From: Phorcus lineatus
Taxonomy: Eukaryota > Mollusca > Gastropoda > Trochida > Trochidae
Length of the DNA: 64,000 bases
NCBI GenBank assembly: GCA_921293015.1
Contig: OV121098.1
Coordinates: 17,942,161-18,006,160, forward strand
Direction of reading: 5' to 3'
Shown: one piece after another, positions 1 to 64,000 of the stretch
How the letters are laid out: each line of letters begins with the position of its first letter
Numbering within the stretch: the first letter of the stretch is position 1
Notes under the pieces: model-generated
What the model was told of the DNA's origin: nothing
The model's database searches: none
What the model saw: only the letters and a program-made list of their open reading frames with translations
Position numbers and translations under genes: made by a program

Positions 1-1380
1 CATTATTTGAAAATGTCAATGTTATTTTTGTGTGATAAATGAGATTCGAAATACACTCCGAGATAGAACATATAGTCTAAAGGCCTCCATAAAATAGAGA
101 TGTGCCAAAAGATCACAGGAACGTGTAACACATGGAAATATTTGTATGCTTAATAGACTCTAGCAAAGTTTTTATTGATCGAGTATAAAAATAAGGCATT
201 CATAGTAAGTTTAAGACATGATTAAAAAAGACATTGTTTTTGTTATTTGATCTCTTCGTGGTCAGTAAATGTTTCATTGCCGACAGATTGGAGAATTTAT
301 CAAAATGGTGTGGGATGTACTGAAGACGCAACAAAAGCTAAGCTAAAACAGTCTAAAATATCTGTATATCAACTACATAAATTGTTCACCCGAACAAAAC
401 ATTTTCATTTTTTAAAAAAAGTTTAATACCTTTGTTTTTTCCCAATTTACCTTCAGTTTCTAAGTTCTACATTAATCGTGAAATACTTCAAGCGTTGTTA
501 ACAAATGAGAAGAGTAGTGCCATAATTGCAGATTTTCTCCATAAAACGTCCGTTTCTGCCAATCTTTAACATTTTTTATTCCTTGTTCGATCAACAGCGT
601 AAAAAGCTTTCGTAAAATCTACGAGATACAACAGTTTTACTTTTATACTTTTATACTTTATTTTTATACTTTTATTAACGTCTAACCACTCGGCCTTCGG
701 CCTCGTGCTTTAACTATAATAGTTCAGGGCAAAACTGTACTTTATTGCAAAACACATGATGGTTGAGGCTACTCTATTTCTTAAGTTTAGTTATCTGGTG
801 AACACTTAACGTAAACACTGTGGCAACTTTATAGGGCGAAAAGAGTTGACATTTATTCCTTCTACAGCAAATACGAATGACCCCAATACAATCACACATT
901 ACGATCTTATAGCCCTTACAATGAACTCGTTTGCCCAGTTCGATTCAAAGTTTTGAAAATTAATATGGGCTTATTTTTTTAAAATGCACTTAAAAATCAT
1001 TTCGTTAATTTTTATGATGCACAATAAAATCGCAAGCAAAAAACTTTATAATGGCGAAGTTGTTGGTCACGATGTTCGCGGACCTTTACATTTCTTGCAC
1101 ATTTAGAAGTGTCCCACCCATTGCATCTTTGCGGAAACGTTCACAACTGCGCTACAGAGGTCATACATGCATGGTATGTAGCTGAAGCTTTAGCCTAAAA
1201 CAGAATCTGTCTCAGAATCTCGTCAATACTTTTCACAGCAACCGTTCAACGTTACTGAATTTTAAAAAGATCGCTTTAAAGCCACAGTGTCTTCAACAGG
1301 GCTAAGAATCGTTTCCACACTTATGGTACTGCTTTGAGACGACATGCTATAACAAAACCACTAGATTACTTCAAGCTCTG
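1..1380. other. No gene recognised
   Basis: This AT-rich stretch holds no open frame with protein-like composition, no RNA gene and no repeat I could place. Short runs such as the repeated 'ttttatactttta' around 640-675 are simple sequence. Confidence 0.5.
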
Positions 1381-1539
1381 CGACACAACATCAGATAACC
1401 CACCCTGAAGTTATCTCCGTAGTAGGTATGGGGTAAAGGTTTACATACAGCTGCGCAAGAACAGTTTGCATGCAAAACCATGAGTTCGAATCCACTTGAC
1501 TCCTGCTCACCGTGGTTCACGTCGAGAGTGAACTACTGA

Positions 1540-2008
1540 GCAGGTCGATTTGACTACATGTACTTATGACTGGAGGCCTCTGATGTTTACAGATGAGTCT
1601 TTATTCTGCCTGAACTTAAATAATAGATGGGCGAGAGTATGAGGAAGACGGTAACATTGATGAAGACGATAGCCTGGAATGGAAACACTGATTGAGAATG
1701 GCAAAATGACCGGTATCTGTTACTGGGTTGAGATATTGGATGTCTAACCTTACCCTGGAGCTATAGGGGATAATTTTTCACGTATGGACGACGATGCCCG
1801 TCCACATAGAGCATGAGTTGTGAAACGGCAGTTTAAAATTGAAACAATTGAGCGGATGGTGTGGCCTGCATGTTCGACGGATCTCGCAAGAGCACTCGTG
1901 GGGCAATGGAACCGTATCCAACAGCAGCAAATTCAGCGCCTCATTGGCAGCATGAAAAGACTACGAAATGCTCAAGTGCGCCCAAGAGGCCCACATACAC
2001 GTTATTGA
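1540..2008 (+). pseudogene. Tc1-like transposase remnant (DDE domain)
   Basis: Decayed Tc1/mariner-superfamily transposase. Reading across several frames gives FTDESLFCLNLNNRWARV near 1583-1640, which carries the first catalytic Asp of the DDE domain. It then gives DDDARPHRA at about 1790-1815 and WPACSTDL at about 1862. The C-terminal tail (1820-2008) ends in the family-like MKR..NAQV.PRGPHTRY. Stops, frameshifts and a deletion after the WPACS motif, where NPIEHLWD is expected, show it is dead. No N-terminal helix-turn-helix or terminal inverted repeats were found, so it is a fragment. The family is recognised from motifs and the call is reliable at superfamily level only. Confidence 0.75.
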
Positions 2009-2070
2009 CGCCTTATTGACTAGGTAATCGTCGCTTTTGAACTTTTGTTATCTTCAGCTGCATTTATATC

Positions 2071-2475
2071 TTTTTGTCCCCCGCCGCAACGCGGAACGGC
2101 GAGGGACTATGAATTCAGCGGCGTCTGTCCGTCCATACGTACCTAGAGTGTTCATATTTGGTGACAAATTTCAATGGAGGAATCCTCAGACGCCAGTTGA
2201 CAGTGGTGACCTTGACGTTATTTTCAAGGTCACCACGGCACTTTGACCACTTTGTAATACATTGTCTCGTAAAGCTTAGCACCTAGAGTGTTTATATTTG
2301 ACGACAGCCTACAACGGCGGATGACTCGGGCACCAGTGGACTTTGGTGACCTTGACCTTATTTTCAAGGTAACCACAAAGCTTTGACCACTTTGTAATAC
2401 ATTGTTAGCGCGATATCTCGTAAAGCTACCAACATATCTCATAACGGCGAAGGACATTGCCATGTTAGTGGCAAA
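2071..2475 (+). repeat. Dispersed non-coding repeat with an internal tandem duplication
   Basis: It starts with a GC-rich hairpin-like head (ccccgccgcaacgcggaac, about 2078-2097) followed by a 'gtctgtccgtcc' run. Then come two diverged copies of a unit of about 140 bp, beginning at about 2140 and 2280. Each copy starts 'cacctagagtgtt' and carries an imperfect palindrome, 'ggtgaccttgac...ttcaaggt(c/a)acc'. Both copies end 'tttgaccactttgtaatacattgt'. Such 'gtccccc...gactat...gtccgtccgt' sequences are widely dispersed in mollusc genomes (recalled, not searched). The open frames here are shadows. Confidence 0.6.
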
Positions 2476-2479
2476 CACT

Positions 2480-3985
2480 TGTTCTTCGGTGGTTTATTCA
2501 GGCTTAAAGACAGTGAACTTTCTATGAATAGTGAAATCCATATTTATCACATGTTTAAGATGTTAAAATGAGTCCTGGTCAAAAATGAACATGTATTGTA
2601 CATTCTGAACATTAATTAAAAATAAAACACTCCATGTACCTTAGCTATTATTGAACGTTATCATAGTTTTTTCGCGTGATACAAAAAACGAACAGAACTT
2701 TTATTTCTATTTCGGTGAGCACTATGAAACGAGCTTGTGCAAGTAGAATTAATTTATATAGTTGTCTTTATGTAAATATTCACTGGGCTCATGAGGGTAC
2801 AACAAACCACCGCATCGAGTCATTTTGTTTAACAATAAATCTTAATGGGAAATAACTCTCAGTTGTAGGTTGGAAACGATTTTCTATCGACTCGGTTCAA
2901 AATAATATGCGTGTCCAAATTTATTGTCCAAAAAACTGGATAAAAATGTTCACATAGTGTTGTGCTCTTTTAATGTCAACCTCATAGGTTTCATTTACAC
3001 GTACATTATTTAAATCACCCTTTTCAACGCTCAACTCTGCCACACAAATCGTTCTTCACGTCCATTACTCCACAAGTTTCCAGTATACGTAGTGGTGGAA
3101 CAAGCTTAAGAGTAATCAAAGAATATAAACGATAGGGCATCCTTTGATCTTAAAGCTTTTTAAGTTATATTTATGTTATGTGCCGTCTTATCGGACCAAT
3201 TCATAGGATATGTATACTAAACAAATATTTCAAGTGAACGCAAGGGAGGTAACTCAATCCTCAATTATTTTTGCGGGGTATTCAATATAAGAGATTAGCA
3301 CGGATTTCCTTACTTTGTGGTGATATTCATTTGAACTTATCCTCCATCGTTATGAACATGTGATCGAGCCAGTATTCAGAGTTAACCCACTTATCCTTTC
3401 ACGCTGACCTATTCACTCTGTGTGCTGAAATCGTACATGGGTAATGGACCCGGAGAACCAACTTAAGGGGCAGTATTGAGCGTTAAAAAAAGGGAATTAG
3501 ATATATCCTACCTATGTAATTAAAACATACGAGACTGAAATTTAGAGATCACCGCTGTGTGGAATTTGATGTTTAATTTGAATATGTGGAACTATGAATC
3601 TGGACACACATTATATAAAATAATAATTATAAAGAAATAGCCGTTTCCAACCTTGCACACTTTGGAAAAATGGTTAATTTATATATCTTTTGCGCAATGC
3701 TTAGCCTGGCCTATGCTAACTTCAAAAGGAAGATACCGTTCATCCTTGAATAATTCCCCCGTCGAATATTTATTTTAAACAGCGACTAAACAGTACGACT
3801 TTCTTATTTAAAAAATCAAGGCTCAAAAAATCATTTCAAAAACGTATCGAAACGTATCGAACTTTAAAAACATATTGAATTCAGTGTCATATAACATCAA
3901 ATTTAGGTTGAATGTCGCATAAATATGCTGAGGTGACGGAAACATTTGAAAAAGGGCGATATACACAAATTAACAACATTTCAAA
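2480..3985. other. No gene recognised; possible downstream intron of the 3990-4412 exon
   Basis: AT-rich sequence without a convincing ORF. If the minus-strand secreted-protein exon at 3990-4412 is real, its next exons should lie here or further left. I found no acceptor/ORF combination good enough to report. Confidence 0.4.
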
Positions 3986-3989
3986 ACAT

Positions 3990-4412
3990 TCACCCGAGGT
4001 TTATTTGATCAATAGGTAGCCGACATTGGTATGCAAGTCGAGATATAAGGTTAATAATTATAGCTTGAGTGGATGGGACTCTGATGACATACTCACAGGG
4101 CACCCCTGACACTTCGTTCGGCCAGGTAACCTTGTCTGTGAGTACCTGCGCAGTGATGTCGCTCACATTGCTCATGTAACGGCCCACGTCGCGTACTATG
4201 TATACAACGTCCCGGCTAAAGGGGACCCCGTCAAACGAGGTAATCAGGAGATCATACGTCGTCGTATTGGTTCTCTCGTCAATCTGCTTATAGATGTTGC
4301 TGAAGGCTGCATTCTTCACAGTAAAGGAGCCACGTTTGACCGGGTTGAGAGAAACGGCGTGCAGCACAGCCACATAATACAAAAGAAAAGGTAGAGCGGC
4401 CAACCGACTCAT
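3990..4412 (-). CDS. Putative first exon of a secreted protein
   Basis: A 140-codon minus-strand frame starting at a true ATG (4410-4412). The first 20 or so residues are a typical signal peptide: a basic Arg at residue 3, then the hydrophobic LAALPFLLYYVAVLHAV. The mature part is mixed alpha/beta in composition with potential N-glycosylation sites (NTT near residue 48, NVS near residue 82) and two cysteines, CEY and CRL, near the end. Composition is far more protein-like than other frames nearby. The frame closes at TGA, but that TGA sits inside 'CTCGG|GTGAAT', an acceptable 5' splice site, so this is more likely exon 1 of an intron-containing gene than a complete 140-residue protein. A canonical TATAAAA at about 4531 is on the opposite strand and does not support this start. 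I do not recognise the family. Confidence 0.5.
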   Translation of the reverse strand: MSRLAALPFLLYYVAVLHAVSLNPVKRGSFTVKNAAFSNIYKQIDERTNTTTYDLLITSFDGVPFSRDVVYIVRDVGRYMSNVSDITAQVLTDKVTWPNEVSGVPCEYVIRVPSTQAIIINLISRLAYQCRLPIDQINLG

Positions 4413-4781
4413 TACCTTCTGTGGTGATCTCTGAATATTATCTTGTCTGTTCGCCTGACACGCATATTGGGAATTAGGTCAACATTTCTATGTCAGGTGT
4501 TTCGCCTACATTACAAAACACCCTATAAAACGCTACTGCGTGGGGACGTTTGCTAAATGAGACATTTTGCAATCCTCAGAGCAACGGTGCGCTTTGATAA
4601 TGGTCGAAGTTGTATTTTCGCAGATTTTTTTTTTACGTAAAGCCATAATATTAGCTTCTTTGAAACATATGTATTTTAATTATATATCCGACTTACAGAG
4701 TAAACTAGGGTACACAGCATTCATTCTTTATGCCTGTCCCTCCGCCCAAGAACTGGCATATCTCCTAAACTATACTGTATA

Positions 4782-5368
4782 CACTGCATGCCAAAAGTTT
4801 GTTCACATACCTGAATATACTAGTGCAAATATCATGTAATTTTTGATGCCTTTGAGGTATCGTAGCGTTGCGAAAAAGAAACGTTTTATATTGAATTTTC
4901 AATACACGTATGCAGATCCATTCTTCTTTAAGGCAAAGGTTTATCGTACCCCACATTTACCTGTAACAGTTTTGGCAGGTCATTGAAGTGACCAGGGGTC
5001 AAACTTCCGAAAACACTAATTTTTATTTTTCTCCATGAAATCCTTTATAAGTTATCAACTTCTTAAAAAATGAGTCACGTTTGCTCCTTAGCACAAAGTC
5101 AATGTAGTATATTGGTTTTAATCTCAGAGAGTCGATGTGGAACATTTTATTCGACATTTCGAAAATTTGACCCCTTCTGTCCATATCAATATGCCAAAAT
5201 TCGCACGAGTTTATGCCAAAATGAGAATGGCTATTTCACACATGGACAGTAGGTGATCCATTGTTAGTCTTTCTGAAGTTATTCTATTGACGTTGAAACG
5301 AAACCCAAATTACATGATATTTGCACTACGATTCAGTGGTAAGTGAACAAACTTTCGGTATGCAGCTG
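4782..5368. mobile_element. 587-bp Tc1/mariner-type MITE flanked by TA
   Basis: Inverted ends of about 26 bp: the left end begins 'cactgcatgccaaaagtttg', and the right end read on the minus strand begins 'cagctgcataccgaaagttt'. Both continue into 'gttcac'. A TA dinucleotide lies directly outside each end (4780-4781 and 5369-5370), the target duplication of Tc1/mariner elements. Inner similarity continues as 'agtgcaaatatcatgtaatt' in both arms. No transposase frame is present, so it is non-autonomous. Confidence 0.8.
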
Positions 5369-5370
5369 TA

Positions 5371-7330
5371 CATGCTAGCTTCGACAAACTTCATTAATAT
5401 TTTAGGATATTTTAGCTGATGTCCCTTTTGAGGGCTCGACATGCAAATAAATTCTATTCTTTGCGTTTTCCATGGAAACATGACAAAATTCTTATTCTCA
5501 TAATCACTTCTGTTACAATAATGTTGATATCTAACTGAAACTGTAATTATGAAAATATTCGATGTTAATAGATAAACCAACGGATAACATGGAAGAAATG
5601 ACGTTTTTATTGACATGGAAGAAATGACGTTTTTTTTATACACAACATACATTTCATGACATATATGGTAATAGAAGACAATCATTACAGAATGTATGTC
5701 TGAAAATTGGTATGGATGATTTTAATGAAATGAGGTTCTGAAGACAAAAATAATTTGACAAGCTATATATGTAGAGCGGCAGTTAATGTTGCTGATGGCA
5801 AATTATTTTCTAGGAAAGGTATACGCTGCAGTATTTAACAGTTTACAACTGTTGATATGACTAATGGAATCCAAAAAATAAGGATGGGTTTCACTCCTCA
5901 TTTTCGTATATATACAGAAAAGCGTATTGCAATATATATTGGTACGTTTCATAATCAAGTTTTTCCATGCTCTCTTGACTAAATAGCAGCAATTTTATCA
6001 GTGATCAATGCTCAACTGGCCGTCGTTTTGTATAGAGACATAATTCAGTGATTGATTTCCGACTTTTAACATGTCTGTGCTATTTTCAATTAGCAAGTTC
6101 ACACTTTGTTTACAACTTTCAGTATATTTTGGTAACGTTTCTCTGCAAATTTACATGGAAATTGTATATTTTGAAACCTACGATATATTGGATATATTCA
6201 GAAGTGTGTACCGGTACGTATCGTTTTTTCCCTGTATTGCAATATACCGATAATACCACGCGCCCTTACCAAAAAAATAAATAAACTTAATTTGTCTTAA
6301 AATAAAGAACAGGTTTCATGACGAGGATTTTAAAATGATTCTCTTGATGAATAAAAAACATTTCTGTTACACTCATCACGAAAATAATAAAAAATAGAAC
6401 AGTACGTTTATCTTCACTGACGGGTACGTTTCAGGATCAAATAAAGAATTTTGAAGTTGTGCGAATCTTAGAAAGAAAGATATTCAGAATTGTGGTGACA
6501 TATCCATCTGACAAATGCAAATATTGACGTTTATGGATGGTATAAGTTTCCTCAATGATAGATTCTTTGAAAATAAGTTTTGTCGGTTTGTCTGATATAT
6601 GTCTCGATACAAGAACCTTGGTCGGTTCAGTCAACAGTTTGTGACACAGGAAAATTGTGATTTTCTTGACTTATTTGGCTTTGAGACGAACCTAAATGTC
6701 CTTGACGGTGATTTAAATTCAAAATATCTCAATTTTCATCTTCAAATGCCCAAAATAGAATGAAAACTGGTATAACATAAATATCTGAAAATAACCATAT
6801 TATATTGTTTTGTCATAGCAATCCGTAACATACATCGTAGCCAATCGTATTTGCTTACATTGGTTATAATTAGCAACCATAACACAAACTTTACAACGTG
6901 TTATTATTTTAAGCTCATCTAGCCTGAAAAAACTGATGGGTTTTTGGCAAGACATGGCATTCCAGCGTTCGTCCGTCTGTAAAATTTTCACAATTTAAGT
7001 TTTCTTCTCCAGAACCATTGGTTTACGAAACCTGAAATCTTGTGTACAGACTCCTTGACTAAGTAAGTTTTTAATTGGTGATTTGATGACCCTGTGACCC
7101 CTTATTAGGGCGATAGGGGCTGAGCCCGAACAACCCATTTAAATCTTTCTTTTCAGGTACAAGAGGCCTAGAAAGATGAAACTCAGTGTACAGACTGTAA
7201 CACTTAGCCGATGGGGATTCAAAATTATATTATGGTAACCCTGTAATCCCTTATACGTGAATGTGAACAGTCACTGTACACTGGCTATGGCGCGCCGTTA
7301 CTGTGAACATGACAAACCGTAACGACCACT
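5371..7330. other. No gene recognised; short duplications only
   Basis: There is a 27-bp direct duplication ('gacatggaagaaatgacg' with a T run) at about 5585-5635. At 7010-7260 two loosely similar segments share 'gtgtacagact' and 'accctgt(g/a)a(c/t)ccctta'. The open frames between 6048 and 6991 have no family features. Confidence 0.4.
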
Positions 7331-7339
7331 TAAAAACCT

Positions 7340-8998
7340 CCTCACGCAGTAACGTATTACAGGGTGTGACAATAGATGTAGCGTATTACAGGGTGTGACA
7401 ATAGATGTAGCGTATTACAGGGTGTGAAATAGATGTAGCGTGTTACAGGGAGTGACAATAGATGTAGGGTGTTACAAGGAGTGACAATAGATGTAGGGTG
7501 TTACAGGGTGTGACAATAGATGTAGCGTGTTACAGGGTGTGACAATAGATGTAGCGTATTACAGGGTGTGAAATAGATGTAGCGTATTACAGGGTGTGAA
7601 ATAGATGTAGCGTGTTACAGGGAGTGACAATAGATGTAGGATGTTACAAGGAGTGACAATAGATGTAGGGTGTTACAGGGTGTGACAATAGATGTAGCGT
7701 ATTACAAAGTGTGACAATAGATGTCGCGTATTACAGGGAGTGACATTACATGTAGCGAAGTACAGGGTGTGACAATAGATGTAGCGTATTATAGGGTGTG
7801 ACAATAGATGTAGGGTGTTACAAGGAGTGACAATAGATGTAGCGTATTACAGGGTGTGACAATAGATGTAGCGTATTACAGGGTGTGAAATAGATGTAGC
7901 GTGTTAAAGGGAGTGACAATAGATGTAGGGTGTTACAAGGAGTGACAATAGATGTAGGGTGTTACAGGGTGTGACAATAGATGTAGCGTATTACAGGGTG
8001 TGACAATAGATGTAGCCTATTACAGGGTGTGACAATAGATGTAGCGAAGTACAGGGTGTGACAATAGATGTAGCGTATTACAGGGTGTGACAATAGATGT
8101 AGCGTATTACAGGGTGTGAAATAGATGTAGCGTGTTACAGGGAGTGACAATAGATGTAGGGTGTTACAAGGAGTGACAATAGATGTAGGGTGTTACAGGG
8201 TGTGACAATAGATGTAGCATATTACAAAGTGTGACAATAGATGTCGCGTATTAATTAGAGGGAGTGACATTAGATGTAGCGAAGTACAGGGAGTGACAAT
8301 AGATGTAGCGTATTATAGGGTGTGACAATAGATGTAGCGTATTACAGGGTGTGACAACAGATGTAGCGTATTACAAGGTGTGACAACAGATGTAGCGTAT
8401 TACAGGGTGTGACAATAGATGTAGCGAAGTACAGGGTGTGACAATAGATGTAGCGTATTGCAGGGTGTGAAATAGATGTAGGGTGTTACAAGGAGTGACA
8501 ATAGATGTAGGGTGTTACAGGGTGTGACAATAGATGTAGCGTATTACAAAGTGTGACAATAAATGTCGCGTATTACAGGGAGTGACATTAGATGTAGCGA
8601 AGTACAGGGTGTGACAATAGATGTAGCGTATTATAGGGTGTGACAATAGATGTAGCGTATTACAGGGTGTGACAATAGATGTAGCGAATTACAGGGTGTG
8701 ACAACAGATGTAGCGTATTACAGGGTGAGACAATAGATGTAGCGTATTACAGGGTGTGACAATAGATGTAGGGTATTACAGGGAGTGAAATAGATGTAGC
8801 ATATTACAGGGTGTGACAACAGATGTAGCGTATTACAGGGTGTGACAATAGATGTAGCGTGTTACAGGGTGTGACAATAGATGTAGCGTATTACAGGGTG
8901 TGACAATAGATGTAGCGTATTACAGGGTGTGAAATAGATGTAGCATGTTACAGGGAGTGACAATAGATGTAGGGTGTTACAAGGAGTGACAATAGATC
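7340..8998 (+). repeat. 29-bp minisatellite, about 57 units
   Basis: The consensus unit is roughly 'acagggtgtgacaatagatg' followed by 'tagcgtatt' (29 bp). Variant units (bracketed letter = alternative) read 'gggtgttacaaggagtgac', 'gcgaagtacaggg', 'gatgtcgcgtatta' and a shortened 'gtgaaatagatg'. Rare variants recur in the same order, for example gatgtcgcgtatta near 7723, 8242 and 8566, so blocks of several units were duplicated together. The array stops abruptly at 8998, where LINE-derived sequence begins. The minus-strand frame at 7962-8150 is a by-product. Confidence 0.95.
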
Positions 8999-9039
8999 AC
9001 TATCACAGGAAAGGTGTTCACTAAAATACTCAACAACAA

Positions 9040-9880
9040 GCATGGTTAGAGGAGAAAAATATTCTATTTGAAAATCAACCTGGATTTCGAAAGAACTATT
9101 GACAATCTTTTTACGGTGCAGGGGGATGATAAGCTAGTATTTATACAAGTCGACTGGATGAAGATTCTATTGCTTTCTTAAATAGATATTTTAAAAGCGT
9201 ATGATAGCGTCAAACATTCACAATTTTAGTACAGAAGCATTCGATATGGTGTCCACGGAACCATTCTATCAGTATTACGTGACATATACTTTAAGTTAAG
9301 ATCATGCATCCTCACATACAATGGCCTCACGGACGTCAAGGACGTACGTATGGTGAGCCCAATATTTTCTTGTTTTATATTAATGAGCTGGTTACAGAAT
9401 TAAAAATCTTTCAGTGCAGAGGAATATTTATTACAGAAGATATTGCAAACATCTATTCGTTATTGTATGCCGATGACATTGACAATTTTGCAGATTTTGT
9501 AGGAAAATTACAACAACACATTGACAGTTTTTGTGATAAATGGGGACTGAATCTGAATTTGGAAAAATCAAAAATTGTTTGCAGAAAGCAACATACACAC
9601 TAACTGTATTTATGAATGTATTGAATACTGGATAACGAGACAGACATACAAGATGTTACTAAAACTGAATGATGTAGGCTGAAGTTCATGGGCTACAGGC
9701 GTCAAAAATTGTCTTTTCCCATATGGCTATGGATACGTGTGATTTCTCAGAACGTCGGACACATAACCTATTTCTATCTGATTTAAAACAGTGAGAGACT
9801 ATGGAATTCAGAACTGATACGCTTCAATTAATTATGTTCTATGGGCCAAATGGGCTGAAACTTCATGAATAAACACTTTT
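9040..9880 (+). pseudogene. LINE reverse transcriptase and C-terminal remnant
   Basis: Non-LTR retrotransposon pol fragment. The longest clean piece (9360-9600) reads LFYINELV at its start, then LLYADDIDNFADFVGKLQQ with the YADD catalytic box, then WGLNLNLEKSKIVC, the usual RT fold after the active site. Upstream, 'QPGFRKN'-like and 'F..YDSVKH' remnants in other frames are the preceding RT blocks. Downstream, broken frames give KMLLKLND and the 'YGYGYV'-type C-terminal motifs, which resemble the LINE at 49129-50671, so both belong to the same broad clade. Frameshifts and stops show it is inactive, and the 5' end abuts the minisatellite. Confidence 0.85.
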
Positions 9881-9904
9881 GATTTGTAATGTTTATAACT
9901 GAAG

Positions 9905-10199
9905 TAGGTGAGGTGAGGTGAGTTGGTGTTTAACGCCGCTTTCAAGATTATTTCACTTATATCACGGCTGCTAGTATTATTGCAGGGAGAAAGCCCGCAA
10001 CCCCATTGAGGTTATGCATTGCGGTGATACATGCGAGCACCAGCTGGAACTAGCGAACCATGAGTGCACCCAAACATGACAGCGTGTAGAACCCTACTCT
10101 ACTGCAGACCAAGTTGCCGAGCCCCTGGCGGAATTCGAACCACGGACCTCTTGATACGAAGCCGAATGCGCTAACCACTGCGCTATTTATCCAACCCCC
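9905..10199 (-). mobile_element. tRNA-derived SINE
   Basis: Read on the minus strand, the head at 10199 carries an A-box-like segment (tagcgcagtggttagcgcat, + positions 10167-10186) and a perfect pol III B box GGTTCGAATTCC (10130-10141). The element ends on the plus side at about 9905 with 'gtgaggtgagttggtgttta' and 'acgccgctttcaa', a body very common in gastropod and bivalve SINEs (recalled). The order tRNA head, body, simple tail fits a SINE of about 295 bp. Confidence 0.8.
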
Positions 10200-10504
10200 A
10201 CAAAGTAGATGGCAAAAACATGTTTAATTATATCTCTTTGTCCTTTTGAAATAAACTAAGTACCTGTTGTGTTAGGTAAAGGTGAAAATAAATGATTAAG
10301 TTTGGATAGCAAGAAATATTTTAACACAACATTTCTACCAAAGTTATTTTTATAATCTTAATTCCTAACTTTCCATCTCCTTCTCTATTATTTCCAACTT
10401 CTCAAGTAAGTTTATCTCTACCATTAATTCTAATTCAAACTTAATTCCCAATAGTTAAAACTGTGATCGTGACCAATCAATATTATAATCATTACAAAGC
10501 TTGT

Positions 10505-10660
10505 ATCTGGTGGTGGCACGTTGACCTGTGCGTAGCTCAGTTGACCGCTATCAGCGAAGTCAAGCAACATCTGGCGTGGCTCGCCGGATGTGTGGGTTAC
10601 CCGATCATTGCTGTATTAACTGAGAGTTTAAGGGTTATTCCCTGACCCACACTGAGACAC
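10505..10660 (+). repeat. 5S-rRNA-derived sequence (SINE3-like head or 5S pseudogene)
   Basis: 'cgaagtcaagcaacatctgg' at about 10554-10573 matches the internal promoter A region of 5S rRNA. 'cggatgtgtgggttacccg' at about 10583-10601 matches its C box region (5S: ggatgggtgacc). The outer helices are not 5S-like and the 3' part is unrelated, which suggests a 5S-headed SINE rather than a gene. Only these two boxes support the call. Confidence 0.55.
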
Positions 10661-11204
10661 GAGCTGAGAAACTTGTGGGCAAGGGACTGTGAGGAAACCG
10701 ACTTTTTAATTCATACATGTTTATTAACATTTTCCAGTAACGTAAATATTTTTACATCGTTTCCAAATTGGCCCTATTTTCTAATTGTCATACATTATCA
10801 TACTTTCCGATAAATGTAAATGTCACTAAATGTTTTCTCATCAACTCTCCTTTGCCATCAGTAAATATTAATATCTTTTGTTTACCTCTCAACACTCTCC
10901 TCAGGTTTGCATCTAGCATAACCTTTCATGTCAAATTACCTTGACCCCTGACCCAGGTCACGCATTGTTTACTTCCGGGTCACAGCTGTCAAACTTTCGC
11001 GGGTAAGTTACGTGATGTTGTATATGTCAAACTTAGATCTTCTCTTTATTCATGGTTAGGATTATATCATTGCCTATAAATGAATTATTATGCTATTTTA
11101 GGGCTTTAGTAGTTAAAATAGATTGTATTAAGGTAATTTTGATAGACATTTCTGTCATCTTCATCGGGTGCACGTCACTTGGTGCATACTCCACAAGCAT
11201 ATTC

Positions 11205-12410
11205 CACAAGATTCCACTAATTCCACAAGATTCTGCGCAACTCCGCAAGATTCCTCAAGACTACACAAAGTTCCACCTGATTCCACTAGATATTGTGAAG
11301 TGACGTATTAGTAGGTTATAAATAGAGGTGCCAGTCGACTGGCCCGGGTTAGCCTGTCATCGCCGTAGTGTAAAGGTCGTGTCATCATCACTCGTCATTT
11401 AGGTTAGTTGGGTTACTCAGAAATTTTAGAGGGTTGTTATCGTAGCGCTGTAATTCAGGTTCACATAAATAACGTTAGGATGAAGTAGTATATGTTTTTG
11501 GCAGATAATTTATTAGCGAACACTCGCGCTCATATTAAAGTTTTACCGGAGTGTTCAGGGTTGTATTTTTACAAGGTTTATGAATGTTGCAGACTGAGTT
11601 AAACTCAGGGTGCATTTAATATTGAGATTGTTTCACGTTGAAATATGATAATACAGTAACGTAGCTGTAGCGGTTCAACTTAAAAGTATTTGTTGACATA
11701 TTACAGGGTAAATTTCTGTGATATTAGAAGTAGTATTTTGTGAGATTGTCTGTTTCTCAGTGGTTCTTTCAGACAGTGTTTTACAGTTTTTGAAGTGATA
11801 AATAACTGTAGTTCAGTGATATTATAGTTGTTTGAATATAAAGTTGATCACTGTGAATTCCATTACAGTTGTCAGGGTTGAGATATTTCTAGTATAGACT
11901 AATTGAGATATACTGTTGAAGTTTATTGTTATCTATTGTTGATATCTATTTCATCATAAATATTGTATAATTACAAATACAAGCATAATCAAACATTATC
12001 TAAACGGATTGATCCCAGAAGTTTGTTGATATTAATCTGTGGTCTTGTTGAAGGCATAAGATTCTGTCTATAAAGTATAAGCTCATTATAAAGTATTTAA
12101 AGATGATATTTTATAAGTAAACAAAGTTGATCAAGTTATGTAAACCTATGTGGTGTTAAGTCATTACACGTATAGATCTCATTTTTCTCATACAAGTGTT
12201 GTGTTTATCCAGAGTTTAGACGTTTGATTCTGATACCTATCAGTGTTACAGTTTATTGTTTAGTGTTGTTAGAATATTCCATTAGATTCTGTGATAAGCA
12301 ACAATACAATTATTTTTGCTCTATGATCTCATAAATCTTGAATCTTCATATTTATACATATTTTTCAGTTGGGTGTCTCATCACCAAATAAAATCGTTAT
12401 TGAACTGTAA
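11205..12410 (+). promoter_or_regulatory. TATA promoter-like segment with a possible non-coding transcript or solo LTR
   Basis: A canonical TATAAATA is at 11317-11324, followed by the perfect 14-bp palindrome GCCAGTCGACTGGC (11330-11343) where transcription would start. Just upstream (11205-11290) are about nine imperfect copies of a 9-11-bp motif 'ttccacaagat', and a TGACGTAT half-palindrome is near 11301. AATAAA occurs at 12387-12392, with no ORF between. The layout (enhancer-like repeats, TATA, about 1 kb, poly(A) signal) could be a solo LTR or a non-coding transcript. I could not place LTR ends or a target duplication, so function is inferred only. Confidence 0.35.
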
Positions 12411-12539
12411 AACCATTTGTTGATTTATCATTTGCCTTGAAGTATTAATTGTTGAGAAGAATTAGCCATCCTGACAAGAGGTTATCATTGCATGTTCGTC
12501 ACAGGACCTTATTCAAATTGTGCTTCTGTTCACCCATTT

Positions 12540-12612
12540 AAGCGCTTAATCGGCAGCTTGAGCGCGTTGTGGATACATGCGCTATGAAATATAAATACCG
12601 TTATTATTATCT
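12540..12612 (+). repeat. L2-like LINE/SINE 3' tail with ATT repeats
   Basis: 'gcgcgttgtggatacatgcg' leads into 'aaatataaataccg' and then ttattattat, the form of L2-clade 3' ends in molluscs (compare the minus-strand copy at 34366-34900). Only the tail is present. Confidence 0.55.
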
Positions 12613-12614
12613 GG

Positions 12615-12790
12615 ATCTTTTTTTATCTTATCAATACCATTTTTAGTTTTTTCCGTACTAACTTTGAGTCTAAATCTAAAACATTTAAATTGGCATACAG
12701 TTTTTTTCAGTTCTATCCGAAACAAAGTTGTATCATCTGCAAACTGAGCTAAAATACTTTCAATGTTTCCCAACTTTCCCAACAATATAC
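12615..12790 (-). pseudogene. LINE reverse transcriptase fragment (ADD box)
   Basis: On the minus strand ILAQFADDTTLFRIELKK carries an RT active-site FADD box and is followed by a diverged LKVSTEKTK (compare the usual LKIN..KT). A second, separate ADD region lies at about 13760 in the neighbouring element, so this is a different LINE copy. Confidence 0.65.
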
Positions 12791-13489
12791 TGTATCAGAA
12801 CCAATAGTGTTTTTACCCTGTCGTATGACTTTAACGTAATTATTTCTATCATATTATAACATCAATAGGTTCAATTAATTTTTTGCGATTTTTCTCTAGT
12901 TATGACTAAGCCATAAATATCTCTACAAACCTTTGGTTCTCCGATAACGTTTTGTAACAGAAAGGGCAAAATAGGGAGCTGGATCCTGTTTACAATATGA
13001 ACTTTATAGTTTTGCAGTAGTGTTTAATTGATTTAAGGTGCCTTTCTAGAAATTGTTGGTTTGTGGTGTTATCACAGTTTTAAGTATGTGTTATTCGCAT
13101 ATTTGTATAAAGCTATCAATGCAATCAATAACAATATCAATGTGTTTTCCTTATTTTTGAATCAGAGCTGGTAATTCTTTTTATCCATGATATTTTTTGT
13201 GATTAAATAATACTTGTTAAATCTTTGGCTCTTATGCCCCCTTGTTCATTATCTTTTGTAACAGTGTCTCGACTAACTTTATCAGAAGAAATAGGAAATT
13301 TATGGAGTAACAATGGAGTAACTACCTATGGAGTAACTTTGTCAGGTTTGTTTCTCCATTTAAACTCTATTTGTCTTATCATTTGTTCATTCGGGTTTGG
13401 TAAGGCTGCCAATAAGTATCAAGTTTTCGTAACAGTAAGGTTTTTTAATATAGTATTACTACCGAACGGAGAGAGATTTCTTGCCAACC

Positions 13490-15620
13490 ACTGATTCATA
13501 GATTTTAAGATTATCTTTATAGTTGCGTTTTACCAATACTGCGATATTGTGGGTTTATATAACTCCTAAAAAGGTAAATGTATCATTCTTCCAATCAAGA
13601 TTCCAATTTGTAATTTTTTTATTTGAGTTTTTAGAACCTATCAATAACACCTGCGTTTTGTTAACGTTTATATTTAAGCCTGAGAACGATGCAAATTGAC
13701 AAAGAATTTCTAATTTCACCCGTGATCATTTTTCGGTTCCATCTAATATATGCGAGGAGTCATCAGACTATTGAGAAATAAGGTATTCTGTATTGCCGAT
13801 TTGTATACCTATTAATTCATCATTGTTTCTGATCATTATTGCCAAATTTTCCGCGCACAATAGAAAGATATATGGGGAGATGGGATCACCTTGTCTACAT
13901 CCTCTTGAGATATCAAAATAATTTGAGAGGTAACAATTTACCACTTCACAAGATTGAATGTTGTTTTTGTTAAAAAGTCTTTGTCCATCTAGTAATGGAT
14001 GGCCCTAAGTTGAAGAAATTCAAAACGTCTTGAATGAAATTTCAGTCAACGGAATCAAATGCTTTTTTCAAAATCAATGAAAATTAAAACTCCGGGTATT
14101 TCCATATATTCAGTGTAGTCAATAATGTCGTAAATCAATCGATTACAAACGCCAATAGATCTTTCGAACATTTTTTCATTTATTCAGTTTGCAATCTGTT
14201 TACAATAGCTGATGATCCGATCTTATATGCTAAAATCAGTAGAGAAATTGGTCTCCAATTTTGGAGCAGGTGTTTTGGTTTACCTTTTTTGGGAAACAGG
14301 TTATAACACCTTGCTTTTGAGTCAAGGATAATTATCCTTTCTCGTAAGCCAAATTTAATGAACCTTTAAGATATTCATGAATATTTGACCGAAAACATTT
14401 GAAAAACTCAAAAGTAAAACCGGACGACCCCATACTTTTTCACTTATATTTGTTTATAATGAAGTTTCCCTTCCAGGTGACTTTGTTGCGCTTTTGATAG
14501 CTTTGGAAATCATTATCTTTGAACAATTCCGTTAGGTTTACTTTTACACTTGACATTTTTGGTACAAGTTTTTATAAAAGGATCTTGTTTCTGTAATCAG
14601 ATCTTCCTTTTTTGTAAGCGTTTCTTTCTGTTTGTTTTCGATTTTATGTTTTTCCCTTTTTAAAATTTTTTATTTTCTAATGACAGAAAATTTTGCGTTT
14701 GTTTTTCTCCTTCTTTCCATTTAGCTTTAGATCTTAGTTATATACCATCTATTTTATTTATATTTATCGTTTCTAACTCATTTAATTGGTCTTGTAATGA
14801 TGTTTTGACGTCTTTGTCCTTTGAATTATCTATTCGTACTTCAAGATCTTCAATTCTGTTTTCAATCGTCTGTTTAACCTTCAGAGTTTCTTTTTTCTTA
14901 TATGAAGAAAACTTTATTGCATGTCCTCTAATCATTAACAAAATGATTTCAAAGAACATCTGATAATAATTATTTTGATGACTTCGATTTCGCTTACTTT
15001 AATTCCATCCAACCAATAGAGTGATCTGATCTATATGCTGCATCAACACCGATATCATGAATTGAACTTTCGAAATATTTGGACATGGAAAAATAGTAAA
15101 GTCTCGCTTGTTTAACCAGATTTTTCTGTCGCCATGTATATCGTTGTTTTTCTCCACAGGTCTAATAATTCGTTTTCCTCCATGAATTCCAGCCAAGTTT
15201 CTTTCCTTTAGCAATATTAATTTTTCATAATTATAGTATTCTAAATTCCAGCCGCCGTATATAGAAAGTTACCTGATTGTTTTGTCACTAAAGAGTTATC
15301 AAAGTAAATATTCATTCATGATTTTCATTTCCAATGCCACATAGTTTCCATGTACATCAACTCTATTGAACTCAATTGAAGTGTAGAAATTATCATTCAT
15401 AAGTATTGCTGTCCCTCTGGAGTTACTTTTATAAGAGCTCAAGAACAATATTTGGGTTCTGCATTCGTCTTTTATTTTACTTTCTTTTGATAAATGCTTG
15501 TCTTGGATACAATAGATGTGTGTCCTTTTGCTTTTAAGACGATTAAACACATCTATGCGCTTACGTTTATTATTCAGGCCTTGACAGTTTGACGATAGCA
15601 TTTTTAATGTATCTAGCATG
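13490..15620 (-). pseudogene. L1/Tx1-like LINE ORF2 remnant (endonuclease + reverse transcriptase)
   Basis: Minus-strand order matches a LINE ORF2. At 15619-15299 is an apurinic-type endonuclease N-terminus: SSNCQGLNNKRKRIDVF, IYCIQDKHLSKES and SNSRGTAILMND (usual NCQGL, QDTH and RG.AIL motifs). At 15214-14999 is a later endonuclease piece (IHGDRKIWL). At 14959-14738 is a lysine-rich linker. In broken frames at 13900-13740 are RGCRQGDPISPYIFLLCAE and a decayed SDD active site, then NINVNKTQVL near 13640. RGCRQGDP followed by LLCAE is typical of the L1/Tx1 group. Numerous stops and frameshifts make it inactive. The 3' end was not located. Confidence 0.8.
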
Positions 15621-16249
15621 ATGGTGGTTATTCAATCTGAACTATTTTGTATGAACTCATATTACGAAAACATGCATTGAGGTGTTTTAGTTGATTGGGA
15701 GATAAGGGCATCAAGATTGTAAATAAAAAGGTAGGTTTTACCTTCATATGTTGTTGGTCCGGTTGATGTGTAATCCTGTATGGTTAAGGGCTGTCGAAAA
15801 AGAGATGGTGTGGTTTGCCTGTCTAAGCTTTATGTGAGACTCGGGTGTCTTGCTTGGATCGTGACGGAGCATGTCGCGCACGTGCGATTGGCTTGTTAAT
15901 TTCAGTACAACATTGTACATGTAATCTTTATAATACGTTTGCAAGGTTATATAACTTTTGATGTTTTCAAAAAATAAATTCTAATGTGTTTTTTTTTATT
16001 TTCTCTATGTCGAGAATATGGTTGGTATGTTTTGTAATGCTTTCGTATTTGATGTTCATATAATCTTAAAGATCGACTGAAATGACCCATGGCAACTTTC
16101 GTGATTCATAAAATACGTATTCTAATTTGCCAGTAACTTGAGTTTAAATTTTCGAAATCGGCCTATAAACAACTTTAATACGGCTTTTTCCAATCACCAG
16201 CTAATTAGCACCAGTGAACAGAACTGAACAGGCCCGTGGTGACTGCCCG

Positions 16250-16525
16250 TACGTGAGAATGCCGCACTGATGCGGCAAATGTGCGGCACATGCGGAAAAA
16301 GTGCGGCAAAGAGAGGTTCAGTGCGGCAAAAGAGCGGCTTCTTGTAAAGCCGCACTTTTGCCGCAACCTCTTTGCGGCATCCTTGCGGATTTTATACGGC
16401 TTTGTGACTTTGTCATTTTCTTGTGCGGCTTTACCCAATAGTGGCGGAATTTATGCGGCTTTTCTGACTTAGAACTTTTCATGTGCGGCATTATGACAAT
16501 TCTTTGCGGAATTAGTGCGGCTTTT
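16250..16525. repeat. TGCGG-rich cluster with a hairpin
   Basis: A compact block in AT-rich surroundings holds more than ten copies of TGCGG(C/A) in about 270 bp. At about 16311-16378 the copies form an imperfect inverted repeat: left arm 'aaagagaggtt..gtgcggc' with 'aaaagagcggctt', a short 'cttgt' loop, and right arm 'aaagccgcacttttgccgca' with 'acctcttt'. The two frames here (16205-16438 and 16281-16472) are shadows of the palindrome. No family recognised. Confidence 0.6.
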
Positions 16526-16559
16526 TTTTACTTAGAAATTTTCTTGGTGCCCACCTGAG

Positions 16560-19500
16560 TCTAAAATGAGAATTTTGTCTAAGTCCAAAATAAATCTAAA
16601 AAAATTCAGCACAGCTAATTTAGAGGTAAATATATCCACAATTGATGTCATAGGCTTGTAAAACTTTCAGTTTCGTAAATATAGACTAATATAACATTTA
16701 GCCCCTAAGTTAGTCTTCAGTACAGTTAAGCGAGTCCAAAATCTACTATTTAGAATCACCAATCACAAATGAATCTATGCACAAAATTTCAGTCATCTAA
16801 GGCTTTTAGTTCTTGTGAAGAAAATGTAAAAAAATTTAGGGTGTGGCCTTATTAAGTACCACAGCCTAAAAAATCTGAACTTAATAACCAACACTGTTCA
16901 CAAGTTAATAGCTGTCTAGGGCTTTTTTTCTGGAAAAGAGGTCGAAACATGTTTTAGGGTGAGGAGCCCATGGCCCTCACTCAAGACCACAGGCAAAACA
17001 TCTAGAAATTATGATCCCTATTGGTTGAGATGCGTGGTGCCAGTGCTTCATGAGAAGAAGTCCAAACAGTGAACGGGTGAATTGATGAATTGACAGATGC
17101 CTTTAATCAAGCCTGATGAGCTAAAACATTTCATATTTGAATTTGACTGAATTGATTAAGATGAAGTAGATAAATTATTTTAGTACCCATATGGTTCATC
17201 ATAAGCAGTGACATATTTTCAATATAAGCACATGTGCAAATCACTTTAGCCTAGCAACGATTGTTTAAGTGCGAGTTACCGTATTTTGTCGTCTGTGACA
17301 TCATACAACCATTGTTCATGACGTCACTGTGGCAGAGCGTCGCAAGGGAAGGAGGCTGTTTTCAATGCATTTTAAATGGAACAGAATCGGGAATAACAAA
17401 ATTAATACACTCAGAGGTCTGTCATATGATTTTTATAAAACTCATGCAAAAGTTTTGTATAACTCTCACTCTTGCTTGGGTAATGAAAAGATTCACACTT
17501 GTTTCATAAAAGTCATTAGACACACTTCCTCGGGTAATAATGTCTATTTGAGTTACTGAAGAAGATTTTTTAAAGAACAATAACGTTACTTATGGAAACA
17601 ATATGTTTTATTGCAATCATTACAGTGTGTTTTACATAGAAACATTTGATCTTCATCATCATTATAACAATGATGAATATCACAAAAGTTATCCCTAAAA
17701 CATCTTTATTTTCTTAAAACTTTGAAATCTAATGCACTGTTTGAAGAAAGAGTACAGAATTTGTTTAATAAAATTAAAATCAAATAAATATTTTGAAGAT
17801 ATAGATCAGTTTTGGTATAATGTACCATTTTTTTAACTTCCACCCATATATATGTTTGTTTACAAAATGACTGAAACCTGTTGTTTTGAAGAAATGAGAT
17901 GAATATCTGTAGAAATAAAATTTAAATTGTGTACTGTTTTCCTTAAGAGTGGGATGAAAAATAAATTGTGCATGCATTGAAGTCAACATATTCAAATGTT
18001 TGTTGATGGAATATTTTCACACATACAAACTTTGGAAAAGCACAATAGGTTAAATGATCAATCATACTGCAAAGTTTTACCTTTTAATAATTGGGAAATT
18101 ATCTATTGACCAGAAGTCAGATTTCCATGTCTTTTTGACAATTTTTATTGACAATTTATAACAAATTAGAAAATCTATAATATCAGACTGATACTGCACA
18201 TGTTCTCAGTTTAGTTACATTTGATAAAAATCTGAAAGTTCCATCATTTAAGCAGTGCTATATCAAATTACTGTCAATTGATTCTACTTAAAATCGAAGT
18301 TGATTGATAATTTGATTAGTTATTGTTAAGTTTTCTTATTTATTAATTGATTTATCTATTTATTTATTCCAAAAATAGACACATAGGCCTAGATAAATAG
18401 ATAAATAAAAAAGTACATAATTTGGATAGATCGATAGGTAAATGGATGATTGATTGACAGCCACGGAACGGTTTTTGAACTTAAAATTTCATGCCATTTT
18501 GGTATTATTCAACAAAAAAAAAATGTATGCTCATACAAACCTCTAATAACGTTTTTGGCCTACGTGAATCATTTGCATGACAAAACATAATAATCCAAGT
18601 TGATGAAAGTTCGAAATATTCCTTACAAAATCATCCTCTTTTTAATCGGCACTTCGGAAAATTTAAAATTCTAGGCAGATAAAATTTCGCTGTTTTAATA
18701 AATATAAACTTCATATATTATTACCGTTCTATTTACATCTGTTGGTAGTTTAAACAAATTTGCCTGCTTGCATTTCGCGCAAATATTTCAACCGGAAGTT
18801 TATGTTTGGTGTAAGAAATGCGGTGGATTCGTACCGAATGCGAACTCAATATTTATTGTCAAAATAGTGTTCGAAATTCATGGTTTTAAAATTCACTCGT
18901 TCGTAGTATCTTAAAATCACGACATGGGTACCCTCTAATTTGTTTGTTTTCTCCGAACTACATTTGTTTTTGCGCATTGAATATACCCGCTAAATTTAAT
19001 AACCGGAAGTGTAGCCATTGTCTTATACTCCACAGCAGCGCTGGAAATAGTCTATCACTCAAATAACGATATCGGATTTCGGTGCGAGGAGCAATGTTCT
19101 TTCGGTGAATTCGTACCTTAGACGAACTCGACTCGATTTTAGAACCACTTTATTGACAAATAAATGTCCTATATCAGTTTCATTTGTTACCAATTCACTT
19201 TCCAATCATCTTCAGAAAGAACTTGAATTAACCCTTATCCCTAATTTTGTACATACAAGTATTTTAGTAACCTTGTTAGGTGTTGATTTATGTTTTGACA
19301 GATCTTGGAGTCGGGTTTATACATGCACAATTTTCGAAAACGCGAATTCAACTTGAAAAATCGAGGTTTTCTGGAGGAATAACAGGATGCGACATGCTTA
19401 GAGAGGCTATATTTGCAAACACGAACAATATTTTTGGTATGAAATAAACGGCAACAAATCTTATAGCCTATATGTTCAGCTCCAACAGTATTTTAAGTAG

Positions 19501-19670
19501 GCGATCTCAACTTTATTTTAAAGAGCGACTCTGTGAGTTGTTGAAATCATATTTGCCAAACTTAATCAGTGGTGTCATTTGATCGCGAATTATCGACTGC
19601 TACCAAAAAGACACATTTCAAAGCTTACTGTTTTTTTTACATTGACAATATGAAGGTAGAACGTCGCAAT
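16560..19670. other. No gene recognised
   Basis: AT-rich. Two overlapping frames at 17261-17559 and one at 19105-19356 lack any family motif and start at non-ATG or weak codons. A perfect TGACGTCA is at 17319-17326, and ETS-like CCGGAAGT sites occur near 18790 and 19005. An imperfect hairpin of 'gatttatctatttattta' type lies at about 18345-18410. Confidence 0.4.
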
Positions 19671-19672
19671 TA

Positions 19673-19990
19673 TGATCGAAAACCGGACAATGGCGCGCGT
19701 CAAATAGTCAAACGTAATTTTGGAGACTTATCTAAAACAGCCAGGAGGGCAGTTAGGAGTTGATAGTGTTTGTTAGGTTATATAACTAGTATCCATGTAT
19801 ATTGGACGTGATATCTACACCTCTTTGCATTTATAAGGCTGTTAATTTTTATATTTTCATGGAAAACCAGTAATTGTCATATATATGTCCTTTAGGCATG
19901 AACAGTTATGATGTTTTGATTTTATATCACCATATAGGGCATTTAGGTTCGTATCAAAGGTAAATAATATATCATGAAAATCACGGAGTG
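19673..19990 (+). repeat. Dispersed repeat, copy A
   Basis: It begins 'gatcgaaaaccggacaatgg' followed by 'cgcgcg' and runs through 'catgtatattggacg' to 'gggcatttaggt'. A diverged copy in the same orientation is at 44389-44680, beginning 'gatcgaaaaccggacagtgg' with matching landmarks in the same order. Shared identity is patchy, so both copies are old. Type unknown. Confidence 0.6.
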
Positions 19991-21960
19991 GCTCTTTAAC
20001 TGGCTTATGATAAACGCGAAGGTGCATAACTGATTGACATAAATTAATATAGCAAATTTACCGTTGGCCTATGTATATTGTGAATAGGGCCTAACTGAGA
20101 AATAGTCATATTATAAAGCAAAGATTTCAAATTTACTGTAGCTTTTGCGTATTAGAAGAAATGCGTATGCACTTTATTTACCCGCAAAAATCCGGAAGTA
20201 AAATAATTCTTTTAATGAGAACAATAAATGTTTAAATAACTAACAAACAGGTGGTAGGCAAGGAATAAATCTACATATTTTGTCCAATAAATATGATTTA
20301 GTGAGATTTGGTGCCAAATGATGAAAGATATGAGTTTACCGCCGATATTGTTTTCAAATCTATATGGACAAACATCGTAGTTGTAATTATTGAAATGTCA
20401 GATAAGAAATTAGCATGATTCTCGCCGCGGATAAGAATTTATTTTTTATTTGGAAACACGTGTATACGAAATGTGATTTTATAACAACTATCATCTGATG
20501 ACGTAGTTATTATATACTCCGAAACGTCGTAAGGTTAAAATTAAATTAAAGATTCAACCCATGAATAGTTGGAGTCAAATATACCAATTATCCTACTGGT
20601 GTCTTTTTAGCGAGAAATACTGACTGTTGATTGAAAGTAGCATTTTAATGCTGTTCGGTCGAGCAGAGTGACGATATAAAGATAAAAAGCAGCGATTCAT
20701 GCAAATTGTATGTGTAGTTTCGGCTTTAGCACATACATTCGGTGTTTGTTTTTGTTTCTAACATTATAATTTTCATATATTTGATATTTATTTTAAATAT
20801 GTGAGATGTTTTGAATAAGTATCATCATGATTGGTGCATTGACACTATTATATAGAAAGCAAAATACTATGCATGCCAAGAAAATGACGGAGTATCTGTT
20901 TAAGAAGTTGTAATGAAGTTCTTATCAGTTAGTGGCCTAAAAGATATTATCTACTTTGAAATAATAAATAATGACACAATTTGCAATTAATAATTCAAGA
21001 AGCCGATAAATAGCAAACACGTTCGGTTCAGTATGCCAAAAGGGTTCAATCAACTTCAAAGCATGGACTTTAAATCTAGAAATGTTTCTTACGTTGAAAG
21101 TCTCCGATTCACAGTGACCGTTAAATTTGGCGCAGCGTTTCCTAAATTGTTTTTTTTCCCAAAAAGTATCGTGAAACGCCATTCCCACATAGATGCTTTT
21201 GAGGCAAATCGTTTTTGAAAATCTATCATACAAACGACTTTTCTTTCTACTAATGCGTCAAGAGTAGACCAGTTGGAGAAATTTAGGAACAAGTCGACTT
21301 TAATTCGAGCAATAGTACATAAAGTAAATATTTCTCAAACATTTACATTTAGCACATGCATTTAACATTCATTGAACATTACCTGTGTTTTCCAAAGAAT
21401 TGCGATCGTTTTTATAAGTTGTATCGGCCCTATCGTCAAGGCAATTGTGAATGTATATGGTGACAAAAAAGGCTACGCGATAAAGCGACTTAAGATGATT
21501 TTAAGATTTTTTAACTTGTTACGGACATATAGCTGTCTGTGTTTTTTCGCTATTTTGAAATAAGGAAAGTTTTTACGCTAAATAGTCAATTGCTTATGGT
21601 TTACACACACTCTGTAGAGCTTTGAGTTTATAAGAAGTAAATCTATTAATCAATCATTCTGTTATATTATACACTATAACATTAATTTTAGGAATTTGTA
21701 AGTTCATTATTTCGGAATTTAATTCGTGCAAAAACTAACGTGCGTATGCCACTATCCTATTTTCAATGACACGTTTCAGACTTCATTGTTGAAAAATATG
21801 GTATTGAAAACATTCGTTGAAAATAAATATCTCAATTAAGTTATCCATTATACACGCTATAACAAATTGTTATCCTATTTTCGTGAATAATAAGCAAATC
21901 TAAAAATTATTTTAATGCGTTTTCATTGGCTTGCTTTCTTGAAATTGGAATCAGGAAAAT
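19991..21960. other. No gene recognised
   Basis: AT-rich. The frames at 20937-21563 overlap on both strands and have no family features. A hammerhead-like pair of core boxes at 20495-20531 is described under findings. Confidence 0.4.
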
Positions 21961-21969
21961 CAGTTATAT

Positions 21970-23522
21970 ACGGTGGCATATTAGGGCCATCTGTTTTTTT
22001 TATTTTATCTTGAAAATTCAAGAAAAAAATTGAAATTTCAAGATCTTTACTTGAAATTTCAAGTTACTTAAGTTGAAATTTCAAGATAATAAGTTGAAAT
22101 TTCAAGATACTTATGTTGAAATTTCAAGATAGATAAGTTGAAATTTCGACTTAGCATCTTGAATTTTCAACATAATGATATATATAAGGATTTGCTCTGT
22201 GAAAGTCAGCATTACTTGGGTGAGAAGTCTCCTTGATTAGACGTCCATACAAATAAACAAATAATCCATGTAGATATATAATATAGATACACATACAAAC
22301 TTAACCAGTGGATAATAAACTTATCCAAATACATTTGAAACATGAAATATAGGCCTTAATGTTCATTTCAGACAAAAATTTCATTTCAGGAAAAATTGAC
22401 ACAAACATATTCATAAAAAGTACAAGACTTTACGTATGTAAATGACATAATATGTACAATGTGTGTATGTATGTATATAAGTATGTGTGTATGTAGATAT
22501 GTACTGTCTATGTATGTGTTTGTGTGTGTTTATATGTGTGTCTGTATGATTGCTGTAAATATGGATGTGGAAATGAGATTATCTATATTGGTACTAGTAT
22601 ATATTGTTGTACTAGTAGATTATGTTGGAATTAATTTACTCAAATTGTATGTATGTATAAATGGTAGGTTTCGGGGAGGTTGTGTGTATTTTTTTATATC
22701 TTTTCAATTGGATGATTAAACACAGACCACAATAACATCATCGGGAAAGTATTCGTGATATGTATTAAATATATTAATTTATATGTGTATGTGAATCTTT
22801 ACTCATAACGCTTCGTATATGTTTGTTCCTATGTATGACATATATTGACAAGACCGCGCATGTTTGATTATGAGGTTACCCGCATTCTTTGTAAGAATGT
22901 TTATGACTGTCTCTTATGTATACATACACCTACACGTTTTAATATAGAACATACATATCACTAATAAATTCCGATGATATAATTGTGGTCTGTGTTTAAT
23001 CATCATAATGTAAAGTAATAACTGAATAAACACATCCTCCCAAAATTCTATATATATCATTCTTACATACATAAGATACTAAAAACGTTAATTCCAACAT
23101 GATTTATACATAAGAAAGTACATAAATACATCATTCCCACATCCATATACATTTACATGCATACAAATACATACACACACATGCATACATACACACATTA
23201 TTACTGATTAAGTTTGTATGTTTATTTGTAATATATATCTACAATACGACTTTGTTTATATGTAGGGACGTCTAATCAAGGAGACTTCCCCACAAGTAAT
23301 GCTGACTTTGACAGATCAAATCCTTATATACATATCATTATCTTGAAATTTCAAGATGCTATGTTGAAATTTCAGCTTATTTATCTTGAAAATTCAACAT
23401 AAGTATCTTGAAATTTCGACTTAATATCTTGAAATTTCAAGATGGACATGTTGAAATTTCAACTTTTTTCTTGAAATTTCAAGATAAAAATAAAAAAACA
23501 GATGGCCCTAATATGCCACCGT
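21970..23522. mobile_element. 1.55-kb fold-back element with palindromic sub-repeats
   Basis: The ends are inverted: it starts 'acggtggcatattagggcca' and ends with the reverse complement, ccaccgt at 23516-23522. An identical 8-bp AGTTATAT lies outside each end (21962-21969 and 23523-23530), a target duplication. Both arms hold arrays of CTTGAAATTTCAAG-type units, each a palindrome, at about 22008-22175 and 23340-23485. Further in, 'gattagacgtcc' (22240) matches 'ggacgtctaatc' (23266), and 'cacagaccacaat' (22713) matches 'attgtggtctgtg' (22983). The whole element can therefore fold into one long hairpin with a loop of about 230 bp. The TATG-rich frame at 22459-22719 is simple sequence. No transposase, so it is non-autonomous. 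The superfamily is not clear from the TIR. Confidence 0.85.
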
Positions 23523-23530
23523 AGTTATAT

Positions 23531-26370
23531 TATATATTGATAATATTATTATCTATAAATATTATGAGTCAAATATTATGAGTCCTCAAAGACAAAAGGA
23601 ATAACCGGTTTAAATAACACGATGTTGTGGTCCGTTTAGGGAATGGACATTGGATTTTTTTCCAGCCACGATGGAATCATCGGAAGTCCTTTCTACGCAT
23701 GCCCAAGAATAGGCGCCACATTATGAAAATGGTAACACCAGGCATGGGGTGATTTTCCGTTTTCTAAAGTATCATGTTGCCTGACGTGGGTTGTTCTTCG
23801 TATTGTACGATCTTGGAGACATTTTCATTCTATTCGGAAATGTAGGAAATGTTCTTAAATTGGAGGCAGCAATAACCGTTGGATGAGTGACCTGATTCTT
23901 GGGCCCTGTCGATCACACGAACCAAAACAATGGACGAATCCGGAAAACGAGAACGAAGAATGCTTATGTTTTGATACACTTCTGACCACATCGTATATTT
24001 TACTATGTATTTGTTTATATTTAACTATAATTTCCTTTGCTAAAATAACATTTAAATAGAAAAACAATTCTATTTTGAATTATTTCACCATTGAAAACAA
24101 TATTTATTACTGCAATTTCTTATTGATAATTGTGGATATATTTATTCTTATCTAGATTCAACATCAAGTAATTGTTAATTTCGAAATATCACCTGCTAGG
24201 GAAGGGTACCATGATATCCATCTCTGATACCAGTTTTACTGTTAGCAACAAGAAGTTTATGATATTTGCAATTAACTTTACCTTTAGCAAGGCAGTAGTT
24301 AATTGATTAACAAAGGTAGTTTGAAATACAATGTTGAATTAATTCTTTTGTATATGGATTGATTTATTAATTAAGATGTTTTCAGTTATTCATTGATTTT
24401 TTTTAAAGGTCACATGATTTTTGTAATTAATTATCACAAACTTTCATCCTTAGAAGCAATTAAGTTTTTATAAGTGAACAAGTAATTGTCATTCTTTTAA
24501 GATACACACCTTAGTTAATGTGTCCTTAGGCAGGGGGGGGGGGAGACGCTGGCCCACCAACTTCTCTTCATTAATTATATCTAATTGGATAAATTAATTG
24601 GCTATTGAAACTTCCTGGATTCACCAGTGCAATTTTTTTACATGTTTAAAGAAATATTATAATAAACACAATCTTTCATTTGAATACTGATTATCTCAAT
24701 AAACAAAAGGAACCTATTTTTTATTTTTCTCATAATTCTTTTTACCTGTTTTCAAAGTGAAATAAGGTGTGGAGGAAAAAGTCTTTAGTCGTTTATTTGT
24801 TAAGTTTCCCCTCCTCCAGCTCAAGCCTTCAAAAAATATTTAATCCACTTAATTTAGAAAGGATGACCAAAGCTCAACATCTGATGAAAAACAGTTGTGA
24901 TTGGAGGACTATACTACTTGTTTCAATTTTTCAGAAGTCAAGAAATGCAACGATCTATAAAAGGGAAAACAGGATTACAAAGTGAGTGCAATATGAAAAA
25001 GAGAATTCTGAAATTTTGATCGAGAATTTAAGTTAAACTCATGCATTCGTATCATTTTAAGTTATTACTTTCAGTGTTTATTGAAGATGAATCAATCCAA
25101 CTATCTGCAACATCATATCTGTTGTAGCATGTTACAATTGATTTATTGTCTCTAAAAGATGGTACTTTTAATTTTTCTCATGATTATATTTCAGAATGAG
25201 GTCCAAAAAAAAGGATCTATTCATCCTGGATCTAATCTGCATAATGAATTTGAGAACTTCATATTTGAGGTAATAAAAGAAATTGTACTCATATTGATAA
25301 TTTCAATGTGGTAAATCATTCCATGTTTATCAAAATAGTGAGGTTAAGACAGTGAAAAAGTTTTTTAAAAGTTCTTCTGTTTTAAGTTTGGTGTTCTGCA
25401 TCAAAGTTTGTTTTTGCCTAAAAGCACATAAAATATAACATGTCATATCATATATGTTTCGTATATTGTATGGATATATTTTATTTAAATTCTCAAATAA
25501 AAGTGAAAATGTTTTAAGGCACTTATAGTTTTAGGGCTTCCTTTGTTCCTTTACTAAACCTGAAACTGTAGCAAAGGGAGAGTTTGTACCCGAATGTCCA
25601 TTAATCTTTAGCTCGAATAAACCATTATCTTCTTGCATTTAATAAGATCAAAGTAACAATATTTACTAACAGATTTAGATCATATATCATATTTTACATC
25701 ATTTCGTTATTTCAAATTTCTTCTTTATTTTTGGGAACAGCTGCAGAGATGAGCGTGAAGAAAATTCTGAGCTGGCCGAGGTCTGATGCTTCAAAGTCTC
25801 TTCTGCTGAAATTTCCAATGAAAAGAGGGAAATAAGGGTAAAGTCAAACATAGACCCAAAATTTTAATGAATGATAATATTAACATAATTATTAAAGAGT
25901 GGAAATTCAAATTGCAATATTTCCTTTCATTGGTGAAAAGAACCCCAATAACCCCCAAGGTCCAGCCACAACTGTGTCGTGAGTATTCGTGAATTCATTT
26001 CATTATAATGATCAACATCGGCTCTACCTATCATTTACACAAAAAAGAGAAAGCTTTGAATTGTATTTAATTTGGAATTTTTATAAGACTGATAGCCTAC
26101 GACACCTAACCAGGCAAAGAAATCGAAACTCGAATACTTAAAACTGATGAGTGCATTACGTCAGCAAAACTAGGTCAAGCGTATGAATACATTATGATCG
26201 TCGATGTAATTTATTTTTATTTTTAAAAAGCTATTAAGCAATGGGGAAATAACAACAGACAAAGAAGATTTTAACAACAAACAGAACGCCTTTAATAAAG
26301 AAACATTGTGAGGAATATCTTATCAATTGATTGTTTTCCATTTGTTGGATTATTTTCGAATGCGATGTAA
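23531..26370. other. No gene recognised
   Basis: AT-rich, with a poly(G) tract at about 24534-24543. Frames at 23855-24067 and 24767-24985 lack family features. A good acceptor at about 25740 is followed by a frame that soon stops. Confidence 0.4.
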
Positions 26371-26379
26371 CTTCCAAAG

Positions 26380-26860
26380 TTACTGACAGTTAATCGCCTT
26401 AAAGAGCGTGGTCACCTCGCACACAAGTTTGGACGAGAATTCTGATAATTTGGAACATATTAAGCTGAATTGAAATTGACATGAATGACAGAATTGTTTA
26501 TTGTGCTGCACGTTTGAAACAGTGTCAGTGGCACGATCTCGGCGAACGTCAACATTGACAGTACACCCCGCATCAGCTGGCCGGTTGATCATTTCACTGA
26601 TTTCACGATGCTGTGTTTCAGAAATTTGTGAAAAGTTATTTATGCTTTGTAAATTCTTATGGCCACTGATTTGCATAATTTGATTTGGCGGAATGTTATT
26701 GTCAGACAAAGTTTGGACCGTGTATTTCCTGGCTGAGTGATTGGACAACCGTTTGGAATCTAACTTCGCATTGGACGCCATGCGTTTCATAATTGTTTTG
26801 ATCACGTTACCTTGGTCATGTGACCGAGTGAAAATAGTTCCGACATCAGTGCGCGTGATG
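26380..26860 (-). pseudogene. Crypton-type tyrosine recombinase C-terminus, nucleophile Tyr replaced by Phe
   Basis: C-terminal catalytic part of a tyrosine recombinase of the Crypton/DUF3504 type. The frame shows LSNHSARKYTVQTL, with the HxxR pair, followed by IPPNQIMQISGHKNLQSINN, with the conserved GH. Counting nine residues on from that His gives the nucleophile position (as in XerD GH...IY). The codon there, + strand 26632-26634, encodes Phe instead of Tyr. After a Cys-containing tail the frame stops at 26380. Upstream it runs open towards 26860 with no credible ATG and meets the MITE at 26865, so the N-terminal part is missing. It is either decayed Crypton DNA or an exon of a domesticated gene; the Phe favours loss of recombination. 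Confidence 0.75.
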
Positions 26861-26864
26861 TTAT

Positions 26865-27280
26865 AATGTGTAATAACATTGTAGATTTATTAAACAGCGA
26901 TATCTTCAACGGGAGAGTAATAAATAGAGAATACTAAACGATGTCCCGTTTAATAACATATTTATGAAACGAGTGTGTGGTTTGGTATTCAACGAGCGAA
27001 AGCGAGTTAGATACCGATACCATTCACGAGTTTCATAAAAATGTAATTATACGGGACTGAGTTTAGTATTTTATTTATTACTCGCTGAATTATAGCAAAG
27101 AAAAATCATGAAAATCGCCGGGATAGCCATTGTCGCTGCGCCGCTCACATTGTGACGTCATGCTTGACGATTGTGACGTCATGTGACGTCAATTGACACG
27201 CGATGTTATTACACAATGTGTAATAACTTTGTAGATTTATTAAACGGCGGTATCTTCAACGGGAGAGTAATAATCTCACA
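26865..27280 (-). mobile_element. MITE, tandem partial dimer (about 350-bp period)
   Basis: The segment 'taataacattgtagatttat' with 'taaacagcgatatcttcaac' occurs at 26871 and again, slightly changed, at 27221, a period of 350 bp. Between them is a palindromic core including gagcgaaagcgagtt. It is homologous in opposite orientation to 36462-37167, which has the same period. Three perfect TGACGTCA sites lie at 27153, 27174 and 27184. No coding capacity. Confidence 0.7.
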
Positions 27281-27289
27281 TTCTAAACA

Positions 27290-29490
27290 ACTGTTTAAAC
27301 ATATCTAAAGTCATCCAAGTAACTCAAACATCCGATGAATTGATGTTAAATATATCTTTAATTATTTGTATTGTTCCAAGCGAAAGACAGTGTTTTAATA
27401 TGATGCTATGCGCACTATCCCATAGCATGTGTACATGAATGTGTACATTTCAGTTCTTGATTTAATTGTCTCTAATTATACTTTTTGAATTTTAACGCCT
27501 TGGATCCACCAAGCGGAATATATGTCCTGTCATAATGGCGTAATCTTGGCATTCGACTGCTACTTAGTTTATTGTCACGGCGTCCAGTCATTTTGAACCA
27601 ATGAACTTGTAGAATATATATTCAACCAATAAATTAAGAGAAGGAGATTTGGCTCATGTACTTCTAAGGACGATGACACACATTTTAACAAGTACATCGT
27701 GAATAACGGGTACCAACATTCTTTAGGATTACATAGGATGTTTCTAACGCTTGCGCCAGGTATGTTTTCATGTCATTGATTGTTAAATTCGAAGACAGAG
27801 ATATTGCAACACGGTGTGAGATGTTATACTAGCTAACAATATAATATACGTTAGTTAAATACAAACGAATCATCAACTAAGTACTAAGTTGTCATAAAGT
27901 GAAGTGAAACAAAATGATTTTTTCTACAGTAAACATTAAACAGGTTTTTACATTCTCTCCCGTTTATTACAAAAACCTTCATTTTTTTCGAGACGATTTA
28001 GAGCTTCATATCGATAATAAATGTTGTAACACTACGTGATATCCCATAGTAATGGATCTCTCACCGACCAAGTTCTTAACCTTTTTTATATAAACCCACC
28101 CACGAAAACCGCGTCCAAGGATTGTCACAGTCCAATCAAAATGGATTTGACGACTAAGAAGTAAAGTTGATATCATGAAGCAGTTACATATCGTATTTTG
28201 GAATTCTTTCGGTCATGCTATTGCCTCTATTTTGCTGTTGAATTAGCTTAAAAATACAGAGAAAATCAAAGGGCTGGACTTTCAGCTGACAACTAGCACG
28301 TCACACACTGGACGTGGCTTCGGGTCATGCTTCGGTGATTTTGTCTAAGCATTCGCCAGCCTCATTAGGCGGTTATCCAAAACAGGGGTATAAAAGGATC
28401 TCCTAGTAGTCGAATTAAAGCGTATATTTTTTTCATTTTTAGGCTCTATTGATTCTTATAAGTGATACGAATACAGATAATAATTTGTAATAATCACAAT
28501 TATGCGTTACGTCTCCTCTTTAATATTATTTACGGCAAAGCTGTAATATCATTAACTATTAAGTATTATTATATTCATCCTATGGCTGTGTGCAATTTAA
28601 TTTAATTTTATCATATTGAACCTTAGAACTGGCAGTACTTTTAGTAGATAGTCTTCGTTAATTCTTGTAGAAAAATAATGAGTTTGAGTCAAATGCCTTA
28701 TTAAATAGTTCTATCAATTAAACAGTGATGTAACTATAGTGCTAATCAGTACAGTGAGCAAAACTTGACAAACATTATAAATGAATTGACAACTACATAG
28801 AAATACATAGATCAGTATGTACAAAATCAAAACTATAGACATTTAGAAGTTGATTTGATAAACAACTGGATGCTAATGTAAGCATGCTTTATAAAATTTA
28901 TATATTGGCTGTTCCTGAAAAATTCATGATTAATAATTTAACTCTTCTACACTCTTATATGTCAATATAGTATGACTTCATGAAGATTATTCATGATACT
29001 TGGTCATCATGTTTCTTTTGGTCTAATGTAGTAAGCTCTTTGATATTCCGTAGTAATTCTCAAAAGTATCTAATTCACATATAATATTGTTGATTGTTCA
29101 TGACATTTCATAAAACCTACCCTTTCTAGTCATTATTAAATTTTCAAAATTCATATATATCAATGATTAGTTGGTCGTTATAATATGGACCTGGTTCATA
29201 TATTATACATCTTTTTCACATTTACGTTCTATTGTCATTTCTGCCTGAGTCTCTTGAATGGTTATAGGCACTTGCCTCCAGGCTGTTTGTGGTTCATTTG
29301 CAAGTTTTTTATTCTCTCAAGAACCAGGTCTATCCCAATCTTCCTAATGCGTGTGTAGGCTTTGTCGCAGGTTCTTAGTTCATATGATTTTCTGTTTACA
29401 AAATATATTATCATCATCATGCTGATTGGGAGGTCCGATTGCATTTGTCAACCATAGAGGGCTGATTTAGCTTTAAAAACGTCGTAACGG
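27290..29490. other. No gene recognised
   Basis: AT-rich. A canonical TATAAAAG is at 28389-28396 on the plus strand with no gene after it. The minus-strand frame at 29262-29444 has no family features but precedes LINE ORF1 remains and may be part of them. Confidence 0.4.
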
Positions 29491-29499
29491 TCAGCCATG

Positions 29500-29920
29500 G
29501 ATACGAAAGATGCGATGACCGTGGGGGTCTGGTGAGGGTATTTTCACTGACGTTGTATCGCGGTTTAGGCTATCTGTGCACCGATTTAAAACAGATTCCA
29601 TCAACTCTCTTAGGGAAATTTCAGGTTTCTACCATGCACTTTTCGAATCACTGATTCCGGATCATCATTTCTTTCTTCAGGAATTCTTGAACAAAAGGTT
29701 TGGCTTTCTGTCGTGTAATAATTGCCTACTGTTTTAGTTTGTTGCATTTGAAATCCAAGTCAGCACGTACAGAATTTATGGTTTCTTTAAGATATTCTAG
29801 TTCCTCTGAATGCATATCGAGTGATTGTTCTGCATTACAACACTAAATTTTACATCGGCTACGTCAGCCTCAATCTTAGCAATGGTCAGTTGTAAATTTG
29901 AACACGCGCGATACATTTTT
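29500..29920 (-). pseudogene. LINE ORF1-like coiled-coil remnant
   Basis: On the minus strand, two frames joined by a frameshift give LTIAKIEADVADVKF and then SLDMHSEELEYLKETINSVR. Together they form a heptad-rich coiled coil like the ORF1 proteins that travel with L1/Tx1-type LINEs. After a stop the reading fades. No RNA-binding domain is visible. Assignment rests on coiled-coil pattern and resemblance, so it is moderate. Confidence 0.5.
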
Positions 29921-30593
29921 GGGAATGGTTTAGGTCATTAAAAGTTTTGTTATTCCGACCAATGTGATCTTATCAGATTCAGTAGCGGGTAAAGGAAGAT
30001 TAATCGAGGAACGTGAACTGCCTGACGGGCCTTGTGGCGGGTTTTATACAAATTACAGAAATTTAATTGAAACCAAGGCCAATGATTCGATACCTTGTAG
30101 AAGTATTCTCACAACCGCACCAATCATTCCTGATGGGGTCGTGGCGAATATGCATCATGACAATCGTGAAATTGGCATCGTGAAATAGATAAATTGTTTA
30201 CCCTTTTCTTTCGAAAATGCTGAAGTAAAATTGCGTGCTAGACTTAGTATAATTGTGCAATGAACCCTTTCTTAGCATGGTATCGTTTAACTTTAATCTT
30301 AGAATGCCTGAAAAGAAAGAAAGAAAGACAGGAAGAAAGAAAGACAGGAAGAGTACTACATTACGGGTGTAGTTCTCACCAGGTTCCGTTACGTGAGCCG
30401 TCAGGTTTGCCTCTGACATAATTCAAATCAGTCAATGAGCGATTCGCCCCGTTATCAATGGTGCAGGCGAATTGCATTTCGCTTGTACGCTTTTCAGATC
30501 TCGGAAACCAAAACCTTCCGACTATTTTCCGAATGTCGAACTGCCTAAATACTCCAATTAATGTATTTTATGTACATGTACATTCGATTTACC

Positions 30594-30809
30594 CTAGCTC
30601 GGTTTGTTGGCCAAACAAGTCGAAATGAAAGCTATGAAGTTATCTTTCACAATGCAAACTCTGCATTCCTGAACGTTATCTTTTAGTAGACCGTAACAAT
30701 CCAAATGCTTATTCTGGACACAGATACGCTGAATAAACGTTTCGTCTTTTAGTTTGTAGTAATCATTTAATAATTTTAAATTTCGTGAAACAAATTGACC
30801 ATAAACATG
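30594..30809 (-). CDS. Possible terminal exon of an unknown cysteine-containing protein
   Basis: A frame of about 71 codons ending in TAG at 30594. There is no ATG start, but a strong acceptor, a pyrimidine-rich run ending TTTCTCAG, sits just before 30809. The predicted residues have five cysteines, including DCYGLL and ECRVCIVK, and a codon use more protein-like than neighbouring frames. No upstream exon was found and the family is not recognised. It could be chance. Confidence 0.2.
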   Translation of the reverse strand, partial: HVYGQFVSRNLKLLNDYYKLKDETFIQRICVQNKHLDCYGLLKDNVQECRVCIVKDNFIAFISTCLANKPS

Positions 30810-31029
30810 CTGAGAAACAAAAACAACCAAAACATGCACAAATACCAATACCAGGTTTCTTAATAATTATATATTAGTAATATGCGACGTGTATATGCTA
30901 ACGAGATTGACCCTTGTTTCGTCAAAGACTGAAATGTTATAACTACATCTGCTGGTTTTATTGGTATCATTAGATATATGCAAATAACTTCAACTTGTTC
31001 TCTGTTAAATCGAAAGTTTATAAGAGTTT

Positions 31030-31080
31030 CAACTTCAACTTACTTTATTAATTGCAATTTCTTTGAAGGCCACCAACAGA
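31030..31080 (-). repeat. LINE 3' tail fragment
   Basis: The minus strand reads 'aattaataaagtaagttgaa' then 'gttgaaac', resembling LINE 3' ends in which AATAAAG is followed by short tail repeats. There is only about 50 bp, and no target duplication was resolved. Confidence 0.35.
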
Positions 31081-31613
31081 CGCGCATTGCGATTGCTAGA
31101 AGGTATCTGCGGCAAGCCGTTGAGATTTAGAGGTCAACCTGAAGTAAAGGTTAACTTGACGGCTTGAGTAAGGGAGCCTAGTGAGATCTATTATCTGCGT
31201 AACATAGTGCAGCAATATTAGATTTTATTTTAATGAGATTGGACTCAGTGCTACCTCAATTCTAACAACTATATCATGTTTAACACCATCTTGGGAGACG
31301 AATTTCGGCAACGTTAACATCCTCAAAAAAAACCGGACAGACGTTGACGCAGACACTACTAGAAGAGGCGTCAAGTCACCCAAGCCATAGTGAGGAGACT
31401 GGTTATGTCTGTATGACATCACTCACAAAAATGCGCAGTTTCGGAATTTTCCATCATATGATTATCAGAGTTAACGTTGTTTTCAACCTTATGTTAATTG
31501 TTGTGTCTCCGAAAAAAAATCAAGTTATATCACATACTGTTTCATATGTTTTATCAAATGGGGAAATTTAAAGCCAGCGTTTCTTTTGCCCGTGAGTTGA
31601 TATCCTTACTGTA

Positions 31614-32250
31614 CTTTACCGTGTGTATGCAGGCTTACACTTCTTTACCGTGTGTATGCAGGCTTACACTTCTTTACCGTGTGTATGCAAGCTTACACTT
31701 CTTTACCGTGTATATGCAGCCTTACACTTCTTTACCGTGTGTATGCAGGCTTACGCTTCTTTACCGTGTATATGCAAGCTTACACTTCTTTACCGTGCAT
31801 ATGCAAGCTTACACTTCTTTACCGTGTGTATGCAGGCTTACACTTCTTTACCGTGTATATGCAAGCTTACACTTCGTTACCGTGTGTATGCAGGCTTACA
31901 CTTCTTTACCGTGTATATGCAAGCTTACACTTCTTTACCGTGTGTATGCAAGCTTACACTTCTTTACCGTGTCTATGCAAGCTTACACTTCTTTACCGTG
32001 TATATGCAGGCTTACACTTCTTTACCGTGTATATGCAAGCTTACACTTCTTTACCGTGTGTATGCAGGCTTACACTTCTTTACCGTGTATATGCAAGCTT
32101 ACACTTCTTTACCGTGTGTATGCAGGCTTACACTTCTTTACCGTGTATATGCAAGCTTACACTTCTTTACCGTGTGTATGCAGGCTTACACTTCTTTACC
32201 GTGTATGTGCAGGCTTACATTTCTTTACCGTGTAAATGCAAGATTTCACT
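31614..32250 (+). repeat. 29-bp minisatellite, about 22 units, open in all three forward frames
   Basis: The unit is about 'ttacacttctttaccgtgtg' plus 'tatgcaggc' (29 bp), varying at a few positions (gtgtatatgcaagc, gtgcatatgcaagc). Because 29 leaves remainder 2 on division by 3, a frame visits all three phases in turn. The unit has no stop in any phase, so three long overlapping frames of 245, 225 and 210 codons appear. They are properties of the array, not evidence of a gene. The last unit decays at about 32250. Confidence 0.95.
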
Positions 32251-32689
32251 TCTATACAACGCCCATTTTCCAATGGCAAAGTGAAAACATATCGAGATAG
32301 ACTCTACCCATTTTCTACCTTGCCCTCATCGATATCAAAACCTGTGAAACAAGCAGACACATCTATCACTAGTTACTCCCTTAAATCCTGCAAAACAAAC
32401 AAGATAGTGGATTTGCCGTTTCCATTCGAAACCTACGCCCAGTTCACTGAGCGAAACTTAACACCATACGTCTGCCGGATTGTTTGCAGTTTTCTAAAAA
32501 CACGATAATCTGAAATTTTAATACTAACGCATCATCGGTATTCCTAAAGTAATGCTGAATTAAAAGAATATAAATAAAATGAATTATCTCACGCTTCGTT
32601 AATTAATCAAACAGTAATTCGAGCACAATGATTGGTATCAAGTGTGTGTATCTAATTGTTTACGATTCTTGTTAATTTATGATAGGTCT

Positions 32690-33190
32690 TATTCATGTGG
32701 GCCTTACACAAATCAGTCGTTGAAGATGATCCACATTTTAAGAAAATGTTCCAACCCGGCAACCAAAGAACAACATCAATTTCTCACATTTACATCCAAC
32801 AGTTACAACCAACGACCTCAACTTGCTCTACGACCTCTCAAAAGGAACAAGGCACCTTGCCATGACTAAATCCATGACGAACATTTCATCCATTGAGGGG
32901 AGCAGCTCGTATCTCGTTTAACGCATCTATTCAGAGCAATGATACCAGCAACACACATTCCCAAAGACTGTAAAATTGGTATGATGATACTCATTCATCC
33001 AGGCAACAATAAACCGAAGAACCTTGTAAAACACTATAGACCTATTACCCTATTACCAGTCATATGCAAACTTTTTGATAAGCTCATAAGCACACACATA
33101 TCAAAATTGTTGATACCGACATCTTATTTCCAAATTCCCAGCAGCATGGTTACCATTGGGTGTGTTTATTTATTGGTGTACTGTATATAA
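32690..33190 (+). pseudogene. LINE pol fragment, N-terminal RT part
   Basis: Broken frames give KRNKAPCHD (family KAPGPDGI) near 32850. At 32939-33190, frame by frame, come the usual continuation MILIHPGNNKPKNL and HYRPITLLPVICKLFDKL (family NYRPISLL...K..E). The RT active site is absent. It is a Jockey/CR1-like piece lying just past the 3' end of the SLC5 gene, on the opposite strand. Confidence 0.75.
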
Positions 33191-33246
33191 CATATTCAAC
33201 TTCCTAAGAAATCAAGGATGACTCATTGTCATATATCTTCAATTCT

Positions 33247-33252
33247 TTTATT
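33247..33252 (-). terminator. Poly(A) signal of the SLC5 gene
   Basis: AATAAA on the minus strand, 165 bp past the stop codon at 33417. It is the first canonical signal downstream of the last exon. Confidence 0.6.
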
Positions 33253-33416
33253 GTTAACTATCCTAAAGGTAAAAATAATAACATTTATATGGATCTTAAC
33301 AACTTTGCGTTACATACAGTTTTGTAGCATGTCATAAATACAATCATTGTAAGTGTTTTATAGTAAATCCTTCCGCCTTCAAAAGTCACATCCGGTTAGC
33401 TGCTTACACATGCGCG

Positions 33417-33482
33417 TTAATCGTCTCCTTTCTGGGTACCGACGTTCTCTTCCACGACCTGTTCTCTCAACCGCTTCTGCCA
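33417..33482 (-). CDS. SLC5 last coding exon
   Basis: Acceptor 'cttcttgtttgaccag', then 21 codons beginning WQKRLREQVVEEN and ending GDD and TAA (33417-33419). Short charged cytoplasmic tail, phase 0 with the exon at 38014-38126. Confidence 0.85.
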   Translation of the reverse strand, partial: WQKRLREQVVEENVGTQKGDD

Positions 33483-34369
33483 CTGGTCAAACAAGAAGAG
33501 AGTAATAAGAGTTAAAATGAATCAGTAAAGTTGGTTGTACTACGCTGTTGCAACGTGAACATAATCCTGATATTGACTTTTCATGCAATTTAGTAATTGT
33601 ATCTTACAGTTATCTTCCAGCCTTGCAAATCTCTTTTGGACAGGCCCTGCCGTAGGTTTAGAAAATGAATGTACCAAGCGCCCTTTTCAGATTTTTTTAC
33701 AAAGATACATCTAAATGTTTCATGTGTGGATTTCAATCATTGTTCTGGTTGGTATTTTTAAAAATCACGGAAAACACAAATATGTTTTGGGCAGAAAGGT
33801 ACATGTACATGTACCAAGTGCCACTTAGTGCCTTATGACTGACAAATTTTGTATGCAATTAAGAGCAGTCGGCACCTTGCTGCAGAAGTTTTGTTGATGT
33901 AAGTAATGTTTTGAAATTTATTTTGCTAACACTAATTATTAACCACATAAATTTACATGAGCCTTTTTACAATGATACAACAATATGTTGAAGATAAATA
34001 TATAGAATCGTGTCAAAACATGTTACATGTTCTATGATTTAAACATATTTTATTCATGAAATAATACATGAATGGATTGGCCAACAAGCTCCGAAGAGTT
34101 TATTTTAAGGCCACTCCAAATTAATAAATTACATGTTATATGAAATCATGTCTTTTATATAAGAATATCAGATTAACATCTTAAAGGGAAAGAAGCACGT
34201 TTCGAAAATTGTATATTGTAAATGGTATTAATAACTAGTTTATGCCAAATGTCACATATAGAGTGTCACATACCTCATAATTTATTTCTTATAACCGTAG
34301 TAATAGAAGAAATAATCAATTATCATGCATATACTTCTGCTGGCCGTTTTAGAGTAAATAGATTTAATG

Positions 34370-34405
<36 letters not shown>

Positions 34406-37400
34406 GCATTTGTATTGCGCAGTATCCACGCCGTAAAGGTATGCTCAAAGCGCATGGTCTCATAGTATGTTACTGAGGTCATTTTTTAAGTGCACTGGTT
34501 AAAAAAATGTGTTTTTAGGTTTGATTTGACGCACTCGAGAGATTGATTAATTTTGAGGGCTCCAGGTAGTGAGTTCCAAAGAATAGCAGATGAAGCTGCA
34601 AAAGATCTACACCCAAAAGTTTTTAGTTTGGTTGCCGGTACATGTTGATTGGAACGTTCTAGATGGGCAGTATGGGATAGTCAGGTCACTCAAATATGCA
34701 GGCCCAAGCCGTGAACAGCTTGGTAAATGAGTGAGAGAATTTTAAAATTGATTCGCCCTTGAATGCGGAGCCAATGAAGGGAGTTGAGCACAGGTGTTAT
34801 ATGTGCCTTTATGCTTGTCCGTGTGACCAGTCTGGCAGCATAGTTCTGGATTTGCTGCAAACGTTTAATTTGTTGGTTGGTGACTCCGTAAAGCAAGCTG
34901 TTGCATTAATCAATCCGGGAGAATATCAAGGATCTCACAAGAGAAGTGGTGGCATCTCTGGTCAGTAAATATCTGATGACGCTGATGTAAGATCTAACTC
35001 ATTTGCTTTAGGATATGGATTTCGTAGCGTAACCGAATTTTGTACGTTCGTTTAAAACTATTTTAATTGTTTAAAATAGATTGGTTACACTTGTTTTATC
35101 AACGAGAGATAACTAATTTCATAAGAAAACTTCCTACAGTGCCTTTAGAATAAACTTATGCCATTTTATTAAACTTTTATTATGAAACTATCAACAAAAA
35201 AACCCTGTTCATTTGGTGTTGAAAATTGTATAATGCCATTTTAAGAACATAATATAAAGATAAGCATGTAAAAAGGAGCACGAGTCTGTATGGCAAGGTA
35301 TTGTGCGAACACTATTTCGGACATTGATAGAACTGAATTACACTAGATAAGTAATTCGAAATAAGGTCATTTTTCATCTAAGATATTAGAGTAAGTTTCT
35401 TGATATGTTTACTTTTTGAAGATACACACTTAAATATGTTTTAAATTCTAAATCATTTACATGAGATCCGTTCATCTCTATTGTGAAGACTTTATTAGCT
35501 AGAGAATACATTGTTTGAGTTTTCGTTGGATCAAAATTACTTATCATCCGAATACGATTTACGATTTATGATATCTGATATCTGTATACACTCATGTGCT
35601 AATGGCAAATAATCAACTTTTGATGCGGTCTCCGATATCATTAATTATGAAAAGAATAGCAGCAGCTCTAAGAGCGCCTGTCATATATCTGATGATTTAC
35701 CAACTTAGATTGCTTTTCTAATTATTTAAGCAGACTATGTATGCACATATTCAATAGCTAACCAATATGATATAATCTTACTTTCATACTTTGAAAAAAT
35801 AATTATGTCATAGAAAGTACATTATAGAAAATAATGACTTCATTTAGTTTATAAAACCTTTAATAATTTTGTGAGTTTTTTCCTTTAATGTTAACATCTT
35901 GATCGGATCAATGATACAGTTTTAAGTTTGGTTGCCATAATTTATGATATTCCTAAATTAAATCATGTCAGTGGAAAAGTGGAAGTTGTAACAGCGTATT
36001 GTCATTTGTTCTCTGTTTTAGGTAATTTCTTACCAATTTCATTCTTATTTCAAATTTGTTACTGTCATTAAGCTTAACTAAATAATCAGATCATGCATTT
36101 CTTTCAGCTAGTTATTTCATTTCTTAATTTCCAATCCAGTCATTATCTTTATTTCAACGCTTGTTTGGTTGTTTGGAATCAGAAATTAATATGCTTTATA
36201 AGTCAAAAGGTAACATTATTCATCCATTTGGAACCCTTTCTCTGCATTATTTGAACTAATCGTATTACACAAATCAAAAAGTAGTGTCACCAAGCCAGTA
36301 TTACCTCCTGAAGATTGCTAAATTACATATGAATAGACTTTAACAGTCAATTTACGTATACGTTATTCAATACTTAAAGGTCACATGCCTATTGTACAAA
36401 TGCAGTACAAATATAAAAAGGAAACTTATAGTGAGAGTTAAAGAAGAGTACTTAATGTTCTTTATTACTCGCCCGTGTAAGATACCGCAGTGTAATATTT
36501 ATACGGCGATATTAAACTAGTGTAATACCGCTGCACGTATGAAGTCATAATATTGTGTGGTTGTGACGTCATAATGTTGGCACCGCCGTCAATGGCGGCC
36601 AAGTCGCGGAAATGCTTCGTTCAGTACACTTCATGCTTGATTACTGAGGTCAAGTAATAAACAGAATACTAAACTTCCTTCAATTTAATACTATTTCTAT
36701 TAAACTCGTTAATGATTAGGTATTAAACTCGCTTTCGCTCGTTTTATACTTAATCATTAACTCGTTTAATGAAAATAGTATTAAATGGAAGGTCGTTTAG
36801 TATCCTCTATTTATTACTCGCCCGTGTAAGATACCGCAGTGTAATATTTATACGGCGATATTAAACTAGTGTAATACCGCTCCCGTATGACGTCATAATA
36901 CTGTGTGGTTGTGACGTCACAATCTTGGCACCGTCGTCTCAATGGCGGCTTAGTCGCGGAAATGCTTCGTTCAGTACACTTTCGGTAAAAATGCTTGATT
37001 ACTGAGGTCAAGTAATAAACAGAATACTAAACTTCCTTCCATTTAATACTATCTTTATTAAACTCGTTAAAGATTGGTATCAAACTCGCTTTCGCTCGTT
37101 TTATACTTAATCATTAACTCGTTTAATAAAAATAGTATTAAATGGAAGGTCGTTTAGTATCCTCTATTTCCGATTCATATTTTTGTTAAAGAATAACTAA
37201 AATTGTGGATACGTCTTTTGAATATACCGTCTTATGGATATCCACGGCAATGTTACGCAATGATGAGTTTGTATGATAGGAGAAGAAAGACGAATTGGGA
37301 GTGAAACATTCGGGAGTAATTAAATACCATTGGATATTGGGATATAATTTTTTGTTAATAATGTCACACAAAGCCTGAAAGATATCTTCAAGAATGGGCT

Positions 37401-40400
37401 ACGTCACTATCGCTTTCAAGCAAATTACATTTTTACAGAGAGTATTATTTGAGTTCATTAGTTTAAAACTGATTATTGGTTTCTTTACGATAAATTTTGA
37501 TAAAATAGGTAGTATTTATGTAAATCTGTGAATGTATGATATACTAGTATGTGACATGAACATGTATGAGAATGTTATCCTTGTTAAGATGTTTTGACAT
37601 GATAAATGCTTTTTTTACCTTTGTACCATAATTGCACTTTAGGCCATATTTAAGTATTGAATAAAATATTCAGTCAATTTACAGAAGAAAAAAACGTCAC
37701 TTGGTACCCTACTTGCTCACAACAGTTTGTTTATGGAGTGATGAACTTCGTCACTTGGTACATTTCTTCTCGCAACATATAGCACCTGTATCTTTTTCTC
37801 CATTTTCTCTGAGCTTAGCACTTGGTACCTTTTGATTATCTCATTATCTCATTAACTAATTCAGATATGAATTCCAAAAATGCTGAAATGATCATACAGA
37901 TTCCACTTGTGTCAAAAAGTGAACCCACGATAATTTTTTGTTGAATTAAATGCATTTTCAAGAGATTGCCAGTTAGAGCGAAGTATTGAAATACTGCAAG
38001 TAGATACATGTACCTGCTCTTTTGCCTTTGCCTTCTTTGTCAAACTACCCATAAAACAGTAGTTGCACATTCTGTCAAAAAAGCGAAGCTGTAGAGTCTC
38101 GTCAACGTCGGCAGAAGAGGTCGGGCCTGTAATGAAGCCATAAGAAGTTAATTCAAGAGCTGGATAAAAGCTTTGTGTTCAAAGACGTACTCTTTCAGCT
38201 AGTCTCAAGCATTCCTATGTTGAAGCGTAGGGTTCCTGGTCATATTAAGTAAGAAAAATTTAACTTTACTAAGGTTTCGATGATTATTCCCTTGTGATAA
38301 CATTTGGTTCGCTGGTCTGACAAATTATTCTAAGTCTCCTTTGAGATCTTACACTCACATAAAAACTCTTATCTGGTTATACTCGGGAGAAAATCCTCAT
38401 GAGACGTTATTCCTAGAAAAAAGTTATTAGAATTATAATAAGAATTAGGCGCTATAGAAATTCATAATAAAAGATATGTAACACTATGTGTTCAAGACAT
38501 TATCACTTGTGTACGTGCAAAGTGCGGCGATACACTTGATTACCGACCTCAAAGGAGCACTTGATTAGCTGCTGGTACCGTCATGGCTGGCGCTGTTGCT
38601 GAGGGTGTGGGTTCAAATCCCGCAAGGTTCTCGAATTTTTACTATTGCAGATAAACTCTCGTGCAAAAGAAACGTCCCTAAAATATTTTTAGTTGTCATT
38701 TTCTATTCAAAGATCATGAACATAGCTCAGTGTCAGGAACAGGTCGCCTAACATCGGTTACATCAGTTTGACAAGAAGAACATGCCGAGCAGAGACAGCG
38801 AGCAATCGGGATGCTTCAACTCGGCGCTACGTTCAGCCATGTCACTAAATCATGAATTGCTTGAAGAGAACAAGTGGTAGCTGGTGACGCGTTACAGACA
38901 GAGTGGCAGGACAGCAGACAGGTCCAAGTCCAAGAGCGGGTGAGCGAAGTTGACCATCCCAAATGAAGACGGGCATTTACGGGTGCTTCAACTGAGGAAC
39001 GGATTCCTTAGGTGACGTCATCTGCTGCACAGCAAGAACAATCCAAGCAGCAGATGGACAGTAACAAAGCATCCGAGGTTATGGACCGCACAGAGGAAGA
39101 CGTTAAATTAGACGAATTAAACAAATTAGACTAAACAAATTAGACGTCGAGGACTGCTTTGGACAAGAACCGTTCATTATGTAGTAAATGTTGTGATTGA
39201 CAATTGTTTTCCTATTTGTAAATTAATGGTTGAAAACGCACGGGGACGTTTCTTTTACACGTGAGTTTATTTTGATCCCATTTATATCAATATCATATAC
39301 CCATAGGGAGACTTAGAAACAAAAGTATCTGTGAAAAAAATAGGCGTAACTGAGCCGAGACTGAGCAACAAAAGTAAATGTTGGGAAACTGAGCAACTTG
39401 ACTGATTGGCAACTTGGCAGATTGAGCAAAAAGAGGAACTTTTGGGAGCCTTGGCAACGAAAATACCTGTGCCAAACCTGAGGATGAGATTGAACAACAT
39501 ACGAGGGGAAGTCAATAAGTTAATGGAAGTGAGTATTGAAACAACCCTAAAGACATCATCGATGATTATAACGATCAGCCATCTGATGAGAGTTTACAGA
39601 CATAAGCAACGCTTCCCGATCCTTTACCTGAGATTTAAAACCTGGTACCCTCCCCTAATCATGGAAAGTTCTAAAACTGAGCAACATATGACCAATGTGT
39701 ATGGGAAAGAGACCCCTCAATATTCCACTGTTGCAAAATGGTCAGCTGAGTTTAAGCGATGTACGATGACCCAAGGTCAGGAAGGCCTGTTGAAGCCATT
39801 ACAATTGATATGGTTGCAAGGATCCAGAGTTTCATCATATCCGATCGCAGTATTTGGATGAGATATTTTCAGAGTGTGGCATTTCTCATGGAAGTGATTG
39901 CACATGGCCATGATGTCTGCAAAAGTTTTAATCCACAAGAAATTTAAATGCAGAAGATCGACGCCAGAGAGTTGAATCAAGTTGAGAGTTCTTGGGCATT
40001 TACAATGCTGATCCCATCTGATTTCATGGGATGACACGAAGCAAGGATCCATGCAATGGGGGCATAACCACCCTCCTGCGCACAAGAGGTTCAGAACTCA
40101 GCTGTCAAGATCATCGCCACCATTTTCGGGATTCAAGGGGCGTGATACTTATAGACCAACTACAAAAACTAGAGCCTACCATGATCACTTGGTGAAGCAA
40201 TTGAGAGTGGCATGTTGACTGCTCGAATTTTCAACAATGTGGCTTTGAACAACTTAACCACAGATCCCCTATTCCACCAAATTGGCGATGATGATGAACT
40301 TACGGCAAACAATAAGGGGTGATTGAATGATTAGTCAGAAGACTTCTACCACAAGGGCATAGACACTCTCAAAGACAAATGGGCAAAGTGCATCGAGATA

Positions 40401-43400
40401 AAGGGAGAACATATTGAAAAATCAATATCACAACCATTGGCTTTTGTTTTATATCCACTTCTATGAACTTATTGACTTTCCCTCCTAAGAACCTGTAGAT
40501 AGACTGACAAAATTACATATGGGGGACATGGCAATCAAAGTACTTGTTGGGAGACTGAGCAACAAAATCACTTTTTGGGAGACTAAGCAACAAACGTAAA
40601 TGTGAGGGGCCACGCAACTAAAACATCAATGGGGGGATTGAGCAACTATAGCACCTACACAGAGCCTGAACAGCTGAAGTGCACATGAGGAGATTGACTA
40701 ACAATTGGACCTATGAAAAGACTGAGAATATAAAATATCATGTTTGGAGACTGAGAAATGTACCCGTTTGGCCACTGAGCAACAAAAGTATATGTAGGTG
40801 GATTGAGCAACTAGTAAATAGAGCAAACACTTAGCAACAAGTTAACTTTAGGGAGACTGAGCAACAAACGTACCTTTGGGGTGACTGAGAAACAAACATA
40901 CTATTGGGATGACTGAGCGACTAACGTACCTTTGGGATGACTGAGCCACTAAAGTACCTTTGGGATGACTGAACAACAAAAGTACCTTTGGGATGACTGA
41001 GAAACAAAAGTACCTTTAGGATGACTGAGCAACAAAAGTAACTTTGGGATGACTGGGCAACAAAATTACCCTTGGGTTGACTGAACAACCAAAGTACCTG
41101 TGGGAAGACTGAGCAACGAAATACTGGTAGGGAGTTTGAGAAACAAGCTACCTGTAGGAGACTAGGCAACAGATGTATCCGTGGAAAACTGAGCAACATA
41201 CGTATATATTTGAAGAGACTTAACAACAAAAAGGGCATATAGGAAGAGAAGCTGAGCAACCCAAGTACCTGTAAAGAGACTGATGAGGAGACCTAGAGAG
41301 ACAGTCACCATAACACCGAGAGCACTGGCCCACACATAGGAGATTCCGTAAAACATGTCCAGCCCCTCGCTGAAATAGAACTATGACAATTTTAACATTA
41401 GTATAGCTCAATCCTTATGGAAATACGTTTGGAAGAAAACACATTTGAAATTCGATAACTTGTCGAGAATGCTACTGGCTATATTACTTTTAGTTTCCTC
41501 TATAATTCCAAGTAGCGATATAAGAACTGAAAGTGCATGAAAGCGGTAACCAGGAACGTTATAAACACAAGTACATGTTATTACAGACGATCACAATCAT
41601 TGCGGAAGAAACTCCTAGCAAGGGATATTGAGAGCTAGAATATTTGCATATAGTACTTCTGTGCATTCACAATTCAGTTCTGCACCGCAATATTTTAAAA
41701 TCATCAACATAAGTTTACCGTGTGATGTGAGAGTAATTAACCCTCAACTGGTATTTCGGGGCCTTTGAGGCCAGGACTGACTTGCAGTCGATCATTGAAA
41801 CGTTTTGGTAATTTGATAATCTAGTAACCATAATGTATTCATCACATGTCAACTTACTAATAACACACAGTCTAAGACATGAAAGCGGGCCTTTGAGGTC
41901 TGGTTGAATTGTTTTTCATCGTGACATAGTGTCGTGAGATGGAGAGCAATGAAGTGTTGCCTAGTGAAACAATCGAAACTGACTGAATCTAGAACCTCCT
42001 ACATAACACAAACGTGTGCGTGTAAAATTGTACCTTGTAGTGTTACCAAAACAGCTTTCATTCCAGAGAGAAATACGTGCATACAATGATTCCTCATTTT
42101 AATATCTCCTAGTTCTGTCGTCCTCCATATGGCTGTTTTGGTGTTCCTGGGCGTGTAACGCATGTTTATAAGGATACTCTGATCTGATGACCAGTAAATA
42201 ACTTTCATCTGACTAGTGTGTCCTTTTCAATGGCCTAAGAAATTATGAAGCCCAAAGCTGTTTGACGATACAGGACTTTAATTCTATAGGAGGAGTTTTA
42301 GCGTTTCTTACCTATCAATACAAACCCACAGTGCTTTCTTAACACTGTATGGACAATTTGTCATATTTGTAAGACCTGGAAATAATGGTTAGTCTCCCCG
42401 GGCACGAAGCCCAGTTCTTTGGAAATAGACTCCCGCCGGGGTGGGGAATAAAGCTATCTATATGGTTTGACATTCTGACTGTCAACAGGATAAAGCTAAC
42501 GTATTCAATCCATAAGAGTGTTCGTTAAAGCGTGTACATACAGTCGGCTTGTGTCTACAGGATGTGGGGTGATGGTGGTGTTGCACGTGCTGTTACAGCC
42601 GCATGTTGATGTGGGAAGATGGAAATCGAGCGGCTTGTTGAGGTACGTGCCAATACTGAGCCACATGGATACAGCAAACCCCAGCACTCCGCCTCCTATA
42701 GCCCCCTGTGCGAAATCAAGTGGAATGCGAGTTACTTATTTTGGAAGGTATTTCATATCTCACACAATGTAGGTTGATTAATTGTTTTGAGTATTTTCAC
42801 ATGATTATCTTATAAGCAACAAGGCTATAGAAAACCATAATGCATCCTGCATTTTTTATATAAAAAAGCTCACCACAAGCAAATGATATTAAACTAATAA
42901 AAGAATACAAATATTTGTTTCATTCGAGTTCTACAGATATTTTCTTTGCCACCTAGAAAACAGCAACTATACCAGTAAGCTTGAGCAATTTTACACTTAA
43001 CTGAAAACTGACATACGTCATTATGCATTATGAAAAATGACCTCAGAAAGAGGAACATTCTAAAAGTAATAATTGAATAATTTGACGAACTAGAAAAAGA
43101 AATACATGTAGAGGAAATAAGTTTTCTCCATGATTTTTGTTCTTTACGTTCTTCTGGAGAGATCGAAGCCCATGGATTAAAGATTTATAAAAGGACGTTT
43201 TTCAATTAATAACATAAACATTGAATAAGGGAACCATTACCTGTTTGCCTAAACTTACAAGTGACGGAAACTTTAAAAATCTTGTGCACCATTTCATTAC
43301 TAATTCACTATAGAATCATCAGCATGTGTAACACAGGGTATAGCAGGAGTCGTGAGAATCAAACTAGTTTCATACCGTGGAGATGTATTAGTATCAAAGC

Positions 43401-46400
43401 CATGCATTTTTATAAAAAATACTGTGTCATTTGAAAGTCAAATGTGTTTGATTGAAACATATTTTATTCATGGTGAAACGAATTGGAAACAAGTTTCCCA
43501 GCTGTAGGAAGAAAAATAGCAAAACAAGAAAGGATAAATGTAAAACTAATGTCTTACACAAATCGCATGGTCGCATTGATATAAAATTGAACCAGATCAT
43601 ATATATCAACATTTCGAAGTGAGATTAACATCTTTGCAACTTTTAAATTATATTTTCGATATGGTATTCCCATTTCCTGTTTTGGCATGATATCACACCA
43701 AAATGTTTATGTGTCTCAACATTTCTTATTTCTTAGGTAATCAGATGATTGGATAATTAGCCCTTTATTCAAGAGTATTCACTGCATCAAACAAACACCT
43801 AGGTTATCATACAGGCTCATGGTTATTGCTTAAAGAGCGTCAACCTATTACGTCAACTTGCCCTGTTCTGCCTGCCATCTTAAACCAGATAAGGTAATTT
43901 AGTTAAAACAATAATCTCAAACTTACAAGATTTCCAGGTGTTTACTACCAGCATATCCAGTTCCCTATCAACCTCTTGTTATTCTGTAAGTCTAGTGATA
44001 CGTGTATATCCGCAGGACAAGGGACAAACGCATAAGCAAAACAATTCGATAATCAGGGGATGTTAAGATATGTGAAAAAGAGGCCCTTTTCATCTTTTGT
44101 GTAATACAAGACGTTTCAAAAAGATACTCATACCTTCATCAGGTATGAGGTAGGGAATGACACAATGTGATACAAAAACAAATGGAATTAATGTTTGAAT
44201 CATATATCTCTAATCTGTGAGTTTGGTTTCGCTAAGTACATTGTTATCTTCCCTTGATAATTATGAACAAATGTAACATTTTATTATTAGGGATACACTA
44301 TCTATTCATCTTTCGAACACTGCAATGTGTTTTAGACCTTACCAGTTCAGTATAGAAACGATAAACAGGATTAAGTTGTAATTTGTGATCGAAAACCGGA
44401 CAGTGGCGCGCGCCAATGACTCAACCGTAATTTTGAAAGTTTATCTTCAGCAGTCACAGAGACAAATATTGGTTGGTAGTGATTGGTAGGTGATTTAACT
44501 AATATTCATGTAAACTGGACGGAGAATTTCAACCTCCGAAATCTATATGGCTGTTTTTGTATTATCATTGAAGACAAGAAATTTTTCATTTCGGGCACTT
44601 AGGTAAAAAGATGCAAGTTTTTGAAAGATATTTGAAATTATGAAAGGGCAGATTGTATTTTGACTGTTATTTAAGCCACATGAAAGTTTGAATTAATAGC
44701 AAATACTTTTCCGCAGCGAATAACATCATGGACACACTCACTGGTGTATTGTGGCTGAATTTCGTAAATACTTGCACATCATGCATATCGACGGGAACAA
44801 TTATAAATATCCCCCCCTTTTAGTTTGATATAACATCACAGTGTCTTATTAGTAGTATCAAACATCTGTTTTAGCAAAACTAATTTTACCTGATGTTCAC
44901 TTTTAATGTGATAATATATAAATATAATTATATAAAATACGAAGCAAATATTGTACTTAGCAGAGTAAGTTAACGATCACCCACTACGTCTGACACTGCT
45001 CATACTACATAACGAACTGTTACGGCTACACTTATCCGTTTGCTGACTGTACCTAGAGTGTGAGAGGAATGCCTCAATACCAAAATGCAGCTTACCACCC
45101 AGTTGGGGCTGGTGAAGCACGTGCCCAAAATGAAGATGCCAACAAGGGGTGAACCAGCAGCACCGTTGAAGGTCAGAGAAGCCTGAACGCACGAGAGAGA
45201 TTAATGTCACGTGACTAAATCAAACACACAATGGATATGAACAGCGCATTTATACGGCATTAGCAATGAACTAAAGTTGCTTTTTGACCATGTCAGGAAA
45301 TGTTTGAACATGAATTTATCAATATTATTCATCTAAAGGTGCAAAATGTAATTTAGATTGTGGTGAAACTTCACATCGATGAAATAAATTACTAAGAGGA
45401 AGAGAAATATCAATGAAAAACATATATATTCCATCAAATTCATTTATAATCAAAGTTTTTTTTATTCATGGAAGTATTTTCTACATCCAATTTTTTTCCC
45501 AAAAGGTCTCCCACCCCCCACCAATTGTCATCTTTTCATCCAAATATTTCAAATTTCAAAAGCTTTGTAGGATGCTTGCTGTCATTAGGGTTCACTTATA
45601 TATAAACTTTATAACCTTCGCCAACGAAGGCCGTAATAATTTTAAGCAAATTAGGTTCATTTTATTCTGCTTTGCCTTTTAGATGGTTTTAGAGAGTGGT
45701 TTGCAAAATTCTCAAACGTTTCCGTTTCCTTTGTATACGAGTTCAATGGTGTTTTTCACTGTGATCATTCATTTGTTGGCCACGTTCATTCCAGAACATG
45801 GTATTTGCCACACCTTCGTTTAGGAAACGCATCTACAAATAGGAATCACCGTTCGTTAGACGTTCTATCAGGAGGACACGTACAACCTTGAAGCACTATT
45901 TCCACCCGGATATTTAATCATATGAAGATTGTACAAACATGGAGTTCTATTTCCCGAAAAACCTTCAATCAAGAAGTATGCACACACCTGAAGGACTGTT
46001 CCTCCCAGACGTTCCACGAGGAAGGCGACACCAATCCCCAGACATCCGTAAAGTACAGCTGCCAAAACAAGGACACCACAGTACAGTTGATACACAAAGG
46101 CAGTCATAGATCACAGCTTTTGCTTTTACAAATTAGCATATATCAACAACAAAACAAAATAAGCAGCGGAAAAACACGTAGCACCCCTAAGAAGGCTGTA
46201 CGGCTTCAACAAATATTAAATTAATTATCAAAAAATGTCAAATGCAAAATTCAAAACTAAGGAGGTATTATGAACACTCAAAAGTGTTTCCGTATTTGGC
46301 TTTCCACAAATATAAGTTCATTCATGTAAATTTCACTATACAAGGAGGTACCTTATTCGTTACATGCAAATAAAACATACCAACCTATGGTATTTGTCAC

Positions 46401-48036
46401 CGATATTTAAGATTGTCTATTGAGAAAAAAACCTTCTAATCTTCAAAATTGTTAAAAAAACTAACTCCGCAGTTGTATATTTCATGTGACACTCTTTCCT
46501 ATATCGTAGTAATAACATATATACATTTTTTCACAGTGAGGATGACCATGTATGAAATGCGTATCAACTAACGCTTAAGACTACAGCAAAAAAATCACGT
46601 AAAGACGATACGACCCCCGTAATGATAATTACAATACTAACATCAACGTCTTTCTAACATTGCTTCGACTTTGTCTTCTAAATCAGTATGACGACGGATT
46701 TCCATGTCGCCACAAATACCAATCCAGTCATTATTCGACGAAATTTCAACGTTGATTAATCGTCATATGGCCTGTTTGGATTCTTTCAAACAACATAGCT
46801 TTAACTAAATAAAGTTACTTCAACTGCAAGAACAATATTTTAACACCTAACATGAACTTTAACACACAATATCCTTATTAGCTGAAGCAAATTAAATTTT
46901 CTACGTTTTACAAATGAACAAAACAACAAAAGTCTGTACACTTCTGCACAAAGTGTAGATCATTAATGATCTAGCAACATATACATGTATTCGTAGCTAA
47001 TTATATAAACAGGTATTAAGTAAATGTCATCAGGTCAACATTAAAACAAGCATCAACGTTAATATTTCACCTAATATCTTGTTTAAAACCGTTGCTTTTC
47101 GATCAGAAAGGTTGGAGAAACGCATCTTCAGAAAGTCCTCCCATGTAATAGCTGCGAGCGAGTTGAGCATTGAAGACACGGAACTGCAACAGTTTATGCT
47201 GATTGACCAGCAGGCAGCATCGCATGGCTTTTTTAAATAATATTTAAACTTAAAGGGATGTCCTCATTGTAAATTCATTAAATCAAGAATCTTTAGGGGT
47301 GCAAGTTAATTGATATTTCCTTTATATTTATATATATCATTATGTATGTGCTTGCGAGGTAATATGCAGACAATATTTATACGTAACTGAAGGAACGTGA
47401 TAGGGGTTAATACTTTAGACCAGACAGATTTAGCTGTTGTGGAGTAGGTGAAAGAAGCTTAGGAAGAGGGAATCGGATGTAGAAACTGAAGGAAAAGGGG
47501 GCGAGGGATTTAAAGAATAAAATGTGAAGTCTAGGGGGAAAATTTAGGTTAGGGAAATGTGGTAGACGATTTAGAGGATGTGATTTAATGTAATTTGAAT
47601 GAGCGTGGTGGAGATCTGGATCCTCATGACAATAGAGACAAACATCTAAGTTTAGGAGTTTTAGAAGTAAGATTAATAGAAGGGACACCTGGATTTACGT
47701 TTTATAAAAGTTTAGAATGGAATATTAGATAAGTTTGGAGAAGTTTGAGAAGAGTTTGGTGAAAGGGAGGAGGCTAGGGGGCGCTGAAGTTGAAGGCCAC
47801 AGGTAGGTTATGGGTAAATCGATATGCGTTTGGTAGCAGGTTCAAGAAATATATACCTGATATAGGAGTTGGGAGAAAGGTTGTGAATAAGAAAAAGAGT
47901 TTGAAATATGAAGTGTGAAATATTCCAGTGTGAAAAGAACTTCTCACCTAAGGGCTCCACTTAATAGGCATGCGACAAAGAGACCTGGAAGTCCTTGCAG
48001 ATGGCCAAGAAGGTCCAGCACAAAGATGGGAAGAAG
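33417..48036 (-). CDS. SLC5-family sodium:solute symporter gene, C-terminal eight exons
   Basis: Plasma-membrane Na+-coupled transporter of the solute:sodium symporter fold, closest in motifs to SLC5A5/A6/A8/A12 (iodide, multivitamin, monocarboxylate). Exons in transcription order: 48036-47948, 47183-47071, 46058-45988, 45182-45096, 42705-42542, 41369-41269, 38126-38014 and 33482-33417. All have AG and GT borders, and the seven junction phases (2,1,0,0,2,1,0) agree exactly. The sum is 804 nt: 267 codons and a TAA. Diagnostic motifs in order are GLPGLFVACLLSGALS, SSMLNSLAAITWEDF, NGAAGSPLVGIFILG, a CNST glycosylation-type loop, and FYGISYVWASALGV followed by LISLFTG. SLC5 proteins are about 600 residues, so the first 330 or so are missing. 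No 5' exon was seen up to 64000, so the preceding intron exceeds 16 kb or the gene is truncated. The substrate cannot be read from sequence. Confidence 0.93.
34366..34900 (-). pseudogene. LINE pol C-terminus with 3' UTR and ATT tail
   Basis: Minus strand: 34896-34690 encodes LLYGVTNQQIKRLQQIQNYA, ARLVTRTS, ITPVLNSLHWL and FKILSLIYQA, the conserved C-terminal block of CR1/L2-type ORF2. A 3' UTR follows, then 'gcgctttgagcatacct' and 'ggcgtggatactgcgcaat', ending in an (ATT)n run at about 34369-34404. It is an old 5'-truncated insertion, antisense-free (same strand) within the last SLC5 intron. The frames over the (TAA)n run are shadows. Confidence 0.85.
34905..36455. other. SLC5 intron, nothing else recognised
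   Basis: AT-rich intron sequence with no exon-like frame. Confidence 0.5.
36462..37167 (+). mobile_element. Two tandem copies of a palindromic MITE (349-bp period)
   Basis: 'tttattactcgcccgtgtaa' begins at 36461 and again at 36810. Each copy contains ggtattaaactcgctttcgc-type sequence in the middle of a hairpin: 'cttccttccatttaatacta' on one side, 'tagtattaaatggaaggtcg' on the other (best preserved at 37023-37167). TGACGTCA sites lie at 36564, 36888 and 36912. It is homologous in reverse orientation to 26865-27280. It sits in the last SLC5 intron. Confidence 0.8.
38014..38126 (-). CDS. SLC5 exon, cytoplasmic tail
   Basis: 113 nt, acceptor 'ggcttcattacag', donor 'GCAG|GTACATGT'. It encodes GPTSSADVDETLQLRFFDR and MCNYCFMGSLTKKAKAKEQ, completing the Gly codon begun in the previous exon. 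SLC5 proteins have a similar TGP-type start to the post-TM tail. Confidence 0.9.
38654..39267 (+). mobile_element. Deleted Tc1-like element, 614 bp
   Basis: TA dinucleotides flank it (38652-38653 and 39268-39269). The left end reads 'aactctcgtgcaaaagaaac' then 'gtccc'; the right end on the minus strand reads 'aactcacgtgtaaaagaaac' then 'gtcccc'. Inside (38770-39130) are remains of the transposase N-terminal helix-turn-helix: MPSRDSEQSG, ALRSAMSLNHELLEE, RYRQSGRTADRS (family: L..RY...GRT.DRPRSG), then GHLRVLQLRNGF. The DDE domain is deleted. It lies in the SLC5 intron next to the 28-bp minisatellite. Confidence 0.85.
39290..41268 (-). repeat. 28-bp minisatellite derived from an SLC5 exon/intron junction
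   Basis: Units read on the plus strand are like 'gactgagcaacaaaagtacc' plus 'tttgggat' (about 28 bp). They are clearest at 40850-41120 and weaker outwards, and they resume at 39290-39500 beyond the mariner insertion. On the minus (gene) strand each unit is 'CAGTC..CCAAAG|GTACTTTTG' with 'TTGCTCAG'. It matches the real 5' splice site at the end of exon 41269-41369, 'CAGTCTCTTTACAG|GTACTT' and 'GGGTTGCTCAG', on both sides of the junction. The array therefore starts exactly at the splice donor. Confidence 0.85.
39502..40485 (+). mobile_element. Mariner element, 984 bp, inactive
   Basis: The inverted ends are 'cgaggggaagtcaataagtt' at left and, on the minus strand, 'ggagggaaagtcaataagtt' at right. 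TA flanks both (39500-39501 and 40486-40487). Broken frames show the mariner N-terminal signature YGKETPQYSTVAKWSAEFK, then DDPRSGRPVEAIT in another frame. The catalytic region is degraded. It splits the 28-bp minisatellite, so it is younger than the array. A second copy of the same family is at 50906-51174 and 57042-57165. Confidence 0.9.
41269..41369 (-). CDS. SLC5 exon, last transmembrane helix
   Basis: 101 nt, acceptor 'ttctatttcag', donor 'ACAG|GTACTTGG'. It encodes EGLDMFYGISYVWASALGV and MVTVSLGLLISLFTG, matching the FY.ISY.....G..T...G..IS..TG block of SLC5A5/A8. The donor side is duplicated in the adjoining minisatellite. Confidence 0.93.
42542..42705 (-). CDS. SLC5 exon, TM helix plus extracellular loop
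   Basis: 164 nt, acceptor 'gatttcgcacag', donor 'GACT|GTATGT'. It encodes GAIGGGVLGFAVSMWLSIGT, then PTSTCGCNSTCNTTITPHPV. SLC5A8-group proteins have a similar GxxxG..SxW.xIG helix followed by a Cys/Asn-rich loop; two NxT/S sequons (NST, NTT) are present here. The last codon is split CT|C with the next exon. Confidence 0.93.
44389..44680 (+). repeat. Dispersed repeat, copy B
   Basis: Diverged copy of 19673-19990 in the same orientation. It starts 'gatcgaaaaccggacagtgg' and contains 'catgtaaactggacg' and 'gggcacttaggta'. It sits in an SLC5 intron. Confidence 0.6.
45096..45182 (-). CDS. SLC5 exon
   Basis: 87 nt, phase 0 at both ends, donor 'GGTG|GTAAGC'. It encodes ASLTFNGAAGSPLVGIFILG and TCFTSPNWV, the conserved G.xxGPLLG.F.LG helix of SLC5. 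Confidence 0.92.
45988..46058 (-). CDS. SLC5 exon
   Basis: 71 nt, acceptor 'gtccttgttttggcag', donor 'TCAG|GTGTGTGC'. It encodes (A)VLYGCLGIGVAFLVERLGG and TVLQ, corresponding to the YG...(L/I)..A.L....G..LQ segment of SLC5A5. The first Ala is completed from the preceding exon. Confidence 0.9.
47071..47183 (-). CDS. SLC5 exon
   Basis: 113 nt, acceptor 'aaactgttgcag', donor 'TTAG|GTGAAA'. It encodes SVSSMLNSLAAITWEDFLK and MRFSNLSDRKATVLNKIL. SLC5 members read (S)TVSSSLNSLAAVT.ED at this point, so the match is strong. Confidence 0.93.
47948..48036 (-). CDS. SLC5 exon, most 5' one found
   Basis: 89 nt, acceptor 'actgtcctgcag', donor 'TTAG|GTGAGA'. It encodes LLPIFVLDLLGHLQ and GLPGLFVACLLSGAL(S). 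GLPGLFVAC..SG.LS is a hallmark of the family. It begins in phase 0; the exon before it was not found in the window. Confidence 0.93.
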
Positions 48037-48529
48037 CTGCAGGACAGTTTTTAAGTAAGGGATAACGTAGGCTGTTCCTGATTAGGCTGTTCCCGACTAG
48101 GCGGGCTTCTTTTTTTAACAAAAGCCGTAAATAATTGAGTTATTTGTCTTATAATCTGATTGAAGATATCGTAAAGACATAATATTGACATTTAGCTAAT
48201 CTAAATAGCTCTAGCAGGTTTTTTAACAGCACCCTGCTCGTGATTTACGCCCATTCACCATGTCATGCACGTGAGCTGTATTTACTTTATGTCTCGTGAA
48301 GAATAAAGGGTTCCTACTGATAATCAACAGTGTTATCATGGTGCTTCAAAGTCTATTAGGTAAGACTGTTGATAAAAGTGAGGTGTTCAGGGATTGAAAC
48401 TGTGCATGTTTACTTCAATTAAGGAATAATTATCATCAAAAACGTGATATTTTATTATGATTATTATGATAAAATTTCGAATAGAAATGGCCTATGTTTC
48501 TAGTATATTCCTGTGGAATACCTAGGTAC

Positions 48530-48770
48530 TCTAGCTTTACTACAAATGTTAAGGACATAGATAAAGCCCCAGGACTTCATAGATAAAAAAACCTCAAGAC
48601 TTTAAACAAACTATTTCTCCCAATTATCCCGAAAATGCAGTAATTAACGCATTAAATTCCTCACTATCAAGAAAAGACACTATATTCTCTTCTCTGGGCC
48701 AACAACTATTCATACTGTGTTCCGTTAAACGTTTCTTGGATGATTCCTAAGAATGTCGTGACAATTTTTC
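48530..48770 (+). pseudogene. Small LINE pol fragment
   Basis: KDIDKAPGLHR at about 48557, then NKLFLPII in broken frames, resembles the K(A)PG.D(G) block ahead of the RT. Short, decayed and of uncertain orientation to other LINE pieces. Confidence 0.4.
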
Positions 48771-49128
48771 ATTAATCTAAAATAGTCCAGGTCTGACGGA
48801 AATTTAGATTTGTTAATTTGATTTATTTTGACATATACTTTGAAATAATATATTTGTTACATGTTGATTTTGAAGAATATTTACTTTTGGTTAAAATAGA
48901 TTTCAGAAATTATGATTTTTTTAAAAATTTAGCCTTATAAGTAACAAGTTTGATGAAATAATGACCTACAAAGATAGCTTGATTTGGTGAAAAGTTTGAA
49001 TTGAAATTTATTTTACTTATGATGTTTTTACTTTGACAGATTTTTCAATGAAGTTAAATGTTGATTTTGAGAAATTAGACAAGTATTGAGTTGTGAAATG
49101 TTAGCTTTGAAAGATATTTTGATGTAGT

Positions 49129-50671
49129 ATGTATGTTTTATTTCGTAAAGGGGCCACAGGCCCATGATACAGATATTGTACAGAAGCTTCTTGCATTACA
49201 GAGAGCTTTAAAATGACAAAAATATCTCAAGTGTTTGCGTACAGGCAAATCTTACATGATAAATATAATACATAGTTATCGTAATGGGATATCTTTGAAG
49301 TAATTATGTCTTTGCTTTGTAGCTAGGAATAAAAATTTGCAAAGATTTCTTAAGATTATGCCTTTTGACAAGAATAGGTGTCGCATTTTATCTGAGTTGG
49401 ATATTTCCAAAAATATGTTGGAATAAGTTTGCTTCTTAGATTATAATAAAAAGGGCAATTTAAACAAAAATGATATTCAGATTCAATGTTTGGGACGATA
49501 CAATATGGACAAAATCTCTCTGATCTAGGACTATTACACCTCCTGTCCGAATCAATTAGTAAATTATGATTTGAACAGCAAAACTGAATAAAATTGATAA
49601 CATAAACTTTAACAGTAACTGTTTCATGTAAGCTAAGGTAACTAAACTGATTATTTAGAGTCCGATAGAAATCCAACTTCGAAAAAGCCTCCAAATCTAC
49701 ATTCCAACTCTGCTGCATTTTATCGGTACACCTTTCCTTGAACTGAGAGATAAATAATGCGCCTTGCTGTAGCCAAACTTCGCCAAAACCATATCTAAAT
49801 AATAATGATTTTACATTAAAAGCCCAACAGGATTTGCCATTCTCTGCCTTTTGATATTGAAAATTATATGTGTGCTTCAAAATAATATTATCCGTTTGCG
49901 AGAGCAACCTTAACCAAAACTTGATTATCTTAACAAAGTGAACAACTGACATTGGATCTACCTAGAATACCACGTGCTAACAACATTGGGCAATAGGCAG
50001 AATTTATAATTAGTATGAAAAATATGCTAAGCTACTTCGATGGGGAGTAAAGAGAATTTGCTCATTTTAGAAATAAAGAATTGCAATACCTCCCAGGCCT
50101 GTTGAGCTAGAGTTTTCTGAGTTAAGAACCAAGATCCTGACGATGATAGTTGAACGCCTAGATATTTATAACATCCAACCACTTCCATCTTGGAGCCATT
50201 CAGCCCAAACTTTTCGCATGAGCGTAATTTCCCTCCGTTACGAAAGACCATAACCTTACTTTTGGCAATGTTGATTGTTAATTTCCATTATCACAAAATT
50301 CGGACAACCTTCTTTGCAAACCAACAATTCTTATATTCATAACTGCAATATCGTCAGCTAACAAAAGGATGAAAATCAAACAACTGATAATATATTCATT
50401 ATTGATACTTTTATTCAGAAATATTTATCGCAGAAGCGTGGTAGACTTTACTGTGCCTCTATTGATTTAAAGGCTGCATTCAATTCAGTTTATCGTAAAG
50501 CTTTATGATGCAAGCTTTGGAATGGTGGTGCAAAGGTAAAGTTTTTCGAGTTATTAGAAATATCTATCAGTCTTTTCAGTCAAATATATGTCTTCCTGAT
50601 GGTTATTCCAGCTTCTTCCATTGTAGTGCAGGAATACGACAAGGTTGTCAAATGTCCCCGATACTGTATTC
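49129..50671 (-). mobile_element. LINE insertion with 5' inversion and 14-bp target duplication
   Basis: The 3' part runs on the minus strand. FILLLADDIAVM with the ADD active site is at about 50370-50330. VMVFRNGGKL and YKYLGVQLSSSG are at 50251-50027. FRYGFGEVWLQQG and a Cys-rich end (CPYC....E..YHFCLNCPFY) are at 49952-49356. A 3' UTR then ends 'acgaaataaaacatacatac'. The segment that should precede the active site lies inverted, on the plus strand at about 50382-50671: YLSQKRGRLYCASIDLKAAF, then AGIRQGCQMSPILYSI. TATTTTGATGTAGT flanks the whole at 49115-49128 and 50672-50685. It is dead: only part of pol is present, with stops. Confidence 0.85.
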
Positions 50672-50905
50672 TATTTTGATGTAGTGAAAGGTTGTCTTTG
50701 AGGAAATGTTAATGTCATTGAGTTTGATACTTCGACTTTGTTAAAGTACTTTAAAACAAAATTAATTGTATGAAATTTAAGTTGGTAATAAATAAGGTAC
50801 TTAACTAGACAGGAAAGCTCTTTGATATCATACAACACTTTCCTACATAATGAAGTATGTTTTGTGTTTGTGTTCTTGATAATTTTATCTATTACGTGAT
50901 ATTTA

Positions 50906-51174
50906 CGAGTGGAAGTCAATAAGTTCATAGAAATGAGACATCATTATATCGTTGATGTTCTTACTGACAAAGGCCATCTGACGAAAGTTTTTCGGACATA
51001 AATGATCCTTCCCGATCATCTACTTGCGATTTACAGCCTGTTGAACACAGGTACCCTCCTGTAACCATGGGAAGTTCTAAAACTGAGCATCGTGCGGTTA
51101 TTAAGTTTCTCACGAAGGAAGGAGCGATTGGGTCGCAGCACCTTTGACGATGACTCACTGTCAGAAAAGACTGA
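50906..51174 (+). mobile_element. Mariner copy, 5' half (split by the fold-back element)
   Basis: The left end 'cgagtggaagtcaataagtt' follows TA at 50904-50905. It is collinear with 39502-39775, including 'atgggaagttctaaaactga'. It breaks off at the fold-back transposon at 51175; the rest is at 57042-57165. Confidence 0.85.
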
Positions 51175-51239
51175 GGCAGTGTGAAGTTGGTTACTTATTC
51201 CTTATTCGATATTCGACTTTTCTATTTACTTATTCGAAA

Positions 51240-53760
51240 AAGACTTCTGAGAGTATCAAGGAATGTTTGCACCACCTTGTAGGTATACTCAAATAAAAGA
51301 TCATTCAATTATCTATCCAATGGGGTATGCAACGTTATAATACATAGGGTCATTCATACCGTAAAGGCACAAAAAACGTTAGTATATAACCAAACTGATA
51401 AACAACAACCTCTGAGAGTACCAAGAGATATATGCACCACCTTGTTGGTATACTCAAATGAAAGAGAATTCAATTACCTATCCAATAATGTATCGTACGG
51501 CATAATACATAGAGGCTGTCGTACCGTAAAGTCATAAAAAAGCGTTACCATGGACAGAAAATGCTAAACAACAACTTCTGAGAGTATTAAGGAATATTTG
51601 CACCACCTTGTGCGTAGACTTGTATTAAAGATAATTTAATGACCTACCCACAGATGTATATTACATTATAATACATAGAGGCGTTCGTACCGTTAAGTAA
51701 CAAAAAGCGGTATTGTATGCCAACAACATTACATTTTTTTTATTCTTGAATGAACAACTTCTGAAAGTATCAAGGGACATTTGCACCACCTTGTATGTAG
51801 ACTTAAATGAAAGATAAGCTAATTACCTACCAAATGATATACACTACATCATAATACATAGAGGCGTTCGTACCGTATAGTAACAAAAAGCGTTACTCTA
51901 TGCCCACATTTAATTGTTTTAAATTCTTGTTCGAACAACAACTTCTGAGAGTATAAAAGAATATTTGCACCACATTGTACGTATACTTAAATGAAAGATA
52001 ATACAATTACCTATCCAATGATTTATACTACGTGATAATACATGGAGGCGGTCGTACTGTAAAGTAAAAAAAGCGTAAGTATGTATCTCTTATTTCATTT
52101 TTTTAATTCTTGTTCGAAAAACAACTTCTGAGAGTATCAAAGAATATTTGCACCACCTTGTACGTATACTTAAATGAAAGATAATACAATTACCTATCCA
52201 ATGATATATACAACGTCATAATACATAGAGGCGGTCGTACCGTAAAGGCACAAAAAGCGTCACTGTATAAGCAAAATGATATACAGCAACGTCTGAGTGT
52301 ATCAAGGAATATTAGCACCACCTTGTGCGTATACTCAATTGAAAGATTATTTCATTACCTATCCAATGATATATACAACGTCATAATACATAGAGGTGGT
52401 CGTACCGTAAGGGCACAAAAAGCGTCACCATATTAGCAAAATGATAAACAGCAACGTCTGAGAGTATCAAGTAATATTTGCACCACCTTGTACGTATTCT
52501 CAAATGAAGGATAATTCAATTACCTACCCAATGATACAACGTCATAATACATAGAGGCGGTCGTACCGTAAAGTCCAGGTATGCGTTTCTAAGTATCCCT
52601 TATTTCATTTTTGTTATTCATTATCGAACAACAACTTCTGAGAGTATCAAGGAATATCTGCACCACCATGTACGTATACTCACATGAAAGATTATACAAT
52701 TACCTATCCAATGATATATCTTACGTCATAATACATAGAGGCGGTCGTACCGTAAAGGCACAAAAAGCATTACTATATAACAAAAACATAAACAACAACT
52801 TCTGTGAATATCAAGGAATATTTGCACCACCTTGTGTGTATGCTCAAATGAAAGATAATTTAATTACCTATCCAATGACGTATATCACGTGAAAATACAT
52901 AGAGGTGATCGTACCGTAAAGTCATAAAAAAGCGTTACCATTGACAGAAAATGTTATATAACAACTTCTGAGATTATCAAGGAATATTTGCACCACCTTG
53001 TACGTATACTCAAGTAAAAGATAATTTAATTACCTATCCAATAGGGTATACAACGTTATAATACATAGAGGCTGTCGTACCGTAAAGGCACAAAAAGCGT
53101 TACTATATAACAAAATCATAAACAACAACTCCTGAGAGTATCAAGGAATATTTGCACCACCTTGTACGTATACTAAAATGGAAGATAACTCAATTACCTA
53201 TCCAATGTGGTATGTTACGTCATAATACATAGAGGTGTTTATACAGTAAATTCAAAAATTGCATTACTATGTATCTCTTCTTTCATTTTTGTTATTCTTG
53301 TTCGAACAACAATTTCTGAGAGGATGAAAGAATATTTACACCACCTTGTTTGTATACTCAAATAAAAGATGATTCAATTACCTATCCAGTGAGGGATAAT
53401 ATAACACGTTTTAATACATTGAGTTGTTCGTACCGTAATGGCACAAACATATGTACTATATAACAACGTGATAAACAATAACTTCTGAGAGTATCAAGGG
53501 ATATTTTCATCACCTTGTACGTTTACTCAAATGAAATATATTTTAATTACCTATCCATTGAGGTTGACTACGTTATAGTACATAGGCGTTCGTACTTAAA
53601 AGTAACAAAAAGCGGTACTATATAACCAAACTTATAAATAACATCTTCTGAGAGAATCAAGGAATTTTCACACCTTGTACGTATACTTACATGAAAGATA
53701 ATTCATTCACCTGTTCAATGAGGTATATTACGTCATAATACAAAGAGGCGTGTAGTGTCG
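51240..53760 (+). repeat. Left arm of the fold-back element, about 15 tandem units
   Basis: Each unit begins about 'acttctgagagtatcaagga' and continues 'atatttgcaccaccttgtac', 'caattacctatccaatga', 'cataatacatagaggcg' and 'cgtaccgtaaag', with a period of about 165-190 bp. Some units carry an extra 'tattcttgttcgaacaac'. Frames within are shadows. Confidence 0.9.
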
Positions 53761-54204
53761 ACAAGAAGCAGAGCCATGTATCCCATTACAGCCAATAACT
53801 ACAGCCTCTTGACAGAATGTGCACAGTCCCTTTAATAAATTCTACCATCAGGACAAAGGTACTTGGCAATTAGCCCATGCAGGGGTCACAATGGCAAGAT
53901 GTTATGTCACAAAATTACTGGGAACATCATATCCCAGTGCATTTCTTAAAATATAGTGACATATACTCAGAACAATAAGTTAAGCACCACTTAATTCAAT
54001 TGAGTATATATTTTCAACAAGTTGACGAAAAGTATTTCGAAGATGTTTTATGGCATAAACAACTCCACATATATTGATGCAGCCAATCACATATGTTTTT
54101 GAAACTCGTAGTGAAACGTGTAGTTGGAGAAATCAACATTTTAGTGGCATCAATATCGTCTGTTATCTCGAACAAATGATTGCATATGAGTTTGAGATTC
54201 ATTT

Positions 54205-54665
54205 ATGGCAAGGATGGCCGAATTCGTGTTTGGCGACAAGCTAACACCCATTTCGCACCAAGACATGTCCCATCAACCTATCAGTGTGGTGGTGGCTCTA
54301 TGATATGAGGTTGTGTCTCCTCCGGTTGTAAACCGACCTTGTGACAGTTCCAGGTACACTCAATGCTCAGAAATATCGAGATAACATCCTTCTCCATGTG
54401 GTAATTCCACATTTCGGGAAGCCATATCAATGCTACCGTGGCCTGCTTGCAGTCCCGACTTGAACCCGATAGAACATCTATGGGATACTTTTGGTCGCCG
54501 TATACGTAGAAGAGATCCTCCTGTTCAAACTGTGGCAGGGTTGGATGCACCACTGCATCTGGAGTGGCAGCAGATTCTTCAACAAGTCATACAGCGACAG
54601 ACACTTACGATGTCGAGGAGGGTCAATCAAGTCATCAATGCACAAGGGTCATACATTCACTATTG
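54205..54665 (+). pseudogene. Tc1-like transposase remnant inside the fold-back element
   Basis: DGRIRVWR at about 54207, then GGGSM in one frame, and LPWPACSPDLNPIEHLWDTF followed by GRRIRRRDPPVQ at 54433-54530. The last is the catalytic D(34)D/E end of Tc1 transposases, including the PIEHLWD glutamate. The frame runs on to a stop at 54664. Stops upstream and missing ends mark it dead. It differs from the copy at 1540-2008. Confidence 0.85.
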
Positions 54666-54845
54666 ATTCAACACTGGTTTACATTTTCTTAAGGCCGCAA
54701 TGTTACCTTTTAAGGAATTTTATTCTGTTTTATCGACCGATATAACAGCTTTGGCAATAGTTGTTTTCATTGCACAATTGCTGAAAAACGCACTGATTGG
54801 AATTCAGTATACAGAGTCAGTAAAATGAAAAAAATTCACTGACCG

Positions 54846-55560
54846 CCTGAAGAACCCAAGATGGAAACATGGGCCACCAGAAGCACAAATCCAAGATGCA
54901 CACATAGGATCACCAAAAGCACCAAAGATGTACACTAAGGACCACCAGATACAAGCAACCAAAATGCACCCATGGGCCACCGGAATCACCCAAGATGCAT
55001 ACGGATGGCCAACAGATACAAGCCCCCATTATGCACACTTTGAATCATCAAAAGCTCCCAAGATGGACATGTGACCATCAGCTACAAACACACAAAAAAC
55101 ACACATGGCACAACCAGTTACAGGCACCTAGATGCAAGCATTGGCCACCTGTAGCAACCATGATGCACACATGGGACCAAAAGTTACAATCACCAAGTAT
55201 GCACATATGGTACCGTGAAAAGCACCCAGGATGGACACAGGGGACCACCAGATGCGAGCATTAATTATGCATACATGGGCAATCAGAAGCGCCTAAGATT
55301 CCCACATTAAAATTCTCTATTACTACAGAATCTTGCATTGTATATTTATTATGCAATGCTATATAGAAGAAATATTGTAAAAACTTGTAATAATTTAATG
55401 ATGTGATCTACCAATGAATGTACTACAGGCCTGTGGCATTTTAAGTACGTAAATAAAGATTGATTGATTGACATTAAAATTCAAGTTATAAGCACACAAT
55501 ATGCATATATCGGACAATCAAAAGCACCGAATTCGAAGATCGACACATAGAACCTAGAGC
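54846..55560 (+). repeat. Degenerate minisatellite, about 31-36-bp unit
   Basis: The recurring core is 'caagatgcacacatgggcca' with 'ccagaagca' (variants aaaatgcaccc, aagatggaca). It is interrupted by the LINE tail at 55316-55470 and resumes at about 55490. Frames across it are shadows. Confidence 0.75.
55316..55470 (+). mobile_element. 5'-truncated LINE 3' end with 12-bp target duplication
   Basis: A 155-bp insert ending 'acgtaaataaagattgattg' then 'attg', a LINE tail with TGAT repeats. ACATTAAAATTC lies at 55304-55315 and 55471-55482. It interrupts the minisatellite, so it came later. Confidence 0.85.
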
Positions 55561-55714
55561 CAAGAACAATGCTTCAAAATTTCCACGGTACTTCATTAAG
55601 CAATATTCTACTGTATATGTCACTGTGCTTGTATCTTTAATCATTACTTTCGACATATATGGATATTGTCCCGGTATGCCCTGGTAAGGAAATTATCTTT
55701 TTTTAAAAATATAC

Positions 55715-56990
55715 GTAAAAGGTGGTGCAAATGTTCCTTGATACTCTCAGAAGTTGTGTTAACAAGAATAACAAAAAAGAAATATGGGCATATAGTAACG
55801 CTTTTTGTTACTTTACGACCGCCTCTATGTATTAAACCATACGATACCTCATTGGATAGGTAATTGAATTAACTTTCATTTGAGTATACGTACAATGTGG
55901 TGCAAATATTCTTTGATACTCTCAGAAGTTGTTCGAACAAGAATAAAAAAATGAAATAAGAGATACATAGTAAGGCTTTTTATTTATTTTACGGTATGAC
56001 CGCGTCTATGTATTATAACGTAGTATATCTCATTGGATAGGTAATTAAATTTTCCTTCATTTAAGTATACGTACAATGTGGTGCAAATATTCTTTGATAC
56101 TCTCAGAAGTTGTTGTTCGAACAAGAATTTTTAAAAATTAAATGTGGGCATACAGTAACGCTTTTTGTTACTATACGGTACGAACGCCTCTATGTATTAT
56201 GATGTAGTGTATATCATTTGGTAGGTAATTAGCTTATCTTTCATTTAAGTCTACATACAAGGTGGTGCAAATGTCCCTTGATACTTTCAGAAGTTGTTCA
56301 TTCAAGAATAAAAAAAATGTAATGTTGTTGGCATACAATACCGCTTTTTGTTACTTAACGGTACGAACGCCTCTATGTATTATAATGTAATATACATCTG
56401 TGGGTAGGTCATTAAATTATCTTTAATACAAGTCTACGCACAAGGTGGTGCAAATATTCCTTAATACTCTCAGAAGTTGTTGTTTAGCATTTTCTGTCCA
56501 TGGTAACGCTTTTTTATGACTTTACGGTACGACAGCCTCTATGTATTATGCCGTACGATACATTATTGGATAGGTAATTGAATTCTCTTTCATTTGAGTA
56601 TACCAACAAGGTGGTGCATATATCTCTTGGTACTCTCAGAGGTTGTTGTTTATCAGTTTGGTTATATACTAACGTTTTTTGTGCCTTTACGGTATGAATG
56701 ACCCTATGTATTATAACGTTGCATACCCCATTGGATAGATAATTGAATGATCTTTTATTTGAGTATACCAACAAGGTGGTGCAAATATCTCTTGGTACTC
56801 TCAGAGGTTGTTGTTTATCAGTTTGGTTATATACTAACGCTTTTTGTGCCTTTACGGTATGAATGACCCTATGTATTATAACGTTGCATACCCCATTGGA
56901 TAGATAATTGAATGATCTTTTATTTGAGTATACCTACAAGGTGGTGCAAACATTCCTTGATACTCTCAGAAGTCTTTTTCGAATAAGTAA
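55715..56990 (-). repeat. Right arm of the fold-back element, about 8 units
   Basis: Inverted relative to 51240-53760; unit starts (as ctctcagaagtt) recur at about 55735, 55912, 56095, 56278, 56460, 56622, 56800 and 56965. The outermost unit is duplicated compared with the left arm; otherwise unit order and private variants match. Confidence 0.9.
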
Positions 56991-57041
56991 ATAGAAAAGT
57001 CGAATATCGAATAAGGAATAAGTAACCAACTTCACACTGCC

Positions 57042-57165
57042 AAAGACTGATGAAGCCATTACTGATTATATGCTTGCATGGGAACAGGTATTAATCAAAC
57101 TTAAATGCACCAGATCGACACCAGAGAGTTGAATTCAGTCACGAGCTCTTGGACATCTACAATAA
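57042..57165 (+). mobile_element. Mariner copy, 3' continuation
   Basis: After the second AAAGACTGA, 'tgaagccattac' and 'agatcgacaccagagagttg' follow, collinear with 39795-39990 in the other copy. The right inverted end is missing, so the copy was already truncated or later deleted. Confidence 0.75.
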
Positions 57166-57539
57166 CTTTCATGAATTTGGTTATATAACAATGCCTTTAA
57201 TTGAATAAACGATTTGCCCAAAAGCTTAGTTTCGCCATTCCCAATAAGGTCTACCAGAACCGAAAGTTTGGCTGTATTAGCATCAGCCGTTTTGGCAAAA
57301 TTGCTCCATAAAAAATAGGTTGAAATAAAAAAGAACAAATAAAACACACCAATAACAACCAGTAAAAATATTTTCTACATTTTGAAATGTTGCCGAACAC
57401 CCAAAGAGGCCAAAGAAAGTCATGGAACGGTATTGCAAACTGTTTTAAAGTCTAAAGTTTAGGATGCACCTTCGGCCCTCCTGTAGACCAAAATTTATAT
57501 CATGATATTGTTAAAAGTAACCTCTTAAAGGCTTAAAGG

Positions 57540-59640
57540 TATGTTCAAGGCGCTTATCGGCTAAAAGGAAAATGAGACTTTTGAAGAGTTTGTGAGGGAG
57601 AAAGAAACTTTGTTTGTAGATGGTGAGGTTCCAAGGAGGTTAATGATTTTGCTAGTTTGCTGCAGTTATTTTGATGGAGGATTATCAAACAGTGTGTTCA
57701 TTCTGATTTTAAGACTTATTTGATGAACAAAAGGTTGACGTTTTACATGATGCAGCTGCGAAAGCAAAGGATTACAATTTGACTCACAAGAGTTTTGTTT
57801 TGGCTTTTGGGTATTTTTTCACCTTAATGCTTTTCCCTCCGATAAGACGACTGTTTCTGCAGATTCTAAATTCCACTTGGCAGGTTCAAATTTTTGACAA
57901 GCCATCACGTTTTCAATGTAAATGGAAGACTTCCACTCATTCTGATCCTGTTTGTGCTTATTGTAAGAGGACAGGTCATTTGATTTCTGCATGTCCAAAA
58001 CGTTGTTTTCAAAATGTTAAAGGATCAGTCGACATTTTCCCCATTTTCTCTATCACACCTAAGCCTTTTTCCCCCTGAGGAGTTTTTGTCTGTTACCTAT
58101 ACAGGTACTGTTACACTCACGGGAGATAATTCTATTTCAAGGCCTGGTGGTATTTTTAGGGAACTTGGAGCTATTCAATCTCTGATCCTGAAGGATAATC
58201 TGTTTTTTCCTATTGAGTCTTCAGCTCACTAAGATGTTTAAGATGTGGCAGCTCTCTCAGATCTTATTTCTAGTAAGATGAAGGTTGGTATTCTTGTCTC
58301 CTGGCCAGTTCGGGATGTTCATTTGATTGATATTGAATTTAGGGGGGTTGGTGCTGATCCCATTGCTGCTGTCATTGTTTCTCTTGAAAGTTCAGTTTAT
58401 ACAAGGATGATTTTCAGGGTATTTTTCCTTCTTATGCAGTGACAAAGCCACTGTAACAGCATCAAAGGACATTTCTCAAATATGAATTTTACTTATGATT
58501 TGTTAGATACATTTATAGATAATTCTTTCCATAAAGGTAGAGGCTTATGACCTATCTTCGAAGGGAGGCAACTCTTTAGGTCTTCATGACAAGTCTGATA
58601 GTTTGTTGAGTGGTGCTTTTCAAGAAAGCAGCTTATTAATTCCAGAGAGGAAAATTCAAATTGAAGAGGTTAGCTATTAGGGCTCTTTAAATTAAGGAGG
58701 CTAGTAAGGTTCCAGTTTGTTACCATTTCGGGGATGATGTTTTGATGAGGAAATGTAGGTGTCATGAAATTCCTGGTTAACCATTTAAAGTAAGATATCA
58801 GGGTCGATATATCTTCTTGACAAAAGGGTTAGCGACACAGATTATATCCTCCTGACTCCCGGCCGTTGTTAACACAAATGCTTATGTCATGTAAACATGA
58901 TTAAGAAATAATCATGACAGGGTACATCCCAAACAAGTTAGTTGCATTGTCATTGTGATAATGTATCACCAAAATTAAGCAAATCTGATGTGTTAGCTTA
59001 CCTCGTTAAGACATTATCTCATTTAACTCCTGAAGAAATGTTACATTTGGTCTGTGACTTCTCTGATCTGTTTCCTGATGTAGTTGGCTGAACAGATATT
59101 ATTATCCATGATATAGATGTAGGTGATGCTGTGCCTGTGAAACAAGATCCACGTAGGATGAATCCCATAAAAACTGAAATGGTGCAATGATATCATTGAA
59201 ACAAGTAGCAGTCCATGGAGTTCACCTTGTGTTCTTATTCCGATGAGTAATGGAGGTGGTTGGAGCTGCTGTCAGTGCAATCTCACAAACTGATGCCTAC
59301 CCCATACCGAGAATTGATGACTGCATTGATCGCATAGTACATTACAATCCAAGTTCATTAGTAAGTTTGACCTTGTAAGGGGCTTTTGGCCGATCCAACT
59401 CCAATAGAGTGGGAAAAGATACCCGCTTGTGCTGCACCAGTTGGACTGTAACAATACAAAGAGATGTCATTTGGTCTGAAAAACGCTCCAGAGAGGTTCC
59501 AAAGACTCGCCAAGATCGTCACATCAGGTCTGGTGTCGACGCTTATGCCCTGGAGTGGGAAGACCATCTGAAGAAGATGTTATTTTTCTTCGAGAGAGAT
59601 TTCGGAAGCGAAATTGTCTGTCAAAATTGGTAAGTTTTAT
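57540..59640 (+). pseudogene. Ty3/Gypsy retrotransposon remnant, Gmr1-like domain order
   Basis: Gag remains at 57570-57780 are followed by a CX2CX4HX4C zinc knuckle, CAYCKRTGHLISAC, at 57953-57994. At about 58700-58780, VPVCYHFGDDVLMRKCRCHE resembles the start of the integrase region (usually CYF.DDGVLMR). RT sequence then appears: LHLVCDFSDLFPDVVG and DVGDAVPVKQDPRRMNP at 59040-59165, a Gypsy-type FDLV.GFWPIQL at about 59360-59400, and CAAPVGL followed by SFGLKNAPERFQRLAK at 59430-59515. An integrase piece ahead of RT is the order of Gmr1-like Gypsy elements. Much of the integrase and protease is gone, with stops throughout. LTRs were not found. Confidence 0.75.
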
Positions 59641-59879
59641 TTTTAGGCCAGATGATAAGGCACGACCAGGGTTATTCAAACTGATACCCTTAACATTTGG
59701 ACATGCCCTTTCCAAGAAACCCTTCGGCGACCGCTTGCCTGTTCGGGTTTTACCGTTTACTGAGTATATAACACACACTGGACAATAATCGAACATGACG
59801 CCACTAACTGAACTGGAACATGCTAAACTGGAAAAGAGTGGGTACATAGTAAGTTGATAACTATGGACCTAAAAACATT

Positions 59880-60230
59880 CTGTAATCCTAAGTGACTACT
59901 TTACTTTAAATACATGCACATAAAATAGCATGATCCTTTCAAAAACTTATCAATTACAACTTGTTCAGTTTGAATTGTGCAAATTTGTATTGAAAGTGAA
60001 AGCAACTCCGGATTTCATTGTTTTATGAAACGAGGAAGATACTCTCTTCATATTTCAATCAAATAAGGAATGTAATCATACTGATGCTGAAAAGTTAATA
60101 AATATTAGAGCAGGTTGATAATTAACATTTGAGAACAATGCACAAGTTTTAAGGTACCGTTTGGCTTGTACACAAATTTAATAAATTTTTAATAAAATAT
60201 ATATTCAAAGTCAAAAAATGACACATGGCC
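59880..60230. other. No gene recognised
   Basis: AT-rich spacer between the Gypsy remnant and the 3' end of the first Penelope-like element. Confidence 0.5.
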
Positions 60231-60234
60231 AACA

Positions 60235-62400
60235 TTGCCCCAAAATGTTTCATTGATATCTTCAGGGAGTCTTACATAAAACAGTTATGACGTTATGATG
60301 TTACAATACAATTGACATAACAATGGTATGACGTCACAATATAGCAAGTGGTAGGATTGACACAATATGTTATTATTCTTAAGCATTAAGTTGAGGTTTT
60401 AACATTTTAATGAAAAAGTCTTCTTTCAACTGACGCATTATTCTATCATTTGTATCCATATTGAAGAATGTGAATATTTTGAATTTAATATCTTTGTCTT
60501 TTGCACAAGTGGGCACTTAGTGGTATACAACGTGTCTCAGGACATTGTATTTCTTGTTTATGGACGCGGACTCTGTCTCTGAGGCACTCAGTTTGTCCAA
60601 TATATTCACCGGAACACCCATGACATATAATGACATATATGATATATTTTGCTGCACAATCAATATTGGAGCGCACATAAAATCTCTCGTTTCTGTTTAT
60701 GAATTTTATACTGGAATTTAAAAAAATATATGGAAATGTTCCACAATTACCTCTGTTACATTTAGAAACTCTGTACTCTGGAGAGGTAGTGTTTGAGTCA
60801 AATCTTGCCTTAGTTAAGCACTGCTTTAAATTTTTACTTTGGCGTTTACTTTTAATAAAATTAACATTAGCAATTATTTTGGACATTTTTTCATCACACA
60901 TGAGAGTAGGTGTGTTATGTCTAATACTCTGGAACATATATGGATTGAGTGGATTATGTGTTGAGACATATGCAATATCAATTTGAGAATGGCCATAAAA
61001 TGAAACAGTCATCTAAATATCGACGCCAATGTTAAATGAAGTAGTTACAGATTTCACTTCCTAAGTTTTCCTGTAACTTGACAATTAATTTGTTCCCAAT
61101 ATATCTTAGCACTAAGTTTGCGTATGTTGGTGCCATTTTTGTACCCATAGCCGTACCTTGAATTTGCCTGTAATGTGTACCATCAAAGAAGAACACATTG
61201 TTTGTTAATATGAATTTCACACTTTCAAGAATAAAAGATTCAGTGAATCTTTAGGACAAAAGCTCTGGGTGCTTGTCAATTTAGTAATCTATTGCTTCAA
61301 GTCCCAGTTCATAGAGGAATATTGGAATATAAACTTTTAACATCAAATGTAACTAATTTGATATTATCAGGGATAGTTTCAGGCAGAAAGTTTATGAAAT
61401 CCATTGTATCTCTGGTATAACTTCTTACTTTAGTAAGATATGGTTTCAAAAGAATATCTATGAAATTGCTCAAACGATGGGTACCACAAGTAGGACCGAC
61501 AATTATTGGTCATTATTTATTATCTGTGGGATGTTCACATGTGATATGATTTTCCGAAGAGTTGGCACATTTCTCTGTAATATCTTTGCATTTATGAATT
61601 TTTGGCAAACCATAAAAGTTGCTTTCTTTACATGAAAAATTTGTAAGATAGTCTAATTCCTTATCTGTCAAAATGTTTGAGAAATTTATCCAATGGTTTT
61701 AATGTATAGATATATTCTGTCTCCTCATAACTTTCCTTATCATTTAACATTTCTAGGGACATTCTAACATGATTTTCAAAATCCATTATTACAACTGCGC
61801 CGCCTTTATCTGCTTCTTTGATAATAATACTTTTCTCGCTACATAGATTTTTTAAAGCATCTCTCTCTAAAATAGAAATATTGGTTTTATTCTTATTTCT
61901 AAAACATGTGCTAGGAATACGTGATATGGCTTCTATGTATCTGTCTAAATTAACATTCCTACCTTTCGGGGAATCCAATTACTTTTGTTTTTAACAATGG
62001 AAGTATCCTCAATATAATCTTGATCATAGAAATATTTAGTATTGCGCAAATGGCGACTAAATTCACTTATGTCTTTTCTTAATTCTTCAGTGTTTGGCCG
62101 ATCTGGTGAAGGGGTAAATTTTAAACCTTTGCTTAAAATGTAAATTTCAATGGATGTTAAATCACGTTTTGAGAGGTTCACAATTTTTTCATCCTCTTCT
62201 TCATGTGATGGTTCCTTAAACCCTTCTGGGTTGAACTTCTTCCCGGTTCTAAAAAACTGTTCTGGTTTTTTGACAATCCGTTTTGGATATGTTTTTGGTC
62301 TTGACATGTATCTTGTGCTTGTCCCATTCTTTGCCAAGTCTTGTTACCTTGAAACTGTTCAGTTTTCATTCTGTTGTTTGGCTGTCTTTTCTCATTCCTT
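60235..62400 (-). pseudogene. Penelope-like element 1 (reverse transcriptase + GIY-YIG endonuclease), internally deleted
   Basis: Minus strand. 62337-61945 is an N-terminal part with EKIVNLSKRDLTSIEIYIL. 61978-61661 contains IIIKEADKGGAVVIMDFENH, the first conserved RT block of these elements. 61220-61032 has GTAMGTKMAPTYANL, and a broken HWRRYLDDCFILWP follows at about 61020-60990. The reading then jumps to AYVSTHNPLNPYMFQSI and IKSKRQSKNLKQCLTKARF, so about 600 nt of palm/thumb are deleted. The end (60700-60485) is the GIY-YIG nuclease: IYVIICHGCSGEYIGQTE and a downstream R..V. There are frameshifts near 61960. The 3' UTR to 60235 has CTGAAGA and GAAA core boxes of a decayed hammerhead and a TGACGTCA. 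Confidence 0.9.
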
Positions 62401-62532
62401 TTATCAACACATAGAATGGTCTACTTTATCCTGTTTTCTAGGCGCATTCTTCGTTCTTTTCTTTAGCCATGGATTTCCATCAACAACATTTGCGCTGAAG
62501 CCCGCTGCATATTTTTGTATTTTTATATATTT

Positions 62533-62536
<4 letters not shown>

Positions 62537-62592
<56 letters not shown>
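62537..62592. repeat. (AT)28 microsatellite
   Basis: Uninterrupted AT dinucleotides at the 5' side of Penelope-like element 1. The IYIYIY-type frames across it are shadows. Confidence 0.95.
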
Positions 62593-62596
<4 letters not shown>

Positions 62597-62679
62597 AAAG
62601 TTCACCAATTTGAAATTGATCTTCAGCTCCCAGGCGTTATATATTGAAAAATACGAAGTCAGAAGTAAAAACAATCCAT

Positions 62680-64000
62680 TTTAATGGCTAGCGCTTTCAG
62701 CTCAACGAGCCTCTTCAGGCCATACATATAACGGATAATGCGTTGCCAAGCAACGTCATCGTGTACAACATGACGTCATTACATTATTACGTCACAATAT
62801 AGGTTACAATAGGATATACATGTACAGCAAAACATTAAGTTCTAGAATTTAACCTTGGTGAAAACATTTTGATAAATCTGCTTTCTTTTGTTTCTAAAAG
62901 TTTATTGTTATCAAAATTTAATTCATACATTGGGAAAACTGAAAAATGCCCGTTTCCACACTCAGCTAAATGTTATTCAATGGAATTGTACGGTTTTTTG
63001 GATGATTAATCTGAGATCTGTGTAAATTCATGCGTAATTTTAACTTCATTTCAGTTTTTCCAATGTATTTTTCATTGCACCCAGAGCATGTGATGACATA
63101 AACAACATTTTTACTGTTACAATTAAGATTTTGTCTTACAGAAAACACTTTACTTTCATTCATATGTACAGAAGAGCCTATTATGATATTATTACATGTA
63201 AGACAGCGTTAATCACCGCATTTAGATACAGTTGGTTCTAACTCACTTGAATCAAACTTGGATGAAGATAATAACTTACGAAGATTTTTAGGTTGTTTAA
63301 GACTTCACAATTTTTGATTTACACAAAACTTTTTCCATTTCTTTACTTTGATGTAAAATAGGTAAGTTTTTGTCAATTATTGCAGCAGCGCTCTGATGGT
63401 TAGGGTTAAAGGTGGAAACCAACGGAACAATGTTTTTATCACACTGTTTATTAGATTTAGGATCTCTGAGGCGACTTTGATCTAACACAGCGGCTTTCTG
63501 TACACTGTCTTGTACTAGACTTTCAGGATAGTTTTGTATCAACAAAAATTCCTTGAGTTCTTTTAAACGTTCCCTCTTTTGTGTGTCACAAATTCTTCTA
63601 GCGAGACAGTACGGGATGTTACGCTTAGTATGACTTGGATGACATGATTGAAAGTCCAGATATTGATGTGTATCTGTAGGTTTATAGTACAAATCCGTCT
63701 CTAACCGACCGTCCTCTTTAACAACCACCTCTTTTACAACCACGGTCACGTCCAAAAAATTCAAATTAGAGTCACTTGTTTCCATAGTGAATTTCAAAGA
63801 TGGACTTAAATAGTTCAGGATACAATGCAACTTACACAGTTCCTCTTTTGTTCCCATAAATGGCATGAAACAGTCATCCAAGAATCTTTTCCAATGCTGT
63901 TCAACATGCTCCTGCATATTCTGTCCGAGTGATTGTCCAACTTTCTCATAAAGGAAAGTTTCAAGGTATCCCAAAACCAGGGTTGTATAATGTGGGAGCA
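62680..64000 (-). pseudogene. Penelope-like element 2, 3' part, running off the window
   Basis: The minus-strand frame from the window edge to 63297 carries HYTTLVLGYLETFLYEK, then HWKRFLDDCFMPFMGTKEE with the RT active-site DD. NLNFLDVTVVV, YYKPTDTHQYLDF and HPSHTKRNIPYCLARRICDT complete the RT/thumb region typical of the family. A frameshift near 63297 leads to QPKNLRKLLSSSKFDSS; then, past one in-frame stop, comes the GIY-YIG nuclease (63163-62966: VVYVITCSGCNEKYIGKTE). A further shift near 62975 reaches HLAECGNGHFSVFPM and a stop at 62835. Only two shifts and one stop are visible, so it is much younger than element 1 and of a different family. The 3' UTR contains TGACGTCA and the hammerhead. 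The N-terminus lies beyond 64000. Confidence 0.92.
62682..62728 (-). ncRNA. Type I hammerhead ribozyme of a Penelope-like element
   Basis: Minus strand order: stem I 5' strand AUGGC, core CUGAAGA, stem II GGCUC/GAGCU (one G.U pair) with GUU loop, core GAA, helix III AGC/GCU, then A at the cleavage position, then stem I 3' strand GCCAU. All invariant core positions are present and both stem I strands pair perfectly over 5 bp. Helix III is only the palindrome AGCGCU, the minimal form reported for Penelope-element hammerheads, which act better as dimers. Predicted cleavage is between + positions 62689 and 62688. It lies in the long-repeat position between two such elements. Confidence 0.85.

Follow-up and report, generated by a model that had tools for sequence, protein, structure and literature searches.

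Minisatellites and splice sites have been brought together in a number of described systems. Human IFI6 (6-16, G1P3) reportedly contains, from the work of Turri et al. in 1995, a minisatellite with multiple splice donors, and Zhuo et al. in 2007 are said to have dealt with introns that come from tandem arrays. According to PMC4526556, two downstream repeat units of IFI6 serve as splice donor sites, giving rise to three mRNA species. In human paralogs, internal tandem repeats are described at exon-intron boundaries in PMC2812944, with a unit of 30 bp and 4 units on average, and these alter the transcripts of recent paralogs. PMC2891723 reports intron gain in Drosophila via tandem-duplicated proto-splice sites. 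A search within a limited library of papers for an intronic minisatellite that comes from tandem duplication of a splice site returned none.

What, then, does the 28-bp array of Phorcus have in common with these systems? As in IFI6, the units of this minisatellite include donor sites, a likeness drawn from the description of IFI6. Unlike in IFI6, the unit has 28 nt and takes in the last 15 nt of a coding exon, AG/GT is missing at two thirds of the unit boundaries, a stop codon stands before the AG/GT decoys and any use of decoys would be hypothetical. With the human-paralog repeats the array shares minisatellite expansion at an exon-intron boundary, but it differs from them in having about 35 units, in looking old and in being intronic save for its first unit. 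As in the intron-gain arrays, as PMC2891723 describes them, a sequence bearing AG/GT appears tandemly duplicated; in contrast to those arrays there is no sign of intron creation here, and exon 41369-41269 is an ordinary conserved exon. The array is a new, old-looking, long and well-preserved example of a repeat kind that is already known, and there is good reason to think that this intronic minisatellite arose, by duplication, expansion and decay, where an exon meets its intron in an SLC5A8-like gene.

The host gene and its array

The array lies in a partial SLC5A8/SMCT1-like gene on the minus strand of the 64-kb window, by which the whole stretch of DNA analysed is meant. Read-through frames of 41000-55999 match SMCT1 and NIS (best E 4e-4 and 1.2e-6); phmmer gave no match for a third read-through frame, and Pfam, at E up to 1, assigned the read-through frames to no family. 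Five exons, their borders placed by eye, all have AG/GT splice sites and, with 48036-47948 counted first, exons 1 and 2 form one open frame and exons 3 to 5 another, such that conserved SLC5 exons are found in order and in phase:

47948-48036, minus strand: SLC5 exon, LLPIFVLDLLGHLQGLPGLFVACLLSGAL, 89 nt (borders by eye)
47071-47183, minus strand: SLC5 exon, SVSSMLNSLAAITWEDFLKMRFSNLSDRKATVLNKIL, 113 nt (borders by eye)
45096-45182, minus strand: probable SLC5 exon, ASLTFNGAAGSPLVGIFILGTCFTSPNWV, 87 nt (recognised by reading, in frame with the next exon, no database match)
42542-42705, minus strand: SLC5 exon before 41369-41269, GAIGGGVLGFAVSMWLSIG...DTSR-L, 164 nt, donor ACT/GTATGT (borders by eye)
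41269-41369, minus strand: SLC5A8/SMCT1-like coding exon, end ISLFT/G, 101 nt, phase 2 in and phase 1 out

No exon was found between 47071 and 45182, and a motif scan from 15000 to 41268, a weak test, yielded no transporter tail exon. In exon 41369-41269 a single base precedes 33 codons, and the opening base of a glycine codon closes it; the peptide on the minus strand is EGLDMFYGISYVWASALGVMVTVSLGLLISLFT/G and the 3' end is TCAGTCTCTTTACAG/GTACTT. The peptide alone gives matches with E from 0.02 to 0.072, each weak singly, and the four PDB sequences listed for it are all SLC5 proteins (SMVT, NIS twice and SMCT1), which have SLLTG, SYLTG (twice) and SLSTG where the exon has SLFTG. On sequence comparison, solved SMVT, NIS and SMCT1 conserve the motif that forms the ISLFT/G end of the exon. 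The first-pass annotation had called this a phase-correct SLC5 exon, and the single open frame that it shares with the preceding two exons, together with the weak SLC5 matches in the PDB, bears this out.

The 28-bp array was likewise correctly placed in starting at the donor of this exon, and it extends to about 39300. Wrap-around alignment divides it into 37 rows, namely 35 units, a part-row on the exon side and a fragment at the end, with the unit consensus GTACTTTTGTTGCTCAGTCTCCCAACAG, which was seeded after inspection of the units; a MAFFT alignment of the raw units was left out of the counts. TRF reports 28 bp x 9.9 with a score of 361 for the homogeneous core only (40846-41121), plus a short row at 39390-39429, and the units outside the core are more degenerate on both sides. 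The units lie head to tail and their length falls within the range of about 10-100 bp that marks a minisatellite. A BLAST search of the array against the rest of the 64-kb window gave no match, and the unit profile has 29 matches inside the array against three weak ones (10.2-11.1 bits, uncalibrated) elsewhere in the window. The interval 39290-41369 had been assigned as a whole to the minisatellite, yet about half of it is an insertion, probably of mariner type, that was overlooked, which leaves the following arrangement:

41256-41283, minus strand: founder-like unit across the donor, exon -15 to -1 (41283-41269) and intron +1 to +13 (41268-41256)
40488-41268, minus strand: minisatellite, proximal part, core about 41121-40846 (TRF)
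39500-40487, plus strand: decayed insertion, probably of mariner/Tc1 type, in an irregular 40-nt array row, with TA ends, inverted terminal repeats and a weak Mos1-type helix-turn-helix match
39300-39499, minus strand: minisatellite, distal degenerate part

Each end of the insertion carries TA, its inverted terminal repeats are identical at 37 of 45 aligned columns, and its match to the Mos1 helix-turn-helix stays below threshold (16.8 bits, where 24.1 is required). When the insertion is removed the unit sequence runs on across the site, in the irregular 40-nt row.

Similarity across the junction and the origin of the array

The intron side of the junction is simply an array unit, and the test of similarity rests on the exon side. 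Here the proposal that similarity crosses the junction holds, with the last 15 bases of the exon matching the unit consensus at 12 of 15 positions. Upstream of -15 the homology drops, from 12/15 to 5/14 and then 3/15. The shared segment is 15 + 13 = 28 nt, or one period, and TCAG is found at both of its edges (-15 and +14). The coding-side match is only 15 nt long.

How might a minisatellite begin at such a site? Most likely, the two TCAG copies, 28 nt apart, would have allowed slippage or unequal exchange, whereby the TCAG-flanked segment of 15 exon and 13 intron bases would have been tandemly duplicated. The duplicated segment would then have expanded to about 35 units. The array looks old, and the relative ages inferred from it are that the outer units have decayed, with a mariner-type element entering one unit, and that part of the array middle has been rehomogenised more recently. 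The first copy would retain its function because it encodes ISLFT/G and is the predicted donor, with the other copies left as donor-like sequence that is presumably mostly neutral.

The likelier direction is from the junction to the array, as the SLFTG with which the exon ends is conserved among SLC5 proteins of solved structure; a conserved protein motif would dictate the exon side, which consequently need not derive from the array. The reverse course, whereby an intronic minisatellite reached the edge of the exon and one unit replaced the exon end and donor to give an exonised repeat, is unlikely. The units are pyrimidine-rich before AG/GT, such that a unit could act as an exon end, and by reading, the unit consensus in the exon frame gives LSLPTG, which is near ISLFTG. 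However, the exon end is the motif conserved in solved SMVT, NIS and SMCT1, the exon is in frame with those that precede it, and a replacing unit would need to have recreated the motif by chance.

A tree of the units does not enter into this argument. Built on 35 rows x 28 columns, one row being the junction and the other 34 unit boundaries, it is nearly unresolved, with one of 32 inner branches well supported, and it therefore does not show direction and was dropped as proof of it. The junction is no outlier: its end branch measures 0.12 where the median is 0.17, and by mean distance it ranks 11th among 21 rows (the junction and 20 units), although this is a weak test that could hardly have spoken against a junction origin.

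Could the array merely adjoin the exon, with the coding-side likeness an accident of AG/GT and pyrimidine bias? The match covers 15 nt only and AG is expected at any exon end, but the frequency of equally good matches makes such an accident very unlikely. Against the seeded consensus, the 12/15 of the exon side is equalled by one of 123,864 other 15-mers in the window, by none of 417 AG/GT sites and by two of 864 synonymous encodings of ISLFT; without the AG it is 10/13, with P about 8e-5. Against the unseeded consensus of all 21 units that entered the profile test, the exon side scores 11/15, and it does so too against the 15 older ones. The profile test took those of the 35 units that are exactly 28 nt and ungapped, split by position into six young and 15 older units. 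With the older-unit profile the junction attains 15.2 bits (equalled by 0/123,864 other 15-mers, 0/417 AG/GT sites and 3/864 encodings), with the all-unit profile 13.9 bits (1/123,864, 0/417 and 4/864) and with the profile of the six youngest units 4.1 bits and 9/15, bits from profiles of different unit sets not being strictly comparable. This last result is unremarkable, in that 252 of 123,864 15-mers are as good, as are 14 of 7224 that stand before GT, 5 of 417 AG/GT sites and 22 of 864 encodings, and it would favour an accident. On the other side, no other AG/GT site in the window equals the junction with the all-unit or older-unit profile, and just two to four of the 864 encodings do as well.

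The exon-side match is therefore strong to the older units and unremarkable to the youngest, meaning that the junction resembles the older unit form more than the one amplified lately and that the units are homologous to the exon/intron junction, strongly so for the older and weakly for the youngest. An origin from the splice junction, which the first-pass annotation had put forward, gains support from this coding-side match to the older units beyond chance. Intron gain through a tandem-duplicated sequence bearing AG/GT, a known route in PMC2891723 and PMC2812944 and one in keeping with the units that retain AG/GT, is scarcely credible, as no exon appeared at the far end of the array in the tail-motif scan (15000-41268) or in Pfam (37000-41400), both weak tests.

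Donor sites and their possible use

The bearing of the array on splicing depends upon the following features:

41263-41271, minus strand: predicted true 5' splice site CAG/GTACTT
41162-41164, minus strand: first in-frame stop with the true donor unused, 34 codons past the split glycine codon
40868-40932, minus strand: two decoy donors AAG/GTACGT, introns starting at 40929 and 40873 (9.6 bits, true donor 5.6, approximate matrix)

Dozens of decoy GTACTT donors had been said to follow the true one, whereas there are only five further exact sites, at 41097, 41013, 40985, 40957 and 40543. With the true donor included, 12 of 36 unit boundaries retain AG/GT, and a direct scan finds 13 AG/GT in the array, with decoys among them at 41151, 41097, 41013, 40985, 40957, 40929 and 40873. 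An approximate donor matrix gives the true donor 5.6 bits, a value attained or exceeded by 376 of the 7462 GT sites in the window (itself counted), and the GT at 41308, inside exon 41369-41269, scores 5.9 bits. By the same approximate matrix, the true donor is outscored by 4 of the 96 other array GTs outside the insertion (40929 and 40873 at 9.6, 41151 at 6.7 and 41069 at 5.7) and by 2 of 59 GTs within the insertion.

The suggestion that the copies might create length-variable exons fails on the position of the stop. The stop at 41164-41162 precedes the first AG/GT decoy, at 41151, which rules out length-variable coding exons via AG/GT decoys, and none of the nine GTs between the true donor and the stop exceeds 2.8 bits, compared with 5.6 for the donor (approximate matrix). 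As the AG/GT decoys are behind the stop, use of such a copy would add a foreign 34-aa tail after the junction glycine and then end in a truncated protein, or it would lead to mRNA decay. The array copies may see a low level of use as cryptic 5' splice sites. The splicing consequence that was claimed is overstated, given that exact decoys are few and the AG/GT ones lie behind a stop.

Selection on the decoy donors left no clear signal. In the seeded alignment of 26 older units, from which eight young units, the first unit and two part-rows were left out, conservation of the AG/GT columns is 0.67 against 0.74 elsewhere, with 20% of four-column sets as low, which fits neutrality.

The intact units could also be regarded as zero-length exons, with a ratchet-like AG/GT, through which the intron would be removed stepwise and the mRNA left unchanged, but this is highly improbable. 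The copied exon end resembles a 3' splice site with a donor behind it, TCTCTTTACAG/GTACTT, and joining the true donor to a unit would restore the donor, so that the intron would be removable in steps with the same mRNA as outcome. In support, pyrimidines make up on average 0.68 of the 15 nt preceding AG in the 13 array AG/GT sites, the true donor among them, compared with 0.49 at 423 other sites. AG/GT is kept by only a minority of the units. A search within the same limited library of papers for recursive or ratchet splicing with tandem repeats returned none. If stepwise splicing were true, a junction-derived array would be self-buffering.

Meaning of a probably junction-derived array

With growth from the junction as the favoured reading, the array would represent a readable fossil of a possible minisatellite start, in which a splice junction lies between the two copies of a short direct repeat. 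An argument about which way the array grew is available at all because selection on the protein would have kept the coding half of the founder unit. The locus would also serve as a natural experiment on how well a gene copes with a run of donor copies lying beyond its functional donor.

Tandem arrays

7349-8997, minisatellite, 29-bp unit, 57 copies
31614-32257, minisatellite, 29-bp unit, 22 copies
51168-53750, array, unit 165-183 bp
55683-57048, array, unit 165-183 bp, in opposite orientation to the preceding one

Neither of the 29-bp minisatellites was matched within the window by BLAST with the 28-bp array, the intronic minisatellite of the SLC5A8/SMCT1-like gene, as query. In the two long-unit arrays the longest arm pair extends over 830 nt, with 97% complementarity and a spacing of 3.9 kb.

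Insertion and putative mobile elements

Within the 28-bp array lies a decayed, probably mariner-type insertion (39500-40487), with inverted terminal repeats and TA at its ends.

On the reverse strand, 26383-26886 matches the tyrosine-recombinase family PF00589 with a score that passes the cut-off (E 6.6e-07). The setting is that of a eukaryote-like genome, and the region is perhaps a Crypton-type element.

A weak GIY-YIG match at 60488-61012 (reverse strand) scores 17.6 bits against a cut-off of 22.6, and the nearby frames 61035-61250 and 63300-63998, for which no Pfam family was matched, appear reverse transcriptase-like by eye. These may represent a Penelope-type retroelement.
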